A stretch of DNA of 64,000 nucleotides, taken from NCBI RefSeq assembly GCF_001677435.1, contig NZ_CP016268.1, positions 857,001-921,000 of the forward strand. The letters are read 5' to 3'. Source of the stretch: Woeseia oceani. GTDB taxonomy: Bacteria; Pseudomonadota; Gammaproteobacteria; Steroidobacterales; Woeseiaceae. The notes under the pieces were generated by a model. It did no database searches. It was not told where the DNA came from and worked only from the letters and a program-made list of their open reading frames with translations. The translations under genes and the position numbers were made by a program. Positions 1 through 64,000 of this stretch are shown here, one piece after another; position 1 is the stretch's first letter; the number at the start of each line of letters is the position of its first letter.

Positions 1-1008
1 GCGAGCGGTCTCACCTTGTACGACCCAATAGAAATCGGCGATCCAGATTTGTGGATTCCTTCGGCCGAATTAGAGCAGATATTGGATTTGTCGCTGGCTG
101 GCTACTCAGTAGCAGGGCTTCCACTCCGAACAAGATCTAAGGTAGTCAATCAAGAGATTTGTAAGGCGCTTGGTTATCCTGTCCCAAAGTCATTCACGAA
201 AACCAACCCTAGGTTTCCCGGACAAGACTTCGACAAGTACACGCAGAAGGCAAACAATCTTCAAATATGGAACGAAGAAATCTCGCCGACTCGCCGTTAT
301 GCGGTAATCCGCATTGGGCCCGACGACGTCATCAGCAAAGTCAAGGTCGTATCAGGAGATGTGCTCGCTTTCTTGGATACGACTGGCACGCTTACTCAGA
401 AGTATCAGGCTCGCCTCAATCCCGGAGCGGATGCCGCGGAATTGGTTTCGGAACAGGACACCGAAAACGTAACGGCACTGCTACACACTAATGCGCAGGC
501 AGATTTAAGCGAATCTAGCCCGGTCGCATTGCCCTCGGACGAGACATTTTTGCCAGTTGCCGAGGTCCACAGGCGATTGTTGGGGTTGCTTGGATCAACA
601 TTTCCCGACCCCGGGTCAGACCAGGAACGTAATCGTGGTGGCGACCTGCACAGATTAGCGTGCTTGGCGTTGGGGTACCCGGGGTATGCAGACAACGGTC
701 AGTTTCCCGACATCAGAAACCAATTAACAGAGGTCAAGCTTCAAACGTCGCCAACAATAGATCTCGGTTTGGTAACACCAGACAGTACCAGTCCGCTGGA
801 TATGCCCAAGATCAAAGGTAGGCAGTTAAGGCACTGCGATGTGCGATATGCGATGTTCCATGGAAGTATTACGGATGGCGTAGTGCATCTAGAAAGGCTC
901 TACGTTACAACCGGTGCCGATTTCTTCGGTCGGTTCCCACAATTCGGCGGAAAGGTCCTAAACAAAAAGATTCAAATTCCGTTGCCGTCAGACTTCTTCC
1001 ATGCATAG
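1..1008 (+). CDS. Type II restriction endonuclease, PD-(D/E)xK type (5' end outside window)
   Basis: The frame is open to the left edge, so the gene probably begins upstream; the first possible start inside is TTG at 16. Counted from there the visible part is 330 residues. A PD at residues 231-232 is followed by E-V-K at 239-241 (PD-x6-ExK), the catalytic signature of PD-(D/E)xK nucleases, which cut DNA with Mg2+ held by these acidic residues. The 3' end overlaps by 21 bp the convergent adenine-methyltransferase gene, a usual arrangement for a type II restriction-modification pair, and this context is the main support for calling it a restriction enzyme. The specific family is not recognised and the recognition sequence cannot be deduced. 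A nuclease of some other role is possible but less likely beside the methylase. Confidence 0.6.
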   Translation, partial: ASGLTLYDPIEIGDPDLWIPSAELEQILDLSLAGYSVAGLPLRTRSKVVNQEICKALGYPVPKSFTKTNPRFPGQDFDKYTQKANNLQIWNEEISPTRRYAVIRIGPDDVISKVKVVSGDVLAFLDTTGTLTQKYQARLNPGADAAELVSEQDTENVTALLHTNAQADLSESSPVALPSDETFLPVAEVHRRLLGLLGSTFPDPGSDQERNRGGDLHRLACLALGYPGYADNGQFPDIRNQLTEVKLQTSPTIDLGLVTPDSTSPLDMPKIKGRQLRHCDVRYAMFHGSITDGVVHLERLYVTTGADFFGRFPQFGGKVLNKKIQIPLPSDFFHA

Positions 1009-2775
1009 GCCGAATGCTTGGTAAACCAACTGCGAGAGCTGCACTTCTTGCGCGCTGGTGTCCTCCATTCCCGTTGTTTCGTAGATAGCCTTTGCCATCT
1101 CCACAATCTGCTTCGAGGAATCCGAAGCTGGGTCAGGAAGTGGGAACTCCTGCACGTACTGGGTAATAAAGCGCCGACGACCGGCGTAAAGTTGGTTCCT
1201 AAAACTGTGGTCGTAAAATTCTTCTGCAAAAGTAGAGTTCGCCACGCCTAATACTAGCCACAGGATTTCTTCCTCATGGCCGTTTTCGGATACGAGCCAA
1301 TAGCAATCACCGTTTACAATCGAGCCGTTTCGGTCCAACCAGAATACTGGCTCTTGCGATATATCGCGGAAAACGATTTTCGGCTTCTCGAAGTCGGCGG
1401 GCTTTTGTGGCACCCAAATCTCGTACCAGTTTCTGCCGGCTTTTCGTACGTAGGTTCTCCGCTCCAGTGTCTCCCGGTGCTTAAGTAGATAGGCTTTTGT
1501 ATGTGGCTTATCGTCCAATGCGATAGCTCTACGGCGGCCATCGACTGTCTCGTGTGTGTAGAGAATCTGCGTCGTAGGTACTTCCTGCATTGGCCGAAAT
1601 CGGTTTGCGATAAGGTGCGTTGTCAGTGGTCGCAACGCTTCAATTGCGCCTTCAGTCTCCTCTTCGGTCCAGTCCTTTCGGATAAAGACCTTGTCGGCTG
1701 TGGTCTTAACCCCCACACGTATCTTCCCAATATCGCGGAATTTCCTCCACGTGTGGGCCTGGACGGTTTCAAGCCAGCAGTCGGACGCCTCGGTTGCAAT
1801 ACGCCATACTCCGTCAGACTTCTCGGTAGTAAATAGTCGACCCTGTTGTACCCGAAAGCGACGGGAATCCGAGACTTCTACAACGCCATTCTTCGACAAA
1901 CCTTCAACCGGGTTGTCGACCAATATCTCTGCTTCATCTTTGGTTTCATATATCGAAGTAAACGCAGCATCACTACTGCTGCAGCTTTGCTGTTCGTTAC
2001 TTAGGAGAAGCACGGCTGGCAATACTGCGACATCAAATAGCTTTGTATCACCAAGGTCCCACACATGCCGGATGCAGAAGTTCTCACGAATGCTCTTACG
2101 GACCGAGGTTCCCGACTTTATAGTCATAAAACGGTTGGAGACGATCACTCCGGCAATGGCACCGCGATTCAAGAAACATTTCATCCCGGCAAGGAAGGCG
2201 TAATAGAGGTCTACACGCCCACTCAGTTGGAATTGCTTGGCGATTCGTTGCGCAATATCGGCGCCCATGATCTGCGTTCGAACGTAAGGCGGATTGGCGA
2301 TTAGGAGATCAAAGTCGCCATAACAATCCTCAGCGAACATGTCACCTTGCTCCGCTCTTGCGAGAACTAGGTCAAGAAAATTCGCGCAAATTAGCTCTAA
2401 GGAAGCGCCGTCGGGCAATTCGCTTCGAATGTTTCGTTCGGCAATCGCGAGAGCATTCTTGTCAGTGTCAAAACCAAATACCTCAAGGCGCGCGGAACCT
2501 ACTTTCTTCAGCTGGCGGAGTAGCTCAATAAGTAATGCGCCATCGCCAACAGCGGGATCAAGAAGACGGAGGACTGGTTTCTCAAGGGTGCTTCCAGCTT
2601 CAGCTACAATCTGTTCAGCGACAAATCGCGCTAGCGATGCAGGCGTGTAAGTGGACCCCGTCGCCTTCTCGTCTGGCACCTCGCCGTATCGGTTTAGGGC
2701 TTGGTTCGCTTCAACCACTGCTTTGCATTCTCCATTTCTTTCAGTCCACGATAGGGCGTGGCATTGGACACTCAA
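988..2775 (-). CDS. N6-adenine DNA methyltransferase (Eco57I/TaqI type)
   Basis: 595-residue S-adenosylmethionine-dependent DNA methyltransferase. Motif I (D-P-A-V-G-D-G, residues 73-79) binds AdoMet and the catalytic NPPY (161-164) flips and methylates the adenine N6. A long C-terminal half (about 300-560) with aromatic- and arginine-rich segments resembles the target-recognition region of single-chain gamma-type methylases. It would protect host DNA against the convergent PD-(D/E)xK enzyme, whose 3' end overlaps this one. No nuclease motif is obvious in the methylase itself, so it is probably not a fused type IIG enzyme. ATG at 2775 fits a full-length N-terminus. R-M pairs are typically mobile, which agrees with the gene scraps upstream of it. 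Confidence 0.85.
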   Translation of the reverse strand: MSVQCHALSWTERNGECKAVVEANQALNRYGEVPDEKATGSTYTPASLARFVAEQIVAEAGSTLEKPVLRLLDPAVGDGALLIELLRQLKKVGSARLEVFGFDTDKNALAIAERNIRSELPDGASLELICANFLDLVLARAEQGDMFAEDCYGDFDLLIANPPYVRTQIMGADIAQRIAKQFQLSGRVDLYYAFLAGMKCFLNRGAIAGVIVSNRFMTIKSGTSVRKSIRENFCIRHVWDLGDTKLFDVAVLPAVLLLSNEQQSCSSSDAAFTSIYETKDEAEILVDNPVEGLSKNGVVEVSDSRRFRVQQGRLFTTEKSDGVWRIATEASDCWLETVQAHTWRKFRDIGKIRVGVKTTADKVFIRKDWTEEETEGAIEALRPLTTHLIANRFRPMQEVPTTQILYTHETVDGRRRAIALDDKPHTKAYLLKHRETLERRTYVRKAGRNWYEIWVPQKPADFEKPKIVFRDISQEPVFWLDRNGSIVNGDCYWLVSENGHEEEILWLVLGVANSTFAEEFYDHSFRNQLYAGRRRFITQYVQEFPLPDPASDSSKQIVEMAKAIYETTGMEDTSAQEVQLSQLVYQAFGLCMEEV

Positions 2776-2877
2776 GGGATACGGCTAGCCTACCTGTGTT
2801 GGCCGACGACAGCTAGCCGCGTTTCTTGTGCAAACTAGGTCAAATGCGGCGACACAACTATTCAGGAGTCCCTGGCA

Positions 2878-3246
2878 CTAGATATCGGCCCGCAATCCGG
2901 ATGTGCCGATATAGCGATATACCGCTGCCGAAACCCGAAGACAGGCCTTTTCAGTCGCCGTCAGCAGCCGCCAAGTGGGCGGTAGCCAGCCGAAGCACAT
3001 CAACACATGGTCGGCGTTCGCGCCAAGCTCACGGGCGATTCGGGCAATCGTCTCAATCTCCGGCCGCCGCCCGGACCGACGTTCTAACAGCGCAACCTGC
3101 ACAACCGCGTCGCGCACCGGCGGCGGAACTTCTTCCCACAATTGGTCGTCATTCAGCTCGGCAAGGACTTCGTCTCCGGGCAACAGATTTTGGACGATAA
3201 AGTCATGGTTGGACTTCAGCGTTTGGCCGTGTCCGCCAGCGAGCAA
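2878..3246 (-). CDS. Unrecognised ORF, possibly 5'-truncated
   Basis: 122 codons with native-looking composition, but the only start is a TTG at 3246 with no ribosome site, and the preceding in-frame sequence is short. The encoded protein is charged and predicted helical (segments such as PPPVRDAVVQVALLERR and IETIARIARELGANADHV) and ends on its own stop 102 bp before the methylase start, in the same direction. I do not recognise a family. It could be a small controller-like protein for the methylase, but no helix-turn-helix is convincing. The lack of a good start and the debris upstream make a truncated remnant equally plausible. Confidence 0.4.
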   Translation of the reverse strand: MLAGGHGQTLKSNHDFIVQNLLPGDEVLAELNDDQLWEEVPPPVRDAVVQVALLERRSGRRPEIETIARIARELGANADHVLMCFGWLPPTWRLLTATEKACLRVSAAVYRYIGTSGLRADI

Positions 3247-3280
3247 TCAGGACACCCACGATTACCCGTTGAGAAAACGC

Positions 3281-3328
3281 GTCAGGTCGAGTTTTTGAGC
3301 TGGCTCGTAGAAAAATAGACCTGACACC
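3281..3328. repeat. Inverted repeat with the GGTGTCAGGTCT motif
   Basis: GTCAGGTC (3281-3288) and its exact complement GACCTGAC (3318-3325), each flanked inward by a T5/A5 run, form an imperfect 15-bp stem. The right arm read on the minus strand (3328-3312) is GGTGTCAGGTCTATTTT, which recurs with one or two differences at 11259-11275 and 11673-11689. It looks like a short interspersed repeat of the REP/mobile-element-end type; that origin is inference. Confidence 0.5.
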
Positions 3329-3458
3329 GTTTAATCGCGGCTACGTCGTTGAAAGACCCAGCGGCAAGTTTCGTCTCGACCTGCAAGTGAACAATCCGGA
3401 TTTCCCCGAAGAGACGGCGGCGAAGTTGTTGAACAACCTGATTGCCCGGACAAACTAG
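3321..3458 (+). pseudogene. C-terminal gene scrap, family unknown
   Basis: An open frame beginning inside the inverted repeat encodes about 45 residues (…GYVVERPSGKFRLDLQVNN…) and ends at TAG 3456-3458. It has no start codon or ribosome site of its own, yet the composition looks like real protein. I read it as the tail of a gene cut off by whatever placed the repeat at 3281-3328. No family is recognised. Confidence 0.3.
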
Positions 3459-3474
3459 GGTAAGGAAAAAGTTG

Positions 3475-5121
3475 TCATCTCTGTTTCTCTGCCCGGTACG
3501 CAACTAATGATTCAATAGTACCCCGAAACATTTCGGCGTCTATCTCACTCCGGGTCAGTGCACTGCGCAATGATCGTTCTATGTCCTCGGGCCAGTAGTC
3601 CATGGGATAAGAACGCAGAACCATCATTGCCATGTGGCAATGAGTGGTTGATATCAGCCCGGTTCGTATCAGCTCTTTGCCCAGACCGGGCCTCGACCTC
3701 AGCAAAGGCAACGCACGTTGGAGAACGGATTGTGCGCCGGCGTTGAGGTTCTTACCGAACCCTCCCATGCATGCGAGGTAGTCTTCGCACCAAGCGATAG
3801 CTCTTGCTACGCTACCGGCGTCACCGTTCGTTGCCTCTATCATGGCTTCAAAGCCTGCAAGCGGTACGTTGCGTTGCGCGGCGCCGCGAGCGAGTCCGTC
3901 CTGAAGCAGGTTGAGACGTTCGTCGAAATCCTCGTAAGGCGTCCCCGGCTGGACCCCATAAATGCGGTCCAGGGTGCATTTTGCGTTGCTGCCGTCAATA
4001 CCACCGGACTTCACCGCCGCTTCCAGCCGCTCTTTATTTTCCGGGCTCTTATAGACACTACGTATTTGTTTCGCCAGGTCCCGGTGTTCGCGTCGCCCTG
4101 CAACGAGATCACCTTCGTCAAACCGTGCGTCAGGGTCCTGGCTCAGCCAGCGATCAATTTCTTCAAAAACGCAGTCGTATATCCAGGCGAGGTCGAAGAG
4201 CTCATCGAGGGACAATGCCCGCCCCTTAAGATGCCCGATCGTAAGCGAAAGCAGTTCATCAACCGCTATTGTGCGTTTGAAATGACTGAGCTCGATACCG
4301 TTCGTCAGGCTTCCACAAACACCTTCTGCCAGAATTGTTAGCGCCGCCCGGCACAATGCATCGTCGATGGATTCGGCTCTAAGTTCTTCGAGCAACTTCG
4401 TCTTCTTGACGAAATTAATGAGCGCGGGTGCGAACTCGGGGTTAGGTTCGCCATACAACTCGATAGACTCAGGCGATGTATCCGAGTAGGCGAAGCGGAG
4501 AATCGAGGCTCGCACTTCATCCGAAGGATCGCTGTCAAGCTGATTGCAGAGCCACTGTTGCGCTTCAAACGAACCGGCCTTCGCCAGCGAGAAATGCAGC
4601 GCATTGGCTTGTACCTGTGTGGCCCCTGATTGTTCACAGACATACCAGATCGCGTCTGTCAGGTCGGGGTCGAAGCCAGCGATACGCCGGAACTCCTCAT
4701 CCTGATCACGACTTAAGGCGAGTAACCAGATCACTGCATTGACGAACACGATCCGATGAGGGGTTTCATCGGCGATCTCGCGCAATCGGCTGATTGTCGA
4801 TGCGTTAACTGCCAGACCCTCGGCGAGCGTATGGATGCGTTGCTCCGAGAACAGGCTAGCCCGCCATTTCTGTCTGGCGAGGCTGTCGTACACGGCCTTG
4901 TCAGTATCTTCTCCGGGCCGCGCATCGTAGGCCTTGAGAGCGGCTCGCACCGCCTGCTCCTGGGCGGGTCGGTCTATGCGGCTGTCAGCAAGGTAATAGT
5001 TCTTGTTGACGATAGCCCAGTCCAACTCTGGCACCACTGCGCCCGATGACAGTGCACGCAAGTAGGCAATGTACGGCGTGGACGGTCCATCCAGTGGACC
5101 CGGAGTCTGATTCTTACTCAT
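3475..5121 (-). CDS. Hypothetical helical-repeat protein
   Basis: About 548 residues from ATG 5121; an upstream in-frame ATG at 5190 adds an unlikely leader. No signal peptide or membrane segment is seen. The sequence is almost wholly helical and acidic, with HEAT/ARM-like stretches (for example around SDEVRASILRFAYSD, where helix pairs recur about every 35-40 residues), suggesting a protein-binding solenoid. I do not recognise a catalytic motif or a named family. It stands alone, pointing toward the R-M region and separated from the sigma-factor gene by about 256 bp in which I see nothing definite. Length and steady coding character argue that it is a real gene. Confidence 0.6.
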   Translation of the reverse strand: MSKNQTPGPLDGPSTPYIAYLRALSSGAVVPELDWAIVNKNYYLADSRIDRPAQEQAVRAALKAYDARPGEDTDKAVYDSLARQKWRASLFSEQRIHTLAEGLAVNASTISRLREIADETPHRIVFVNAVIWLLALSRDQDEEFRRIAGFDPDLTDAIWYVCEQSGATQVQANALHFSLAKAGSFEAQQWLCNQLDSDPSDEVRASILRFAYSDTSPESIELYGEPNPEFAPALINFVKKTKLLEELRAESIDDALCRAALTILAEGVCGSLTNGIELSHFKRTIAVDELLSLTIGHLKGRALSLDELFDLAWIYDCVFEEIDRWLSQDPDARFDEGDLVAGRREHRDLAKQIRSVYKSPENKERLEAAVKSGGIDGSNAKCTLDRIYGVQPGTPYEDFDERLNLLQDGLARGAAQRNVPLAGFEAMIEATNGDAGSVARAIAWCEDYLACMGGFGKNLNAGAQSVLQRALPLLRSRPGLGKELIRTGLISTTHCHMAMMVLRSYPMDYWPEDIERSLRSALTRSEIDAEMFRGTIESLVAYRAEKQR

Positions 5122-5377
5122 CTGATTCTTATTTATACTTGTCTTTATCGATTTGAGCTGCTCACAGGGATCCCGGTCAAATGCAATCACTGGCAGCCAA
5201 GGTATCTCGATCGGCGACGATCGTCAGCTAACCATCGCGGTTAGGGATAATGGGCGGAAATTGTAATAGGAAAGTGGTTGCCGGGGCGTTTCTCGAGGGG
5301 CCGGTCAAGAGATCGAGCTTCATGATATTTGTCAGGCACCCGATGTGTACCTGGCCCAGCCGAATGAACCTCGCCGG

Positions 5378-5950
5378 TCATTCACTCTCTGCATCCGAAC
5401 TCAGCGCTTTCTTCAACCAGATTTTTGCGACCCGCAGCTCGCGGCGCACAGTTGACTCCGAGACGTTCAGGGCAATGGCCGTCTGTTCGTGGGTCAAACC
5501 GCCAAAGTAGTGCAGTTCCAGCACCAAGCTCTTTCGCTCATCGTTGTTGGCCAACTCGGCGAGCGCCGCGTCCAGCTCAAGCAAATCTTCGTCCGGTGAC
5601 TGCCCGGCATGCAGCTCTTCGTGCAAGGTCACCTTCAGTGCATCGCCGCCCCGTTTTTGTGCACGCCGGCTGTTCGCGTGATTGACCAGCAGACGACGCA
5701 TCATGCGTGCGGCTAACGCGTAAAAATGTGCGCGGTCCTGCCACTCGGCATTGACACCGATGAGTTTCTCGTAGGCTTCATTGACCAGCGCGGTTGGCTG
5801 CAGTGTGTGGGCGGCCGATTCACGGGCAAATATTCGCTGCGCCATCTTCTTCAGCTCGTCATAGACCAACGGCGTAACCGATGACAGCGCGGCCTGATCG
5901 CCCGCGACCCACTGGTTGAGAAGTAACGTAATGTCAGTGCGCTGATTCAC
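5378..5950 (-). CDS. ECF-type RNA polymerase sigma factor (Sigma70_ECF subfamily)
   Basis: 190 residues. Region 2 includes the conserved segment TLQPTALVNEAYEKLIG and the HFYALAARMMRRLLVNHA helix typical of the Sigma70_ECF/TIGR02999 subfamily. Region 4 has a helix-turn-helix (LTHEQTAIALNVSESTVRRELRVAK) that would read the -35 element. The protein recruits RNA polymerase to a small set of promoters, and members of this subfamily are characteristically encoded next to Ser/Thr kinases. Here the kinase gene lies upstream on the same strand with a 103-bp gap, and no anti-sigma gene is seen, so control is probably through the kinase or its TPR partner domain. Target promoters cannot be read from this window. 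Confidence 0.88.
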   Translation of the reverse strand: MNQRTDITLLLNQWVAGDQAALSSVTPLVYDELKKMAQRIFARESAAHTLQPTALVNEAYEKLIGVNAEWQDRAHFYALAARMMRRLLVNHANSRRAQKRGGDALKVTLHEELHAGQSPDEDLLELDAALAELANNDERKSLVLELHYFGGLTHEQTAIALNVSESTVRRELRVAKIWLKKALSSDAESE

Positions 5951-6053
5951 GCGCTGAGTGTAGCAGGGCGGGCAGACCCGAGCTAAACTTGTCTACCAGA
6001 AATGGACAGTGAACTGATTTCACCGTACGACTTATCAAAGCAATTGAACGCGC

Positions 6054-8786
6054 TTACTCCGCAGCGTTTGATGTCGGTCGGCTAAAGCGTGCACAGCTTT
6101 CTTTCAATCGAACTGCAATCAAATTATCGGCCTGATTCTGCAGGTCCAGTTTTTCCGCTGACTGCTTACACAGCGCCTCGGCACGCGGGTATTGTTCGGT
6201 CGATGTGTATGCCCGGACCAGGGCCTCGTAAAGGTCCAGACCATCGGCACTGATGCCTGTTTGTCGATGCTCCAGAATGCGCTCCAGGCGTTCGGCGGCC
6301 TCCCCATAATGCCCATCCTCAAGCATTACCATTGCCTCGGCATGCTCGGCCAACAACGCATCCGGGTGATCTTCGGGTGTGTACTCGGCGCGCAGCGCTT
6401 TGGCTCTGGACACTGCTGCATACGCCTGCTCCAACCGGCCGACAGGAGCGCTGGCCATGGCGAGTAGTTCGTACTGTGCCGCCAGGTGCCGCCATTCGAT
6501 ATCGCCTTCCGCACGCTCCGAAATAGAAATCGCTTCTGCTGCCATCGCGGCAGTCTCGAGATAATCTCCCTGGACGTAAGCGACTTCAGCAAGGTTTTGC
6601 AGGCTTAAGCCCACCAGGTAGTGATCGTCACCAAAATAGTCGCGACGCGCCTCTAGCCCTTTTTTCATGGAGTCCGCCGCCGCACCGTACTGGCCGAGGC
6701 CCAGCTGCAGAATTCCCATGCCGTCATACATGTCACCGATTCTCGGCGCATCCGGATCGATCTGCAGTCGGATATCAATGGCCTGCTGGACCAGCGGAAT
6801 CGCTTCCGAAAAGCGACCCATGTAGTTGTACAAACCCGCGAGATTGTAAGCGCTGGTGGCGTGGCCTGCGCTGCCCGGTGCGGCATCCGAGACCAGTCGC
6901 AACGAGTCCTGCAACACCGGCTCCGCTTCCTCGTATTTTCCCAGCGTAAGCTTCGCAATACCGAGTGCGCTCAGAATATAACTCTCTGCAGCACCGTCGT
7001 TAGATCGGGTTCCGTGAAACGTGGCCAGCGCTTTCTCGGCCATATCGTGTGCATCCTGAAAGTCGCCGCGTCGCCGGTAGCTCACCGACAGGTCCGCGAG
7101 TACGGATGCATGCCGCAATGGGTCGGCGTTCTCCAGGCTGGCAAGTACCTGGGCAGCCTCGAATCGCTTGTCAAAAGATTCGTTCAGGAGTCCGAGAATT
7201 TCATACACGTTGCCAAGCGTCTGCAGAAGTTGCGCCTTCGTGTTTGGCTGATTGTTCAAACGACCATCGAGTTGCTGCGCACCGCGATCCAGCAACTCCC
7301 GCGCCGTGGTGTCAGCCGAGCCGCCCTTGTTGGGGTCGGATGCTTCAAACAGGCCGACAAGAAACTGCGACACTTCACCGGCCGCCTCAGCCTGTATCAC
7401 CGCTTCCTTTTCGGCGGCCAGTGCCCGAACGAAACCCACGGTACCCATCGCCACGCCGATAATGATGGACGCGGTAACGGCAGCGGCAGCGAGTACGCCG
7501 ATGCGATTGCGGCGATAAAACTTGCTCCAGCGATAACGGGCCGTCGGTGGACTCGCTTCAACCGGTTCGTTCTTGAGGTGACGTTCCAGGTCGCGCGCCA
7601 GTTCGCCCACTGAGCTGTAACGTTGTTCCCGGTCCTTCTGCAGTGCTTTGAGCAAAATCCAGTCCAGGTCGCCTTTGAGTTCTGACGGCGAGCGGGCGGC
7701 TGGAGTACTGCTGTCCGTGACACGACTGGGCGGTAGCGGGTCATACTCGCGGAACGCACGCTGACGTTCTGCAAAGCTCGCTGATGACATCGCCTCAGGA
7801 TTCAGCGGATGACGGCCGGTCAGGATCTCGTAGAAGATCGTTCCGACTGCATAGACGTCGCTGCGGGTATCAACATCAACACCCATGGAATCTGCCTGCT
7901 CCGGGCTCATGTAACGCAAGGTGCCAATGAGCTGTCCGACTTGCGTCATGTGTTCATTGTCAGGGTTAACGGTTGAGGCGGCTTTGGCTATGCCGAAGTC
8001 GATAATCTTGGGCGTTGGCCGGCCGTCCTGTTCGATGACCAGAATATTGGACGGTTTAAGATCGCGATGTATGACGCCGCGTTGATGAGCATGCTGAACC
8101 CCGCGACACACACTGATCAAGAGTTCGAGTGTCTTCTGCAGTGACAAGCGATGCTCGCGCAGATAGGCATCAATCGGCACACCGTCAACGAGTTCCATCG
8201 CAAAGTACGGCCTGCCGTCAGGTGCGTAACCGGCGTCGTACACGGCTGCGATTGCGGGATGACTCATGAGGGCGAGAGTTTGTCGTTCTGAATCGAAGCG
8301 CGCCATGATGCCCGGATCCTGAGCGCCGTAGCGGATGACCTTGACCGCCACTGTCCGCTGTACCGGTTCCAGTTGCAGCGCCTCGTACACTTCACCCATG
8401 CCGCCACTGCCCAGCAGGCGCTGAATCTCAAACTGTCCGATCCGGTTGCCCTTGTTCAGTGTTTGCACGGCCTGGGGCCTGAATTCCTCCGACTGAAAAA
8501 AACTCAGGTCACTGAGACTCGCCGAATTCTGCTCGCCATCACCGCGGGAATCCGCCTGCCCGCCGGACAGTGATGGTAGCGCCTGTCTTAGCGCACCGTC
8601 GATCGCGGAATGCAGGCCACCGGTTTGGTCATCATCCAGCGCAATGAGTTCCAGCAATTCTGCCTGTAAGGCTTCGTCACCCTGACATTCGCGTGCAATG
8701 TAGCGATCACGCTCATCGCCAGACAAGCCCAGTGCCGTTTCCAGCATCGCGTTAAGGCGTTTCCATCTTTTCTTATCTACTGTCAT
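6054..8786 (-). CDS. Membrane Ser/Thr protein kinase with C-terminal TPR repeats
   Basis: About 910 residues from ATG 8786; an upstream ATG at 8825 is less likely. Domain order: an N-terminal helical leader (about 1-110), a PknB-like kinase (about 115-400) with glycine loop GSGGMGEVY, lysine in VAVKVI, catalytic loop HRDLKPSN and DFG (IIDFGIAKA), one transmembrane helix near 450 (GVLAAAAVTASIIIGVAMG), then a TPR array to the end. The kinase faces the cytoplasm and the TPR part would lie outside the inner membrane, consistent with signal sensing. All catalytic residues appear intact. It is transcribed ahead of the ECF sigma gene (103-bp gap), so the pair is likely one signalling unit. Confidence 0.9.
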   Translation of the reverse strand: MTVDKKRWKRLNAMLETALGLSGDERDRYIARECQGDEALQAELLELIALDDDQTGGLHSAIDGALRQALPSLSGGQADSRGDGEQNSASLSDLSFFQSEEFRPQAVQTLNKGNRIGQFEIQRLLGSGGMGEVYEALQLEPVQRTVAVKVIRYGAQDPGIMARFDSERQTLALMSHPAIAAVYDAGYAPDGRPYFAMELVDGVPIDAYLREHRLSLQKTLELLISVCRGVQHAHQRGVIHRDLKPSNILVIEQDGRPTPKIIDFGIAKAASTVNPDNEHMTQVGQLIGTLRYMSPEQADSMGVDVDTRSDVYAVGTIFYEILTGRHPLNPEAMSSASFAERQRAFREYDPLPPSRVTDSSTPAARSPSELKGDLDWILLKALQKDREQRYSSVGELARDLERHLKNEPVEASPPTARYRWSKFYRRNRIGVLAAAAVTASIIIGVAMGTVGFVRALAAEKEAVIQAEAAGEVSQFLVGLFEASDPNKGGSADTTARELLDRGAQQLDGRLNNQPNTKAQLLQTLGNVYEILGLLNESFDKRFEAAQVLASLENADPLRHASVLADLSVSYRRRGDFQDAHDMAEKALATFHGTRSNDGAAESYILSALGIAKLTLGKYEEAEPVLQDSLRLVSDAAPGSAGHATSAYNLAGLYNYMGRFSEAIPLVQQAIDIRLQIDPDAPRIGDMYDGMGILQLGLGQYGAAADSMKKGLEARRDYFGDDHYLVGLSLQNLAEVAYVQGDYLETAAMAAEAISISERAEGDIEWRHLAAQYELLAMASAPVGRLEQAYAAVSRAKALRAEYTPEDHPDALLAEHAEAMVMLEDGHYGEAAERLERILEHRQTGISADGLDLYEALVRAYTSTEQYPRAEALCKQSAEKLDLQNQADNLIAVRLKESCARFSRPTSNAAE

Positions 8787-9087
8787 CAATTCCAGCCTGG
8801 TTAACGTTGCGGATTTTGCGAGCACGGTTGTTGTGCTCTTTACTTCTTAGCAGCAAACGAAGCGCAACTCGCTCAACCGGCAGACGTATCGACCTGGCAA
8901 CCAACAACAGCGTATTGCATGCAAAAAACTTTCGACTACTGCCTATAACGATACCAGTTTTTTTTTCTGGTTTTGAATCGGGGGGGCGAGGCTGCGGAAT
9001 TGATGCACAGTGTTGCAAACAAACGCTGTGATACTGTGATGCCGTGACGCCGCATTACACGACGTCACGGCCCGGCCTTGTTACGCC
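8787..9087. other. Intergenic region between kinase gene and glycine-rich lipoprotein gene
   Basis: About 300 bp without a credible gene. It contains a T9 run near 8950, a G7 run near 8983, and a perfect 9-bp hairpin (described separately) just past the stop of the glycine-rich gene. The kinase promoter should lie in the left part; I cannot pick a clear -35/-10 pair. Confidence 0.5.
9041..9071 (-). terminator. Hairpin after the glycine-rich lipoprotein gene
   Basis: GCCGTGACG (9041-9049) and CGTCACGGC (9063-9071) form a perfect 9-bp GC-rich stem with a 13-nt loop, 17 bp past the stop of the minus-strand gene. There is no U-run, so it may be a Rho-assisted terminator or 3'-end stabiliser rather than a classic intrinsic terminator. 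Confidence 0.45.
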
Positions 9088-11103
9088 TTACTGCAAACGC
9101 ATCTCGCCGCTGTCTCCTTGCGGATTGACCGAAGGCGCGCCGTTCGCGCCTCCCGTACCCGCCGTGATCGTGTTGTTACTGACGACCGGCGTTACACCGT
9201 CCCCTACGTCCGAATCGATGATGCCGTAGGCCCAGCCACCGCCGCCGGCGGATGAGGCTTCGTACGACAGCCGGGGTGGGGCGCCGTCGCCGCCGCGCCC
9301 GGTAATGATCGTGTTTTCTTCGATGACCGGCGCAATGTCGGAGCCTACCCAGATGCCGTAAGACGGACCGCCGGCACCGCCGCCGCCGTAACCGCCCTGA
9401 CCGCCATTACCGCCATCGCCGCCGTCGCCACCGTGGGCATTACTGCCGAAGTTGGCCGGTGCCCCAGCGCCGCCCGAGCCACCGGCACCGCCCGGTGCGC
9501 CGGTGCCACCCATGCCGCCGGTACCGCCCGTGCCGGAGGTGAGGTGATTGCGGGCGATGAGGGCGTTAACGACATCCTTGATGACAACCGCCACCGAAGC
9601 GCCACCGGGGGATCCGCCGTAGCCAAAGGCGCCGCCATCGCCGCCTTCGCCACCACCGCCACCACCACCGCCGTTGCGGCCAGCACTGGCGCCGGAACCA
9701 CCGCCACCACCGCCACCGCCACCGCCGGCCCAACCGTTGCTGCCGTTTGCGCCCCAGCCCACGTTCGGGGAACCGACCAGGCTGACGGATTCACGCCCGA
9801 TGCCGCCAGCGCCGGAACTGCCGCGAAGGCCATCGTCGCCATCGTCGCCGTCACCGCCGGGTCCTTCGGTCTGGTTATCCGTGTTGTAGTAGCCGCCATG
9901 GCCGCCGCTGCCACCGCTTGTGACGACCGGTGAAGTCCGGCCACTGCCACGTTCCCCACTTTCGCCGCCAGCGAAACTGGTACGTGCGCCGTCGCCACCA
10001 TCGCCACCGTTCCAACCGACACCGGTCTGTGCGCCGCCGGCCCCACCGTTGGCATTGGTGCCTTCCCTCGCATCCGTACCATCGGCACCGTTTTGACCAC
10101 TGCCGCCGCGGGCTACGGCGTCGTCGGCCAGCGTCCCGTCGCCGGCTTCGATGATATTGTCGAGCAAATGGACGTCGGCAAGCTGCTGCAGGGTGATGGC
10201 GAAGATTTCCACGCGCTTGTTGTTAAAGCTGCCATCCGGGCCGTGTACAACGACCGAGTTGTTCTCGATGACCACAGGCGAGTCGCCGCTTAAGAGCGCA
10301 ATGCCGTGTAGCGCAAACCCAGAGAGGTCGCTTTCGGGAGCGTCCACCTCCAGTGAAATCCCGGAAATGGTCGTTGGCGAATGGATGAATCCCAGTTGCA
10401 ACCCTGAACCATCGGAGTTGACCGGAGACGGATTGCCGACAGGATCCCGTTCCCAGTTCTGATCGTAACCACCGTAAAAGCTCTGCGCACGCAGCAACCG
10501 CGATTCATCGCGATTGGGCCACAGCGTGTAGGTTCTGTCGTCAGGCAGTGAGCGAATGTAGAAGTCGCTTGTATCGGCACTTGAGGTTACCGCGTTGAAC
10601 AGGCTGGCATAGGGGTCGTCGATGGAACCATCACCCGTGCTGGTGGCATTGCCGTCGACAAAAACGGCCGTGTCCATGTCTTCAACCACGATCACGTGAA
10701 CAGTTGCCGAATCGGACTGACCGCCGGCGGTAGCCGTGACGGTAAACACCAGCGTGTCGACGACATCCGGTGCCGTGAAGCTGGGCGTGGCGCTGTCGAA
10801 GCCGGATTGACCGCTAACGGCAACGCCGCTGTCCTGGCGCCACGAGTAGGCAATCGTGTCGCCGTCGGGGTCGCTTGCGGATGCCGATAAGGAGATCGCG
10901 CTGCCGATGTTGCCCATTGCGCGTGGCTCAGCCGTGACACTCGGCGGGTTGCCACCGCCGCCACCGCTGCCGCCGCTGTCACCACCGCCGCCACCGCCAC
11001 CACAGGCGCCAAGTGCGGCCATTACGACAGCAACCGCCATCATCCTCACGGTAGCCGGAATCCAACTACCTGCCTCCCGTGTCATTGTTCTGATTGTCTT
11101 CAC
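9088..11103 (-). CDS. Glycine-rich (PGRS-like) surface lipoprotein with Ig-like domain
   Basis: 671 residues. A signal peptide ends in a lipobox (ALGAC), followed by a glycine/serine linker (residues about 35-52) that would tether the protein to the membrane by lipidation. Residues about 55-140 form an Ig/PKD-like domain (SDPDGDTIAYSWRQDSG). Residues about 150-320 are of the parallel-beta-helix type (VIENNSVVV, LLDNIIEAG). From about 330 to 640 runs a GGxGG/GGAGG-rich tract interrupted by further beta-helix turns (VIEENTIITGRGG, VSNNTITAG). Residues near 150 (DGNATSTGDGSIDDPY) resemble the start of DUF1565/beta-helix cell-surface proteins. Function unknown; a structural surface or adhesion role is inferred. 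It is a monocistronic gene, and its GC-rich repeats create long false frames on the other strand. Confidence 0.75.
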   Translation of the reverse strand: MKTIRTMTREAGSWIPATVRMMAVAVVMAALGACGGGGGGGDSGGSGGGGGNPPSVTAEPRAMGNIGSAISLSASASDPDGDTIAYSWRQDSGVAVSGQSGFDSATPSFTAPDVVDTLVFTVTATAGGQSDSATVHVIVVEDMDTAVFVDGNATSTGDGSIDDPYASLFNAVTSSADTSDFYIRSLPDDRTYTLWPNRDESRLLRAQSFYGGYDQNWERDPVGNPSPVNSDGSGLQLGFIHSPTTISGISLEVDAPESDLSGFALHGIALLSGDSPVVIENNSVVVHGPDGSFNNKRVEIFAITLQQLADVHLLDNIIEAGDGTLADDAVARGGSGQNGADGTDAREGTNANGGAGGAQTGVGWNGGDGGDGARTSFAGGESGERGSGRTSPVVTSGGSGGHGGYYNTDNQTEGPGGDGDDGDDGLRGSSGAGGIGRESVSLVGSPNVGWGANGSNGWAGGGGGGGGGGSGASAGRNGGGGGGGGEGGDGGAFGYGGSPGGASVAVVIKDVVNALIARNHLTSGTGGTGGMGGTGAPGGAGGSGGAGAPANFGSNAHGGDGGDGGNGGQGGYGGGGAGGPSYGIWVGSDIAPVIEENTIITGRGGDGAPPRLSYEASSAGGGGWAYGIIDSDVGDGVTPVVSNNTITAGTGGANGAPSVNPQGDSGEMRLQ

Positions 11104-11258
11104 GATCCTCTCCCTGTGTATTGGTTCTGTCCCGTTAGCAGGGACGCGGGAGAAATCCGGTCACGTGGAAGAAAAAAAGAGTCGAGCCGACATTTTCCAC
11201 CCCTTCACCTTTAAGGATCGGGTTTTTGCGTCCGTACCAGATGGCGTGGAGTGGAAAA

Positions 11259-11275
11259 GGTGTCAGTTCTGTTTT
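11259..11275 (+). repeat. Short dispersed repeat, copy 2
   Basis: GGTGTCAGTTCTGTTTT, one base from the copy at 11673-11689 and two bases from the arm at 3312-3328 (minus strand). It lies about 155 bp upstream of the glycine-rich gene start. The preceding GGAAAA is shared with the 11673 copy. Confidence 0.5.
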
Positions 11276-11672
11276 CTGGCGCTAGTGTTGTCACGACGAA
11301 TCTAGCTGCTTTAGAACGCCAGGCACGACGGCGCTCAGCACCGGCAAGTCGGCTGCGTGTGTGTTGCAGGTTGCTTGTGCAGCGTCGGGTCGAAAGATAG
11401 ATTTGCATGCAAATCGCATTTGCCGAGCATGCGCTCGCGTCCGCGCTTCTTACGCGTCGGCAGGTCTTCAGGTCGCGGTGCGCTACCTGCTACATCAAAT
11501 GAATCATCAGGGAATCGGTCAGAACCCGTTCCATTCCCGGTTCTGCATCGCCAATCATTTCCAGGGTCGTCATTATGCCAACGCCGCCCTTCGCAAGCTC
11601 GCACTGCAGGAGATGGCTTTCGGCACGAACCGGGAAACTTCGGGGTGTGAGAGGAAAAAGATGTCGGAAAAA

Positions 11673-11689
11673 GGTGTCAGGTCTGTTTT
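11673..11689 (+). repeat. Short dispersed repeat, copy 3
   Basis: GGTGTCAGGTCTGTTTT in the same orientation as the copy 414 bp to the left; the pair flanks decayed coding sequence. The motif is otherwise absent from the catabolic half of the window as far as I could find by eye. Confidence 0.5.
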
Positions 11690-11877
11690 GAGCTTAGTGT
11701 ATGCGCGCGGGGATAAGATTAATGTACGGAAAAGCATTTTGCGAGATAGTCAGGGCGTCGTGGCCACTTCCTGCGGGAACCTCAGCCCCAACCACCTTAA
11801 GTTTATCCTGATCTTATTGCTACAATGGCAGCGTTGGTCTCTCGCTTTCGAGCTACATCGTACTGATGGAGAAGAAC

Positions 11878-12294
11878 ATGCGAACAAGATGCCTCACTCT
11901 GCTGCATAGCGTTCTGTTACTGCTACTGGTTTCCCCGGCGACCGCCTCTGAGCAGCCACCCGCCAATTTGTCATCGCCCGGTGAGGTTGCGTTGCAGCAG
12001 ACTCAGGATGGCAAGTATCGGTACGTGTACGCCACCACGAACGTCCGGCTTTATGTTTATGACAAGGACGCACCCGGAAAGTCGAACTGTACGGGCGGGT
12101 GCGCGCTCGCTTGGCCACCGCTTGCCGCCAATGAGGATGACCAATCCATCGGCGACTGGACCGTTATAGAGCGGGAGGGTGGTGCTAAACAATGGGCCTA
12201 CAAAGGACAGCCGGTTTACCGGTTTTACCACGATTCTGCGAATGACCCTCAAGGCTACAGGCCGGAAGATGGCTGGCATTTTTTGGAGCCATGA
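11878..12294 (+). CDS. Small secreted Lipoprotein_15 (COG4315) family protein
   Basis: About 138 residues with a cleavable signal peptide (a hydrophobic LLLLLVSPATAS stretch) and the paired motifs of the Lipoprotein_15 secreted repeat: YVYATTNVRLYVYDKD, the C-x3-C of NCTGGCALAWPPL, and a second half ending GYRPEDGWHFLEP. The ATG at 11878 is preferred over 11866 because GGAGAAG stands 5-6 nt before it. Members are periplasmic or secreted, of unsettled function, and often near cytochrome or envelope genes. No lipobox cysteine is seen here, so it is probably soluble in the periplasm. It stands alone between debris and the HipA-like gene. Confidence 0.75.
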   Translation: MRTRCLTLLHSVLLLLLVSPATASEQPPANLSSPGEVALQQTQDGKYRYVYATTNVRLYVYDKDAPGKSNCTGGCALAWPPLAANEDDQSIGDWTVIEREGGAKQWAYKGQPVYRFYHDSANDPQGYRPEDGWHFLEP

Positions 12295-12439
12295 TTCTTG
12301 GGCGCAAGCGGAGCATAGCTTCAGAGACGGTGTCGCAAACCGGATGATCGCAAAGAAACTGCTGACTCTATGAGGTGCATTTGCGACCGACAGGCCTTTG
12401 ATCTAGAGAGTGAAAGTTCGTTCGACCGCACAGTTATTT

Positions 12440-13684
12440 CTACAACCTCGCGACGTGCTGTTTGACTATCATTCGCATGTCATCGCTTAACGTCAGCTCG
12501 GCGGCACGTCGCCAGAAATCGCTTGCCAGCACGGTTGCCTCGTCCCATACATCGAGCGTATTAACGGCGGGCACGGCTTCGTCGACAAGCGTCATTCGCA
12601 GGTGGCCACTTGCAGGTGGTGCATACGCCATTGGCAGTTGATCGTAGGCGGGCGCGACTTCATAGCCATGATCGCTCGGAAAGAGCGAGACGTTATACAA
12701 ATGCCGGTCAGTGTTGGCTATCTGTGCACCGAACGCATCCAGCAGTGCGATTCGCCGGAATCCAGCTTCATTGAGTTCCTTGCTTTGCAGCATCTCGTAG
12801 GCGGCATCGGCCCATGATGCATTGGCGCGACCGGATGCCGCAGTCAATGTCAGGACGGCACGCCGCCCCTGTTCGGCCACCCGGTCAAATCGAGTGATAA
12901 CCAGGAATCGCATTCCATCAGCATCTTTCAGCTGGGATTCTGCGGCATCAATGCCTGCGTCCGCCAATGTTTGTAACGCCACGTGTTCCAGTGCAAGCAG
13001 GTCTTGCCAGCGTCTTGCGTTGTCAGTTGCATTCGTCGCAAATTTTACGATCCGGTGTTGGCCATCCAGTAGTGCGGTGAATTTTGGTTGTTCGCCACCG
13101 GCAGATGAGCCGATATGCTCGCCAGCAAGTGCCGCCATGGCGCGAGCCGGAAAGTCCTTTTCGGCTGTCTCGTTGGCTCGCAACTGTTGATACCGGTCGA
13201 ACGATTCCCGGCCAACTACAAGGTTGCCCGGGAGATCTTCACCGCGTTGGCTTATCGCTCGCAGAACGTGGTTATCGGACCAGTCGCGCACATCGTTCGG
13301 TAACCCGAGTTCAGCGTGCCGACGAACGAACGACCGACCCAGGAATCCGCGCGGCGCGATATCGTGCATCTCGGGGGGCAGGCCATCGACGATCGTCTCG
13401 TCAGGCAACCAGACGGACTCGTCGGCTTCGAGCGTCATGAGCGTACCAGCTGGCGCGATCCTGCCCGCCGAATCAACCCGGAAAACCGGAAATTCATCAG
13501 ATGAGAGTCCGGCCAACGTTCGCCGGGCCGCGTAGCGCGTCGCCCGGGCCCGGCCAAGCCGGAGCACTCGGTGAGCGTCTTTCTCGTAGGCCCTTTTCAG
13601 GGCGACGCGTTGACCCGCAAAACTGTCGAGCAGCTCGCTCGATTTGCGTGATCCGGCCAGCAGGAGCGGTATCAGGTTTGGCAT
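12440..13684 (-). CDS. yjjJ: HipA-family Ser/Thr kinase, YjjJ-like, with N-terminal HTH
   Basis: 414 residues. The N-terminus (about 1-60) is a small winged-helix-like DNA-binding domain, as in YjjJ. The rest is a HipA kinase: GGEQPKF in the HipA_N/C junction region, the catalytic segment IANTDRHLYNVSL (HxxN-type loop) and the metal-binding DQLP region (VAPAYDQLPMAY). HipA kinases phosphorylate translation factors or tRNA synthetases and slow growth. No separate HipB antitoxin gene lies on either side, so the fused HTH may take that place. A 12-bp perfect palindrome lies between the start codon and the likely promoter, suggesting autorepression. Substrate unknown. Confidence 0.8.
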   Translation of the reverse strand: MPNLIPLLLAGSRKSSELLDSFAGQRVALKRAYEKDAHRVLRLGRARATRYAARRTLAGLSSDEFPVFRVDSAGRIAPAGTLMTLEADESVWLPDETIVDGLPPEMHDIAPRGFLGRSFVRRHAELGLPNDVRDWSDNHVLRAISQRGEDLPGNLVVGRESFDRYQQLRANETAEKDFPARAMAALAGEHIGSSAGGEQPKFTALLDGQHRIVKFATNATDNARRWQDLLALEHVALQTLADAGIDAAESQLKDADGMRFLVITRFDRVAEQGRRAVLTLTAASGRANASWADAAYEMLQSKELNEAGFRRIALLDAFGAQIANTDRHLYNVSLFPSDHGYEVAPAYDQLPMAYAPPASGHLRMTLVDEAVPAVNTLDVWDEATVLASDFWRRAAELTLSDDMRMIVKQHVARL

Positions 13685-13984
13685 GGTGTAACGATTAATT
13701 AATCTATAAGTAACTGTACTATTAGACTATTTACCAAGTATGTCAACGATTTATGTAACGAGTTATTGCAATAAATTACCAAGCCGACTCTATCGTCGAC
13801 CCTATAACTTCCGAGGATAACGTCGTCTCTCGCTGCCATGTCCTCAGGTCATCTCGGTCAAACGAGCCCAAGAATCGTGGCTCTAGGTTCTGGCCTATAC
13901 CGGCATAAGCTTTACTGACGCCTCGAAGCACGCTTCCCACTTGGCGTGCCGGCTACTCCGGGATCACGCCATCCGGCCGTCAGA
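13685..13984. other. AT-rich gap upstream of the yjjJ-like gene
   Basis: About 300 bp, clearly AT-richer than its surroundings for the first 100 bp (promoter zone), then neutral. Apart from the palindrome at 13693-13704 I see nothing definite. The TonB-receptor gene ends at its right border. Confidence 0.5.
13693..13704. promoter_or_regulatory. Palindrome GATTAATTAATC upstream of the yjjJ-like gene
   Basis: A perfect 12-bp palindrome 9 bp upstream of the ATG at 13684, next to a possible -10 (TATAGA on the minus strand). Position and symmetry suit an operator for the gene's own HTH domain; that use is inference. Confidence 0.4.
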
Positions 13985-16183
13985 TCAAAACACCGTCTGA
14001 ACCGTCAGTATCAGGCGGCGGAAGCGGCTGCTGCAGGAGTCCTCGATCAACCGGAGCGCACCTTCCATCGTCGTGCCATTGAAGCGCTGGCGCTCCCGGC
14101 AACGGAAGTCGTCCAGCGTGTCGTTCGACTCCAGGCGAAAGGTGACGTCGTCGAAAAATACCTTGGAGACGAAAAGGTTGAGGTAAGGCGCATTGTCGTT
14201 GCGCGTGATCGTGGCGACGTCGATCTCGTAGTAACCGCCGTCAAAGGGGTAGTGGTATTCCATGCCATAGCTCAGTCCCAGGCCCGGAACATCGTGACGG
14301 AATTCGAAATCGGCCTGACCGCGGCCGTCGATGCGTTGCTCGGTACCGAGGAACGGATCGGTCGCATTGGAATCGCTCAAGGCGACTTCCAGCGAGGCAA
14401 TGGCATCGGGCAAATTCCAGTAGCCGAGGCGAGTGCTGGCGTTGATGGTCATGCCGCGGCGCTCGGCCCGCCCGATGTTACCGACCGCGGACAGGGGTAT
14501 GCCGGGATCGGTAGTGGCATTGATCCTGCCGATGAAATCTTCAATGTCGGCATGGAACAGGCTGACGCTGAACACGGCCGCGTCTTCGGGCAGGCGGTAC
14601 TCGGCCTCCACCGAGTAGTTCCATTCCTTTTCCGGCACGAGCTCCGGGTTTCCGGCATCGGCGTTGCGGTCGCGATCGTCTTCGTTAGCGGTCGCGGCGA
14701 AGTTGGCGAAGCTGAGCTGGGACACATTGCGGCGAACGGACGCACGTAACTGGAAGTTGTCGGTGATGTTGAACCGGTAGTCCACGGCCGGACGCAGAAA
14801 ATCGAAATCACGGACTTGTCGCACAGCGCCGCTCTGGGATATTTCCGATGTCTCGTACACGAGACTGCTTTCCAGGTTCATGCGCTCGTTCAGTGTCCAG
14901 TTGTGAAAGGCAAAACCCTCGTAGCGGATCTCTTTCACTTCGGTGCCCGGATTGTTCAGCGCCGGTATCGGCGGCAGGCCACCGAAACGGTCCGACGGTG
15001 GCTCGGTTCCCCCGGCGCTGCCTATGAACAGGCTGGAGTCGAGTCGTGTATCGGCGCGCTCCAGCCCGAAGCGAAGGCTCTGGTCATCCGCCAATGCAAA
15101 GCTGTAGTTGCCCTGAACAATGCGTTCGGTCGTGGCTTCGTTGGATTCGATAAACAGGTTCTTGCTTAGCTCTGCTGTGGGGTTTGCCGGCGGCGACGCG
15201 AAACGTTCCCGCACGCTGTCGCTCACATCTTCGTTGGCGATAAACAGAAACTGGAGGCGGGAGTTGTTCGCAAATCGGTACTCATAGTCACCGCCGACTT
15301 CCCAATTCTTCTCCGTGTTGTCGATGAGTTCCTCCTCAACACGGGTGAAGGTCTCGCTGTTCACGACATCGACGAAGTCACGGTGGATCGGCCGCGGATA
15401 GCTGTTGTCGCTAATCTGTGTGTTGAGCTGCATGCGGTGCGGTCCGCTGTTGTAGCTCATGTTGTTGGAGAACCGGAAATTGTCCTGATCGCGTATGTTG
15501 GTCTCGAACAATGTGCCGATGACGTCGCCGTCCGGCGCGAACCGGGTCTCGCGGGTCTCCCGGTTTTCGAAATTCGGGTTTGCCTCCAGATTGAACAGCG
15601 CCTGCAGCTTGCCAAGTTGGCGACTGAGGGAAACGGAGGCCCCGGCCTCAAAGGTGTCGTCGTGGTTCAGGCGCAGTATCAACTCCGCCTGGGTGCTGGA
15701 GCGCGAGGCGGAATCGCTGAGCACGATGTTGACCACCTGGTTCGCGCCGCGCACGTCCAGATCTCCGGACGTGTCGCGAATGATTTCGATGCGCTCAACG
15801 TCGCCAGCGCTGATGCGGCCGAGCAGATCGCTTGGCGAGTTCTCTTTGCCCGCGATACGCTGGCCGTTGATCAGCACGTTGCCGCCAGTACCAAGGCCCC
15901 GGTCATCGCTGTCATCCGAGCCATCAAGCGACAGGCCGGGAATGCGATCGAGCATGTCGTTGGCCGTGACGGGATTGTAGGGCGCGAAGAACTGTGCCTG
16001 GTAGACAACCGTGGAATTGCCTCCCCGTTCCGTCGTGCTGAATTCTGATTTATTGATCCCCGATACATTCGCACTCAGGGGCGCCTGCTGTGATTCAGCA
16101 ACAGCGGTCGATGTAATCAGGAGCAAGGCACTCAAGGTCCGGTTCTGCTGAAAGCGAGTCATGATGATCGGCAAGTTTCTCAT
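13985..16183 (-). CDS. TonB-dependent outer-membrane receptor
   Basis: About 732 residues from ATG 16183 (a further in-frame ATG lies at 16162). A signal peptide (LSALLLITSTAVAES) is followed by the plug domain (ANDMLDRIPGLSL, VLINGQRIAGK, VERIEIIRDTSG, VVNIVLSD) and a 22-strand-type beta-barrel ending in an aromatic residue (…LTVQTVF), the signal for outer-membrane insertion. It belongs to the same short-plug subgroup as the receptor at 27713-29992: both share the LINGxRxxGK segment. Unlike that one it has no TAACGTTA-type site upstream, so it is probably outside the regulon. It is monocistronic and its substrate is unknown. Confidence 0.88.
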   Translation of the reverse strand: MRNLPIIMTRFQQNRTLSALLLITSTAVAESQQAPLSANVSGINKSEFSTTERGGNSTVVYQAQFFAPYNPVTANDMLDRIPGLSLDGSDDSDDRGLGTGGNVLINGQRIAGKENSPSDLLGRISAGDVERIEIIRDTSGDLDVRGANQVVNIVLSDSASRSSTQAELILRLNHDDTFEAGASVSLSRQLGKLQALFNLEANPNFENRETRETRFAPDGDVIGTLFETNIRDQDNFRFSNNMSYNSGPHRMQLNTQISDNSYPRPIHRDFVDVVNSETFTRVEEELIDNTEKNWEVGGDYEYRFANNSRLQFLFIANEDVSDSVRERFASPPANPTAELSKNLFIESNEATTERIVQGNYSFALADDQSLRFGLERADTRLDSSLFIGSAGGTEPPSDRFGGLPPIPALNNPGTEVKEIRYEGFAFHNWTLNERMNLESSLVYETSEISQSGAVRQVRDFDFLRPAVDYRFNITDNFQLRASVRRNVSQLSFANFAATANEDDRDRNADAGNPELVPEKEWNYSVEAEYRLPEDAAVFSVSLFHADIEDFIGRINATTDPGIPLSAVGNIGRAERRGMTINASTRLGYWNLPDAIASLEVALSDSNATDPFLGTEQRIDGRGQADFEFRHDVPGLGLSYGMEYHYPFDGGYYEIDVATITRNDNAPYLNLFVSKVFFDDVTFRLESNDTLDDFRCRERQRFNGTTMEGALRLIEDSCSSRFRRLILTVQTVF

Positions 16184-16379
16184 TATTGTCCGTAGCTTGA
16201 TTTCCGGGAGGTGGCGAGCGTTGCCAACCCGGAGCGTCAGGTTGTGCCGGTGAAAGTGTATAGAATTTGCACGGCCGGTCACACCGACAGTCAGCACGCC
16301 GTTCAACGGGATAAGCGGAATACGCTTCTATGCAGACGGGTTAAGTCTTTTCCCGCGTCCGGCAATGCAACTAGGCAAA
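16184..16379. other. Upstream region of the TonB receptor gene
   Basis: About 195 bp between the receptor start and the decayed ndh gene. It must hold the receptor promoter, but no clear -35/-10 pair or operator stands out. Confidence 0.4.
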
Positions 16380-17285
16380 TCACTCATCACTCACTATCAG
16401 TCGCGCTCCGCGATCGAACGTCAGATACGACCATAGCCACTGGATGGCGAAAGTGTGCCTGCTGCGATTGTTGACCAGAAAGTAGATGTGCACGATGCCC
16501 CAGAACCGCTACGACAGCCAGCCTTTGAATCGCACACGGCCGAGGTCAACGACTGCTTTGCGCCGACCAATGGTCGCGAGCTGACCGACATCTCGATAGC
16601 GGAATTCGTCCGGTTTCCCGCGTAAGCGTGCCGCAATGATCCGGCCGACGAACTTGCCCTGTTGCTTTGCAATCGTGGCGACACCGGGGAGCGGGTTTCC
16701 ATCGGCACCGACGAATGTTGCGGTGTCTCCCACTACGAACACCTGAGGCAACCCTTCGATTTGCTACTTGCGATCAACAATGACGCGATCGTTGCGGTCT
16801 TTGTGAGCTTGCAGCCAGTTCGCGGCGGGCGAGGCCGCGACACCGGCGGCCCAGATTATCGTTGTCGCGGGTATGTTCCCGTCCTTCACCTGCACGCCGT
16901 CTGCAGAGCACTGCGTTACTGCGTCACCGAGCCTGATGTCTACGCCGAGTTTCTCCAGAGCGTTCCGCGCGTACTCAGGCATTGCTGGCGTAAACGATGA
17001 CAGCAATCTTGGTCCTGCTTCAATGAGCAACACGCGCGCCGTTCGCGGATCGATGCGCCGGAAACCCTTTGACAGAGCCTTACGTGCAACCTCGGAGATT
17101 GCCCCCGCCATTTCGACACCGGTCGGGCCACCGCCCACTACAACAAAAGTCAGCAATCGCTCGCGTACCTTCCTGTCGGTCTCAATTTCTGCGCGTTCAA
17201 ACGCCATCAGTACGCGCCGGCGTACGTCCGTCGCATCATTGATGCTTTTCAGGCCGGCGGTGCACAACGGGTGATCGTGACTCTG
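16380..17285 (-). pseudogene. ndh: Decayed type II NADH dehydrogenase (ndh), N-terminally truncated with two amber stops
   Basis: The minus strand encodes the NAD-binding and C-terminal parts of a type II NADH:quinone oxidoreductase. Visible parts are the glycine motif VVVGGGPTGVEMAGAI, TIIWAAGV, the FAD-contact VFVVGDTATF, LATIGRRKAVVDLG and the C-terminal membrane-anchor signature (IVHIYFLVNN, then SYLTFDRGARLI). Homology starts only near GLKSINDA, so the FAD-binding N-terminus is gone. The frame is interrupted by TAG 16766-16764 and TAG 16511-16509 yet continues in the same frame to TGA at 16382-16380, so both breaks look like single-base changes (the second probably from the TGG of a conserved Trp). 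The lost 5' end abuts the lost 5' end of the next pseudogene. Non-functional. Confidence 0.85.
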
Positions 17286-17877
17286 GACGGCGTACCCGGG
17301 CTGCTGGCGACTGGCTCAGTGACCGCCCCGGTATACGGGCGTGTGCCGGGAGGTATTTCTGATTTGCCGGGTGGTGTTTACGTTTCCACCTTCGCGGGTG
17401 GTGCGCGGGCACGGTTCTCGTTCAGTAATTCAATGCCCTGCGACGGAATCAACGGCAGTCAATCCAGTGATAGCTTTTCGGCCACCGGATCCATCATCGA
17501 CAGTTGTGTGGTGGAAGCCGATGACCTGGATTTTGGCGCTCATACGCGACTCAATGCCTCGGTCGATGCAAGCAGCCAGATTCGATTGCAGTGCAGCTAC
17601 AGCCTACTCAGTGTCGCTTGGCGCGGGTGGCGGCGGGGATCCCGGCGCACGACGAATGCTGCACGGAAGCATTCCGAGCGAACAGATTTGCTATCGGTTG
17701 TACAACGACCCCGCGCGTAGCCAGGTATGGGGCGACGGCTCGGGCAGCACGACGACAGTAGGTGGCACCGGCACCGGTGCACTGCAATCGCTCAGCGTCT
17801 ACGGTCGAATTCCGCTGCAAGCGACACCCCGACCTGGCAAGTATGACGACACGGTAATCGTCACAATCAGTTATTAA
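17271..17877 (+). pseudogene. Decayed spore-coat-U (SCPU) domain protein, truncated and frameshifted
   Basis: The left part reads …APVYGRVPGGISDLPGG…, the end of one SCPU domain. The start of another follows (ATGSIIDSCVVEADDLDFG). Near 17595-17605 the frame changes and continues as AYSVSLGAG…ICYRLYNDPARSQVWGDG…LSVYGRIPLQ…DDTVIVTISY, which is the canonical second half of the domain. SCPU proteins are secreted fibre-forming pilus-like subunits of chaperone-usher systems. No start codon, signal peptide or usher gene is present, so this is a relic. Its 5' edge coincides with the truncated end of the ndh relic. Confidence 0.8.
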
Positions 17878-18115
17878 TAGTTAATGAGGCGGTTTATTGT
17901 CTGGCAGCCGATTGGGATGCGTCAGCGCCGTCGCACTAGCTGGGAACGTAGTGATCGAACGGGTGGCGGCCTTGCGGTTTCCGTCGCTGCAGTGAGCCCG
18001 CCACGCACAAGTTGCTGACGAGGCGCGTTGTCGTCCGGCAGTGCATTCGTCGTCAGCGCGGGATGATCAGAATCTCTTGAAGTCTTCACAGACTTTCTCC
18101 TGTCAGGTCGTCGCG
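17878..18115. other. Intergenic region before the regulon
   Basis: About 240 bp of non-coding sequence between the SCPU relic and the first regulon promoter. No gene, repeat or hairpin that I can support. Confidence 0.4.
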
Positions 18116-18146
18116 TTGACAAACTGTAACGTTAAAGGCATATTTT
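18116..18146 (+). promoter_or_regulatory. Promoter with TAACGTTA operator in its spacer
   Basis: A TTGACA -35 (18116-18121) is followed by the operator TGTAACGTTAAAGG with its palindromic core TAACGTTA at 18127-18134, then an A/T-rich -10 zone (CATATTTT, 18139-18146). An operator inside the spacer would block polymerase when the LacI-type repressor is bound. The arrangement is nearly identical to that at 54342-54370. Confidence 0.75.
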
Positions 18147-18191
18147 GTTCATTCATACAAAATGATCAAGAACCGATTCAGGAGTGCCAAA

Positions 18192-19736
18192 ATGGACAAT
18201 ACCCGTCGTCTCTTCTTGCAGAGTTCCGTCGCAGCAGGCGCCGCGACCGCGGCAGGCTTATCCTGGAGTGGCATCGCAAATGCGCTGGGGAGCAGCGAAA
18301 AACTCGAAGTGGCGGCTATCCGCTTCGGTACTACGGCGGATGTAGGCGATACTGGATCCAGCCGGGTCGGTGCGAAGATCGGCGAGGTTGCCAGTCCACT
18401 GAAAACGACAGCCATGCTGTTCAAGGACGGCGCGACGCAAGTTTGCCTGGTTGCCTGGGACATCGGCGGCAGCATTGAGTACACCAAGGATCTGGTTACG
18501 CGCCGCCTCGGAATTCCGCGGGAAAATGTACTGGTATTCTCTTCTCATAACCACAGCGGTGCACCAACCGGTGCCGGAGATCCTCCACCGTACTTCTACT
18601 CGATACCTTACGAGGCACCGGAGAAGCGCAAGCTGACGGGGTTCGGCAAACGGCTCTTCGGGCAGCTCGACGATGCTTTGAAGCGTTTGCCGAAAATGCT
18701 GGAACCGGTAACGGTCTGGCACGCGGAAGGTTCCGAGGACCGAATCACTTACTGTCGCAAAGGATACCGAGCCGACGGCTCGACGTTCTTCATGCGCGAA
18801 GAAGACCGTGTGTTGTACGGTAAAGACTTCAACGGCGACATCGATCGTCAGGCGCCAGTCGTGGTATTCAAGAACGCCAGTGGCCGGCCAGTTGCCGGCC
18901 TCGTGCAGTTCACCGGTCATCCAGTTACCAGTTACCACCCGGAGAAACCGGTTGTGCATGGCGACTGGCCACAGGTTGCCACCGATATCGTTGGCCGCGA
19001 ACTGGCCGGCGGCAGTGGCGACCCCGTGCCGGTAGGATTTCTGCAAGGTTGCTGCGGTGACGTCAACTCCAAGGAGATGTTTGTTGGTGGTGTCGAGCGA
19101 GCCATTGAGTTCGGCGAAATGCTGGGCAGCAGTTACATCAGCGCACTCTCCAACCTGACAGCGTCCGACCGTCCCGGCATGAACTTCACCATGGCACCCG
19201 CCGATGTGCCTTGCGGCGAACTGCCGAGCGCGCAGGTGCTACGCGCCGAGATTGCCGAGATGAAAGACTTCATCAAGCGTGCCGACGCCGGCGACGAAAA
19301 CACCATCACTTGTGTTGGCCTGAACTTCCCGCACGCACTGACACCCAAATACCGCGGTGCCCTGATTGAAGCCGTGTTGCCTTGGAGCGAATGGGCACTT
19401 GACCTCCAGGTTACTGGCCGCGCGGACACGGCGATGAAGGCCATCGACATGCCAGTGCACGTCATGCGTCTTGGCGATGTCGGCATACTCGGGCTCAGTT
19501 GCGAGCCTTTCCAGGGTATCGGTCGTCGCTTCCGCGAATTGTCACCACTGCCGCTCTCGATCCCCTGCGGCTATACCAACGGTTCGCACGGCTATATCAC
19601 CGACTCGCCAAATACCGGCGACCGCGAATACATGAGCGCCTTTTATCGCTACACGAAGTTCCGTCCGCCGCTCGCGAAACCCGCCGGCGATGTTCTTGCA
19701 GACAGTGGCGTTAAAGCGCTCAAGTCGTTTCTATAG
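18192..19736 (+). CDS. Tat-exported neutral-ceramidase-superfamily protein, copy 1
   Basis: 514 residues from ATG 18192. A Tat signal (TRRLFLQSSVAAGAATAAG) precedes a domain like the N-terminal catalytic domain of neutral/alkaline non-lysosomal ceramidases, Zn-dependent amidases. Matches are SSHNHSGAPTG (His119/His121), FTGHPVTS (His243), CEPFQGIGRR (the Glu ligand) and GYTNGSHGYITD near the C-terminus (the Tyr region). From memory, the family's nucleophile motif is Q-S-N-A-G-D-V; here it reads Q-G-C-C-G-D-V (285-291), so the Ser position is Gly. The C-terminal Ig-like domain of true ceramidases is missing. I infer a periplasmic metal-dependent hydrolase of an amide substrate, with chemistry that may differ. 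It is followed by a close paralogue about 110 bp downstream. Confidence 0.8.
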   Translation: MDNTRRLFLQSSVAAGAATAAGLSWSGIANALGSSEKLEVAAIRFGTTADVGDTGSSRVGAKIGEVASPLKTTAMLFKDGATQVCLVAWDIGGSIEYTKDLVTRRLGIPRENVLVFSSHNHSGAPTGAGDPPPYFYSIPYEAPEKRKLTGFGKRLFGQLDDALKRLPKMLEPVTVWHAEGSEDRITYCRKGYRADGSTFFMREEDRVLYGKDFNGDIDRQAPVVVFKNASGRPVAGLVQFTGHPVTSYHPEKPVVHGDWPQVATDIVGRELAGGSGDPVPVGFLQGCCGDVNSKEMFVGGVERAIEFGEMLGSSYISALSNLTASDRPGMNFTMAPADVPCGELPSAQVLRAEIAEMKDFIKRADAGDENTITCVGLNFPHALTPKYRGALIEAVLPWSEWALDLQVTGRADTAMKAIDMPVHVMRLGDVGILGLSCEPFQGIGRRFRELSPLPLSIPCGYTNGSHGYITDSPNTGDREYMSAFYRYTKFRPPLAKPAGDVLADSGVKALKSFL

Positions 19737-19745
19737 CTAACTCCC

Positions 19746-19776
19746 ACCGGGGCCGCCCGAACCGGGCGACCCCGGT
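19746..19776 (+). other. Strong hairpin between the tandem ceramidase-like genes
   Basis: ACCGGGG-C-CGCCCG pairs with CGGGCG-A-CCCCGGT around a 3-4 nt loop, 9 bp after the first gene's stop. There is no U-run, so it is better seen as an mRNA-processing or stability element that can set unequal expression of copies 1 and 2 than as a full terminator. Confidence 0.5.
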
Positions 19777-19845
19777 TAGCTGAAAATAAATGCCGCTTCG
19801 ATTGTGAAAGCCGCGCAAATTTGTCCAGACCCAAGGATTATCTAC

Positions 19846-21393
19846 ATGAATCAAAACCGCCGCCGATTCCTTCAGAGCTCTGTCGCCGCAGGGGCCGCAA
19901 CCGCAGCCGGGCTGTCCTGGAGCAACATTGCGAACGCCTTGGGGAGCAGCGGAAAGCTCGAAGTCGCTGCCATTCGTTTTGGCACACAAGCCGATCTTGG
20001 CGACCGGGGAGCCAGCCTGGTCGGCTCGAAGATCGGCGAGATCGCCAGTCCGCTGAAGACAACGGTAATGCTGTTCAAAGACGGTGCCACCCAGGTCTGT
20101 CTGGTCGCCTGGGATCTGGGTAATGGCACCATCGAATACACCAAAGATCTGGTCTCACGCCGACTTGGAATATCGCGGGACAATGTCGTGGTATGCGCCT
20201 CCCACAATCACAGTGGCGCACCGACCGGCGTCAGTGAACCGCCGTTCTACCATTACGCGAGCGACTTTAATGGCCCGGATAAACGTAACCTCACGCCCTT
20301 CGGCAAGCGCCTCTTTGGGCAGATCGACGATGCGTTGAAGCGTTTGCCGAAAATGCTGGAACCGGTCACGGTCTGGCACGCAGAAGGCTCCGAGAGTCGG
20401 ATCACTTACTGTCGCAAAGGATACCGAGCCGACGGCTCGACCTTCTTCATGCGCGAAGAAGACCGCGTGTTGTACGGTAAAGACTTCAATGGCGACATCG
20501 ATCGTCAGGCGCCGATTGTGGTCTTCAAGAGCGCCGGTGGTCGGCCGGTTGCCGGCCTGGTGCAGTTCACCGGCCACCCGGTCACCAGTTACCAGCCCGA
20601 GCAGCCCGTCGTGTTCGGCGACTATCCGCAAGTTGCAACGGACATCGTGGGCCGGGAACTGGCCGGTGGCAGTGGCGAGCCAGTGCCAGTGGGCTTCCTG
20701 CAAGGTTGTGCCGGTGACGTTAACTCCAAAGAGATGTTTGTTGGTGGTGTCGAGCGAGCCATTGAGTTCGGCGAAATGCTGGGCAGTACTTACGTCAACG
20801 CGCTCTCCAACCTGAAAGAGTCCGACCGTCCCGGTATGAACTTCACGATGGCGCCAGCAGCCGTGCCCTGCGGCGAGTTGCCGAGCGTAGAGGTGTTACG
20901 TGCCGAGATCGCCGAAATGCAGGACTTCATCAAGCGCGCCGACGCCGGCGATGAAAACACGCTGGGTTGCGTAGGTCTTAACTTCCCGCGTGCACTGACA
21001 CCCAAATACCGCGGCGCTCTTATTAAAGCCGTATTGCCGTGGAATGAGTGGGCGCTCGACCTCAGGAGGACCGGCCGCACCGACGAGGCCATGAAGGCTG
21101 TCGACATGCCGGTGGCCGTCATGCGCCTCGGCGACGTCGGCATACTCGGCCTCAGTTGCGAACCTTTCCAGGGTATCGGCCGCCGCTTCCGCGAGTTGTC
21201 GCCACTGCCGTTGTCGATCCCCTGCGGCTATACCAACGGTTCGCACGGTTATATCACCGACTCGCCGAATACCGGCGACCGCGAGTACATGAGCGCCTTT
21301 TATCGCTACACGAAATTCCGGCCGCCGCTCGCGAAACCTGCCGGCAATGTTTTGGCAGACAGCGGTGTGAATGCGCTCAAGGCATTTCTGTAA
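19846..21393 (+). CDS. Tat-exported neutral-ceramidase-superfamily protein, copy 2
   Basis: 515 residues from ATG 19846 (AAGGA about 9 nt before). Tat signal NRRRFLQSSVAAGAATAAG. It is very similar to copy 1 along its whole length, including long identical DNA stretches, so it is a recent tandem duplication. Metal-site motifs are conserved (SSHNHSGAPTG replaced by ASHNHSGAPTG, FTGHPVTS, CEPFQGIGRR). The nucleophile-region motif is QGCAGDV, again lacking the usual Ser. It has no operator of its own and is expected to be read from the promoter at 18116, through the hairpin. The most variable segment between copies 1 and 2 lies just after the HNH motif, a likely substrate-contact loop. Confidence 0.8.
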   Translation: MNQNRRRFLQSSVAAGAATAAGLSWSNIANALGSSGKLEVAAIRFGTQADLGDRGASLVGSKIGEIASPLKTTVMLFKDGATQVCLVAWDLGNGTIEYTKDLVSRRLGISRDNVVVCASHNHSGAPTGVSEPPFYHYASDFNGPDKRNLTPFGKRLFGQIDDALKRLPKMLEPVTVWHAEGSESRITYCRKGYRADGSTFFMREEDRVLYGKDFNGDIDRQAPIVVFKSAGGRPVAGLVQFTGHPVTSYQPEQPVVFGDYPQVATDIVGRELAGGSGEPVPVGFLQGCAGDVNSKEMFVGGVERAIEFGEMLGSTYVNALSNLKESDRPGMNFTMAPAAVPCGELPSVEVLRAEIAEMQDFIKRADAGDENTLGCVGLNFPRALTPKYRGALIKAVLPWNEWALDLRRTGRTDEAMKAVDMPVAVMRLGDVGILGLSCEPFQGIGRRFRELSPLPLSIPCGYTNGSHGYITDSPNTGDREYMSAFYRYTKFRPPLAKPAGNVLADSGVNALKAFL

Positions 21394-21471
21394 CCGATGA
21401 ACCCGGGGCCGCTGTCCTTCTTGTTTGATCGTCACACTTGATGTTGTGGCAGCGGCTCACACCAACCCTCA

Positions 21472-22362
21472 ATGGCAAGACATCATATTCTGATCAGGTC
21501 ATTGGCCGTAATGCTGGTCACCTTGCAAGGGAGTTGTATCTCTGATGGAGGCAGTCGGAGCGTTGACCTCGACGTTACTCAGGAACAAAAGGCTGCTGAC
21601 GTCGTGAGACAGAAAAGCATTGAAATTTTACGGGACGCGCTTGATTCCGATGGGTTCTGGATATCCATGCATGCGGCAGAAGCGTTGATACTGGCGGGCC
21701 AGCAGGATCGGGTAAGGGCCAGCCTAGAGCCTCGCTTGCTGTCAGAGACCGACGACCGCAAGCGATGCGGATTGGCACGAGAGCTAATTCGAGCGGGAGA
21801 CAATTCCGCGATGTCCGTTCTGGAAGGTGTTCTTCGAAAGAAAGACACCTATGCCCATGTTCATGCGATGGAAAGCCTCTATAAGGTCGGGCAAATCAGC
21901 CCCGGCGATGCGTACCAGCAAGCGACACAACAAGATCTCAATCATGGGTTGAGAATTTGGGCGTCAGCTACTTTGGCCCGGCGTGGCGATGAAGGCGCAT
22001 TGGCAATAATAAGCGCCTATCTCGATCACCAGGACCCAATGGCCCGGTCTCTGGCGGGCTACGTATTGGGTCAGCTGGGCGATCGTTCAGCGATCGACAA
22101 AATACGACGTAATCACCTGAACGCGGAAGAGCCCATTCAGCGTTTCTTCAATGTTGCTGCTCTGGTTTACCTTGATGACTCAGCGCTACATGCTGAGCTG
22201 CAAGACTACCTGCTGCATGCCGACGCCGGAATCCGTGCGCTCGCTGCCAATTTGCTGGCGGAAACGCGTTTGGATTCTTATGACGCGGTTCTTCACTCTA
22301 ACCTTGAAGATTCTGATCCGGATGTTCGGGTGCGTTCAGCCGACGCGATCCTGCGATTCTAG
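21472..22362 (+). CDS. Envelope protein with HEAT-like repeats
   Basis: 296 residues. An N-terminal hydrophobic segment (SLAVMLVTLQGSC) looks like a signal peptide with an imperfect lipobox. The remainder is a chain of about seven helix-pair repeats (for example LEGVLRKKDTYAHVHAMESLYKVG, AIISAYLDHQDPMARSLAGYVLGQLGD, YLLHADAGIRALAANLLAE), the HEAT-repeat pattern for protein-protein contacts. It is 78 bp downstream of copy 2 and probably in the same operon, so it may scaffold the periplasmic enzymes. No catalytic motif is seen. Function unknown. Confidence 0.65.
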   Translation: MARHHILIRSLAVMLVTLQGSCISDGGSRSVDLDVTQEQKAADVVRQKSIEILRDALDSDGFWISMHAAEALILAGQQDRVRASLEPRLLSETDDRKRCGLARELIRAGDNSAMSVLEGVLRKKDTYAHVHAMESLYKVGQISPGDAYQQATQQDLNHGLRIWASATLARRGDEGALAIISAYLDHQDPMARSLAGYVLGQLGDRSAIDKIRRNHLNAEEPIQRFFNVAALVYLDDSALHAELQDYLLHADAGIRALAANLLAETRLDSYDAVLHSNLEDSDPDVRVRSADAILRF

Positions 22363-22484
22363 CGTGCTTTAGCCGTTGCACGGTCCCAACGAGTGAAACT
22401 CGCGTCGTCGTTTCTGTTGCCCTGCGATGCTGGACAGGGAATCAGGAAACACAAGCTGCCGCCATACTGTTCAGCGGCGATTGG

Positions 22485-22690
22485 TAACGTCGAGAACACC
22501 TAAATTTCTCTGCTGTTGCGGCAACCAATCCATGGGCGAACCCGAATGAATCAGAGGCTCCGTCGTTTCTCGAAGACATCTCTTGCCCCAGCGTCGCAAC
22601 GGCAACCGGCCGGTCCTGGAGCAGCGTAGCGAACCCGTTCGGGACTACCAGACGTGGTCGGATACGTACGTATTCCAGGCCGGAATACGT
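22485..22690 (+). pseudogene. Remnant of a fifth ceramidase-like gene start, with decayed operator
   Basis: ATG 22546 begins MNQRLRRFSKTSLA and, after a one-base frame change, continues with TATGRSWSSVANPFG. This tracks the Tat leader of copy 2 (MNQNRRRFLQSSVA…AGLSWSNIANALG). Homology fades after about 22690. TAACGTCG at 22485-22492 lies 54 bp before the ATG, the spacing at which the intact copies carry TAACGTTA, so it looks like a decayed operator. The surrounding gap 22363-22842 (480 bp) otherwise contains no intact gene. Confidence 0.6.
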
Positions 22691-22842
22691 GGTTGGTCGG
22701 CGGGCGATCAAAGAGCGCAGAGCTGTTTAGCCCTGCCTCGCTGGCGATCCCTCCGTTTCCGGCCGTCGCACTCATCGGCGTTGGCAACCATAGCTGGCTT
22801 AGCAATCAGGCCGATTTGACGATTGTTCTAACGGGTGTTCCG

Positions 22843-24342
22843 TCAGGATGCCTTACGGTGCTTCGCTTTCGGGCCGAGATAGCTTACCGCGGATCCGGCA
22901 ACCAGGCTTGTGACCAAAGAGCTGATCCCGATGTACTGGAAACTGATCGCCTGTGTGTTTGTGATGAGGTCCCAGTAAGCAACCACCATGCCGGCCAGAA
23001 AGCCGAGTATTGTCCCAACGATGGCTCCGGTTGCGGTCGCAAAGGGAACAAAAAGAGCAAAAACAAAAAGACAAAACAGCGGTACGACAAGAATGTTGGC
23101 CGTTTTCATGGTCAGTTCGAGAAAGTTACCTGGAACAAATTGCATGAAATGGCTGAGTGCGATAACCAGCAGCCCGGTTCCGGCGACCAGAAATTTACTG
23201 CCCGTCGTTTCGCCTGATTCGGAAGCGCCCGCTTGGCGATAGCGATCAACAAAGTCCGTTTGCACAACGGCGGAGATCGAATTGACGCCGGAGTCAATGC
23301 TGGACATTGCAGCGGCAAAGATCGCCACCACTACCAGTCCGGAAAATCCAACGGGAAGAAACTCTGCGATGAACAGCGGAAACAACTGATCGGCATTGTT
23401 TATCACGTCAACTCCCGGCGGCAGCGACCCGGGAAATTCGTTGAAAAACGCCAACAACCCGAATCCTATCGAGGACAAGATCAGGAAAACAAATACCTGC
23501 GCGATCGACTTCACCAGGTACGCTTTTCTCGCTGACTGTGGGCCGTCGGTGGACATGTAGCGCTGTATCGCGACCTGGTCTCCACCCGCCGTTGCTACCT
23601 GGATGATGAGAATCGAAATAATTGACCCGACGACGGTTGCGCGAACATGAACGTCGAAACTGAAAAACGGCTGATGATCCCAATGAGGCGCCCATTCAGT
23701 AGGTAGCCAATCGAAGCCATTCATCCTCGCGGTGACAATAGCAAGAGTGAGCAACGCGCCGCCCAGTAACAACACGAACTGGATGGCATCAGTCACTATG
23801 ACCGTGCGAATGCCTCCCATGGAGGTATAAAGGATGGCGATTGATCCTGCGATCATTGCAACTACGGTCGTCCAGTCTTCGCTCAGACCGAGGACGGTAA
23901 CGAGCGCAATGGCGGTCAAATACAGAAGCAGCGACATCCAGACGAGGCGCAGCAGGATAAACATTATTGCGCCCATCTGTCTGACGTTGGAGCCGAGTTG
24001 ATTCTCCAGCAACTCGTAAGCGCTGGTGATTCGTCGCTGCATAATCGCAGGAATGAGGATGTAGCCGACGATCCAATAGCTAATGGGAATTGCGAGGAGC
24101 CCTGCGACAACGACGGGCCCATGTTTGATCATTTCGCCCGGCTGCGAAAGATAAGAGACAGTGCTCAGCAGTGTCACGAACAGGGAAACACCAACCAGCC
24201 CGGCAGGCATATTTCGTCCTCCGGTGAAATACTCCTCTTTAGAGTTCTGGCGCCGGGAGTTGTACCAGCCGAGGAGGACAACACCGATTCCGTATACCAG
24301 AATCAGCAGCCAGTCGATCCAATGCAATCGTGAGCCGATCAC
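22843..24342 (-). CDS. Sodium:solute symporter (SSS family)
   Basis: 499 residues, GTG start at 24342. Typical SSS architecture with about 13 transmembrane helices: WIDWLLILVYGIGVVLLGW first, then the EYFTGGRNMP loop, LYTSMGGIRTVIVTDAIQ (family signature) and the FAAAMSSIDSGVNSISA helix, which includes the Ser/Ser Na2-site region. It would import an organic solute with Na+ across the inner membrane. It starts 9 bp after the stop of the pyruvyl-transferase-domain gene, so the two form one operon behind the operator at 25586. Substrate not readable; sialic-acid, sugar and proline transporters all belong here. Confidence 0.9.
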   Translation of the reverse strand: MIGSRLHWIDWLLILVYGIGVVLLGWYNSRRQNSKEEYFTGGRNMPAGLVGVSLFVTLLSTVSYLSQPGEMIKHGPVVVAGLLAIPISYWIVGYILIPAIMQRRITSAYELLENQLGSNVRQMGAIMFILLRLVWMSLLLYLTAIALVTVLGLSEDWTTVVAMIAGSIAILYTSMGGIRTVIVTDAIQFVLLLGGALLTLAIVTARMNGFDWLPTEWAPHWDHQPFFSFDVHVRATVVGSIISILIIQVATAGGDQVAIQRYMSTDGPQSARKAYLVKSIAQVFVFLILSSIGFGLLAFFNEFPGSLPPGVDVINNADQLFPLFIAEFLPVGFSGLVVVAIFAAAMSSIDSGVNSISAVVQTDFVDRYRQAGASESGETTGSKFLVAGTGLLVIALSHFMQFVPGNFLELTMKTANILVVPLFCLFVFALFVPFATATGAIVGTILGFLAGMVVAYWDLITNTQAISFQYIGISSLVTSLVAGSAVSYLGPKAKHRKAS

Positions 24343-24351
24343 CAGGGCGTG

Positions 24352-25551
24352 TTACGGCAAGGATCTTAGAAACGGAGCCATAACCTTCTCGTATGTTTCA
24401 TCAATACGATCGGTCAGGCCGATATAGCGTCGAAATCCGCTTTGGAGTTCTTCTTCCAGGAACGATCGCAGCTCTTGTGCAAGGTCGTCCTTGGCCGGTG
24501 CAACGTCCCACTCTTCCTGGGAAACACAATAGCCGGAAGTACCTCCTTCCTTTGGCGGTCGTACTTCGGTGTCTTCTAGGCGGACGAACCCATCGAACCC
24601 GCCGACGCCCAACGTATAGTTGAAGCCGACACCACGGGCATCCTCGGAAATGAGTACAGAGGGTCGTCGTTGCCGGATGAAGCTGAGATGCGCATGGCAT
24701 TCAAAGCCAACATGAAGGTCACAATCCCGATAAAAATCCAACTTCTTGGAATCGCCGGCCATTTCAAGGACTTCGTATCCGGCCTCGGCTGCATAGGCGC
24801 GGATCATGGCGTTTTTCCTGGCAACGTCCGGCCTCATCGAGGCGTCATTGGTCATGCTCTTGTCGTCGAAAGGCGATGCAGCAGGGTCTGTCAAATGAAA
24901 CGCACAATACCGGGTGGCATCGGGAAACATGTCTTTAAGCAAGTCCAGGCACTGTACGGCCAGGTCCCCGTAAAAAGCGCTCAATGGTGGGCTGAAGACC
25001 AGCGTATCGATGTGACTCGGGCGATGAATTGGTGTGCCGAAAAAATCCGGGTCATACCATGAGGGATCGCCCGTCATGACCGTGTTCTCAATACCGTGTT
25101 TTCTCAGCACATCCATGAGCAAATACTCGCGACATGAGAACTGGCTGATCCCTGAGGCGACGCGGTGCAGAAACCGGGTGGTTTCCTGAGAGTATTGAGT
25201 CGTCTTGCGACTGTACGCGTCACCCGGGTATACATTCCAGTTTGCCCCGACAGGAACCATCGGTACCTTTATACGATCCAGGTTATCAGTCAGCCGGTAG
25301 CATCCCGGATACAGCGGGATACCGTCGCGGATAGGAAATGCCGGCAGCAATATTGCGGCCGTGCGGTTGATTTCATCGATGTAATCGTCGAGCGGGTCTT
25401 CGCGGAAGATGCTCAGGAACTCAACGTTGCCTTGCTCTCTCCTCACAAGTTTCTCGAGTGCCACTGATATAAGGTGGTCACCCACGTTGGCCGAACTGCG
25501 ATGGCCGGGGTAAGTGGAGAGTACGGTATATTTCTTCACCGCCGAGGACAT
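24352..25551 (-). CDS. Polysaccharide pyruvyl transferase-domain protein
   Basis: 399 residues with the PS_pyruv_trans fold. Seen are an N-terminal YPGHRSSANVGDHLIS (the NxGD motif), an internal GDPSWYDP and the C-terminal donor-binding part (DLHVGFECHAHLSFIRQRRPSVLI). Family members move pyruvate from PEP to sugars as ketals, or act in related sugar modification. No signal peptide, so cytoplasmic. It is the first gene of an operon with an SSS symporter, under a TAACGTTA operator. In a catabolic setting a transferase of this family is unexpected. It may instead act on the imported sugar in another way, or tailor the cell's own glycans. The exact role is open. Confidence 0.7.
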   Translation of the reverse strand: MSSAVKKYTVLSTYPGHRSSANVGDHLISVALEKLVRREQGNVEFLSIFREDPLDDYIDEINRTAAILLPAFPIRDGIPLYPGCYRLTDNLDRIKVPMVPVGANWNVYPGDAYSRKTTQYSQETTRFLHRVASGISQFSCREYLLMDVLRKHGIENTVMTGDPSWYDPDFFGTPIHRPSHIDTLVFSPPLSAFYGDLAVQCLDLLKDMFPDATRYCAFHLTDPAASPFDDKSMTNDASMRPDVARKNAMIRAYAAEAGYEVLEMAGDSKKLDFYRDCDLHVGFECHAHLSFIRQRRPSVLISEDARGVGFNYTLGVGGFDGFVRLEDTEVRPPKEGGTSGYCVSQEEWDVAPAKDDLAQELRSFLEEELQSGFRRYIGLTDRIDETYEKVMAPFLRSLP

Positions 25552-25585
25552 CTGCGTATTTCCGGAAGAGTTGGAGAGAATATTT

Positions 25586-25593
25586 AACGTTAT
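25586..25593 (-). promoter_or_regulatory. TAACGTTA operator for the pyruvyl-transferase/symporter operon
   Basis: On the minus strand TTGACA (25616-25611) is followed by ACTATAACGTTAAATA, so the operator overlaps the -10 region of a promoter reading toward 25551. The start codon is 35 bp away. Confidence 0.7.
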
Positions 25594-25719
25594 AGTTTGC
25601 CCGATTGGATGTCAATTATCTTGCGGGTGATCATCTCGCGGCTTTTGACTCCGGGTTCGGTGGCGGTGCATTTTTCTGCATATCTCAAAGTATCGGTTGA
25701 CTTTCCAGGTGCGGAAAAT

Positions 25720-25727
25720 TAACGTTA
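25720..25727 (+). promoter_or_regulatory. TAACGTTA operator for the FAH/aldo-keto reductase operon
   Basis: A TTGACT -35-like box (25697-25702) precedes AATTAACGTTAAATG. The operator lies at the expected -10 position. The leader to the ATG at 25864 is long (about 135 bp) and contains nothing else I recognise. The whole divergent gap 25552-25863 is 312 bp. Confidence 0.65.
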
Positions 25728-25863
25728 AATGTCGTGAATTTCGCGGGCTTGAACTACAGCTTGCCGGGTAAGGTTTCAGCGAGGCGCGGAGGCCGGCGGT
25801 TGTTTTCCACGGCTCGCATCATATGTTCCAAACACAATATTTACGCAATAAAAAGGCACATCA

Positions 25864-26709
25864 ATGAAATTACTTCGAGTAGGACCCCCTGGCAAAGAAA
25901 AGCCTGCAGTTCTCGATGATTCTGGTATTCCCCGGGATCTGTCTGCGCACGTGCCGGACATTGGCGGTGCTGCTCTTCTCCCGGAGGCGCTCGAGAAATT
26001 GCGCGCGATTGACCCGAACAGCCTTCCGGCACTGAATGCCGATGATCGTATTGGCGCCTGCGTTGCGGGTGCCGGTAAGTTCATCTGTATTGGCCTTAAC
26101 TTTGCTGATCACGCGAAAGAAGCCGGTGCACAGATTCCTGATGAACCGATCGTCTTCAACAAATGGACCAGCTGCATCGTTGGCCCCAATGACGACGTGA
26201 TCAAGCCCAGAGGGAGTACCAAGCTCGATTGGGAAGTCGAACTCGGCATCGTGATTGGCAAACCCGGGGCGTATATCGATGAATCGGATGCGGAAGACCA
26301 CATTGCCGGCTATTGCCTGGTCAATGACGTTTCGGAACGCCATTTTCAACTGGAATGCGGTGGCCAATGGGCCAAGGGCAAGGGTTGCGATACGTTCGGC
26401 CCGGTCGGTCCCTGGCTGGTTACGCCGGATGAGATTGACGACGTTAATAATCTGCGGATGTGGCTGGATGTTAACGGCAAGCGTTACCAGGACGGCAGTT
26501 CAAGCACCATGATTTTCAAGCCAAACTTCATTGTCAGCTACCTGAGTCGTTTCATGAGTCTGCAAGCTGGCGACATTATCTCAACGGGTACACCGCCGGG
26601 CGTTGGGATGGGGCAAAAGCCGCCTGTTTACCTGAATGCTGGTGACACCATGAAACTCGGCATTGAAGGGCTCGGCGAACAGGCCCAGGCCGTTGTTTCA
26701 GCAGATTGA
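25864..26709 (+). CDS. Fumarylacetoacetate hydrolase (FAH) family hydrolase
   Basis: 281 residues, full length for the short FAH family. Seen are CIGLNFADHAKEAG, DWEVELGIVIGKPG (the Glu metal ligands), GYCLVNDVSERHFQ, and TGTPPGVGMG with GLGEQ at the end. These enzymes use Mg2+ or Mn2+ to cleave C-C bonds of 2,4-diketo acids or hydrate keto-enoates. Close relatives by motif act on 2,4-diketo-3-deoxy sugar acids, as in the non-phosphorylated L-fucose and L-rhamnose pathways. Placed first in an operon with an aldo/keto reductase under a regulon operator, it could cleave a diketo intermediate of the substrate's carbon skeleton. Cytoplasmic. Confidence 0.85.
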   Translation: MKLLRVGPPGKEKPAVLDDSGIPRDLSAHVPDIGGAALLPEALEKLRAIDPNSLPALNADDRIGACVAGAGKFICIGLNFADHAKEAGAQIPDEPIVFNKWTSCIVGPNDDVIKPRGSTKLDWEVELGIVIGKPGAYIDESDAEDHIAGYCLVNDVSERHFQLECGGQWAKGKGCDTFGPVGPWLVTPDEIDDVNNLRMWLDVNGKRYQDGSSSTMIFKPNFIVSYLSRFMSLQAGDIISTGTPPGVGMGQKPPVYLNAGDTMKLGIEGLGEQAQAVVSAD

Positions 26710-26749
26710 AGCCATGAGTACCGCAGCAGGGCAGGAGTACCACTGAGAG

Positions 26750-27646
26750 ATGCCATCCCTTCATCGAAAAATCGGCCTGGGAACTGCTCAATTCGGCATG
26801 GCCTACGGCGTGACCAACCGCAGTGGTCAGGTGAATCGCCATGAGTTGGACGAAATCATGGCGATGGCCGCACGCTACGGAATCGATGTATTCGATACGG
26901 CACCCGCGTACGACCAGAGCGAGAAGGTTCTGGGGCATTACACAAGCACTCGCGAAGGTCTGCGGATAGTTACCAAAACTCCGCATTTCAAAGCCCCGGA
27001 AACGACCGATTCCGATGTGGAGCTGTTGCAGTCGACATTTGCGCAGTCGCTAAAAAGTTTGCAGGTTGATTCTGTACACGCTCTTCTTTTGCATGGCGGC
27101 GCCAATCTTCTGCGGCCAAATTCCGGCATTATTTGGGCTGCACTCGAAGCCTTGAAGTCGGAAATGAAGGTTGGGCGGATAGGCGTATCGGTGTATACGC
27201 CGGACGAGCTGAAGGGCATCCTCGACCTGTTCCCGGTCGACATCGTTCAGGTGCCGGCGAATATCCTCGACCAGCGTTTCAGCAAGTCCGGGCTGCTGAA
27301 GCAGCTCCGAGAGGCCGGAGTGGAGATTCACGTCCGTTCAGCGTTCCTGCAGGGTGTGCTTCTGTCGGAGCCGCATACTCTTGGCGAATTCTTCGATCCA
27401 CTCAAGCCACATCTACTGTCGTTGCGCCAGACAGCGGCCGACGCGGGCATGTCCATGTTGCAGATGGCGTTGAACTACGTGTTGCATATGGACGAAACAG
27501 GCACGGCGCTGGTTGGTGTGGATTCAGCGGCACAGTTCCAGGAAATCCTGGATTCTGTTGACGACGACTTCCAGGTCGACACGGACTGGCAGCGCTGGGC
27601 TGTGAATGACACGTGTTGGATCAACCCCGGAGAGTGGAAGCTCTGA
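26750..27646 (+). CDS. Aldo/keto reductase
   Basis: 298 residues. AKR barrel motifs: GLGTAQFGMAYG at the N-terminus, DVFDTAPAYDQSEKVLG (catalytic Asp and Tyr), VTKTP (catalytic Lys), DSVHALLLHG (the His position) and the NADP-binding C-terminal SAAQFQEIL segment. It resembles the AKR subgroup found next to sugar-modifying genes, and would reduce or oxidise an aldehyde or ketose with NAD(P)H. It lies 40 bp behind the FAH gene, in one operon. The 3' neighbour, a TonB receptor gene, converges on it with a 66-bp gap. Confidence 0.85.
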   Translation: MPSLHRKIGLGTAQFGMAYGVTNRSGQVNRHELDEIMAMAARYGIDVFDTAPAYDQSEKVLGHYTSTREGLRIVTKTPHFKAPETTDSDVELLQSTFAQSLKSLQVDSVHALLLHGGANLLRPNSGIIWAALEALKSEMKVGRIGVSVYTPDELKGILDLFPVDIVQVPANILDQRFSKSGLLKQLREAGVEIHVRSAFLQGVLLSEPHTLGEFFDPLKPHLLSLRQTAADAGMSMLQMALNYVLHMDETGTALVGVDSAAQFQEILDSVDDDFQVDTDWQRWAVNDTCWINPGEWKL

Positions 27647-27712
27647 CTTCCGGTTGTGGTCGAATAAGCTTGAGAGTTGAGGCCGCAGTTAGCTTGAGCG
27701 CTACATGCTCTC

Positions 27713-29992
27713 CTAGAATCGGCCGCGCAGACCCACAATAGTTTCTGGCCGGTATTCTTGCAGCCGGCTCTCCTGCTGCAACAATATGCCATCAGCTATG
27801 TTGCCGGTGTATATCTCGCGTATCCGGCGGCGCGGGTCACCGAAAATCACGCGACCCTGGAGCCACAGAACCAGGTTGTCCATCAAATGTAGCTGGCCGG
27901 TTACAAAGGCTCTTGGCTTTCGCAACGATTCTTGTTGCCGAAAATTGATGTCTTGCGTGTAAGTATCAGTATTCCAATCCAGATCCAATGCGTAATTGAA
28001 GCGCCAGTCCGGTATGTCATGCCGCCAGCGCAGGGACCATTGCTGCCTTCCAACATTTGCCATTGGTCGCTCTTCACCCGTAAACGGGTCAATGGTTTCC
28101 GAGTTCTGGATCTTGTAAATTGCATCCAGAACCGCTGTATCCAAGCCGATCTGATCAAGGCGTAAACTGCTTTTGAACTCGATACCGTAGAGTCGGGCGT
28201 CACCGATATTGCCCGGCGCGGATGCGGTTTCACTGATGGCAACCTTATCGATGTGGTCATCGTAATCGTTATAAAAAGCGCGGGCAGCCATCATGCCGCG
28301 ATCGTCGGTCAATCGACGTTCGTAGGTCATTTGGATAACCCAGGCTTTCTGCGGCTCGAGGTCGGGGTTGCCGGCATCAATCTCCACGTCTTCCCGGTCG
28401 AAGGTGGCCACGAAATTGTTGAAATTCAGCTGACTCGTGGAGCGCGCGAGCGAGCTGCGCAGTTGCGACTGTTCGCTGATATCCCAGCGGAGATCGAACC
28501 GCGGTTTGACGAACACAAAGGTACGATCATCGTCGACATCAGCTCCAATCTGACTGATATTCGAGTATTCAACATTAATGGCGCTTTCCAGCGCAATGAC
28601 ACTGCTCAGCGGCCAGTAATGTTTGCCAAAAGCTTCGTAGCGGATTTCCTCGACATTCGAATCGGAATTGAAGATGTCTACCGGTACGAGTGTGTCCGTG
28701 GCGTCCTGCTCGAACAAGCTGACTGCCTTTTGGAGCGTGTTTTTCGCGACCTCTGCACCAAGTTCAAGGTTTCGACCCTTGTTCAGGGCGCTTCTGAACG
28801 ATGAGCGAAGTATTGTCTCAGTGGTTTCCTGATCCGTTACGACGAGCGTCTGAGTGTCGGTTGCTTCGGCACTTGTCGACGTCAGCGTCGTGAAGTCTGA
28901 AGTTAACGAAGCCGAGTCGGCATAGATAAGGCGTGTCTTTAGCGCGCCCCGGCCAAGCCGCTGTTCGAGATCCCCTCCGATTTCCCACGATTTGCTGTCG
29001 GTATCCAACAGCGAGTGCGTGTCTTCAACTTCGGCAGTATTCACATCTGTTGCTGCAATGTTTCTATTGCTTTCAGTCTGCAGGTTCGCGAGTCGGGCAT
29101 TCACGTTCAGGATGCGTCCGTCGCTGCCGTGCAAGGTGCCAGAGGCGGTATAGATGTGGTCGTGCTGGAGTGCCTGCTCTTCATAATCCCGACGTTCAAA
29201 CAATTGGCCATCTTCGGGGGAAAGGTAATCTTCAGTGCGGGTGAAGTTCGTCCCTCGGTTGAGCGGTCCACTCTCGGCGCTAAGCAGGTAGTTAAGCGGG
29301 CCGATTTCATTGCTGTACGACATTCGACCATCAAACTTCCCGGGCGCATTTTCGAAATAGTCTCCGTAATGAACCTGCCAGGACCCGGAACCGGTAGACC
29401 CGCCCTCGATCAATACGATATTGACTATGATGCCCTGGCTTTGGACTTCGAGGCCCGGAGCCGTGCCGCGAATCACTTCGATGCGCGCAACCCGTTCAGC
29501 CTTCATCCGTTGTACGACGGAACCAATGTCGGTTGCCTTTCCCGACAACCGTTTGCCGTTAATCAGTATCTGGTCGCCGCCAGAGCCGAAGCCGCGCGCA
29601 CTGGCACTCGGCGCATTCCCATCTCGCGGTACCAGGGCGGCAGTACCGGGGATCCAGCGCAACATGTCGGCCACGCTATTGACACCGTAAGCGGCAAAGT
29701 AGTTCGCATCGTAAATCACGATTGAACTACTGTTATCGGTTTTATCCCCGTTCGGACCCGGGCGGGCATCGTCGAGTGTCTGTTGTTCGATTTGATCCCC
29801 GCTTGTGGCGCTCGGAACCGCATGCGCGGCGAGCGGCGAGCAAGCAAACAGCAGGGCGCCGGCCGCGGCTACCATTGGCCGCGTAGCGCGGTCGCAGTTC
29901 GTTGATCGGTAAGAATATTGTTCAGTCCGGCGCACCGCACGATCCGGACCATGAAAGGCCAGCCACTTAACTTTAGGATTGGGGCTCATCAT
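27713..29992 (-). CDS. TonB-dependent outer-membrane receptor, regulon member
   Basis: 759 residues if started at 29992 (two adjacent ATGs). The signal peptide (MVAAAGALLFACSPLAAHA) lies about 40 residues in, so translation may begin nearer 29875. Plug: ADMLRWIPGTAAL, QILINGKRLSGK, VARIEVIRG, IIVNIVLIEGG. The barrel ends in a terminal Phe (VGLRGRF). Same subgroup as the receptor at 13985-16183. A GAACGTTA operator variant at 30164-30171 lies upstream, tying it to the LacI-type regulon. It would energise uptake of the substrate, or a large form of it, across the outer membrane. Confidence 0.88.
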   Translation of the reverse strand: MMSPNPKVKWLAFHGPDRAVRRTEQYSYRSTNCDRATRPMVAAAGALLFACSPLAAHAVPSATSGDQIEQQTLDDARPGPNGDKTDNSSSIVIYDANYFAAYGVNSVADMLRWIPGTAALVPRDGNAPSASARGFGSGGDQILINGKRLSGKATDIGSVVQRMKAERVARIEVIRGTAPGLEVQSQGIIVNIVLIEGGSTGSGSWQVHYGDYFENAPGKFDGRMSYSNEIGPLNYLLSAESGPLNRGTNFTRTEDYLSPEDGQLFERRDYEEQALQHDHIYTASGTLHGSDGRILNVNARLANLQTESNRNIAATDVNTAEVEDTHSLLDTDSKSWEIGGDLEQRLGRGALKTRLIYADSASLTSDFTTLTSTSAEATDTQTLVVTDQETTETILRSSFRSALNKGRNLELGAEVAKNTLQKAVSLFEQDATDTLVPVDIFNSDSNVEEIRYEAFGKHYWPLSSVIALESAINVEYSNISQIGADVDDDRTFVFVKPRFDLRWDISEQSQLRSSLARSTSQLNFNNFVATFDREDVEIDAGNPDLEPQKAWVIQMTYERRLTDDRGMMAARAFYNDYDDHIDKVAISETASAPGNIGDARLYGIEFKSSLRLDQIGLDTAVLDAIYKIQNSETIDPFTGEERPMANVGRQQWSLRWRHDIPDWRFNYALDLDWNTDTYTQDINFRQQESLRKPRAFVTGQLHLMDNLVLWLQGRVIFGDPRRRIREIYTGNIADGILLQQESRLQEYRPETIVGLRGRF

Positions 29993-30163
29993 GTTTTGCT
30001 GAACTCGTCTTCTTCAAGATGCTTAATCGCACGCTATAGCTGCTTGTGCCTGGCGTCGGCAGTGCATTGCGAGACGATGAGGCTTGCTCCGGTTCACTGG
30101 GTCGCTCCGGCCGGCTCAGCTTTTCAATGGCCCCGTTACAGCATGTTCCTGTCGCAAAACATT

Positions 30164-30171
30164 GAACGTTA
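30164..30171 (-). promoter_or_regulatory. Operator variant GAACGTTA upstream of the TonB receptor gene
   Basis: Context ATTGAACGTTAAAGG matches the right half of the regulon consensus exactly and differs only in the first base of the core. It lies 172 bp upstream of the 29992 start. It shares the 408-bp divergent gap 29993-30400 with the site at 30345; nothing else is evident in that gap. Confidence 0.55.
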
Positions 30172-30333
30172 AAGGTCATGGCTCTGTCAAGGCACTGGTC
30201 CACGCAAAGCGGTTAGCTGGCGGAGCAGCAGGCGGATGTGTCAATCACCGTCTGCACGGTGGGTGTATTCCGGGATGGCCTGCCGTGTTCCGTGAGCTTC
30301 ATGCGACCGGGTTTTTCATATGCGGTGGTTCGC

Positions 30334-30362
30334 TTGCAGGTGTGTAACGTTAAATATATAGT
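30334..30362 (+). promoter_or_regulatory. Promoter with TAACGTTA operator in its spacer
   Basis: TTGCAG (-35, 30334-30339), 17-bp spacer carrying TAACGTTA (30345-30352), then TATAGT (-10, 30357-30362). The operator starts 5 bp after the -35 box, exactly as at 18116 and 54342. Confidence 0.75.
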
Positions 30363-30400
30363 CGGCTGACCACTGCGATTGGATGCCTTTGGAGCTGCGC

Positions 30401-31948
30401 ATGAGCCACACGGATCGACGTACATTCCTGCAAAAATCACTTGCCGCCGGCGCAGTAGCTGCTTCGGGTGCCTCTTTCAGCAGCTTTGCCAACGCAATGA
30501 GGCCGGGCAAACGACTTGAGGTAGCGGCTGTTCGCTTTGGCACAATGGCAGATGTTGGCGAAAACGGTGGCAGTCATCTTGGGCATGTGATCAGCAAGGT
30601 TGCCGGCCCCTTGAAAACGACGGTTATGTTGCTGAAGGACGGCGAGCTCCGTACCTGTATCGTGTGCTTTGATGGTGCCTTGCCGCTCAAGTACACGAAA
30701 AAGATGATTTCGCGCGAGCTTGGCATGGCGCTGGAAAACATCGTGATATTTACATCGCATAATCACAGTGGCGCGCCAACCGGCGGAACCACGGTGCCGG
30801 GCGAAAACTTCTACAATGTGGACCGTAACGATCCAAAATACGATGCACCGCTGACCCCATTCGGTCAGAGAGTGTTTGCGGAGCTAACCGCTTCGGTCCG
30901 GCGTTTGCCGGGCATGCTCGAGCCAGTCAGTGTGTGGCATGCCGAAGGAACGGAAGGTCGGATTACCTACAATCGCAAGGGACGTCGCGCTGATGGCTCG
31001 ACCTATTTCATGCGTGAAGAAGATCGTGTGCTCATTGATAAAGATTTCAATGGCGATATTGACCGCCAGGCGCCTGTCGTAGTTTTCAGAAATGATCGGG
31101 ACAAGGCCGTCGCCGCGCTTGTGCAATTTACCGGGCACCCGGTTACCAGTTACAAGCCGGAAGACCCCGTTGTCTTCGGTGAATGGCCGCAAATTGCGAC
31201 GGATATCGTCGCGCGCGAACTGGCCAATGGTGGCGAGCCGGTTCCGGTAGGGTTCTTGCAGGGTTGTTGCGGTGACGTCAACTCCAAGGAGATGTTCACC
31301 GGCGGTGTTGAACGTGCAACTGAATTTGGCGAGATGCTTGGCGAGAGCTATGTAAAGGCCCTGCAAGACCTTCGGCTGTCCGAACGCGACGGCATGAGCT
31401 TCACGGTTGAATCAGTGCCGGTTCCCTGCGGCCCGTTACCGAGCCTCGGCATTCTCAAAGACGAAATCGCGGAAATGCACGACTTTATCAAGCGTGCCGA
31501 TGCCGGCAGGGAGGACACGCTTGATTGTGTGGGGCTGAATTTTCCACGCGCGTTATCGCCGAAATACCGCGGCGCTCTGGTGAAATCTATCCTCCCGTGG
31601 AGTGAATGGGCGCTGGACCTGCGCAAGACCGGGCGCGCCGACACCGTGCTGAAATCGGTGGACCTGCCGACCCATGTATTCCGTATTGGTGACGTTGGGA
31701 TTATTGGCATGCAGTGCGAGCCCTTCCAGGGCATCGGTCGCAGGATGCGGGAGCTTTCGCCTACGGCCCTGACCATTCCTTGTGGATACGCGAACGGGTC
31801 GCAAGGTTATTTTACGGATTCGGCAAATACCGGCGACCGCGAGTACATGAGCTCCTTCTACCGTTACACTTCGTTTCGGCCGCCCTTCAAGGCACCGGCC
31901 GGTGACGTTGTGGCCGATCGCGCCGTACAAATATTAAGACAGTCCTGA
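30401..31948 (+). CDS. Tat-exported neutral-ceramidase-superfamily protein, copy 3
   Basis: 515 residues from ATG 30401; an upstream ATG at 30383 would spoil the leader. Tat signal TDRRTFLQKSLAAGAVAASG. Metal-site motifs as in the other copies: SHNHSGAPTGG, FTGHPVTSY, CEPFQGIGRRMREL, and the Tyr region GYANGSQGYFTD. The nucleophile-region motif is QGCCGDV (no Ser). It is clearly diverged from copies 1 and 2 and closest to copy 4 by the DRRxFLQKSLAAG leader. It heads an operon with an acyltransferase-fold protein and GlcDEF, which suggests that what this enzyme releases feeds an alpha-hydroxyacid oxidase. Confidence 0.8.
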   Translation: MSHTDRRTFLQKSLAAGAVAASGASFSSFANAMRPGKRLEVAAVRFGTMADVGENGGSHLGHVISKVAGPLKTTVMLLKDGELRTCIVCFDGALPLKYTKKMISRELGMALENIVIFTSHNHSGAPTGGTTVPGENFYNVDRNDPKYDAPLTPFGQRVFAELTASVRRLPGMLEPVSVWHAEGTEGRITYNRKGRRADGSTYFMREEDRVLIDKDFNGDIDRQAPVVVFRNDRDKAVAALVQFTGHPVTSYKPEDPVVFGEWPQIATDIVARELANGGEPVPVGFLQGCCGDVNSKEMFTGGVERATEFGEMLGESYVKALQDLRLSERDGMSFTVESVPVPCGPLPSLGILKDEIAEMHDFIKRADAGREDTLDCVGLNFPRALSPKYRGALVKSILPWSEWALDLRKTGRADTVLKSVDLPTHVFRIGDVGIIGMQCEPFQGIGRRMRELSPTALTIPCGYANGSQGYFTDSANTGDREYMSSFYRYTSFRPPFKAPAGDVVADRAVQILRQS

Positions 31949-32046
31949 GTTTGCACTGACCGGTAGTTTGCCAGTGCGGTCCAGTTGCAGGAATATCGCA
32001 GAACAGGCCGCAGGCTCGTGCGTTAGAGTGCAAGCGTTACCGCAAG

Positions 32047-32769
32047 ATGAGACCGCAGAGAGGAGATACTGACATCGAACCAATACAACAAGCTGGTGAC
32101 TACTACAGCATCGGTGAGAACGCACAGGTGGATGCCGGCGTTGCGCTTGGCTACCGGTATTCCGGTGATCGCGAACCGACCCGTATTGGGGACAATGCGG
32201 TCATTCGGTCAGGGTCAACGATCTACGCGGACACGGTTATCGGTAACCGGTTCTCCTGTGGCCACAATGTCCTGATCCGGGCGAATATTAAAATCGGCGA
32301 TCGCGTTGTTGTGCATCATGGCTCGACACTGGAAGGCTCGCTGGAAATTGGTTCGGGCGTCAAGATCATGGCGCATGTCTATGTGCCCAGTCAGGCGAAA
32401 ATTGGCAATATGGTTTTCATTGGCCCCGGCGTGACCATTCTGAATGACAAGATGCCGATGCGCAGAAAGGTCGCTCAGCTGTCCGGAGTCATGATCCAGG
32501 ATCACGTGATGATCGGTGGTCACGTAACGATTTGCCCCGGCGTGACTGTGGGCGCGCGTTCCTTTATCGCCGCCGGTGCGTTGCTGACCAAGGACGTGCC
32601 TCCTGACACGCTCGCGTTCGGGACGCCGGCCCAATTCACTGAATTGCCCGAGCAGCTGGCCGGGGGCAATCTGCCTGAACACCTGTTGCCACAGACAGAC
32701 TTGTTCGGGGCTCAGCAAGACCCGAGCTGGCAGAACGAGGATCCGCGGCTCTGGTCCGGATCTCGCTAG
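32047..32769 (+). CDS. Left-handed beta-helix (hexapeptide-repeat) acyltransferase-like protein
   Basis: 240 residues. Repeated [LIV]-G-x4 hexapeptides run through the protein (TRIGDNAVIRSGSTIYADTV, VIGNRFSCGHNVLIRANIKI, IGDRVVVHHGSTLEGSLEIG, TVGARSFIAAGALLTKDVPP), the parallel beta-helix of trimeric acetyl/acyltransferases. It resembles sugar N- or O-acetyltransferases of the dTDP/UDP-amino-sugar type and ends with a charged tail after FGTPAQ. It sits between the ceramidase-like copy 3 (98-bp gap) and glcD (34-bp gap). A CoA-dependent acyl transfer to an amino sugar is likely by family. In this catabolic operon it might re-acylate a deacylated intermediate. Confidence 0.75.
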   Translation: MRPQRGDTDIEPIQQAGDYYSIGENAQVDAGVALGYRYSGDREPTRIGDNAVIRSGSTIYADTVIGNRFSCGHNVLIRANIKIGDRVVVHHGSTLEGSLEIGSGVKIMAHVYVPSQAKIGNMVFIGPGVTILNDKMPMRRKVAQLSGVMIQDHVMIGGHVTICPGVTVGARSFIAAGALLTKDVPPDTLAFGTPAQFTELPEQLAGGNLPEHLLPQTDLFGAQQDPSWQNEDPRLWSGSR

Positions 32770-32803
32770 CGAACGTTGAATGTCGCGTTGCGACCGGGTG
32801 GAC

Positions 32804-34264
32804 ATGAACGCAAGTGCCAAGACCGATGATGGTGGCAAGCTAGCGCTAGCGGCGCGATTTCGCGAGCTCCTGCGGGCCGATCAAATCATCGTGGATGCCG
32901 AAAGCAAGCGGCCTTACGAATGCGATGCGTTGCCGGTGTACAAGGCGATGCCACTGCTGGTGCTGGTGCCGGAAACGACGCGGCAGGTCCAGGCCATAGT
33001 TCGTTTGTGCTATGAGCTCAAGGTGCCAGTGGTGGCACGCGGAGCAGGAACCGGGCTCAGTGCAGGTGCATTGCCTGACAGCAACGGGGTACTGGTTTCT
33101 CTGGCGCGTCTGTCCAGGATAATTGAAGTCGATCCGGACGCCCGGATTGCGCGTGTGCAGCCCGGTGTTCGCAATCTGGCTATCAGCGAAGCGGCCGAAG
33201 AGTTCGGCCTCTACTATGCGCCGGATCCGTCATCGCAGATCGCCTGCAGCATCGGCGGCAACATTGCGGAAAACTCAGGCGGGGTTCATTGCCTGAAGTA
33301 TGGTCTGACGGTGCACAACGTGCTGGGCATGGAAATAGTCACAGCGGAAGGTGAGATCCTGCAGGTGGGCGGGCGCGGCCTCGATACCGCGGGTTACGAC
33401 CTCAATGCGTTGTTTATCGGCTCGGAAGGGTTGCTGGGCATTGTCACGGAAGTGTGGGTCAAGCTGCTGCCGAAACCCGAACATGCCCGGGTAGTCATGG
33501 CGGGATTCGATAGCGTCCTGAATGCGGGCGATGCCGTGAGCGCAGTCATTGCGGCCGGAATCATACCGGCCGGTCTCGAAATGATGGACGGCTTCGCGAT
33601 CCAGGCGGCGGAAGATTTCGTCAATGCGGGCTATCCGCGGGATGCCCGGGCACTTTTATTGTGCGAGGTGGACGGCAACGAAGACGAAGTTCTCGAGCAT
33701 GTCGAGCGCATCGAGAGTCTTTTCCGCGAGTTCGGCGCAACGTCCTGCCGCGTGTCACGGGACGACGCAGAAAGAGCGCTGTTCTGGAAAGGCAGGAAGG
33801 CCGCCTTTCCGGCCGCCGGGCGCATTTCGCCCGACTACTACTGCATGGACGGCACGATCCCGCGCCGAAAGATCGGCGCCGTGCTGGAAGCAATCCAGCA
33901 ATTGTCGGAGCAGTACGGTCTGCGGATCTCCAACGTTTTTCACGCGGGTGACGGTAATCTTCATCCGCTCATTCTTTTTGATGCCAGTGTTCCGGGTGAG
34001 CTGCACGCTGCGGAAGAGCTCGGAGGCAAGATCCTCGAACTGTGCGTGCAAGTGGGTGGCTCGATTACCGGCGAACATGGGGTTGGAGTCGAGAAGCTCC
34101 GCTACATGCTGGCCCAGTTCAATGATGCCGAGCTTGCACAGTTCCATGCCATCAAGGACGCACTCGACCCGGCCGGCATACTGAACCCGGGCAAAGGTAT
34201 TCCGACCTTGCGCCAGTGCCAGGAATACCGCTCTATCGATGCGTCGGGCGGGGCGAAACGCTAA
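32804..34264 (+). CDS. glcD: Glycolate/D-lactate oxidase FAD subunit GlcD
   Basis: 486 residues from ATG 32804 (upstream ATG 32780 less likely); E. coli GlcD is about 499. FAD_binding_4 motif ARGAGTGLSAGALP, the IACSIGGNIAENSGGVH segment and the C-terminal cap with HAGDGNLHPL and GSITGEHGVG (the His/Glu site of the FAD-linked oxidase family). It oxidises glycolate to glyoxylate, or D-lactate to pyruvate, passing electrons through GlcE/GlcF to quinone at the inner membrane. The stop overlaps the start of glcE by one base (TAATG), indicating translational coupling. The substrate cannot be told apart from sequence alone. Confidence 0.9.
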   Translation: MNASAKTDDGGKLALAARFRELLRADQIIVDAESKRPYECDALPVYKAMPLLVLVPETTRQVQAIVRLCYELKVPVVARGAGTGLSAGALPDSNGVLVSLARLSRIIEVDPDARIARVQPGVRNLAISEAAEEFGLYYAPDPSSQIACSIGGNIAENSGGVHCLKYGLTVHNVLGMEIVTAEGEILQVGGRGLDTAGYDLNALFIGSEGLLGIVTEVWVKLLPKPEHARVVMAGFDSVLNAGDAVSAVIAAGIIPAGLEMMDGFAIQAAEDFVNAGYPRDARALLLCEVDGNEDEVLEHVERIESLFREFGATSCRVSRDDAERALFWKGRKAAFPAAGRISPDYYCMDGTIPRRKIGAVLEAIQQLSEQYGLRISNVFHAGDGNLHPLILFDASVPGELHAAEELGGKILELCVQVGGSITGEHGVGVEKLRYMLAQFNDAELAQFHAIKDALDPAGILNPGKGIPTLRQCQEYRSIDASGGAKR

Positions 34265-35322
34265 TGGGCGACATCGCTGCCGAACTTGAGGCTACCGTGC
34301 GTGCTGCCGCCGCCAGCGGCACAAAACTGTCGATTGTTGCGGGTGGCAGTAAGTCATTTCTCGGCCGGGATGTTGCGGGTGAGTGCCTGGACGTGTCAGG
34401 TCACAGCGGCATACTCGACTACCAGCCGGCCGAGCTCGTACTGACTGCGCGCGCCGGAACGACGTTGACCGAGATCGCGCAGTGCCTGGAGGATTGTGGC
34501 CAGATGCTCCCGTTCGAGCCTCCGGTATTCGATGGCAAAGCGACTATCGGCGGAACTCTCGCCTGCGATGCGGCAGGTCCGGCAAGGCCGTGGCGGGGTT
34601 CGGTTCGCGATGCGACGCTCGGCGTTACATTGATTAACGGCAGGGGCGAGCGGCTCCGCTTTGGTGGCCAGGTCCTGAAGAATGTAGCGGGCTACGACGT
34701 CTCGCGGCTGCAGGCCGGGGCGATGGGGACGTTGGGTGTCATGACGGAGGTAACTGTGCGCTTGTTGCCCATACCCGCTGCGACCGCGACCCTGGTCCGC
34801 GAAATGGACGCTGCCGCTGCTATCAGGCGAATGAACGAAATGACGCGCACGCCGTTGCCGATTTCCGCCGCGGCGTGGCTGGACGGCAAGCTGTACATGC
34901 GGCTCGAAGGTGCGGAACGCGCTGTAGCGGGTGCTCGTGGCAAGATTGAGGCTGATTTTGATTCCGGCGACGAGTCGATATGGCGTCACATTCGGGAACA
35001 GTCACTGGAGTTCTTCAAGGGCAGTACTCCGCTTTGGCGTTTCTCCGTGGCATCCAACAGCGGGCACAGAAATGCAGACGAGCCCTGGCTGCTCGATTGG
35101 GGTGGCGCACAACGTTGGCTGCGCGGGGAGTTTGACGCGCAGTACCTCGAATCGCTGGCATGTGATCTGGGAGGACAGGTTTCCCTGTACCGTCACGGCG
35201 ATCGCTCCGGGGAGGTTTTCCACCCGCAGGTGCCGGCAATGCGTAACGTGCAGATGCGCTTGAAGAAAAGCTTTGACCCACACGGCATATTCAATGTGGG
35301 CCGTATGTACGACGGCATATAG
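34264..35322 (+). CDS. glcE: Glycolate oxidase FAD-binding subunit GlcE
   Basis: 352 residues; the ATG shares its A with the glcD stop. FAD-binding half only, as expected for GlcE: VAGGSKSFLGRD, TIGGTLACDAAGPARPWRG and VLKNVAGYDVSRLQAGAMGTLGV, the GlcE signature. E. coli GlcE is about 350 residues. It forms the membrane-associated complex with GlcD and GlcF. The C-terminal HPQVPAMRNVQMRLKKSFDP followed by GIFNVGRM is complete. Confidence 0.9.
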   Translation: MGDIAAELEATVRAAAASGTKLSIVAGGSKSFLGRDVAGECLDVSGHSGILDYQPAELVLTARAGTTLTEIAQCLEDCGQMLPFEPPVFDGKATIGGTLACDAAGPARPWRGSVRDATLGVTLINGRGERLRFGGQVLKNVAGYDVSRLQAGAMGTLGVMTEVTVRLLPIPAATATLVREMDAAAAIRRMNEMTRTPLPISAAAWLDGKLYMRLEGAERAVAGARGKIEADFDSGDESIWRHIREQSLEFFKGSTPLWRFSVASNSGHRNADEPWLLDWGGAQRWLRGEFDAQYLESLACDLGGQVSLYRHGDRSGEVFHPQVPAMRNVQMRLKKSFDPHGIFNVGRMYDGI

Positions 35323-35333
35323 CAGGGACAGCG

Positions 35334-36557
35334 GTGCAAACTTCCATTCACGAATCATTCCGCGAGTTGGCCGAAGCTGCCGAAGCCGAGGCGATTTTAA
35401 GCTCATGCGTGCATTGCGGTTTCTGCAATGCAACCTGCCCGACGTACCAGCAGTTACACGATGAGCGGGACGGGCCCAGGGGCCGTATCTACCTGATCAA
35501 ACAGTTTCTTGAGAGCGGAGAGGCGACCGAGAATACGCGGGTCCACCTCGATCGTTGTCTCACGTGCCGGAGCTGCGAGACCACGTGTCCATCCGGTGTG
35601 CAGTACGCACGGTTGGCCGATATCGGCCGGGGCATTCTTGAGCGCAAGTTGCCGAGGCCTGTAACAGCGCGCGGAATTCGCTGGTTGCTGAGAAACGTGG
35701 TGGCATTTCGGCGACGTTTTGCCATGGCGTTTACAGCGGCCCGAGTCATGAAGCCGTTGTTGCCGTCATTCTTGCGGCGCAAGATTCCCAGTCGAACGCC
35801 GCCCGGAGTCTGGCCCGCAGTACGGCATGATCGGGTAATGTTCACGCCCAAAGGTTGTGTGCAGTCCTCAGTCTCACCCAATACCAATGCGGCTGCTGCA
35901 CGAGTCCTCGACAAGCTTGGCGTCTCGCTCATTGATGAATCGGCATCGGGTTGTTGTGGTGCAGTGAGTTACCACCTTGGGCATCACGATGAGGGCAAAG
36001 CCTTTTTCAGGAAGAACATCGATGCCTGGTGGCCGCTGGTTGAATCCGGTGCAGAAGCGCTTGTGCTTACTGCTTCCGGTTGCGGTTCGATGGTTAAGGA
36101 ATACGGAGAGATACTGAAATCCGACCCCGAATACGCGGAGAAAGCCGCGGTCATTTCCGGGCTCGCCCGGGACCTGAGTGAGGTGGTCCTCGCAGAAGAC
36201 ATCGAGCGTTTGAACGTTGCACCCGATAGCGAGAAAGTTGCCGTCCACTGTCCATGTACCCTGCAACACGCGCAGAAGCTTCCCGATGGAGTCGACCGCA
36301 TACTGGCCAGAATGGGGTTCAATCTGGCCAGGACCCGGGACAAACACTTGTGTTGCGGATCGGCCGGGACTTATTCGATTCTGCAGCCACAACTGAGCAG
36401 GAAGTTGTTGGCGCAAAAGGTTGAGGCTCTGTCGATTGACGCACCGGACAAGATCGTAACCGCCAATGTCGGCTGCCAGCTGGATTTAGGCGCCGCTGCC
36501 AGGGTTCCGGTACGTCACTGGGTCGAGATCGTTGACGATGCGTTAGTTGATCGCTGA
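35334..36557 (+). CDS. glcF: Glycolate oxidase iron-sulfur subunit GlcF
   Basis: 407 residues, the same length as E. coli GlcF, with GTG start at 35334, 11 bp after glcE. Two [4Fe-4S] motifs: CVHCGFCNATCP (Cys25, 28, 31, 35) and CLTCRSCETTCP (Cys75, 78, 81, 85). Two CCG domains follow, with SGCCGAVSYH and LCCGSAGTYSI. It carries electrons from the GlcD flavin to the quinone pool. It is the last gene of the operon, which ends at the hairpin at 36651. Confidence 0.92.
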   Translation: MQTSIHESFRELAEAAEAEAILSSCVHCGFCNATCPTYQQLHDERDGPRGRIYLIKQFLESGEATENTRVHLDRCLTCRSCETTCPSGVQYARLADIGRGILERKLPRPVTARGIRWLLRNVVAFRRRFAMAFTAARVMKPLLPSFLRRKIPSRTPPGVWPAVRHDRVMFTPKGCVQSSVSPNTNAAAARVLDKLGVSLIDESASGCCGAVSYHLGHHDEGKAFFRKNIDAWWPLVESGAEALVLTASGCGSMVKEYGEILKSDPEYAEKAAVISGLARDLSEVVLAEDIERLNVAPDSEKVAVHCPCTLQHAQKLPDGVDRILARMGFNLARTRDKHLCCGSAGTYSILQPQLSRKLLAQKVEALSIDAPDKIVTANVGCQLDLGAAARVPVRHWVEIVDDALVDR

Positions 36558-36650
36558 GAGCGTGCGAATGCGTTCGCTTGCTTGAGGTCGGCTGACCACC
36601 TGATCGTCTTGAGTGCAGAATACGGCGTGCGCGCCTGAATGAAAAGCAAA

Positions 36651-36691
36651 CGCCCTGTCAGCCTACCGGGGGAGAGCATGCTGACAGGGCG
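36651..36691. terminator. Bidirectional terminator hairpin between convergent genes
   Basis: CGCCCTGTCAGC (36651-36662) and GCTGACAGGGCG (36680-36691) form a perfect 12-bp stem between glcF (+) and the aminotransferase gene (-). An A-rich stretch (AAGCAAA) lies to the left and CTTACGGTTT to the right, so weak U-runs exist in both directions. Confidence 0.8.
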
Positions 36692-36727
36692 CTTACGGTT
36701 TAACTAATGGTGGTCGTCGGCAGGATT

Positions 36728-38011
36728 CTAGCCAACAGCATCAAGGCACTTGCCGAATTGCTCAACCATCAACTGGATATCGTCCAGCGTGTGGCTGGCT
36801 GAAATCGAACATTGCTTGGTAGCAATAGGGATGAAGTAAATCCCTGCGCTTATCAGTGCCCGTCGCACCGCCACATCCCGTTCGAAGTCATGATTGGTCA
36901 GCATGTCGTGAAAGTCACGTGGCGCATGATCCATGAAGTAGAAAGAGAAAGCGGATCCCAGTCGCACAACCGTTCCAACAATATTCCGGGATTCGAATGC
37001 CTGTCGAAGTCCGGCTTCAGCCGCACGACCCAGCGTGTCCAGGTGCGCATAAACCTCGCCGCCTCGCGACTTCAGTATTTCGAGTGTTGCGATAGCTGCT
37101 GCAACCGCCGCCGGATGCCCGTTGTATGTGCCGGCAACCAATGGTCGCTTGCTTGGATCATCGTCAGCCAGCAGGTCCATGAGTTCCGCCTTGCCGCCGA
37201 GCAACGAAATTGGATAGCCGTTCGCGACAGCCTTGCCGTAGGTGACAAGGTCTGGTTTGACGCCGCAAAGCTCGGCATAGCCACCCAGTGCATGGCGAAA
37301 GCCGGTCTTCACCTCGTCAAAAATCAGCACAAAACCAAGTTCATCTGCGAGCTCGCGCAAGCCGCTGAGGTAACCCTCCTCGGGGCCTACAATGCCGATG
37401 TTCTGCAGAACCGGCTCCGTTATCAAAGCCGCTACCGGGTAGCGCTTGCACACGTAGCGAACTGATTCAAGATCATTGTAGTTGATGACGTGAACATACC
37501 GTTGTTCACTAATGACAGTACCTGCCCCAAGCGGTCGGATCGGGTACTCACCGGGACTGACGCGCTCGCCGATTTCAGCAATGGTATTGAAAACATTGCA
37601 GGCAAGTTCATCCGAGTTGCCGTTGTAGCCACCCTGCATGACGATGAAATGTTTGCGGCCCGTTGCGGCCCTGCTCAATTTAATGGCCAGTGCTGTTGCT
37701 TCACTGCCGGTATTAAGCATCGTCACTTTTTCAACGTGTTTGATGTCGCCACAGACCGATTCCGCCAGTGCGATCTCAAGTTCGTTTGGACCGGAGCCGT
37801 ACAGACTCGAACGGTTGGCAATGACCGAGGTAACCGCATTGTTCACTTGTGACTCGTTGTGCCCCAGCAAGTGCGGTGCGAACGCGGCATGGAAATCGAG
37901 GTATCGGTTCTGCTCCGAATCCCATAGGTAGGCGCCTTCAGCTTTGGAAAAGGCGAGTGACGGACTTACTTGCCTGTTCAACGAGCTGACGCCGCCAGGG
38001 ATGTATTGCAA
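36728..38011 (-). CDS. Class III PLP aminotransferase / glutamate-1-semialdehyde aminomutase-like
   Basis: 427 residues from TTG 38011. The IPGGVSS N-terminus, NTGSEA (100-105, phosphate binding), IFDEVKTGFR (Asp232) and the PLP lysine in TYGKAVANGYP (Lys260) match the glutamate-1-semialdehyde 2,1-aminomutase branch of class III. It is unlikely to be the tetrapyrrole enzyme, because it lies alone under a regulon operator. This branch also contains aminotransferases acting on amino acids or keto sugars. There is no in-frame ATG upstream: TTG at 38011, or a rarer ATT about 27 bp further up near an AGAGAG box, must serve. Cytoplasmic transfer of an amino group within the regulon's pathway is inferred. 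Confidence 0.82.
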   Translation of the reverse strand: MQYIPGGVSSLNRQVSPSLAFSKAEGAYLWDSEQNRYLDFHAAFAPHLLGHNESQVNNAVTSVIANRSSLYGSGPNELEIALAESVCGDIKHVEKVTMLNTGSEATALAIKLSRAATGRKHFIVMQGGYNGNSDELACNVFNTIAEIGERVSPGEYPIRPLGAGTVISEQRYVHVINYNDLESVRYVCKRYPVAALITEPVLQNIGIVGPEEGYLSGLRELADELGFVLIFDEVKTGFRHALGGYAELCGVKPDLVTYGKAVANGYPISLLGGKAELMDLLADDDPSKRPLVAGTYNGHPAAVAAAIATLEILKSRGGEVYAHLDTLGRAAEAGLRQAFESRNIVGTVVRLGSAFSFYFMDHAPRDFHDMLTNHDFERDVAVRRALISAGIYFIPIATKQCSISASHTLDDIQLMVEQFGKCLDAVG

Positions 38012-38109
38012 GCTTCGTTTATGAATATTAATGACAGTCTCTCTTTAATTTTTCGTGATCATGACCTGTTCGATGATGCAGGGAAGCAACAACCGACATT
38101 TGCAGCATT

Positions 38110-38117
38110 TGACGTTA
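38110..38117 (-). promoter_or_regulatory. Operator variant TGACGTTA upstream of the aminotransferase gene
   Basis: Context ATTTGACGTTAAATGA; read on the minus strand it is CATTTAACGTCAAAT. It lies about 99 bp upstream of the TTG at 38011 and keeps the conserved CGTTAAA half of the consensus. Confidence 0.55.
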
Positions 38118-38652
38118 AATGAAAAGAAAAGTCAATTAGAGCAGGATAGCTGCACGTGATAGTTTTCGGGCTGCATTGCTGCTTGCAAGATTCATCTTTC
38201 CCTATCGACCGGACTCGAGAGAAGCAGGCTGCCGATCGCAAGATGGAGCATGGCGGAAATCGGCGGCCATTTCCGATTGCGGGATGACTGTGAGATTCAG
38301 CGCGCATCGGTGGTCGCAGTGGCAAAACCCGACCCGAGTACAACGACCACTTGCTGGCTCGGTCGGAGTATCGCGGCCGGCGGGCATAGATGCTGTCCTC
38401 GACAAGACTCAATGCAAGTGAATAGAGGTGTCGCCTGAAAGCATTTCGGTGCACCGATGTGTTGCACACGCAGCGTCCGTCGAACCCGGCTTCAGAACAT
38501 GACGTTGCGGAATTGGAGAGCAGGGGGAAGGGCTGCGTGCGCCATTTTGAAGCAAGCATGATTGCGGCGATGCAAGGGGCCTGCGCCCTTTTCAGGCTTA
38601 TTCGTTGGCTTGGAAAAACCTGCGCTGAAATCTTGCCCCTATCCGGGGCATG

Positions 38653-38695
38653 TAATGTTAAAGGTTGACTTTATGAAATGGCGCATATAACGTTA
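38653..38695 (+). promoter_or_regulatory. Tandem operators TAATGTTA and TAACGTTA before the TonB receptor gene
   Basis: TGTAATGTTAAAGG (core 38653-38660) and TATAACGTTAAAGC (core 38688-38695) are 35 bp apart centre to centre. A TTGACT box (38665-38670) stands between them and a TATAAC -10-like box (38686-38691) overlaps the second. Two sites suggest cooperative repression, as with other LacI-type regulators. Confidence 0.7.
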
Positions 38696-38812
38696 AAGCT
38701 TGTGGGGGTTGTAGTCAGGTTACACGAAGTGCGGGCATGCCGCAGCTTTGTTAAGGCAGATAATAAACGGGCCGGCCACTATGCGCGGCTTCGGGGAGGC
38801 TAAGTAATTAAG

Positions 38813-41719
38813 ATGCGTGAACTAATTAAAGAAAAACGACTATCGCAGCGCGCGGCGGTAAGTAAGGTTGCCACATTGAAGGTTAGTATGGCAGTTATGT
38901 GCGCGGTTTCCTCGGGAGCTCTTGCCATACCGGCTGTGTCACAGGCTCAGCAAGACGACAATGCTGTAGAAGAGATCGTCGTCACGGGTTCACATATTCG
39001 CCGGGATACCTTTTCCTCATCATCGCCGATCACTGTTGTGGACTCGGAGTTGATCGGCCAGGTGGGCGAAACGAATCTGGGCGACTTCCTGGAGCGAGTG
39101 CCATCCATAACCAGTGGCAGTAATGGTTCCAATACCTCGGGCAACGCAGGTATGTCGACCGGCCTGAATACGGCTTCATTGCGTAACCTGGGCTCGGAAA
39201 GAACGCTTGTGCTGGTCAACGGGCGCCGCTTCGTTTCGGGTGTCTCTGCGAGTTCCGGCTACGGTGTGGACCTGAACGCAATTCCGACCGCGATTATCGA
39301 GCGTATCGAAGTGCTGACCGGTAACCAGTCAGCCGTGTATGGCTCGGACGCAATGGCCGGTGTCATTAACGTCATTACCAAGACGAATTTTGAAGGCGTG
39401 AAGTTACACGCTCAGACCGGTCAGGCGACCGAGGGTGACCGTCAACGCAACGACATTGATATCACGCTGGGTAAAAACTTCGAAGGCGGCGGTAATGTCT
39501 GGGTCTCTATGGCCTATTCAGATGCATCCGAAGTCTGGATGCGTGATCGTGACTACGCTCCGTACAGCCTTACGGGAGTAGATACCACCGGAGATGGCCT
39601 GCGTGACTCGCTGCAATTCGAGGGTTCATCCTTTATTCCTGAGAGTCGTCTGCTGGGTATGGGCGTCGATATCAAGGGAGACGGATCGCCTTTCGAAGGT
39701 TCACGTAATGTGGATACCTCGGATAGGCTGAATTTTCATGACTTCTGGTTGCTGCGTCTTCCCCAGGAAAAGCAGTACGTGTCCGCGGGGCTGAATTTGC
39801 CCCTTAGCGAGAAGACGGCCGCCACAGTTCAGATGAATTACTCCCGTATCGAATCGTCAGGACGGTTTGAACCTCTGCCGCTGAACACGGTTACAGAAAC
39901 GTTCAGGACCACGGCAGGCGGTGCTTCAAACATGGATCTGGCAACTCATCCCTTGTGGGCGGGCAGTTCCGCAGGTGCACAGTTCCTCGCGGCTGGTGCA
40001 ACGACCCTTGACGACATCTCCAATACATTCCGCCGCGTAAACGAATTCGGCCCACTGGGAAATGACGCATTGCGCACGACCTTCCGCGTTGTTGGTGCAG
40101 TGGATCACGATTTTGACAACGGTATGAGGCTGGATGTTTCAGCTGTGTACGGCGTGACTGATTCTGATGTCTTCTTTAACGGTGATATCAATCTCGAGCG
40201 CGCAGCAACTGCGTTAAATATTGAGCCCGATGGGTTCGGTGGCTACCAGTGCGTCGATGCTGTTGCTCGTTTGCAGGGATGTGTGCCGTACAACCCATTC
40301 AACACGGTTGATAGCGTTGCAGGGGTCGCCGGCGTGACCGGATTTTCAGAAGAAGCTATAAACTACTTGAGCGTCAATTTGTCTTCGCAGGGCAAGATCG
40401 AGCAGACAGTTGTCAGCGCGGTACTTTCTGGCGAAATGCCTTTCAGTGTCGGGCAGCAGGACAACATCGGCTTTGCAACGGGTATCGAATACCGGAAAGA
40501 AGCTGCTGAAGAAATTCCTGATGGTTTGCGCCAAGCGGGTTTGACCCGTGTTCAGAACCTGCAGGCCACTGGTGGTGAGTTCGACGTTGCCGAGATTTAT
40601 GGTGAGTTGAACATTCCATTAATGGATAAGCTGATACTTGAAGTGGCCGGTCGTTTTGGCGATTACTCCAGTGTTGGCAATATCAGTAGCTGGAAGGTTG
40701 GCCTCGATGCGCCGATCAATGACTCCGTCCGCTTCCGTGCCGCTACCTCATCGGCTATTCGTGCGCCGAATGTCAGTGACCTGTTTGCCGGAGGTACGAA
40801 CAGTGCCGGTGCCACTGTCGATCCTTGTGACGGGGTAACCAATGCAACGACGGGTAATGTAGCGGAAAATTGCCGTACCCTCGCAGCAATCCAGAACCGG
40901 ATCGACACGACTGGTGCGTTTACCTTGTCTCAGATCGAATCGCAGATGACCCGGGTACTGTCATCAGGCAATCCGAATGTGCAGGAAGAAACGGCAATGT
41001 CGTACTCAGCTGGCGTGATTTTTACGCCCGTGTCTTTGGAAGCTTTCTCGATAGCCGCCGACTTTTATAGCATCGAGATCGAGGACCAGATTGGCCGTCA
41101 GAGCAAAGGCCAAATACTGGATGATTGCCACGAGGTGTCACCGACATCGTTTGACCCGACCTGTGGTGGTGTGCTGGTTCGAGACCCTGCCGCGGGCGCA
41201 ATGCTCGAACTGCAAGTGGGTACCGTCAACAACCCGGAGAAGTCTGAATTTAGCGGCGTCGACCTGGAAACTGCCTACCAGTTCGGTCAGGTAGGACCGG
41301 GTGATCTTATGGTATCGCTGGGTGCGAACTTCATCATCCATGCGGGCCGAAAAGACGAGAACCAGAAGGGTCAACTGCTGTATCCGGACTACCGATTCAA
41401 CCTGAACGTGGATTACAGCATCAAAGATGTCGACCTGTTTGCCACCTGGCGGTATCGCGCGGAGTCCAAAGACCGCGTCAACAACACGGTTAATGCGCCA
41501 AACCTGAACACGATGAAGGCCGCATCTTACCTTGATGTCCGTGCCAGCTATCGCGCTACTGATACAGTGCAGGTGTACTTGGGAGCTACCAACCTGTTTG
41601 ACGCCTCGCCGCAGCTCATGGGCTTCACGCATGCGTCACGCAACACCGCGGGCACCAACGGAACCGTTTACGATGTGATCGGTCGACAGGTGTTTGCGGG
41701 CCTGAACGTCGACTTCTGA
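38813..41719 (+). CDS. TonB-dependent outer-membrane receptor, regulon member
   Basis: 968 residues. Signal peptide ending PAVSQAQ, a TonB box (EEIVVTGSHI), plug with SLRNLGSERTLVLVNGRR and IERIEVLTGNQSAVYGSDAMAG, then a long barrel ending GLNVDF with terminal Phe. This is the large receptor type often used by Gammaproteobacteria for glycans and other bulky substrates. Two regulon operators lie in its promoter. It is followed, after a terminator, by the sialic-acid-lyase-like gene and the kelch-symporter gene, which fits uptake of a nonulosonate-type substrate. Confidence 0.92.
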   Translation: MRELIKEKRLSQRAAVSKVATLKVSMAVMCAVSSGALAIPAVSQAQQDDNAVEEIVVTGSHIRRDTFSSSSPITVVDSELIGQVGETNLGDFLERVPSITSGSNGSNTSGNAGMSTGLNTASLRNLGSERTLVLVNGRRFVSGVSASSGYGVDLNAIPTAIIERIEVLTGNQSAVYGSDAMAGVINVITKTNFEGVKLHAQTGQATEGDRQRNDIDITLGKNFEGGGNVWVSMAYSDASEVWMRDRDYAPYSLTGVDTTGDGLRDSLQFEGSSFIPESRLLGMGVDIKGDGSPFEGSRNVDTSDRLNFHDFWLLRLPQEKQYVSAGLNLPLSEKTAATVQMNYSRIESSGRFEPLPLNTVTETFRTTAGGASNMDLATHPLWAGSSAGAQFLAAGATTLDDISNTFRRVNEFGPLGNDALRTTFRVVGAVDHDFDNGMRLDVSAVYGVTDSDVFFNGDINLERAATALNIEPDGFGGYQCVDAVARLQGCVPYNPFNTVDSVAGVAGVTGFSEEAINYLSVNLSSQGKIEQTVVSAVLSGEMPFSVGQQDNIGFATGIEYRKEAAEEIPDGLRQAGLTRVQNLQATGGEFDVAEIYGELNIPLMDKLILEVAGRFGDYSSVGNISSWKVGLDAPINDSVRFRAATSSAIRAPNVSDLFAGGTNSAGATVDPCDGVTNATTGNVAENCRTLAAIQNRIDTTGAFTLSQIESQMTRVLSSGNPNVQEETAMSYSAGVIFTPVSLEAFSIAADFYSIEIEDQIGRQSKGQILDDCHEVSPTSFDPTCGGVLVRDPAAGAMLELQVGTVNNPEKSEFSGVDLETAYQFGQVGPGDLMVSLGANFIIHAGRKDENQKGQLLYPDYRFNLNVDYSIKDVDLFATWRYRAESKDRVNNTVNAPNLNTMKAASYLDVRASYRATDTVQVYLGATNLFDASPQLMGFTHASRNTAGTNGTVYDVIGRQVFAGLNVDF

Positions 41720-41780
41720 TCGGCTTTAGGGCCGGCGCACCCGGTTGACGTTACACCGTGTTGCGCCAATACTAACGACT

Positions 41781-41819
41781 GGCCCTGCAATTCATTACGA
41801 GTTGCAGGGCCATTTTTTT
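41781..41819 (+). terminator. Rho-independent terminator after the TonB receptor gene
   Basis: GGCCCTGCAA (41781-41790) and TTGCAGGGCC (41802-41811) form a perfect 10-bp stem followed by ATTTTTTT. It is the cleanest intrinsic terminator in the window. Read-through or a separate promoter must serve the aldolase gene 33 bp further on. Confidence 0.92.
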
Positions 41820-41851
41820 CGAATCGTTCATTTCATACGAGTATTAGTTCA

Positions 41852-42742
41852 ATGGGCTCAGTCGGTAAACTCAACGGCATCATCGTGGCGCTCATCACGC
41901 CTTTTGACAGTAATGGCAAGCTTGCGCCCGAACGCGCGAGAAGATTGATAGAGAGCCATATTGAAACGGGCGTGCAGGGCTTCTACGTTGGTGGTAGTTC
42001 TGGCGAGGGCTTTCTGCAATCTGTAGAGGAACGCCGTGAATATCTGCAGTTCGTTGCCGATGTCTGCGCAAACAGGGTTACCTTGATTGCCCAGGTCGGC
42101 GCACTATCCTCGCGTGATGCATGGACGCTGGCAGACGATGCCGGCCGGATTGGCTACGACGTCGTGTCGTCTACGCCACCGTTTTACTACGCGTACACCG
42201 AACAAGAAGTGCTCGACTACTACCGGGATCTGGCTGAGCGCAGCCCGTTGCCGGTATTGCTGTACAACGCACCGCATACTACGGGCCGGAAATTATCGCT
42301 CGATGCGCAAGAAGCGATGCTGAAACTGCCGAACGTCATTGGCTCCAAACATACGGACACCAATCTCTTTACGGCAGAACGTCTAATGCACATTGTGAAA
42401 GGCGTTCAGTTCATAAACGGGCCTGACGACATGCTAACCGCCGGTCTGGCGATGGGCATGGTCGGTGGTATTGGTACTACCTACAATTTCATACCGCGCA
42501 TTTACCTTGACATCTATCGGCATGTGCAGAGTGGCGATTTGGCCAGTGCCCGGGCTTCCCAGTCCATTGCCAATGAGCTCATTGACGAACTGGTTCGTGT
42601 GTCCCCGAGTGTTATTCCGGGTACGAAGCTTGCGCTTGACATTCTGGGCTACGACATCGGTCCTGCCCGGAAGCCATTCCAGAAAATCACCGCCGACACG
42701 TCACGGTTCGAAAAGCTCTTGCAAGACTGCGATGCATTCTAA
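41852..42742 (+). CDS. N-acetylneuraminate lyase-like aldolase (DHDPS superfamily)
   Basis: 296 residues. Class I aldolase of the NanA/DapA superfamily. GGSSGEGF (47-54), the catalytic Tyr138 (LLYNAPHTTG) and the Schiff-base Lys166 (IGSKHTDTN) fall at almost the same numbers as recalled for E. coli NanA (Ser47, Tyr137, Lys165). Further NanA-like segments are STPPFYYAYTEQE, GGIGTTYNFIPR and the ARKPF near the end. It would split a nonulosonic acid (or 2-keto-3-deoxy sugar acid) into pyruvate and an amino sugar or aldehyde. Placed before a NanM-like/SSS fusion, a sialic-acid-type role is favoured over lysine synthesis. The second base of the NanA GGSTGE motif position (Thr) is Ser here, within family range. 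Confidence 0.8.
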   Translation: MGSVGKLNGIIVALITPFDSNGKLAPERARRLIESHIETGVQGFYVGGSSGEGFLQSVEERREYLQFVADVCANRVTLIAQVGALSSRDAWTLADDAGRIGYDVVSSTPPFYYAYTEQEVLDYYRDLAERSPLPVLLYNAPHTTGRKLSLDAQEAMLKLPNVIGSKHTDTNLFTAERLMHIVKGVQFINGPDDMLTAGLAMGMVGGIGTTYNFIPRIYLDIYRHVQSGDLASARASQSIANELIDELVRVSPSVIPGTKLALDILGYDIGPARKPFQKITADTSRFEKLLQDCDAF

Positions 42743-42889
42743 AGCCGTCGATCCGACAACGGTTCCAAACGAACAAGGCGTCGACTGCGGTCGACGAATA
42801 GTCAGCGTCGCACTGAACATGACTGCCATTCGCTCTCATGTGCTGTGCGGCAAGTTGTATGAATATGCTGTAACTCCAGGGAGTAGCGG

Positions 42890-45709
42890 ATGAGTTTGAT
42901 CTCGACATCTGATAGTCGCAACGCCGAGCCGGTAATCGTCCGACGAATGCTTGGGGTGTTTGCGACGGCAACTCTGGTTTTCGGATTCCCGCTGCTGGCT
43001 TTGGCTGACGATGGCGCCCCCGAATCATTAACGACTATCGGGTTTACCGAGGTCAGTGAACTGGTTTCGACCGGATCAGAAGCAGGTGCGGGAATCGTGG
43101 GCGCCTATGTCGGCGTACAGAACGGCGCACTTATTGTCGCCGGTGGAGTGAGCGGAACCAGCACCTCAGGGTCGCAGAGTTCCGGCACGCGGCAGGATTT
43201 TCACGACAGGGTCTGGGTCGCTACCCGTGCTGACGGTTCTGACGAGAACGGCGACGGCAAGATTGCGGGCGACGAGCGTCTGCTCAAATGGCACGACACG
43301 GGATTGAAGCTGCCGGGCAAGAGGGCCTATGGCGCCTACGCCGGCCATGACTTGGGTCTGATCGCGGTGGGCGGCAGCGACGGCGCTGCCGCACGGAAAG
43401 AAGCTTTTCTGATTCGCTGGGATAGCCCGTCGTCAGCCGCGCGCTTGCTCCAACTGCCGGATATGCCCAAAGCAGCCATGAACGGCGGCGCGACCGTACT
43501 CGGCAATAGTTTGTATGTTGTGGCCGGCGGCAATGCTGACGCTACGAGCCACGACTTTTTCAGATTCGATCTCAGCCGCATTCAAACGGATGCGTTCGGT
43601 GAGCCGGTTGCCGACGGCCATCTTGCGAGCATAAGCGAGCAGCGGGACGAACAGGGACGAGTTGTCAGTCCCTGGGAGCAACTGCCGTCCTTGCCATTAC
43701 CTGGCAGTCAAACGTCTGGCGACGTGTCGATGACGGTCGCCGCCCAGAATAACGGCATTGGTGACCGGTTGTTCGTAGTCATGCCAAGCTCAACTGCTGC
43801 AGGTGCAGGAGGCGGGCAGGCCGGATCAAGTCAGCAGGGTACAGTCTGGTCTTTTGACCCGGGCGCCAGCGCGTGGACCCGGAAGGCCGACATGCCACTG
43901 GATGGCAGCGGCGCCGGCGTCAACGGCTTTGTCGGTGGTGCACTTGGGCAGTCCCATATCATCGTCCTTGCTGATGCAATACCCGGAGAAAGCCGCGTGG
44001 CCCGTTCCTATAACGCAGTGACCAATACCTGGGCCGATTACGCCGAGGTGTCAACCGGACCGGATTCACAAGAGGCTGCGGGCACTGATTCGCTGGCTCC
44101 GCGGTCAGCAGCAACGTTCGTCAATTGGGACGGCGATTTGATGTTACTGGGTAACGGAGTCCGGGCCGGTGTTCCTTTTGAAGGAATCTGGCAGGTAGAC
44201 GTCAAGAGCCCGCTCTCACATTTCGGCTGGCCGAATATGACTGTGCTGGTCATCTACTTGTTATCGATGGTGCTGATCGGTGTCTATTTCGCGCGCAAGA
44301 ACAGTGACACGGATGACTATTTCCGGGGCGGCCAGAACATTCCATGGTGGGCGGCCGGTTGTTCAATCTACGCAACCATGCTGAGCTCGCTGACTTACCT
44401 CGCGCTGCCGGCACTCGTCTACCAGACAGACTGGCTCTTATATATCGGTATTCTGACCGTGTTGCTGGTGGCGCCGATCATCGTGCACCTCATCATGCCG
44501 TTTTTCCGAAACATTGATGCGACCAGTGCCTACGAGTACCTGTCCAAACGCTTCAATATGCCCGTGAGACTGTTTGCCAGTGCGCTGTTCATCTGCTTCC
44601 AGGTTGGGCGGATGGGTATCGTAATGGCACTAACCGCGCTTGCGTTGGCGGCCGTCACCCCGCTTGACGCTTGGCAGTCGGTACTGCTGATGGGCGTGCT
44701 GTCGATGCTCTACAGTGCAATGGGCGGAATTGAAGCGGTGGTCTGGACAGACACTATCCAGGTATTTGTGCTTACCCTCGGTGCGGTGCTGTGTTTCGTC
44801 TTCATCATCAGCGGTATCGATGGCGGCCTGTCGGGTTTCTTCAGTGCCGGCATTGCGGATAATAAGTTCCGGCTGCTCGATCTCGACTTCAGCGCGAGCA
44901 GTATCACGTCGCTTTCCATCTGGGTCATTGTTCTGGGCGGCATAGGCCAGAACATGTCCAGCTATTCCGCGGATCAGGCGGTGGTTCAGCGCTACATGAC
45001 CACCAAGAGCACCAAGGCGGCGGCCGAATCGATCTGGACGAACGCGATCGTTACGGTGCCGGGTGTGTTGATGTTCTTCTTCATTGGTACCGGACTGTAT
45101 GCCTACTACCAGTCCAATCCTGCGAAGCTGGACCCGAACCTGCAGATTGACCAGATTTTCCCTGCCTTTGTTGGCGCAGAACTTCCCATCGGTATTGCCG
45201 GACTGATCGTCGCCGGTATTTTCGCTGCGGCACAATCCACGGTGTCATCTGGGATGAATTCGACGGCGACGGCGTTGGTCACGGATTTCTTGCGGCCGTT
45301 CAACGTCTGTCAGGACGATAACAGCTACCTGCGGGCGGCGAGAATTCTGACCGTGGTGATGGGCGTACTCGGCACCGCCGTCGGCTTGTTGTTTATCAGT
45401 CCGGAAATTCGCTCGCTGATGGCGGAATACTTCAAAGTGATTGGCATGTTCATGGGCGCATTGGCCGGACTGTTTATTCTTGGAATTACAACACGGCGGG
45501 CGACAGGCGCTGGCGCACTCGTCGGCATAGCCTGCGGTGCCGGCATTAATATCGTGGTGTGGCTGATGGAATGGGCCAACGGCTACCTGTTTGCAACCAT
45601 TGGCATCGCCTGCAGCATTGGAATCGGCTATTTGGCCAGCTTGATGTTGCCTGCTGATAATCAGGATATTGACGGATTGACTATCTACACGGTGCAACGC
45701 AATCCGTAA
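42890..45709 (+). CDS. Kelch (NanM-like mutarotase) domain fused to SSS sodium symporter
   Basis: 939 residues. A leader helix (RMLGVFATATLVFGFPLLALAD) exports the first about 430 residues, which carry kelch-type beta-propeller repeats (PGKRAYGAYAGHDLGLIAVGG, AMNGGATVLGNSLYVVAGG, WTRKADMPLDGSGAGVNGFVGG) like the cyclically permuted sialic-acid mutarotase/epimerase NanM. From about residue 445 a complete SSS symporter follows (13 helices, YFRGGQNIPWW loop, MLYSAMGGIEAVVWTD, FAAAQSTVSSGMNSTA). The propeller would present the right anomer to the transporter in the periplasm. A GGAG-like site (CCAGGGAG) precedes ATG 42890. It follows the NanA-like gene by 147 bp, probably in one operon. Confidence 0.85.
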   Translation: MSLISTSDSRNAEPVIVRRMLGVFATATLVFGFPLLALADDGAPESLTTIGFTEVSELVSTGSEAGAGIVGAYVGVQNGALIVAGGVSGTSTSGSQSSGTRQDFHDRVWVATRADGSDENGDGKIAGDERLLKWHDTGLKLPGKRAYGAYAGHDLGLIAVGGSDGAAARKEAFLIRWDSPSSAARLLQLPDMPKAAMNGGATVLGNSLYVVAGGNADATSHDFFRFDLSRIQTDAFGEPVADGHLASISEQRDEQGRVVSPWEQLPSLPLPGSQTSGDVSMTVAAQNNGIGDRLFVVMPSSTAAGAGGGQAGSSQQGTVWSFDPGASAWTRKADMPLDGSGAGVNGFVGGALGQSHIIVLADAIPGESRVARSYNAVTNTWADYAEVSTGPDSQEAAGTDSLAPRSAATFVNWDGDLMLLGNGVRAGVPFEGIWQVDVKSPLSHFGWPNMTVLVIYLLSMVLIGVYFARKNSDTDDYFRGGQNIPWWAAGCSIYATMLSSLTYLALPALVYQTDWLLYIGILTVLLVAPIIVHLIMPFFRNIDATSAYEYLSKRFNMPVRLFASALFICFQVGRMGIVMALTALALAAVTPLDAWQSVLLMGVLSMLYSAMGGIEAVVWTDTIQVFVLTLGAVLCFVFIISGIDGGLSGFFSAGIADNKFRLLDLDFSASSITSLSIWVIVLGGIGQNMSSYSADQAVVQRYMTTKSTKAAAESIWTNAIVTVPGVLMFFFIGTGLYAYYQSNPAKLDPNLQIDQIFPAFVGAELPIGIAGLIVAGIFAAAQSTVSSGMNSTATALVTDFLRPFNVCQDDNSYLRAARILTVVMGVLGTAVGLLFISPEIRSLMAEYFKVIGMFMGALAGLFILGITTRRATGAGALVGIACGAGINIVVWLMEWANGYLFATIGIACSIGIGYLASLMLPADNQDIDGLTIYTVQRNP

Positions 45710-45953
45710 TGTACGAGGCGGGTGTTCGCGAACCGTTGCGTCGGTTACGGGCCGGCCGGAGAATGTGCTGATGCGAGCAACGCTGGCGGGTGGAAAGTTT
45801 CCGCAATGCTGACGGGACCGAGAGCGACATGTCGTTCGATCGGGTCATGGGGCGTCTGACGGACACTGGCAGTCGAATGCGCTGGCTGTTCGCGAAGCAA
45901 TCAATGTGCAGATGAAAGCAAGACAGGTGGTAAAAGGCTCGGTCGAGCGGAGC

Positions 45954-47012
45954 ATGCTCGTCTTCTGTGCGTCGTTTCCGAACGGGCGCGGCGGCGCCAT
46001 TCATGGCTGTCGCCTGGATCCGGACAGCGGGCAGCTTACCGCAGTGCACCACACCTGCGATATTGAGAACCCGTTTTTCCTGGTCTTGTCACCGTCCGGC
46101 AATGAGCTTTATTCCGTGCATGCGCCCGGAAAATTTGCCGGGCCGGAACACAGTCAGATAGCGGCCTACAAGCTCGAAGGGCGAGACAGGGTGCCGCGCC
46201 TCCTCAAGCGCCAATCAACGCATGGCGCGGGTGCTTGTTACCTCAGCATTTCCGCATCGGGCAAGACGCTGCTGGCTGCGAACTACGCCAGCGGCTCGCT
46301 GGCCTCGATCCCCCTTGATGATAACGGTTCACCGAGCGAAGCGGCGTCCGTCATCGGGGTTACTCACGCTGAAAGTGAGCCTGAACCGCAAACGCAGTCA
46401 CATCCGCATTGCATCGTGACCAGCGCGGATGACCGCTTTGCGATCATCGCGGATCTGGGGCTTGACCTGATTCAGTCGTACCGCTTCGATGCAGTGACTC
46501 ACAGACTGGCGCCTGCCGGTTCTTCGGGCATCGCCTTGACGACGGGCTCGGGCCCGCGTCACTTGGTGTTTGCACGCGAAGGTGAGTACGGTTACGTAAT
46601 TAATGAACGGCGTTCAACCATCACCTTGTTCGGCTACGACAAACAGACCGGCGATCTGATCGAGCGGCATAGCTGTTCTACACTCCCTGATGGGTACGAT
46701 GGAGAGAACGCGGCTGCCGATATCGTGTTAGCCGCCAATGGACGATACATGTATGCCTGTAATCGCGGGCACGACAGTATCGCGGTGTACTGCATAGCTG
46801 ACGACGGGCTGCCGGACTGCATCGAGATTACCTCGAGCCATGGTCACTTGCCGCAGAGTCTTGCGATATCACCGTGTGGTTCGTTTCTGCTGTGTGCCAA
46901 TTCAGGCAGCGGCTGCATCGTGGTTTTCCGCATTGACGCTGTGACCGGACAGCTATCCACAACCGGTCAGTCTATCGCGCTACCGTTTCCTTCATGCCTG
47001 GCGATCTGCTGA
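45954..47012 (+). CDS. Beta-propeller lactonase (6-phosphogluconolactonase Pgl/YbhE type)
   Basis: 352 residues from ATG 45954 (GCGGAG just before); a GTG at 45906 would add 16. Seven-bladed lactonase family: NPFFLVLSPSGNELYSVHA, YLSISASGKTLLAANYASGS, SHPHCIVTSADDRFAIIADLG, GSGPRHLVFAREGEYGYVINE, PQSLAISPCGSFLLCANSGS. No signal peptide, so cytoplasmic. These enzymes open sugar lactones formed by dehydrogenases. With the SDR gene 49 bp downstream, it suggests an oxidise-then-hydrolyse step on a sugar released by the NanA-like aldolase. It could instead belong to other sugar-acid metabolism. Confidence 0.8.
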   Translation: MLVFCASFPNGRGGAIHGCRLDPDSGQLTAVHHTCDIENPFFLVLSPSGNELYSVHAPGKFAGPEHSQIAAYKLEGRDRVPRLLKRQSTHGAGACYLSISASGKTLLAANYASGSLASIPLDDNGSPSEAASVIGVTHAESEPEPQTQSHPHCIVTSADDRFAIIADLGLDLIQSYRFDAVTHRLAPAGSSGIALTTGSGPRHLVFAREGEYGYVINERRSTITLFGYDKQTGDLIERHSCSTLPDGYDGENAAADIVLAANGRYMYACNRGHDSIAVYCIADDGLPDCIEITSSHGHLPQSLAISPCGSFLLCANSGSGCIVVFRIDAVTGQLSTTGQSIALPFPSCLAIC

Positions 47013-47061
47013 CACACGAGACGCCGGGTGCCAAGCCTAATTGAATTGCTGGAGCTGAAAG

Positions 47062-47835
47062 ATGAATTTGTTCGATCTCAAGGGTAAAACGGTCCTGATC
47101 ACGGGAGGCTATGGTTACTTGGGCGGGGCTATGGCTACGGGTCTGTCTCAATACCAGGCCAATGTCTGTGTCCTTGCACGCTCTGAAAGCAAATTCAGGG
47201 AAGCCTTTGGAAGTGATGCAGATCAGTTCAGTTTCATCCCTTGTGATATCGCGGATGCAACCAGCATCAAGTCGGCGGTGACCATCGCCGCGGAGAACCA
47301 CGGTTCGATCGATGTCCTTATCAACAATGCCATGTACTGCCGTGGTAATGATCCTCTGGGCATCAGTGATGAAGACTGGGAATTCAGCGTCGACGGCGTG
47401 ATTAACAGCGTGTATCGCTGCATTCGCGAGGTGGCACCCATCATGAAACAGCAGGCCAGCGGCAGCATCATCAACATTTCATCGATGTATGGCATTGTGG
47501 CACCCGATTTCGCGGCCTATGAAAATGCGCCATCGTCGCTGAATCCACCGCACTACGGGGCAGGAAAAGCGGCTGTTATCCAAATGACAAAATACTATGC
47601 ACAGTTGCTTGGCCCGCAAAACGTCAGGGTCAATTGCATTTCACCGGGACCGTTCCCAAATCCAGACACGCAAAGAAACCAGAGTTTTATTTCGGCGCTA
47701 GGGGAGCGGACCAGTCTCGGAAGAATCGGAAGACCGGAAGAGCTGGTGGGCGCTGCAGTGTACCTGGCGTCACATGCGTCCTCCTATGTTACGGGCCAGA
47801 ATCTGGTCGTCGATGGCGGTTGGACCGTTACCTGA
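47062..47835 (+). CDS. Short-chain dehydrogenase/reductase (SDR)
   Basis: 257 residues, GGAGCTGAAAG ribosome site. Classical SDR: a glycine motif TGGYGYLGGAMA for NAD(P), NNAMY (the NNAG position), catalytic Ser-Tyr-Lys as SSMYG…PPHYGAGKAA (Tyr then Lys four residues on), and the ISPGPFPNPD after strand 6. The C-terminal VTGQNLVVDGGWT is complete. Likely oxidises a hydroxyl of a sugar or sugar acid. It lies in line behind the lactonase gene and is the last gene before an inverted repeat and the next regulon promoter. Confidence 0.88.
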   Translation: MNLFDLKGKTVLITGGYGYLGGAMATGLSQYQANVCVLARSESKFREAFGSDADQFSFIPCDIADATSIKSAVTIAAENHGSIDVLINNAMYCRGNDPLGISDEDWEFSVDGVINSVYRCIREVAPIMKQQASGSIINISSMYGIVAPDFAAYENAPSSLNPPHYGAGKAAVIQMTKYYAQLLGPQNVRVNCISPGPFPNPDTQRNQSFISALGERTSLGRIGRPEELVGAAVYLASHASSYVTGQNLVVDGGWTVT

Positions 47836-47854
47836 GGGCGGCCCTCTAAGCGTC

Positions 47855-47908
47855 CGGATGGAGGGCGTATGTTGCTTGAAAAAGCAGAACACATGCCCTC
47901 TCCATCCG
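47855..47908 (+). terminator. Imperfect hairpin after the SDR gene
   Basis: CGGATGGAGGGC (47855-47866) pairs with GCCCTCTCCATCCG (47895-47908), with a 2-nt bulge and a loop holding an inner TTGC/GCAG pairing. No U-run follows. It is probably a transcription-end or RNA-stability structure. Confidence 0.45.
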
Positions 47909-48144
47909 TTCACCAAAGATTCGAGTGTTGTTTCGGCTCATCGGAAAAAAAACGCCGGTAGTTGATCCGTAATTTTTTGGCCTGACTTATCGTTTGAAGC
48001 GCTGCCTTCGTCAAGCCCAATGGATCAGCGTGGTCGTGAATTGAATGAACGGCACAGGGTTTGTCGCCCGGCATTCCGGCCCCGCGACATAGAGTTTGGT
48101 TCTCCGGCAGGACGCTTCGCTCTTTTCGATAGCCTTACAAAATC
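47909..48144. other. Gap between SDR and TonB receptor
   Basis: About 240 bp with an A8 run near 47945. Otherwise I see nothing supportable before the promoter at 48145. Confidence 0.4.
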
Positions 48145-48192
48145 TTGACACCGTAAACCCTTTAACGTAAAAGGCAATATCGTTTAACGTAA
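48145..48192 (+). promoter_or_regulatory. Promoter with two operator variants TAACGTAA
   Basis: TTGACA (48145-48150) is followed by CTTTAACGTAAAAGG (core 48163-48170) and GTTTAACGTAACATG (core 48185-48192), 22 bp apart centre to centre, two helical turns. Each has one intact TTAACG half and one altered half. The pair lies 49-78 bp before the ATG at 48241. Confidence 0.6.
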
Positions 48193-48240
48193 CATGTAAG
48201 TACCTTTGTCTTATTTTCAATGACCTCTTGGGGGGCGTAG

Positions 48241-51114
48241 ATGAATAAACGAATACGTGCGTTGCTTGTGGCGGTTGCGGCCACGTCGGCAATTATGAGT
48301 ACAACTGGGCAAGCGGCGTTGGCGCAAGAGGCAGGCGGCAACAGCGCGGAACGCCGCAACGATGCTGCATCCAAAAGATCAAAGGAGGTCATTGAAGAGG
48401 TCGTTACAGTAGGTTCGCGCCGCGCAGAAAGAACAGTTGCCGAATCAATGGTCCCGATCGATGTACTAAGTGGTGCCGAGCTAGAGAGTCAGGGTGCCCC
48501 CGATATGGACGATATGCTGAGAACGACGATTCCGTCCTACAACGTACGCCGTTGGGGAACCGGAGACGAGGCATCAATCGTACGTCCGGCGCAGATGCGC
48601 GGGCTACCGGCCGATAACAACCTTGTTCTCGTCAATGGCAAACGGCGACACAGATCGGGCGTTATTACGCAGGATGGCGTTCATGGTCCGGACCTCGGCT
48701 CCATCCCCGCGATGGCTATCAAGCAGGTGGAAGTATTGCGTGACGGCGCCTCCGCCCAATACGGCTCCGATGCGGTAGCTGGTGTCTTGAACTTCATGTT
48801 GAAAGACGCGAGCGAGGGCGTGACCCTGGAAGCGCGGACTGGTCAATTCTTTAAAGGCGATGGCGAGCTCTACCAGTTGAGCGCCAATGCCGGGTTTCCG
48901 CTCGGGCAAAACGGCTTTGCGAATGTGACAGCACAGTGGCGGGAGATGGCTCCGACTGATACGGCTACACAACGAACAGCGGCTGCGACAATTCGCCGTT
49001 CCGGCAACGCTGCGCAGCGTGATGCCATTCCGGAGATTGCCCAGGAATGGGGGCAGCAGGAAGTCAACGACGATTGGATAGTCTTCCTGAATTCAGAGCT
49101 GGAAATCACCGATTCGCAGAGTTTTTACTTTTTCGGGAATGTCGGAAGTCGCAGTACCGAGACCGGCTTTAATTGGCGCAACCCGAATAGCCAGGGTTCA
49201 GTGTTCACCCACAACTTCAATGGCCAGACTTACCGTGCCGTCATGGACAGCAACATCATTCCCAACCTCGGTGGCCAGGTTTCCAATTGTCCCGCGATGA
49301 TCGTTCCGGGTACTGGCCTGGACGGCGTTGACCTGGACCCAACGGCGGTTGCCAATGATTTCGCGGCAATGAATTCACTGCCTGACAATTGTCTGGTCTA
49401 CAACGAGTTCATGCCGGGAGGTTTTACTCCAAAGTTCAGCGGAAAGGTGCGAGATGCTTCGGGTGTGATGGGAATTCAAGGCGTCTCCAAACGTTTTCAC
49501 GACTTGACCTATGACATCAGTCTGGGTGTTGGCTGGAATGATGCCGATTTTCATATTCGGGAAACTGTCAATCCATCACTGGGGCAGACCGCTATTACTG
49601 CCGGAGTACTGCAGCGGGCTTTCGATGTCGGTTCTTACTCACAGTTTGAGAAGAGCTTCAACGCAAATTTCACCAAAGCGTTACCGATGGAAGCATTCGT
49701 TTCCGATCTCAATCTGGCCTTCGGTGTGGAGTGGCGAGAAGAAGAATGGACTGCATCAATTGGCGAAGTTAATTCATGGATTAATGGACCGTTCACCACA
49801 CAGGCCGGCCCGTCATCGAACCCCAACTGCTACGGCGATGGCACGACGTGCCAGCTTGATGCTACCGGTGCGCCAATTCCATTGACCAATATGGGGATCG
49901 GAAGCAACGGTTTGCCAGGGTACTCGCCACAGCAAGCGGGTACTTGGGCTCGAAGTAACTGGGCATTCTATACTGACGTCGAGGGCGATGTTACGGAGAA
50001 GTTTACGGTTGGCGCCGCACTGCGATACGAAAACTTCAACACCTTCGGCAGTACAGTAAATGGAAAACTCAGTAGTCGATTGGAATTGACTGAAAATGTC
50101 GCTCTTCGCGCTTCTTTGAGCACAGGCTTTCGCGCACCAACTCCGGCGCAGAGCAATCAGACAAAACTGCGTACGACGCTCATAGACAACGAACTTCTGC
50201 AATCCGGCCGGATACCGTCGACCAATCCAATCGCAGTTTCTCTTGGCGGTAAGGTACTGCAGGAAGAGAAGGCAACGAGTTTCACGTTAGGTGGCGTATT
50301 CGATGTGACAGAAACCTTGAGCGTCACAGTGGATTACTTCAATATTGAGTTAACAGATCGTCTTGCTACTACTGGTAACCTGTCAATCATCGCTCTCGGC
50401 CCGTTAACGGATGGGAGTTGCCCGATCGCAGCCGCCGACCCTGCGGCCAATCTCGCACAATGTTTGCAAGAAAGCGGTGTCCCCGGGGCCGCAGAAAGTT
50501 CTGCGGTAAGCTTTTTCACCAACAACTTTGATACGACGACTCAGGGCATCGACATTGTTGCGACCTGGTTGACGGATTTTGGTCGGGCTGGTACAGGTAA
50601 CTTCACTGCCGCCTGGAACTGGACGGACACGCAAGTCGATCGCATTGAAGATGACATCAGTCGAAACACTGTTGTCAACCTTGAGAATGCCTTACCGGAT
50701 CAACGTGGAATTTTCACCTACAACCATTCAGTTGGCGATTTTGGGCTGATGCTTCGTGCCAGTTATTACGGTGAACGAAAGAATGGTGGTAACAACGGGG
50801 ATCCGTTGTTTACGGGTGCCGGAGACAATCCGCAATACGCACTGGATTGCACAGGAACGCCTAACGCAATAGGTGGTACCGTTTACACGGATTACTGTTT
50901 TGGCTCTGACTGGGTGTTTGATGTCGAAGCATCTTACTATGCTGGCGAGAATGTGACGCTGGTTCTTGGTGCTCAGAACTTCACCGATAATTTCGGTCCG
51001 CTGGACAAAGGTAATGAGAGTGGACTGAATAACATTGGTCTCACTTACAGTAACCAAACACCATTTGGTTTCGATGGCGGGTTTGCTTATTTTCGTATGA
51101 AGGTTGATTTCTGA
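48241..51114 (+). CDS. TonB-dependent outer-membrane receptor, regulon member
   Basis: 957 residues. Signal peptide ending AALAQE, TonB-box-like EEVVTVGSRRAE, plug with MRGLPADNNLVLVNGKRRH and IKQVEVLRDGASAQYGSDAVAGVLNF, barrel ending FAYFRMKVDF with terminal Phe. This plug type (…NGKRRHRSGVI…) is the subfamily often seen with Tat or periplasmic degradative enzymes in marine Proteobacteria. Two variant operators lie upstream. A strong hairpin follows it, so it is probably monocistronic, with the Tat-exported aminotransferase gene next. Confidence 0.92.
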   Translation: MNKRIRALLVAVAATSAIMSTTGQAALAQEAGGNSAERRNDAASKRSKEVIEEVVTVGSRRAERTVAESMVPIDVLSGAELESQGAPDMDDMLRTTIPSYNVRRWGTGDEASIVRPAQMRGLPADNNLVLVNGKRRHRSGVITQDGVHGPDLGSIPAMAIKQVEVLRDGASAQYGSDAVAGVLNFMLKDASEGVTLEARTGQFFKGDGELYQLSANAGFPLGQNGFANVTAQWREMAPTDTATQRTAAATIRRSGNAAQRDAIPEIAQEWGQQEVNDDWIVFLNSELEITDSQSFYFFGNVGSRSTETGFNWRNPNSQGSVFTHNFNGQTYRAVMDSNIIPNLGGQVSNCPAMIVPGTGLDGVDLDPTAVANDFAAMNSLPDNCLVYNEFMPGGFTPKFSGKVRDASGVMGIQGVSKRFHDLTYDISLGVGWNDADFHIRETVNPSLGQTAITAGVLQRAFDVGSYSQFEKSFNANFTKALPMEAFVSDLNLAFGVEWREEEWTASIGEVNSWINGPFTTQAGPSSNPNCYGDGTTCQLDATGAPIPLTNMGIGSNGLPGYSPQQAGTWARSNWAFYTDVEGDVTEKFTVGAALRYENFNTFGSTVNGKLSSRLELTENVALRASLSTGFRAPTPAQSNQTKLRTTLIDNELLQSGRIPSTNPIAVSLGGKVLQEEKATSFTLGGVFDVTETLSVTVDYFNIELTDRLATTGNLSIIALGPLTDGSCPIAAADPAANLAQCLQESGVPGAAESSAVSFFTNNFDTTTQGIDIVATWLTDFGRAGTGNFTAAWNWTDTQVDRIEDDISRNTVVNLENALPDQRGIFTYNHSVGDFGLMLRASYYGERKNGGNNGDPLFTGAGDNPQYALDCTGTPNAIGGTVYTDYCFGSDWVFDVEASYYAGENVTLVLGAQNFTDNFGPLDKGNESGLNNIGLTYSNQTPFGFDGGFAYFRMKVDF

Positions 51115-51141
51115 TTCTGGAGCAAACTGTCAGGTGATTGT

Positions 51142-51169
51142 GAGGCCACCCGTACATCGAGGTGGCCTC
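51142..51169 (+). terminator. Terminator hairpin after the TonB receptor gene
   Basis: GAGGCCACC (51142-51150) and GGTGGCCTC (51161-51169) make a perfect 9-bp stem with a 10-nt loop, followed by the U-rich CGTTATTACTTT. Confidence 0.8.
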
Positions 51170-51375
51170 CGTTATTACTTTGCTCTCCGACCGTGCTGGT
51201 TCAGCCTGTTGAAGTGACTTATGTTGCCGAATGACGTGGGTAGCCTGAACCGATATCGAGGTATACAGGTACAACTCCCGTTGCAGGCAGAGTAGGCTGA
51301 CAGGTGACATTTTCTGATAGCGATTACCCGGAGCTGCCGTCTTGATGCAGCACAAAATGGATGGGAGAGATCATA

Positions 51376-52650
51376 GTGGAACGGCGTGAATTTCTCGGGT
51401 TAATGTCTGCTTCTTACGTGGCCTTGCACTCGCAGGCAGCCGGGGCGGTTGCGTCGGCTGTTGCTGGTGTCTCGCAGGACCCTGAATCGGCCAGTACGGA
51501 TGAAGAGTTCTGGCTGCAGATTCGACAGGCATTCAGTGTCGATGGTAATCAGATCAACCTAAATAGTGGCAGCGTTAGCCCGGCACCCCAAGTGGTTCAG
51601 AAGGCGATGCAAGACTATCTGACCGTTATGAACATGAGCCCTTCTCTTTATGTGGAAAAGCTGCTCTTGCCGCAGCGTGAAGGGGTCAGGCGTCGGTTGG
51701 CAAGCGCATTCGGTTGTGATCCCGAAGAGCTGGCAATAACCCGAAATACCACGGAGTCTCTGGAGAACGTGATTCTTGGTATTGATCTGAAGCCTGGCGA
51801 CGAGGTTCTCACGACCAACCAAGACTACATCAGCATGCTTTGGAGTTGGCGGCAGCGCGAGAAAAGGGATGGAATTGTTCTGAAGACGATTTCATTTCCG
51901 GTCCCGCCACCAAGTCCGGATGATCTGGTTAAGAGGTTTGAAGAGGCTATAACGGATCGTACCCGGGTCATTATGTTGAGCCATGTGACATACACAACAG
52001 GTCAGATATTCCCTGTCCGGGAAATCTGCAGAATGGCACGCGATCGTGGGATCCAGACGATCGTGGATGGCGCACACAGCTTCGCGCACTTTCCATTCCA
52101 GCAGGCGGATCTGGACTGCGACTACTATGGCACTAGTTTGCACAAGTGGCTGACGGCGCCAATCGGCACCGGTTTTCTTTACGTCCGGAAGGAAAGGATA
52201 CCGGATGTGTGGCCCCTCATGCCGTCCAGTGAAAGCAACGCAGCTAATATTCGAAAGTTTGAGGCGATCGGTACGCATCCGGTTGCTGCGAAGAACGCAA
52301 TCTCATCCGCACTTACCTTTCATCAGCGTATCGGCCCGGAACGCAAAGCGGCTCGCCTCAACTATTTGCGCGAACGTTGGTCTCGTCGCGTTGAGTCGAT
52401 TCGCGGTGTGCGTATCCTGAATAGTAATGATCCGGGTCAGGCATGCGGAATAGGCGCTATGACAATCGAGGGGATTGAAGGGCCTGCGCTCAGTGAGCAT
52501 CTGTTGCGGACTTCACGCATTCACGTGAGGGCACGGGTACTGCCCGGTGAGTATTCGGCAATCCGCGTGGCACCAAACGTATTTACCAGTGTCGACGAAA
52601 TAGATGTGTTTAGTCAGGCAATCGAAAAAATCGCCCACAAAGGCCTTTGA
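51376..52650 (+). CDS. Class V PLP aminotransferase with Tat-like leader (isopenicillin-N-epimerase-like)
   Basis: 424 residues from GTG 51376, chosen over ATG 51361 because GGGAGAG lies 6 nt before the GTG and the product then starts MERREFLGLMSASYV, a Tat twin-arginine motif. The mature part is a class V aminotransferase: NTTESLENVILG, VDGAHSFAHFP (Asp231) and the PLP lysine in TSLHKWLTAPIG (Lys257). Relatives are isopenicillin-N epimerases and cysteine-desulfurase-like enzymes. A PLP enzyme must take its cofactor in the cytoplasm, which agrees with folded export by Tat. It would process an amino compound in the periplasm, for example by epimerisation or elimination. The nearest upstream structure is a terminator, so it needs its own promoter, not clearly visible. 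Confidence 0.78.
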   Translation: MERREFLGLMSASYVALHSQAAGAVASAVAGVSQDPESASTDEEFWLQIRQAFSVDGNQINLNSGSVSPAPQVVQKAMQDYLTVMNMSPSLYVEKLLLPQREGVRRRLASAFGCDPEELAITRNTTESLENVILGIDLKPGDEVLTTNQDYISMLWSWRQREKRDGIVLKTISFPVPPPSPDDLVKRFEEAITDRTRVIMLSHVTYTTGQIFPVREICRMARDRGIQTIVDGAHSFAHFPFQQADLDCDYYGTSLHKWLTAPIGTGFLYVRKERIPDVWPLMPSSESNAANIRKFEAIGTHPVAAKNAISSALTFHQRIGPERKAARLNYLRERWSRRVESIRGVRILNSNDPGQACGIGAMTIEGIEGPALSEHLLRTSRIHVRARVLPGEYSAIRVAPNVFTSVDEIDVFSQAIEKIAHKGL

Positions 52651-53051
52651 CTGCAGCTTGCGACCGCACCAACCCAGATGTTACCCATCCTGACCGCGTC
52701 TGGTAGCGGACAGTGTGACTGACCTTTCGGGTTCTGGCCAAGGCCTTTTGTCGCAGCAAGAGCAGTGTGTCCAGAAAGCCGGCCGGCACAAGCACCGGCA
52801 TTTTTCCTGAAACAATCACCGTCTCTGCTCCGGGTTATTCAAGGTAAACCGTTCACCCGGCTTCGCAATTTACGGTAGTCAGAGGGGCTCTATGGCGCCC
52901 GGAATCGGGTGGCGGTTGGCAGCGTGTGTCGCAAGGCGCTTGGTGTGTATAATTGACTGGCTCCGAATAATAATAAAACCGTTGTGTGCTTGATATGGCA
53001 GTGCACGACATTTATCCCCCTAAGAGCCAAATCAAAGGTTGAACACGTCTC
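52651..53051. other. 400-bp gap upstream of the LacI-family gene, with a possible promoter
   Basis: No gene found. TATAAT at 52948-52953 (TGTGTATAAT, an extended -10 form) is the best candidate promoter for the repressor gene; its -35 is poor. No TAACGTTA site is present, so the repressor does not seem to control itself through this motif. Confidence 0.4.
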
Positions 53052-54098
53052 ATGGTAAAGAAGAAGATGAGTTCAAGAGTGAACCGGCGGGTAACTCTTC
53101 GCGACATAGCGGAGGCTACCAACGTTTCGGTAATGACCGTTTCCAATGTCGTTAACGGCAAATCTCAGTTTGTCAGCAGCGCAACTCGGCAGAAGGTCGA
53201 TGCGGCGATCAAGAAGCTGAAATACGTACCAAGTGCAACCAGCCGGAAATTACGAAGCAGCCAGGAATTCTCCATTGGCATGATTATCATGGATGAGGCG
53301 CCGGTATTTCTCGCCGATCCATTCATAGGCCAGCTTGTGGCCGGCCTGAGTAACCACCTCAGCACCAATAATTACTCATTAACTGTGCAGGGCGTGCGCC
53401 CAGAGAGCTTTCAGCGAGCGTCATTGTTTTCGGTGGCTGGCACCGACGCCTTATGCGCCATATTGTGTGGCCCGAAGGCGGAGAGGCGGAAGAATGTTGA
53501 TTTCATGCTGGGCAGGCACCAGCCTGTGGTTATCTTTCAGGACAGCCTGGACATCAAGGCCAGTGGCATCGCTATCGTCAATCAGGACGACGAGAAAGGT
53601 GGTTATGAAATAACCTCGCACGTGATCTCACGAGGCGCCAAAAAGTTGCTCTTCGTCAGGCCGTTGGTGCAATGGCCTGCCATAGAGAAGCGTTTGAAGG
53701 GCGTCAAAAAGGCCATTGCTCGGAAAAAAGGGGTGACTCTGGAGATTCTTAAATGCGAAGAGTCGACATTCGAGAAGACTCAGGAAGCCCTTGCCGAATA
53801 CCTGGCCGTCACCAAGGTACCGGATGCTATTCTTGGTGGCACTGATGCCATGGCCATTGCTGCGATGCGCTATTGTCAGGATCAGGGCTACAAGGTCCCT
53901 GAGGACATCATGGTGACCGGCTTCAATGGCTTTTCTGCGAGTAGTTATTCGACCCCATCATTGACTACAATCGTTTCGCCAGCCTACGAGATGGGGCAGT
54001 TGGCCGGCCAACTGATCCTTGACCGGCTGCGGACCGGTCGTTTTTCAGCGCGCAAAACGCTTCTCCCAGTATCTTTCAAGCAGGGCGGATCCGCGTAG
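53052..54098 (+). CDS. LacI-family transcriptional repressor
   Basis: 348 residues. N-terminal HTH (VTLRDIAEATNVSVMTVSNVVNG, about residues 14-36), hinge (VPSATSRKLRSS, about 59-70) and a PBP1-like sugar-binding domain (IGMIIMDEAPVFLADPFIGQLVAGL, AILCGPKAERR, GGYEITSHVISRGAKKLLFVR, ILGGTDAMAIAAMRYCQDQGYKVPEDI). It most likely binds the TAACGTTA palindromes found at twelve promoter positions around it. LacI proteins place their hinge helices at a central CpG, which this core has. Effector unknown, presumably an intermediate of the pathway. Start at 53052 or 53067. It lies upstream of ceramidase-like copy 4. Confidence 0.92.
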   Translation: MVKKKMSSRVNRRVTLRDIAEATNVSVMTVSNVVNGKSQFVSSATRQKVDAAIKKLKYVPSATSRKLRSSQEFSIGMIIMDEAPVFLADPFIGQLVAGLSNHLSTNNYSLTVQGVRPESFQRASLFSVAGTDALCAILCGPKAERRKNVDFMLGRHQPVVIFQDSLDIKASGIAIVNQDDEKGGYEITSHVISRGAKKLLFVRPLVQWPAIEKRLKGVKKAIARKKGVTLEILKCEESTFEKTQEALAEYLAVTKVPDAILGGTDAMAIAAMRYCQDQGYKVPEDIMVTGFNGFSASSYSTPSLTTIVSPAYEMGQLAGQLILDRLRTGRFSARKTLLPVSFKQGGSA

Positions 54099-54341
54099 TT
54101 CAGATTCTTGCCGGCAATAGCCCGCAAGCCACTGGCCGAAAAAAGTACGACCATTCCCCATCGGGTGCATTGCGCATCGGGTTTTCGGCGCACTCGTTCT
54201 GTACACGCTGCAGCCTGTGATAATGGTCTTACCGGCGAGCCCTTCCGCATGCGCCTGCGTCTCCGTTTCACTACCTCACCCTCAAGCACTTGACGAGCGG
54301 CTCTCTACAGCGCTATGCGCGGAGTGGCCGAGTGCGGTGAA
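54099..54341. other. Gap downstream of the LacI-family gene
   Basis: About 240 bp without a gene that I can support; the promoter of the next operon begins at 54342. Confidence 0.4.
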
Positions 54342-54370
54342 TTGACAAAATGTAACGTTAAAGGTATTTT
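54342..54370 (+). promoter_or_regulatory. Promoter with TAACGTTA operator in its spacer
   Basis: TTGACA (54342-54347), 17-bp spacer with TGTAACGTTAAAGG (core 54353-54360), TATTTT (54365-54370). It is the clearest promoter-operator of the regulon and matches 18116-18146 almost base for base. Confidence 0.8.
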
Positions 54371-54405
54371 CGGTTTTATTGACTGACCGCATATCTGGAG
54401 CATTC

Positions 54406-55956
54406 ATGACTGATACAGACAGACGCGCATTCCTGCAAAAGTCACTCGCCGCAGGTACCGTTGCCGCATCGGGCGTGTCCCTAAGCAGCATTGCGCATGG
54501 CATGAGCAGGCGCGGGCAACTGGAAGTTGCCGCAATTCGATTCGGCACCATGGCGGACGTGGGCGATGCTGGAGCGAGCAAGCTCGGCAATAAGATTTTG
54601 GAAGTTGCCGGTCCTCTAAAGACAACTATCATGCTCCTCCGGGAAGGAAACCACGAGGTCTGCATTGTCTGCATCGACTTGATTCTGAGTCGGTCGCTGG
54701 CCTATTTCAAGAAGATCATTTCACAAGAACTGGGAATTGCCGCTGATAACATTGTGCTGTTCGCCTCGCACAATCACAGTGATGCTCCGCCGGGCGGCTC
54801 TACCGGCCACAATGATCAGGACTACCGCGACCGGCTGGTTTCAACTAAAGAGTCACCTTTGACACCCTTCGGTGAGCGCTTGTTCAAAGAGCTCAGAGAA
54901 TCTGCGCGACGCTTACGTGGAATGTTGGAGCCGGTCAGCGTCTGGTATGCCGAAGGCAGCGAAGGACGCATAACCTACAACCGGAAAGGCCGTCGGGCGG
55001 ACGGTTCGACGTATTTCATGCGCGAGGAGGACCGGGTCCTCGTCGGTGCTGACTACAATGGTGACATTGACCGTCAGGCGCCAGTTGTGGTTTTCAAAAA
55101 CCGGCAAAACAAGCCGATTGCCGCTCTCGTGCAGTTTACCGGGCACCCGGTTACCAGCTACAAGCCGGAGGCACCCGTCGTGTATGGGGAGTGGTCGCAG
55201 GTCGCGACGGATATCGTTGGCCGGGAACTGGCAGAGGGTGGCGAGCCTATTCCCGTCGGCTTCCTGCAAGGATGCGCGGGCGATGTGAATTCGAAGGAAA
55301 TGTTCAGCGGTGGCGTCGAACGAGCGCGCTTGTTCGGCGAGATGCTGGGAGAAAGCTACCTCAAGGCGCTGAATGATCTCCAGCCTTCAGAGCGAAACAG
55401 TTTGATGTATAAGACGGAACCCGTTCCGGTGCCGTGCGGACCGTTGCCGGACATGCGCGCATTGAAACTGGAAATCGAAGAAATGAACGATTTCATTCGA
55501 CGCGCTGATGCGGGAGATGAGAATACGCTCACCTGCGTTGGATTGAACTTCCCACGGGCATTGTCACCTGAATACCGTGGAGCACTGATCAAGTCGGTTC
55601 TACCTTGGAGCGAGTGGGCTCTGGATATTCGCAAGACGGGCCGCGAAAACACGATCATGAAAGCGCTTGATCTGCCAATTTACGTCATCGGCCTGGGCGA
55701 TGTGGGCATAGTTGGCCTGCAATGTGAACCGTTCCAGGGTATCGGTCGCAGACTGCGTGAGCTTTCACCTTTGCCTATGACTATTCCCTGCGGATACGCC
55801 AATGGTTCTCACGGCTACGTGACCGACTCGGCCAATACGGGCGATCGCGAGTACATGAGTTCTTACTACCGCTACACGCGATTCAGGCCTCAGTTCGAGC
55901 GACCGGCCGGCGATGTTCTGGCGGATCGAGGCGCACAGATTCTCGCCAAGGGCTAG
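54406..55956 (+). CDS. Tat-exported neutral-ceramidase-superfamily protein, copy 4
   Basis: 516 residues from ATG 54406 (TGGAG before it). Tat leader TDRRAFLQKSLAAGTVAASG. Motifs: SHNHSDAPPGG (the Gly-Ala of the other copies is Asp-Ala here), FTGHPVTSY, QGCAGDVNSKEMF in place of the usual Ser-containing motif, CEPFQGIGRRLREL and GYANGSHGYVTD. The change next to the metal-binding histidines and a longer loop (PPGGSTGHNDQDYRDRL) may give a different substrate range. It leads an operon with a DHDPS-type aldolase and an amidohydrolase, next to the repressor gene. Confidence 0.8.
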   Translation: MTDTDRRAFLQKSLAAGTVAASGVSLSSIAHGMSRRGQLEVAAIRFGTMADVGDAGASKLGNKILEVAGPLKTTIMLLREGNHEVCIVCIDLILSRSLAYFKKIISQELGIAADNIVLFASHNHSDAPPGGSTGHNDQDYRDRLVSTKESPLTPFGERLFKELRESARRLRGMLEPVSVWYAEGSEGRITYNRKGRRADGSTYFMREEDRVLVGADYNGDIDRQAPVVVFKNRQNKPIAALVQFTGHPVTSYKPEAPVVYGEWSQVATDIVGRELAEGGEPIPVGFLQGCAGDVNSKEMFSGGVERARLFGEMLGESYLKALNDLQPSERNSLMYKTEPVPVPCGPLPDMRALKLEIEEMNDFIRRADAGDENTLTCVGLNFPRALSPEYRGALIKSVLPWSEWALDIRKTGRENTIMKALDLPIYVIGLGDVGIVGLQCEPFQGIGRRLRELSPLPMTIPCGYANGSHGYVTDSANTGDREYMSSYYRYTRFRPQFERPAGDVLADRGAQILAKG

Positions 55957-56146
55957 CGACGAAAGCGAAGGGCGGCTGCACATGAGCATTTTGTCTGCGA
56001 AAGAACAGGCGGCAGGCATTCGGTTTGTCGCCGCGGTTGGAGCATGCATACGGACGCTCCGACATATTGGGACGATGCCGCACGGCGGTCATCCCCAATA
56101 TTCCATTCTTCACGCAAGCTCCTAGCCAGAGACGAGTCAATCCAGG

Positions 56147-57094
56147 ATGCATAGAGCAAACATGAAAAGAGCAGACACAAAACATATGCACGGTTATCTA
56201 GCGGGTGTGCCACTGCCTTGGGACAAGCGCGGAGCTATTCTCAAGGACCAGTTTCGTGGTGCGATTGAGGCCCTGCTGGAGGACGGTTGTGATGGACTGT
56301 ACCTGTTCGGTACCAGTGGCGAAGGGTACGCAGTCTCCGACGAGGAATTCGGGACGATTATCGAAACCTTTGTGGAGGCGACCGGGGGTGCCGATGTTTT
56401 CAGGCAGGTTGGTTGCTTCGGGCTTAGCTCCGACCAGGTCATTCGTCGCTGCAAAGTGGCTTCTGACCTTGGGGCGGACAGTGTTCAGATTACGCTGCCA
56501 TTCTGGAAAGAGCTGAATGATATTGAGCTCAGAACGTACTTTGCAGATGTCTGCGGCGATTTAGCGGATATCCAGTTCCTGCTTTACAACAATCCGAGAA
56601 ACAAGCGGCGGCTCAACGGCAAGGAACTGGAAGCGCTTGCCTCGGCTACTCCGAATCTTTGTGCGACGAAAACGGGTTCTGGGGCGTGGATCGAGTTTTA
56701 CGAGCTGGTCACGGAGTCACCTTCGTTGCAACACTTTGTCACCGAGCCGGCATTCCAGTTTTGTCGGGGTGTGGCCAACGTCGGATTGATTCCTTCATCG
56801 AACTACGCGAACCCTGAGAAATGTCGTGCATACTACAAAGCGGTGATCGAGGGAGATCAGAAGCTTGCACAGCTTCTTCATGCGGAAATTATCAACTTCT
56901 TTCACAAGACTGCGGTGCCGCTCTTGCGTAAAGGGTACATCGATGGCGCGGTGGACAAGGCGTACGCCAGGATACGTGGCATGGAGTTTTCACTTGAGAT
57001 GAAATCGCCGTACGCTTCACTGAGTGACGAAGATTTCAGCTGGCTCAAGGAGACTGTCGCAGAAACCGGGTTTCTGCAGAGGACCGGTTTCTGA
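56147..57094 (+). CDS. DHDPS-superfamily aldolase/synthase, second type
   Basis: 315 residues if begun at 56147; ATG 56162 or 56186 are possible, and homology to the family starts near HGYLAGVPLPWD. GTSGEG (55-60), Tyr147 (LLYNNP) and Lys175 (CATKTGSG) are the superfamily's catalytic set. Overall it is less NanA-like than the gene at 41852 and lacks the usual VTPF opening (it has VPLPWD). It would condense or cleave pyruvate-linked compounds. Position 190 bp behind ceramidase-like copy 4 and 116 bp before an amidohydrolase gene puts it in the same operon. A keto-acid aldolase or dehydratase for a related substrate is the best guess. Confidence 0.75.
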   Translation: MHRANMKRADTKHMHGYLAGVPLPWDKRGAILKDQFRGAIEALLEDGCDGLYLFGTSGEGYAVSDEEFGTIIETFVEATGGADVFRQVGCFGLSSDQVIRRCKVASDLGADSVQITLPFWKELNDIELRTYFADVCGDLADIQFLLYNNPRNKRRLNGKELEALASATPNLCATKTGSGAWIEFYELVTESPSLQHFVTEPAFQFCRGVANVGLIPSSNYANPEKCRAYYKAVIEGDQKLAQLLHAEIINFFHKTAVPLLRKGYIDGAVDKAYARIRGMEFSLEMKSPYASLSDEDFSWLKETVAETGFLQRTGF

Positions 57095-57210
57095 GTCAGT
57101 AGCCAGTAACATTTAGCAGGCAGTACTCAGGCGCTACGGTTCGGGTAACTGTCACCACTTTGTTCCAGTTTGGGCGTAGATACCCAGATATTGAAGGTTG
57201 GAGTTGTAAG

Positions 57211-58077
57211 ATGAGAATAGCCTGTGACGTCCATGTACACCTGTGGGATGCAAACGATCGCGAGCATATCGACGAGAGTTTTATCAAGGAGCTGCGCGAT
57301 GTCTCCGGGAGAGACGGCACCCTGAACGTCGATTTGCAGCAGTTCTCGAACCACTACGCGAATGTTGACAAGGTAGTCGTCTTTGGCGGCATGGCCCGGC
57401 ATACGGGTTTGCATGTGCCGAACCAGTTCATTCATGATTTTGTGCAAAGCAGTGACATCGGCGGGAAGCTGATACCGTTCGTCGGCATCGACCCCTATGA
57501 TGACAACTACATGGATGAATTCGAACGTGCGGTTGATGACTGGGGCTTCCGGGGCGTCAAGCTCATGCCGATGTACGCCAACTTTGATCCACGTGACGAG
57601 CTGCTCGCGCCGCTTTATGAAGCCTGTGAACGCAGAGGTCTGCCAATTCTCATTCACATGGGCACGACATTTTGTCGTTGTGCACCGTTGAACTTTGCCG
57701 AGCCGATGATGCTGGAACCGGTGGCACTTAAGTACCCCGATCTCAAGATGATCGTGGCGCACATGGGACACCCCTTCGAGAATCAGACCGTTGTGCTGAT
57801 TCGCAAGCAACCGAATATCTATTCCGATCTGTCCGCGCTGCATTATCGGCCATGGCAGCTCTTCAACAGCATGATGCTGGCACAGGAGTACGGGGTGACG
57901 CACAAGTTGCTGTTTGGCACGGATTACCCGTTTACCATGCCCGATGAGTCTATGGTCAAACTCCGGGAGATCATGCGGTTTTCATTCGGCGCCGGTTCCA
58001 ATATGCCGCACCTGAATCCCGCATGGATGGAAGATGTGTTTGCCAGGGATACGGTTTCCTTGCTGGGCTTAGTCTAG
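57211..58077 (+). CDS. Amidohydrolase-2 family metal-dependent hydrolase
   Basis: 288 residues from ATG 57211 (MRIACDVHVHLWD); the frame is open further up but without a ribosome site. The His pair HVHLW, VKLMPMYANFDP, LPILIHMGTTF, KMIVAHMGHPF and the late Asp in LFGTDYPF are the metal and catalytic positions of the PF04909 TIM-barrel family (decarboxylases and lactone or amide hydrolases such as ACMSD and 4-sulfomuconolactonase relatives). Soluble. Last gene of the copy-4 operon, closed by a strong terminator. Reaction could be decarboxylation or hydrolysis of a ring or lactone intermediate. Confidence 0.85.
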   Translation: MRIACDVHVHLWDANDREHIDESFIKELRDVSGRDGTLNVDLQQFSNHYANVDKVVVFGGMARHTGLHVPNQFIHDFVQSSDIGGKLIPFVGIDPYDDNYMDEFERAVDDWGFRGVKLMPMYANFDPRDELLAPLYEACERRGLPILIHMGTTFCRCAPLNFAEPMMLEPVALKYPDLKMIVAHMGHPFENQTVVLIRKQPNIYSDLSALHYRPWQLFNSMMLAQEYGVTHKLLFGTDYPFTMPDESMVKLREIMRFSFGAGSNMPHLNPAWMEDVFARDTVSLLGLV

Positions 58078-58122
58078 TAACAGCCAATTGCCGCTGGCTT
58101 TGTCCGCACAGCGTTCGCCGCA

Positions 58123-58150
58123 ACAAAACCGGCGGTCCTGCCGGTTTTGT
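58123..58150 (+). terminator. Intrinsic terminator after the amidohydrolase gene
   Basis: ACAAAACCGGC (58123-58133) and GCCGGTTTTGT (58140-58150) form a perfect 11-bp stem with a 6-nt loop, the downstream arm supplying the U-run. It ends the copy-4 operon and rules out upstream starts for the next gene that would overlap it. Confidence 0.88.
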
Positions 58151-58197
58151 CGGTGCTCGTTTGGCCGGACAGGTGCGCGCAATCAGAGTGCATTGGA

Positions 58198-58848
58198 ATG
58201 ACACACAAAGAGTACCTGGTTCAACGGCTGGCGGGCAGCACGCCAATCCCAATCGATGGCGCGGGCAAAAGCCCTGCCTGGGCCGCGGCACGTGCGCTGG
58301 ACGATTTTTCATTTCCATGGCTGGATGCGGTGGCGCCCGCGACCCGCTTTCGTGCCCTCTGGGATAGCCAGTATTTTTATTTCTTCTTTGAAGCTGCCGA
58401 CACCGACATCGTGTTGGCGCAAGGGGCTGACGCCAAAGAACGGGTGATCGGCTCCGATCGCGTCGAGATATTTTTTGCGACCGGGCATGATCTGCAGCCG
58501 TACTATGGTCTGGAGGTGGATCCGCGCGGTGAGGTTCTCGACTACCGGGGGCGCTACCACCGGCTAATCGAATGGGACTGGTCTTGCGCCGGACTGGAAT
58601 TTCAATCCCGGCAAAATGCGCAAGGCTATACCGTTGAGGGGCGCATCGCGCTGACTTCGTTGCAGCAGCTAGGCTGTCTGCATGAAGATGAAAAAGGGCA
58701 GTACCTCATTGCCGGCCTGTTTCGCGCGGAGTTCAGTCTCGACGACAAGCAGCAGACGATTCAGAACTGGATCGCGTGGGTCGATCCGCAGGTCGCAGAC
58801 CCGGATTTTCACGTGCCATCCGCATTCGGTCATCTGCGCTTGTCATAA
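58198..58848 (+). CDS. Carbohydrate-binding family 9-like protein
   Basis: 216 residues from ATG 58198. The sequence fits the CBM9/DOMON-like sandwich: RFRALWDSQYFYFFFEAADTD, SDRVEIFFATG, YYGLEVDPRGEVLDYRG, a later YTVEGRIALTSLQQLG and a C-terminal FHVPSAFGHLRLS. No signal peptide is visible, odd for a carbohydrate-binding domain, so it is either cytoplasmic or the leader is missing. Members accompany sugar-degrading clusters and may bind sugar or act as enzymes of unknown activity. It converges on the D-aminoacylase gene with a 3-bp gap between stops. Confidence 0.75.
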   Translation: MTHKEYLVQRLAGSTPIPIDGAGKSPAWAAARALDDFSFPWLDAVAPATRFRALWDSQYFYFFFEAADTDIVLAQGADAKERVIGSDRVEIFFATGHDLQPYYGLEVDPRGEVLDYRGRYHRLIEWDWSCAGLEFQSRQNAQGYTVEGRIALTSLQQLGCLHEDEKGQYLIAGLFRAEFSLDDKQQTIQNWIAWVDPQVADPDFHVPSAFGHLRLS

Positions 58849-58851
58849 GTA

Positions 58852-60363
58852 TCAATGCTCGCCGGCATGCCTGTGCACGGGCAAGCGGACGCCGGGCCGT
58901 TGCGGCTCATCGGCGTTGTCACCGAATACACGTTGTCCGGCTATCCAGACTCCGTCCATGCCGGTCGATAACTGGCAGGGTTCGCTGAAGGTGGCGTTTT
59001 CCCGCAGATTTTCCATTGCAAACAGTGCGATATCGGCACGCCGTCCAACGGCGAGGTGGCCGGCGTCAAGGCCGAAGTAGTCGGCGGCACTCGATGTTAT
59101 GCGGCGCAGCCCGGCAACGAGGTCAATTGGCCCGTTTCGCACGAAGCGGGTAAGAAAGCCGGTAAACGCGCCGAAATTTCGTGGATGGCAGGCACCCCTG
59201 AAGTTTGTCGCGTACAGCCAGGCATCGGAACCGAGCAGGCAACGGTCGTGCTGGATCAGGCGCCCGACGCTTTCCTGTGTGGAGGTATTGTCGAAAATGC
59301 AGACACAGTTGGGATCGGCAAGATAGACCTGCTGGATGACGCTGGCGGCATCCTCTCCCAGCGACAATGCGATCTCGCCAATCGTCTTTTTCGTGTAGTC
59401 GTGATTTGCATGCTGGATCACGTGAATATCGTCATAGGAATTAATGCATACGTTGCGGATTGCCGCATCGACATCTGCCCCGGCAAACATTGCTGATGCT
59501 TTCGGTACCGATTGAAAGGCATTCTGAAAGACGAGGCTCAGGGTCGTGCAGCCGGCGACGTAGGGATACATGTCGAAGTGAGCATGATCGTTGTTGTCAA
59601 AGCGACGTTCCATTTCCGGAACCAGATGGTCGAGGCGGTCAGAAAGGGGGCGCAAGTGTGATACCAGTACCGGGCAGCCTGCGTCGCGGCTGATGTCGAT
59701 CACCTCGTCCATCGCCTGCAGGATTCCCGCGCCCTGGTCCCGAATATGGCAGGTTAATGGTTTGCCGAATTTCGCAAGAACCGTGCACAACGCATGCAGT
59801 TCCTGAGCGCTGTAACCGGCGGCCTCGGGGTAATTAAGACCGACCGACATGCCGGCCCAGCCGGCTTCCAGGTACTCCCTGAGTCTCGAGCACATGCTGG
59901 CAATTTCAGCCTGCGACGGCGTGCGGGCTGATTCCATGACCGATAGTCGCAGGGTGCCGTGACCCAGGAGCTCGCCGATATTGAGGGAGAGCCCGCGTTC
60001 TACCGCGCGCAAGTGATCCCGGCAATTGTGGTTCGTATCGCTGCTCCTGAACGCGATCAGCGGAAACGGCGCTGTTTCCGGAACGCTGGACATGCCGCAA
60101 TTTCCGACCACCAGGGTGCCCACTCCCTGTGACACAGACGAGCCGCCGTCGTTGTCGTCGTGCGTGACCATGAAGTCGGCGTGACTGTGCGTGTCGACGA
60201 ACGCCGGCGTTAGCAGTCGATCACTGGCGTCGATAATCCGGGCCGCTGGTACGGCCTCGTTGCCAAGGTAGGTTATCGACGCCCCTTTTATGCCGAGATG
60301 CCTGTAATCGTTGAAATCATGGCCGTCAAAAATTCTTGCGTTGTCAATGCGAAGATCCAGCAA
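58852..60363 (-). CDS. N-acyl-D-amino-acid deacylase (D-aminoacylase) family amidohydrolase
   Basis: 503 residues. Amidohydrolase-3 fold: VDTHSHADF (metal His-x-His), GVGTLVVGNCGMSS (the metal-binding Cys region), GLNYPEAAGYSAQEL, TCHIRDQG (the carboxylated Lys position of other amidohydrolases is His-Arg context here), VSHLRPLSD, DMYPYVAGCTTLS and LLGSDAWLY (catalytic Asp). Family members remove the acyl group from N-acyl-D-amino acids with Zn2+, in the cytoplasm or periplasm; no leader is visible. Divergent from the ridA-SDR-deaminase operon across a shared operator at 60503, which joins it to D-amino-acid breakdown. Confidence 0.85.
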   Translation of the reverse strand: MLDLRIDNARIFDGHDFNDYRHLGIKGASITYLGNEAVPAARIIDASDRLLTPAFVDTHSHADFMVTHDDNDGGSSVSQGVGTLVVGNCGMSSVPETAPFPLIAFRSSDTNHNCRDHLRAVERGLSLNIGELLGHGTLRLSVMESARTPSQAEIASMCSRLREYLEAGWAGMSVGLNYPEAAGYSAQELHALCTVLAKFGKPLTCHIRDQGAGILQAMDEVIDISRDAGCPVLVSHLRPLSDRLDHLVPEMERRFDNNDHAHFDMYPYVAGCTTLSLVFQNAFQSVPKASAMFAGADVDAAIRNVCINSYDDIHVIQHANHDYTKKTIGEIALSLGEDAASVIQQVYLADPNCVCIFDNTSTQESVGRLIQHDRCLLGSDAWLYATNFRGACHPRNFGAFTGFLTRFVRNGPIDLVAGLRRITSSAADYFGLDAGHLAVGRRADIALFAMENLRENATFSEPCQLSTGMDGVWIAGQRVFGDNADEPQRPGVRLPVHRHAGEH

Positions 60364-60502
60364 GTGTTACTCTCCTGAGTGTCCTTTCCGTATGGCCTTG
60401 AGGGCGCTGATTCCGCACGGTTTCACTGCCATTGGGCAGTGTCCGGCGGGTCGATGAGCTTGCAGCATCGGTTGGCTTCCGCTTGTAGAAGTCACCAAAG
60501 TT

Positions 60503-60510
60503 TAACGTTA
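60503..60510. promoter_or_regulatory. TAACGTTA operator in the divergent D-aminoacylase/ridA region
   Basis: GTTTAACGTTATAC, a near-perfect palindrome. On the plus strand TATACT (60509-60514) overlaps it as a -10. On the minus strand GTATAACG likewise provides a -10. One repressor could therefore close both promoters. The divergent gap 60364-60655 (292 bp) holds nothing else evident. Confidence 0.7.
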
Positions 60511-60655
60511 TACTTCCTTAGAATATGTAATTGCAAGGCATGAAATTCTGCGATTATGACAGGCGCCGGCTGTTTACCCAACGACGCCTGTCAACGGCAA
60601 GTATCGGTGCACCGCGCAATCCCTTTCGACCCAGACCCTTGAGGAACTTACGATA

Positions 60656-61042
60656 ATGTCACGCCAATTTTTTGGATCCCACCCCCAACTCAAAGATGGT
60701 CGCAGAACGCCGCTGTCGCATGCTGTCCGAGCAGGTGATTATGTCTACGTATCTGGCCAGGTACCGTTCGGTCCGGACGGGAAGTTGGTCACCAGCGGCT
60801 TTGAGGACCAGGTACATCAAGTTATAGAAAATCTCAGCAATGTACTGACCGAGGCAGGGTGTACCTTGTCGGATGTGGTCAAATGCACGGTCTGGCTGGA
60901 GGATGTGCGAAATTTCGTCAGCTTTAATGATGTGTACGGACAGTACTTCAAAGAAAATCCGCCAGCCAGGTCAACAGTCCATTCGACCCTGATGGTCGAT
61001 GCAGGTGTGGAAATAGAGGCGATCGCGTACAAGCCTTTGTAG
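60656..61042 (+). CDS. ridA: RidA family enamine/imine deaminase
   Basis: 128 residues, GAGGAAC ribosome site. YjgF/RidA family: LSHAVRAGDYVYVSGQVPFGPDGKLV, a QVHQVIENLSNVLTEAGC helix, VVKCTVWLEDVRNFVSFNDVYGQYF and the ARSTVHSTLMVDAGVEIEAIA end, with the Arg of the active site present (PPARSTV). RidA hydrolyses reactive 2-aminoacrylate-type imines made by PLP deaminases to keto acid and ammonia. First gene of an operon with an SDR and a PLP D-amino-acid deaminase, so it probably clears that enzyme's product. Confidence 0.9.
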   Translation: MSRQFFGSHPQLKDGRRTPLSHAVRAGDYVYVSGQVPFGPDGKLVTSGFEDQVHQVIENLSNVLTEAGCTLSDVVKCTVWLEDVRNFVSFNDVYGQYFKENPPARSTVHSTLMVDAGVEIEAIAYKPL

Positions 61043-61103
61043 CATTGGCGCTGCTGCCGTTTGTGTTCGCGCACTCCGGGCGCAGGAACTCAAGGAGTCA
61101 TGA

Positions 61104-61880
61104 GTGACTATTGAAGGTAAGACCGCACTCGTTACAGGCGGCGGTCAGGGTATTGGTCAGGGTTGTGCGCTGGCGCTCGCGAAAGCGGGTGCCACGCTGG
61201 TCCTGAACGACCGGCCCGGAAGTGCCGAACTCGCGCGCACGGCGGATCAAATCAGAGCGCTCGGCGGCAAATGCCATACAGTCGAAGGTGACGTCTTCTG
61301 TGGCGAAGTGCGTGAGCGCCTCGTCGCCGAGGCTATCGACAAGGCAGGAGCTATCAATATCTTTGTAAGTAATCCCGCCTTGAATATTAGGCGACCGTTC
61401 CTGGAATTTGAGCTGGCCGATTTTGAGCGCATCGTGGCTGCAACGCTGGTCAGTGCCTTTCACATGAGCCAATTGGTCGCACGAAGTATGGTCAGTGCGG
61501 GCCGCGGCGGTAAGATTGTGTTCGTTTCCAGCGTGCATGCCGAAATGCCATTCGCCAACAACGTCGCCTACGGTGCTTCCAAAGCAGGACTCAATCACTT
61601 GGCGGAAACGATGTCAGTCGAGTTGGCACCGCACCGGGTCAATGTGAACACCATCGAGCCGGGTTGGATTGATACTCCCGGCGAGCGGGCCATGTCATCA
61701 GAGGATGTCCTCGAGAGAGAAGGCAAAAAGTTGCCATGGAAGCGTATGGGAACTGTAGACGATATCGGTGACGCGGTTGTTTTTCTGGCCTCCGATGCGG
61801 CTGACTACATTACGGGCGCAACAATTCCCGTGGACGGTGGTTTCCGCTTCAGGCACTGTGCCCCGGGCAGTTCCGAATAG
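61104..61880 (+). CDS. Short-chain dehydrogenase/reductase (SDR)
   Basis: 258 residues from GTG 61104. Glycine motif TGGGQGIGQGCALALA for NAD(P), VSNPALN at the NNAG position, catalytic Ser-Tyr-Lys as SSVHAEM…VAYGASKAGLNHL, IEPGWIDTPG and the terminal ITGATIPVDGGF. Of the 3-oxoacyl-ACP reductase/sugar-dehydrogenase type. Sixty bp behind ridA in one operon; its substrate could be a hydroxy acid or sugar acid in the same pathway. The downstream deaminase gene begins about 100 bp after its end. Confidence 0.88.
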   Translation: MTIEGKTALVTGGGQGIGQGCALALAKAGATLVLNDRPGSAELARTADQIRALGGKCHTVEGDVFCGEVRERLVAEAIDKAGAINIFVSNPALNIRRPFLEFELADFERIVAATLVSAFHMSQLVARSMVSAGRGGKIVFVSSVHAEMPFANNVAYGASKAGLNHLAETMSVELAPHRVNVNTIEPGWIDTPGERAMSSEDVLEREGKKLPWKRMGTVDDIGDAVVFLASDAADYITGATIPVDGGFRFRHCAPGSSE

Positions 61881-61980
61881 CGCAACACTCTCGACCAACG
61901 TCCCCAGCGGCGCGAAGCAACAGCCGATTTCCGCACACTTTCTGATGCCTGATTCATTCACTTCCGACACACTAAGCGCC

Positions 61981-63270
61981 ATGCCAAAACTTCAACTGCA
62001 AGAGATTCACGCGACAACAATTGACGGTGCGACCAAGGGTTTTCCCGGTACCGCGCAGCCCCTGCGTTTGGATGAACTCGGCGCGATGAACTGGAACGTT
62101 CTTGCACACGATCTGCCGTTCCCGGTGGCGGTCCTGAAAGACAGCGCGTTACGGAACAATAGCGACCAGATGAAGAAGTATCTGGATGCAACCGGCGTGT
62201 CTTTGAGCCCGCATGGCAAAACAACGATGTCCCCGCAACTTTTTGACCGGCAATTGGCTGAAGGAGCATGGGGACTTACGGCTGCGACCACCACGCACGT
62301 GAATGTGTTCAGGAAGGCAGGCGTACAGCGTGTCATTCTTGCCAATCAATTGGTCGGCGAACAGAACGTTGCGTACATTGCGAGCGAGCTCAAAAGAGAT
62401 CCGGAATTCGAATTCTATTGCCTGGTCGACTCGATTCGGCAGGCAGACCAGCTCGCTGAACTGCTGTTGAAATATGCACCGGGTCGTCCATTGAACGTGC
62501 TTGTGGAAATGGGCTCGAAAAACGGTCGCTGTGGTGTGCGTAGCCTGGAGGAAGGGATAGAACTCGCGAGACATGTTTCCGCCCGGAATGACGTGTTTTG
62601 TCTGGCAGGTATTGAAGTATTCGAGGCCATATTCGGTGGTGATCCACACGATGCCGCCATCAAGACAGATGGATTACTTGGGCAGGCGGTAAAGCTGGCG
62701 GAAGAATGTGATGAAGCGGGCCTGTTTGGCACTTCGGAACTGCTGTTGACCGCCGGTGGCACCATGTACTTTGCCAGGGCAGCGAGGGCGTTGCTCAAGG
62801 CCTCCGTATCCCGCAAAACAACGGTCGTTCTGCGTAGCGGGTGCTACCTGACTCACGATCATGGCCTGTACGCAAAAGGCGCTGAATTTGAGAAGGAACA
62901 AACCAGCGGTGACCATCCGGAGTTCATTCCTGCTCTCGAAGTCTGGGCCAGCGTGCAGTCAGTGCCCGAGCCGGGGCTTGCCATTCTGGCCTTGGGCAAG
63001 CGGGATATTTCGTACGATATACAGTTACCAATGGTTTGTTATTCCGCTGAAGGTGGTCGCGCCAGAGCGGTCGCTCCGGGCAATTATGAAATAGTCGCCC
63101 TCAATGATCAGCATGCCTACATGCGCTGTCCCGCTGGACAGGAACCGAAACCTGGCGACCTATTTGGTCTTGGCATATCGCATCCTTGCACGACCTTTGA
63201 TAAGTGGCAGCTCTTGTACATCGTTGACGATGACTATCGAGTGGTCGAGGGAATTCGGACCTTCTTCTGA
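61981..63270 (+). CDS. PLP-dependent D-amino-acid deaminase / D-threonine-aldolase-like protein
   Basis: 429 residues from ATG 61981. The frame is open upstream through the SDR end, but those starts have no ribosome site. Alanine-racemase-fold PLP enzyme with the PLP lysine in LSPHGKTTMSPQLF (Lys80), then VEMGSKNGRCGVRS, SELLLTAGGTMYF, VLRSGCYLTHDHGLY and the metal-binding ISHPCTTFDKW. That His-Pro-Cys arrangement is typical of eukaryotic-type D-serine deaminase and D-threonine aldolase. It would convert a D-hydroxy amino acid to keto acid plus ammonia, or cleave it. With RidA in the same operon and the D-aminoacylase on the other side of the promoter, a D-amino-acid catabolic branch is well supported. 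Confidence 0.85.
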   Translation: MPKLQLQEIHATTIDGATKGFPGTAQPLRLDELGAMNWNVLAHDLPFPVAVLKDSALRNNSDQMKKYLDATGVSLSPHGKTTMSPQLFDRQLAEGAWGLTAATTTHVNVFRKAGVQRVILANQLVGEQNVAYIASELKRDPEFEFYCLVDSIRQADQLAELLLKYAPGRPLNVLVEMGSKNGRCGVRSLEEGIELARHVSARNDVFCLAGIEVFEAIFGGDPHDAAIKTDGLLGQAVKLAEECDEAGLFGTSELLLTAGGTMYFARAARALLKASVSRKTTVVLRSGCYLTHDHGLYAKGAEFEKEQTSGDHPEFIPALEVWASVQSVPEPGLAILALGKRDISYDIQLPMVCYSAEGGRARAVAPGNYEIVALNDQHAYMRCPAGQEPKPGDLFGLGISHPCTTFDKWQLLYIVDDDYRVVEGIRTFF

Positions 63271-63500
63271 AGCGATGATGCGCAACCTGTTCATGATTTG
63301 TGTGATGGCGGCAAAAGATGCTTCAGGTCAGAAGCCCGGTAAGCATATGCGCGTCGCAGAAAAGGTGGCGAGGCAATTTCTTCTGCCGAGTGATCGCGTC
63401 CTCCGCAAGAACAAGCGAAAGGCGTTCAATAAGCACACCCGGACTGACCGTCCGCAAACTTGGGTGAATTAACCGGCTTCGAATCAATTAGCAGCGGTAA

Positions 63501-64000
63501 TCAGAAACCCAGTTTCTGGAGGGCCGTTGCGAACTGCGTGCGCAACGGTTCCTTGCGCATAGGGAATGCGCCGAAAAATTCGGCGCTGCCGAGTTGCGGG
63601 CTGCGCTCGCGCACGTTTGCCGCCCAGGTTGCCGCTGCCGCTGCATTGCCGGCGAGTTCCTGGGTGGCCGCGGCGATCATCGCAATCAGCACATGGGCAC
63701 CTGGCGAGCGCGCGGCGCGCTCGGCCCATTGCACGGCTTCCGCCATCTCGCCGCGCGCCACGTGCGTGATGCCACGGGTGCCGAGCATCGCGTAGTACAA
63801 CGGATCAAGTGGACTCAGGCGCATGGCGAGATCGACCTGGTCGCGTCCTTCCTGATCCGCGCCTGCAATCGTGTTGGTCCAGGCCAGTGCGTAAACGCCT
63901 TGCGCGTAGTTCGGGCACAGTGACGTGGCGCGTTCCAGCCACGAGTGGGCGCGATCGAGATCGGCGCTCAACCAGAAACTGCGGCCCATCGTGAAATTAA
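63501..64000 (-). CDS. TPR-repeat protein, C-terminal part (gene continues past window)
   Basis: An in-frame reading runs out of the window at 64000; the visible ATG at 63989 is internal (preceded by …NFT in frame). The visible 163 residues are TPR-like helix pairs (DLDRAHSWLERATSLCPNYAQGVYALAW, YAMLGTRGITHVARGEMAEAVQWAERAARS, AATQELAGNAAAAATWAANVRERSP). Similar repeats end transcriptional regulators and adenylate-cyclase-type proteins with TPR tails, but no effector domain is in view. Transcribed toward the deaminase gene. The 230 bp between the two stops contain no other gene. Confidence 0.7.
   Translation of the reverse strand, partial: NFTMGRSFWLSADLDRAHSWLERATSLCPNYAQGVYALAWTNTIAGADQEGRDQVDLAMRLSPLDPLYYAMLGTRGITHVARGEMAEAVQWAERAARSPGAHVLIAMIAAATQELAGNAAAAATWAANVRERSPQLGSAEFFGAFPMRKEPLRTQFATALQKLGF

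Follow-up and report, generated by a model that had tools for sequence, protein, structure and literature searches.

We have identified in Woeseia oceani a class V PLP enzyme with a Tat-type leader, encoded in the 64,000-nucleotide stretch of DNA analysed here (the window). Its export by Tat is highly likely on the sequence evidence, and we think it probable that the enzyme is carried folded across the inner membrane and works in the periplasm as PvdN does. With rather less assurance we favour placing it in an uncharacterised family of Tat-exported class V PLP enzymes that is distinct from PvdN, has conserved residues of its own (R123, Y151, Q160, R164, H203 and T300) and has a sister clade with KR leaders.

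The gene, its start and its leader

The open reading frame is intact, and its coordinates, GTG start and translation (VERREFLGLM...) agree with those given by an earlier model reading of the letters (the sequence-only reading), which had also described a complete class V aminotransferase. PF00266 (Aminotran_5) spans residues 61-392 at model positions 2-339 of 371 (E 1.5e-43), so that the domain is that of a nearly complete class V, fold type I PLP enzyme, and the AlphaFold2 model of the protein has a mean pLDDT of 93.3. GTG 51376 is likely to be the true start, because a GGAG is well placed 8 bases ahead of it, because no match of at least 4 bases to the Shine-Dalgarno consensus lies upstream of the alternative in-frame ATG 51361, and because residue 1 of the enzyme falls, in the alignments, where M(x)RRxFL or MDKRxFL begins in relatives. 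The support that GGGAGAG had been said to lend to the GTG is thus confirmed, and we reject ATG 51361 as a start on its missing Shine-Dalgarno match and on the alignment of the relatives' starts.

Table 1. Features of the window discussed in the text
Feature	Position	Strand	Remarks
Tat-leader class V PLP enzyme gene	51376..52650	+	424 aa, GTG start; intact ORF
Shine-Dalgarno-like GGAG	51364..51367	+	inside GGGAGAG 51363-51369; counted on printed sequence
Tat-type signal peptide (putative), residues 1-31	51376..51468	+	MERR, RREFL motif, h-region FLGLMSASYVAL; C-terminal end a guess
Lys257 codon, PLP Schiff-base lysine in SLHKW	52144..52146	+	assigned by homology
TonB-dependent receptor gene	48241..51114	+	directly upstream of enzyme gene; possible co-transcription
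Two operator-like TAACGTAA sites (48163, 48185)	48163..48192	+	one mismatch to TAACGTTA; before TonB receptor gene
LacI-family regulator gene	53052..54098	+	downstream of enzyme gene
Exact TAACGTTA sites	18127, 25585, 25720, 30345, 38688, 54353, 60503		
Four paralogues with Tat-type leaders	18162-19736, 19804-21393, 30383-31948, 54379-55956		~520 residues

The twin-arginine motif noticed in ERREFLGLM is present. RREFL fits the published Tat pattern RR.[FGAVML][LITMVF] (the TatP default, taken from PMC1182353) and is followed by a moderately hydrophobic stretch, the best 12-residue mean hydropathy after the motif being 1.72; TatC is encoded in the same genome, above its cut-off (E 6.7e-65). Counting against Tat export are the lack of S or T ahead of RR and of K behind FL, and an h-region that is short and then runs into H and Q. 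The leader offers several candidate A-x-A cleavage sites within residues 22-30, and these, like the end mark that the PvdN leader bears in a table of Tat leaders (PMC6085387), make it unlikely that an uncleaved leader keeps the exported protein anchored in the inner membrane, facing the periplasm, even though no single A-x-A site is clear and the model shows two helices (residues 3-17 and 19-30) and is of low confidence over residues 12-18.

Conservation of the motif was assessed in relatives recovered by a scan of genome contigs, taken as the best 80 of 565 confirmed loci (best-segment identity 43-63%). The TatP default pattern was matched in 75 of these best 80 of 565; the exceptions are L055, L074 and L083, which are 5'-incomplete, L093, which reads RRREIL, and L066, which reads KRIDFL. 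Among the 77 with a readable N-terminus, 76 have RR and one has KR. The search covered the 30 residues before and the 22 after the position homologous to residue 1 of the enzyme; where several matches occurred, the one with the most hydrophobic follow-up was kept, and the nearest upstream start codon was taken as the start. The motif falls within the first 30 residues in 75 of the 77, a placement that is partly by construction because the relatives' starts were set from the motif. Shuffling residues 2-40 1000 times gave 4.8 such cases on average and never more than 12, and chance seems a poor explanation of the conservation of the motif. Median identity to the enzyme (n=76 aligned, from the best 80 of 565) is 57% over residues 2-8, 16% over residues 9-40 and 51% over residues 45-424: to judge by these values the body of the leader has diverged and the motif is fixed. 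An A.A pattern is found in residues 13-45 of 68 of the 77 relatives, but alanine is common there. RR leaders are, by this count, the rule among the enzyme's closest relatives.

These observations bear directly on the idea that the enzyme is cytoplasmic and its RR incidental, or that translation really starts at an internal codon such as ATG 51403 and the protein has no leader. The RR pattern alone is reported to match 15% of cytoplasmic proteins with RR in their first 30 residues (PMC1182353), and an internal ATG 51403 and GTG 51418 do exist. Set against this are the retention of the motif far above the shuffled mean in a leader whose body has diverged, the lack, by eye, of a Shine-Dalgarno-like run in the 25 bases ahead of either internal codon, and the absence of such a Tat motif from the three class V paralogues that the genome was found to encode; we regard a cytoplasmic enzyme as improbable. 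Tat export, which the sequence-only reading had proposed, is strongly supported by the conservation of the motif, the start-codon evidence and the homology to PvdN.

Relation to PvdN and to other PLP enzymes

Among PDB entries PvdN matches best by sequence (E 6.2e-33; PDB 5i90 and 5hh9) and comes first by Foldseek E-value on the AlphaFold2 model (TM 0.82, 25% identity). The two proteins have in common the class V, fold type I architecture and the HKW lysine motif, and the PvdN leader is of the RRxFLK type, whereas their identity is only ~25% and the enzyme has no known link to pyoverdine. The PvdN model NF051467 gives the enzyme 152.3 bits against a curated cut-off of 650, in an alignment that begins at residue 3 and so takes in the leader. 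A quick ML tree (103 rows, SH-aLRT support only, several long branches flagged) groups PvdN with four PvdN-like proteins in one clade (SH-aLRT 100) apart from the enzyme. Score and tree position together rule out a PvdN orthologue, and in these comparisons the enzyme is a distant homologue of PvdN, not PvdN itself. None of the 369 genomes scanned has a match above the PvdN cut-off, and for this reason four of the five rows in that clade are termed PvdN-like only; the fifth is the PvdN chain of the solved structure.

Exported enzymes of this sort have been described in pseudomonads. A review presents PvdN and PtaA as Tat-transported PLP enzymes, and states that transport of PvdN requires PLP binding in the cytoplasm, a change of the active-site lysine leaving PvdN in the membrane (PMC6206403). 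PtaA (periplasmic transaminase A of Pseudomonas fluorescens), known here by description alone, is given there as a Tat-exported PLP transaminase that occurs also in species without pyoverdine (PMC6206403). A study of Tat substrates in P. aeruginosa gives RR leaders for PvdN, credited to earlier work, and for the aminotransferase PA2531, from the study itself; PA2531 stands in a table of this paper on validated Tat substrates, and the likeness to our enzyme noted here is that of its printed leader (PMC6085387). As a PLP enzyme, PvdN is reported to decarboxylate and to react with oxygen (PMC7497351). Because of the precedents of PvdN, PtaA and PA2531, an exported PLP enzyme is of a known kind. 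The remark in the sequence-only reading that periplasmic PLP enzymes are uncommon is fair in general, but understates that the kind is known and that RR leaders are usual among the closest relatives. A keyword literature search returned no paper joining a Tat signal with a class V aminotransferase, or isopenicillin epimerase with twin-arginine.

The active site was compared across 76 aligned relatives from the best 80 of 565, with L055, L074, L083 and L090 left out. All 76 keep Lys257, Asp231, R123, Y151, Q160, R164 and T300, while His234 is kept in 74 and H203 in 72; a lysine stands at the position of Lys257 also in 6/6 proteins of the KR clade and 5/5 PvdN-like proteins. The KR clade retains R123, Y151, R164, H203 and T300 in all six members, though not Q160. 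In the PvdN-like proteins, R123, Q160, H203 and T300 differ in all five, Y151 is kept in one and R164 in four. These differences from PvdN, and the absence of the cysteine loop of SufS, suggest that the substrate site probably differs from both. Epimerase or lyase chemistry is also conceivable. Of the 42 NCBIfam families matched, the 25 listed all score below their cut-offs and include no isopenicillin N epimerase-like model.

SufS/CsdA cysteine desulfurases have the fold and the PLP lysine in common with the enzyme. A SufS-like sulfur enzyme, exported or not, is nevertheless a most improbable reading: NCBIfam SufS is the second family match and cysteine desulfurase structures come after PvdN in the fold search, but the SufS score is 128 bits against a curated cut-off of 475, and where the genome's own SufS-like protein has its catalytic-cysteine loop (HHCA) the enzyme reads RARVLPG and lacks the loop. 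On the missing loop and the low family score we reject it. We know of no exported leader among the SufS/CsdA desulfurases.

Distribution, neighbouring genes and operator-like sites

In the tree the enzyme falls in a 6-row clade (SH-aLRT 99) with five MAG proteins, four from Acidobacteriota and one from Gemmatimonadaceae. Within its own genus, family and order, 6 of 59 other genomes have a relative at E <=1e-80, 38-41% identical; these six (L005-L010), the nearest in the window's own family, all read MDKR[SDT]FL[KR], with KR instead of RR, a point that speaks against Tat export of the enzyme. The sole other genome of the same genus (89% complete) has a best match of E 4.5e-17. In even samples with at most 4 candidates scored per genome, 1 of 368 other genomes of the class reaches E 1e-60 and none of 397 other genomes of the phylum reaches E 1e-80; the six KR-clade genomes were evidently not drawn in these samples, since no match is shown there. 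This distribution and the tree placement suggest horizontal acquisition, probably from an Acidobacteriota/Gemmatimonadota-like lineage, although the tree neighbours are MAGs. By record title the family is present in ten NCBI phyla, with RR leaders in nine and KR in one Balneolota row, and it is found also in Candidatus Aminicenantes and KSB1. A natural KR leader is that of TtrB, and SufI is reported to tolerate lysine at a lower rate (PMC1182353), while a later review describes lysine in the Tat motif as poorly tolerated (PMC7317946). Tat export of the KR clade is uncertain.

The neighbouring genes scanned look transport-related and catabolic. Farther upstream than the TonB receptor gene lie genes for an SDR, a lactonase-like protein, a symporter, a DHDPS-family protein and a second TonB receptor; downstream, after the LacI regulator, come genes for a Tat-leader protein, a second DHDPS-family protein, amidohydrolases and a CBM9-like protein. 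The symporter (42890-45709) joins in one protein a sodium:solute symporter and an N-terminal part weakly like NanM/cyclically permuted mutarotases, below cut-offs. At 32780-36557 a GlcD-like gene (below cut-offs) is followed by genes for FAD-binding and iron-sulfur proteins in a glycolate-oxidase-like layout, with putative subunit names.

Little of this setting recurs around relatives. When 28 other genes of the window were sought by tblastn (E 1e-10) in loci L005-L103, many of which have short flanks and, where GC-rich, unreliable ORF assignment, 5 matched at 24-34% identity: SSS1 in 2 loci, SSS2 in 4, the fumarylacetoacetate-hydrolase gene in 4, and SDR genes in 2 and 3. Of five wider regions from the KR clade, L115 and L116 share a symporter and two more neighbours, and L117 and L119 three different ones. 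L118 has, ~4 kb from its enzyme gene, a homologue (65% identity) of the window's fumarylacetoacetate-hydrolase gene, which we do not take as a functional clue because the window's counterpart lies ~25 kb from the enzyme gene. The search for a function from neighbours, mostly not conserved among relatives, yielded nothing firm. Since relatives elsewhere are mostly not beside these genes, the neighbourhood suggests local use and not the role of the family.

A palindrome, TAACGTTA, is repeated in the island and is perhaps a LacI-family operator. Allowing at most one mismatch, the window contains 23 copies where 10.5 would be expected, and none of 100 shuffles reached 23; some of the sites are inside genes. 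The pattern TGTAACGTTA has 3 copies in the whole genome, all within the window; the backward control pattern has 8. No TAACGTTA, exact or with one mismatch, lies in 51115-51375, directly upstream of the enzyme gene, the nearest operator-like sites (one mismatch) being ~3.2 kb upstream. This interval between the receptor and enzyme genes contains no terminator-like site, and no promoter-like site was found before either gene; in both searches site counts were no higher than in shuffles. It is possible that the enzyme gene joins the regulon by read-through over the 261-base gap.

Four other Tat-type leaders occur in the window (TRRLFLQ, NRRRFLQ, DRRTFLQ and DRRAFLQ, in ORFs 18162, 19804, 30383 and 54379), and an exact TAACGTTA lies just before three of these ORFs (18162, 30383 and 54379). 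The regulon with four other Tat-exported proteins that had been proposed for the enzyme is only partly borne out: these leaders and sites are present, but the four proteins are paralogues of one family, not independent cases, and the interval directly before the enzyme gene has no site. Membership of the enzyme gene would be indirect at best. Three of the four paralogues gave nothing above cut-off against Pfam (Ceramidase_alk E 0.089 for the first), and the fourth gave no PDB sequence match at E 1; they are possibly an undescribed or very distant ceramidase-like family. Two segments in and after a HEAT-repeat gene (22191-22229 and 22595-22644) are 77-80% identical to parts of the Tat-leader paralogues and are perhaps remnants of a further copy.

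Proposed route and its meaning

The route that we envisage begins with synthesis from GTG 51376. By analogy with PvdN, the protein would then fold and bind PLP in the cytoplasm, after which Tat would carry it in folded form across the inner membrane, guided by the observed leader MERREFLGLMSASYVAL. The leader might be removed near residues 22-30, a tentative placement, and the enzyme could, more speculatively, then act in the periplasm on an amine entering via the TonB receptor encoded upstream. We put forward only tentatively, the neighbours not being conserved, that the reaction may be transamination or oxidative deamination/decarboxylation of an amine entering through the outer membrane.

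PLP enzymes are usually found in the cytoplasm, where PLP is made, and those of the periplasm must carry their cofactor along. Regeneration of PLP in the periplasm after transamination is described just as an assumption in a review of the subject (PMC6206403), and a conserved family beyond the pseudomonads offers a further system in which to test it. Its substrate would give a lead to amine chemistry of the envelope that is at present unassigned. As a case the enzyme is one of a known kind; what it adds is how broad and how conserved the family is, together with the KR sister clade. If the family is indeed a separate one, PLP chemistry in the cell envelope would be widespread and not peculiar to siderophore tailoring.
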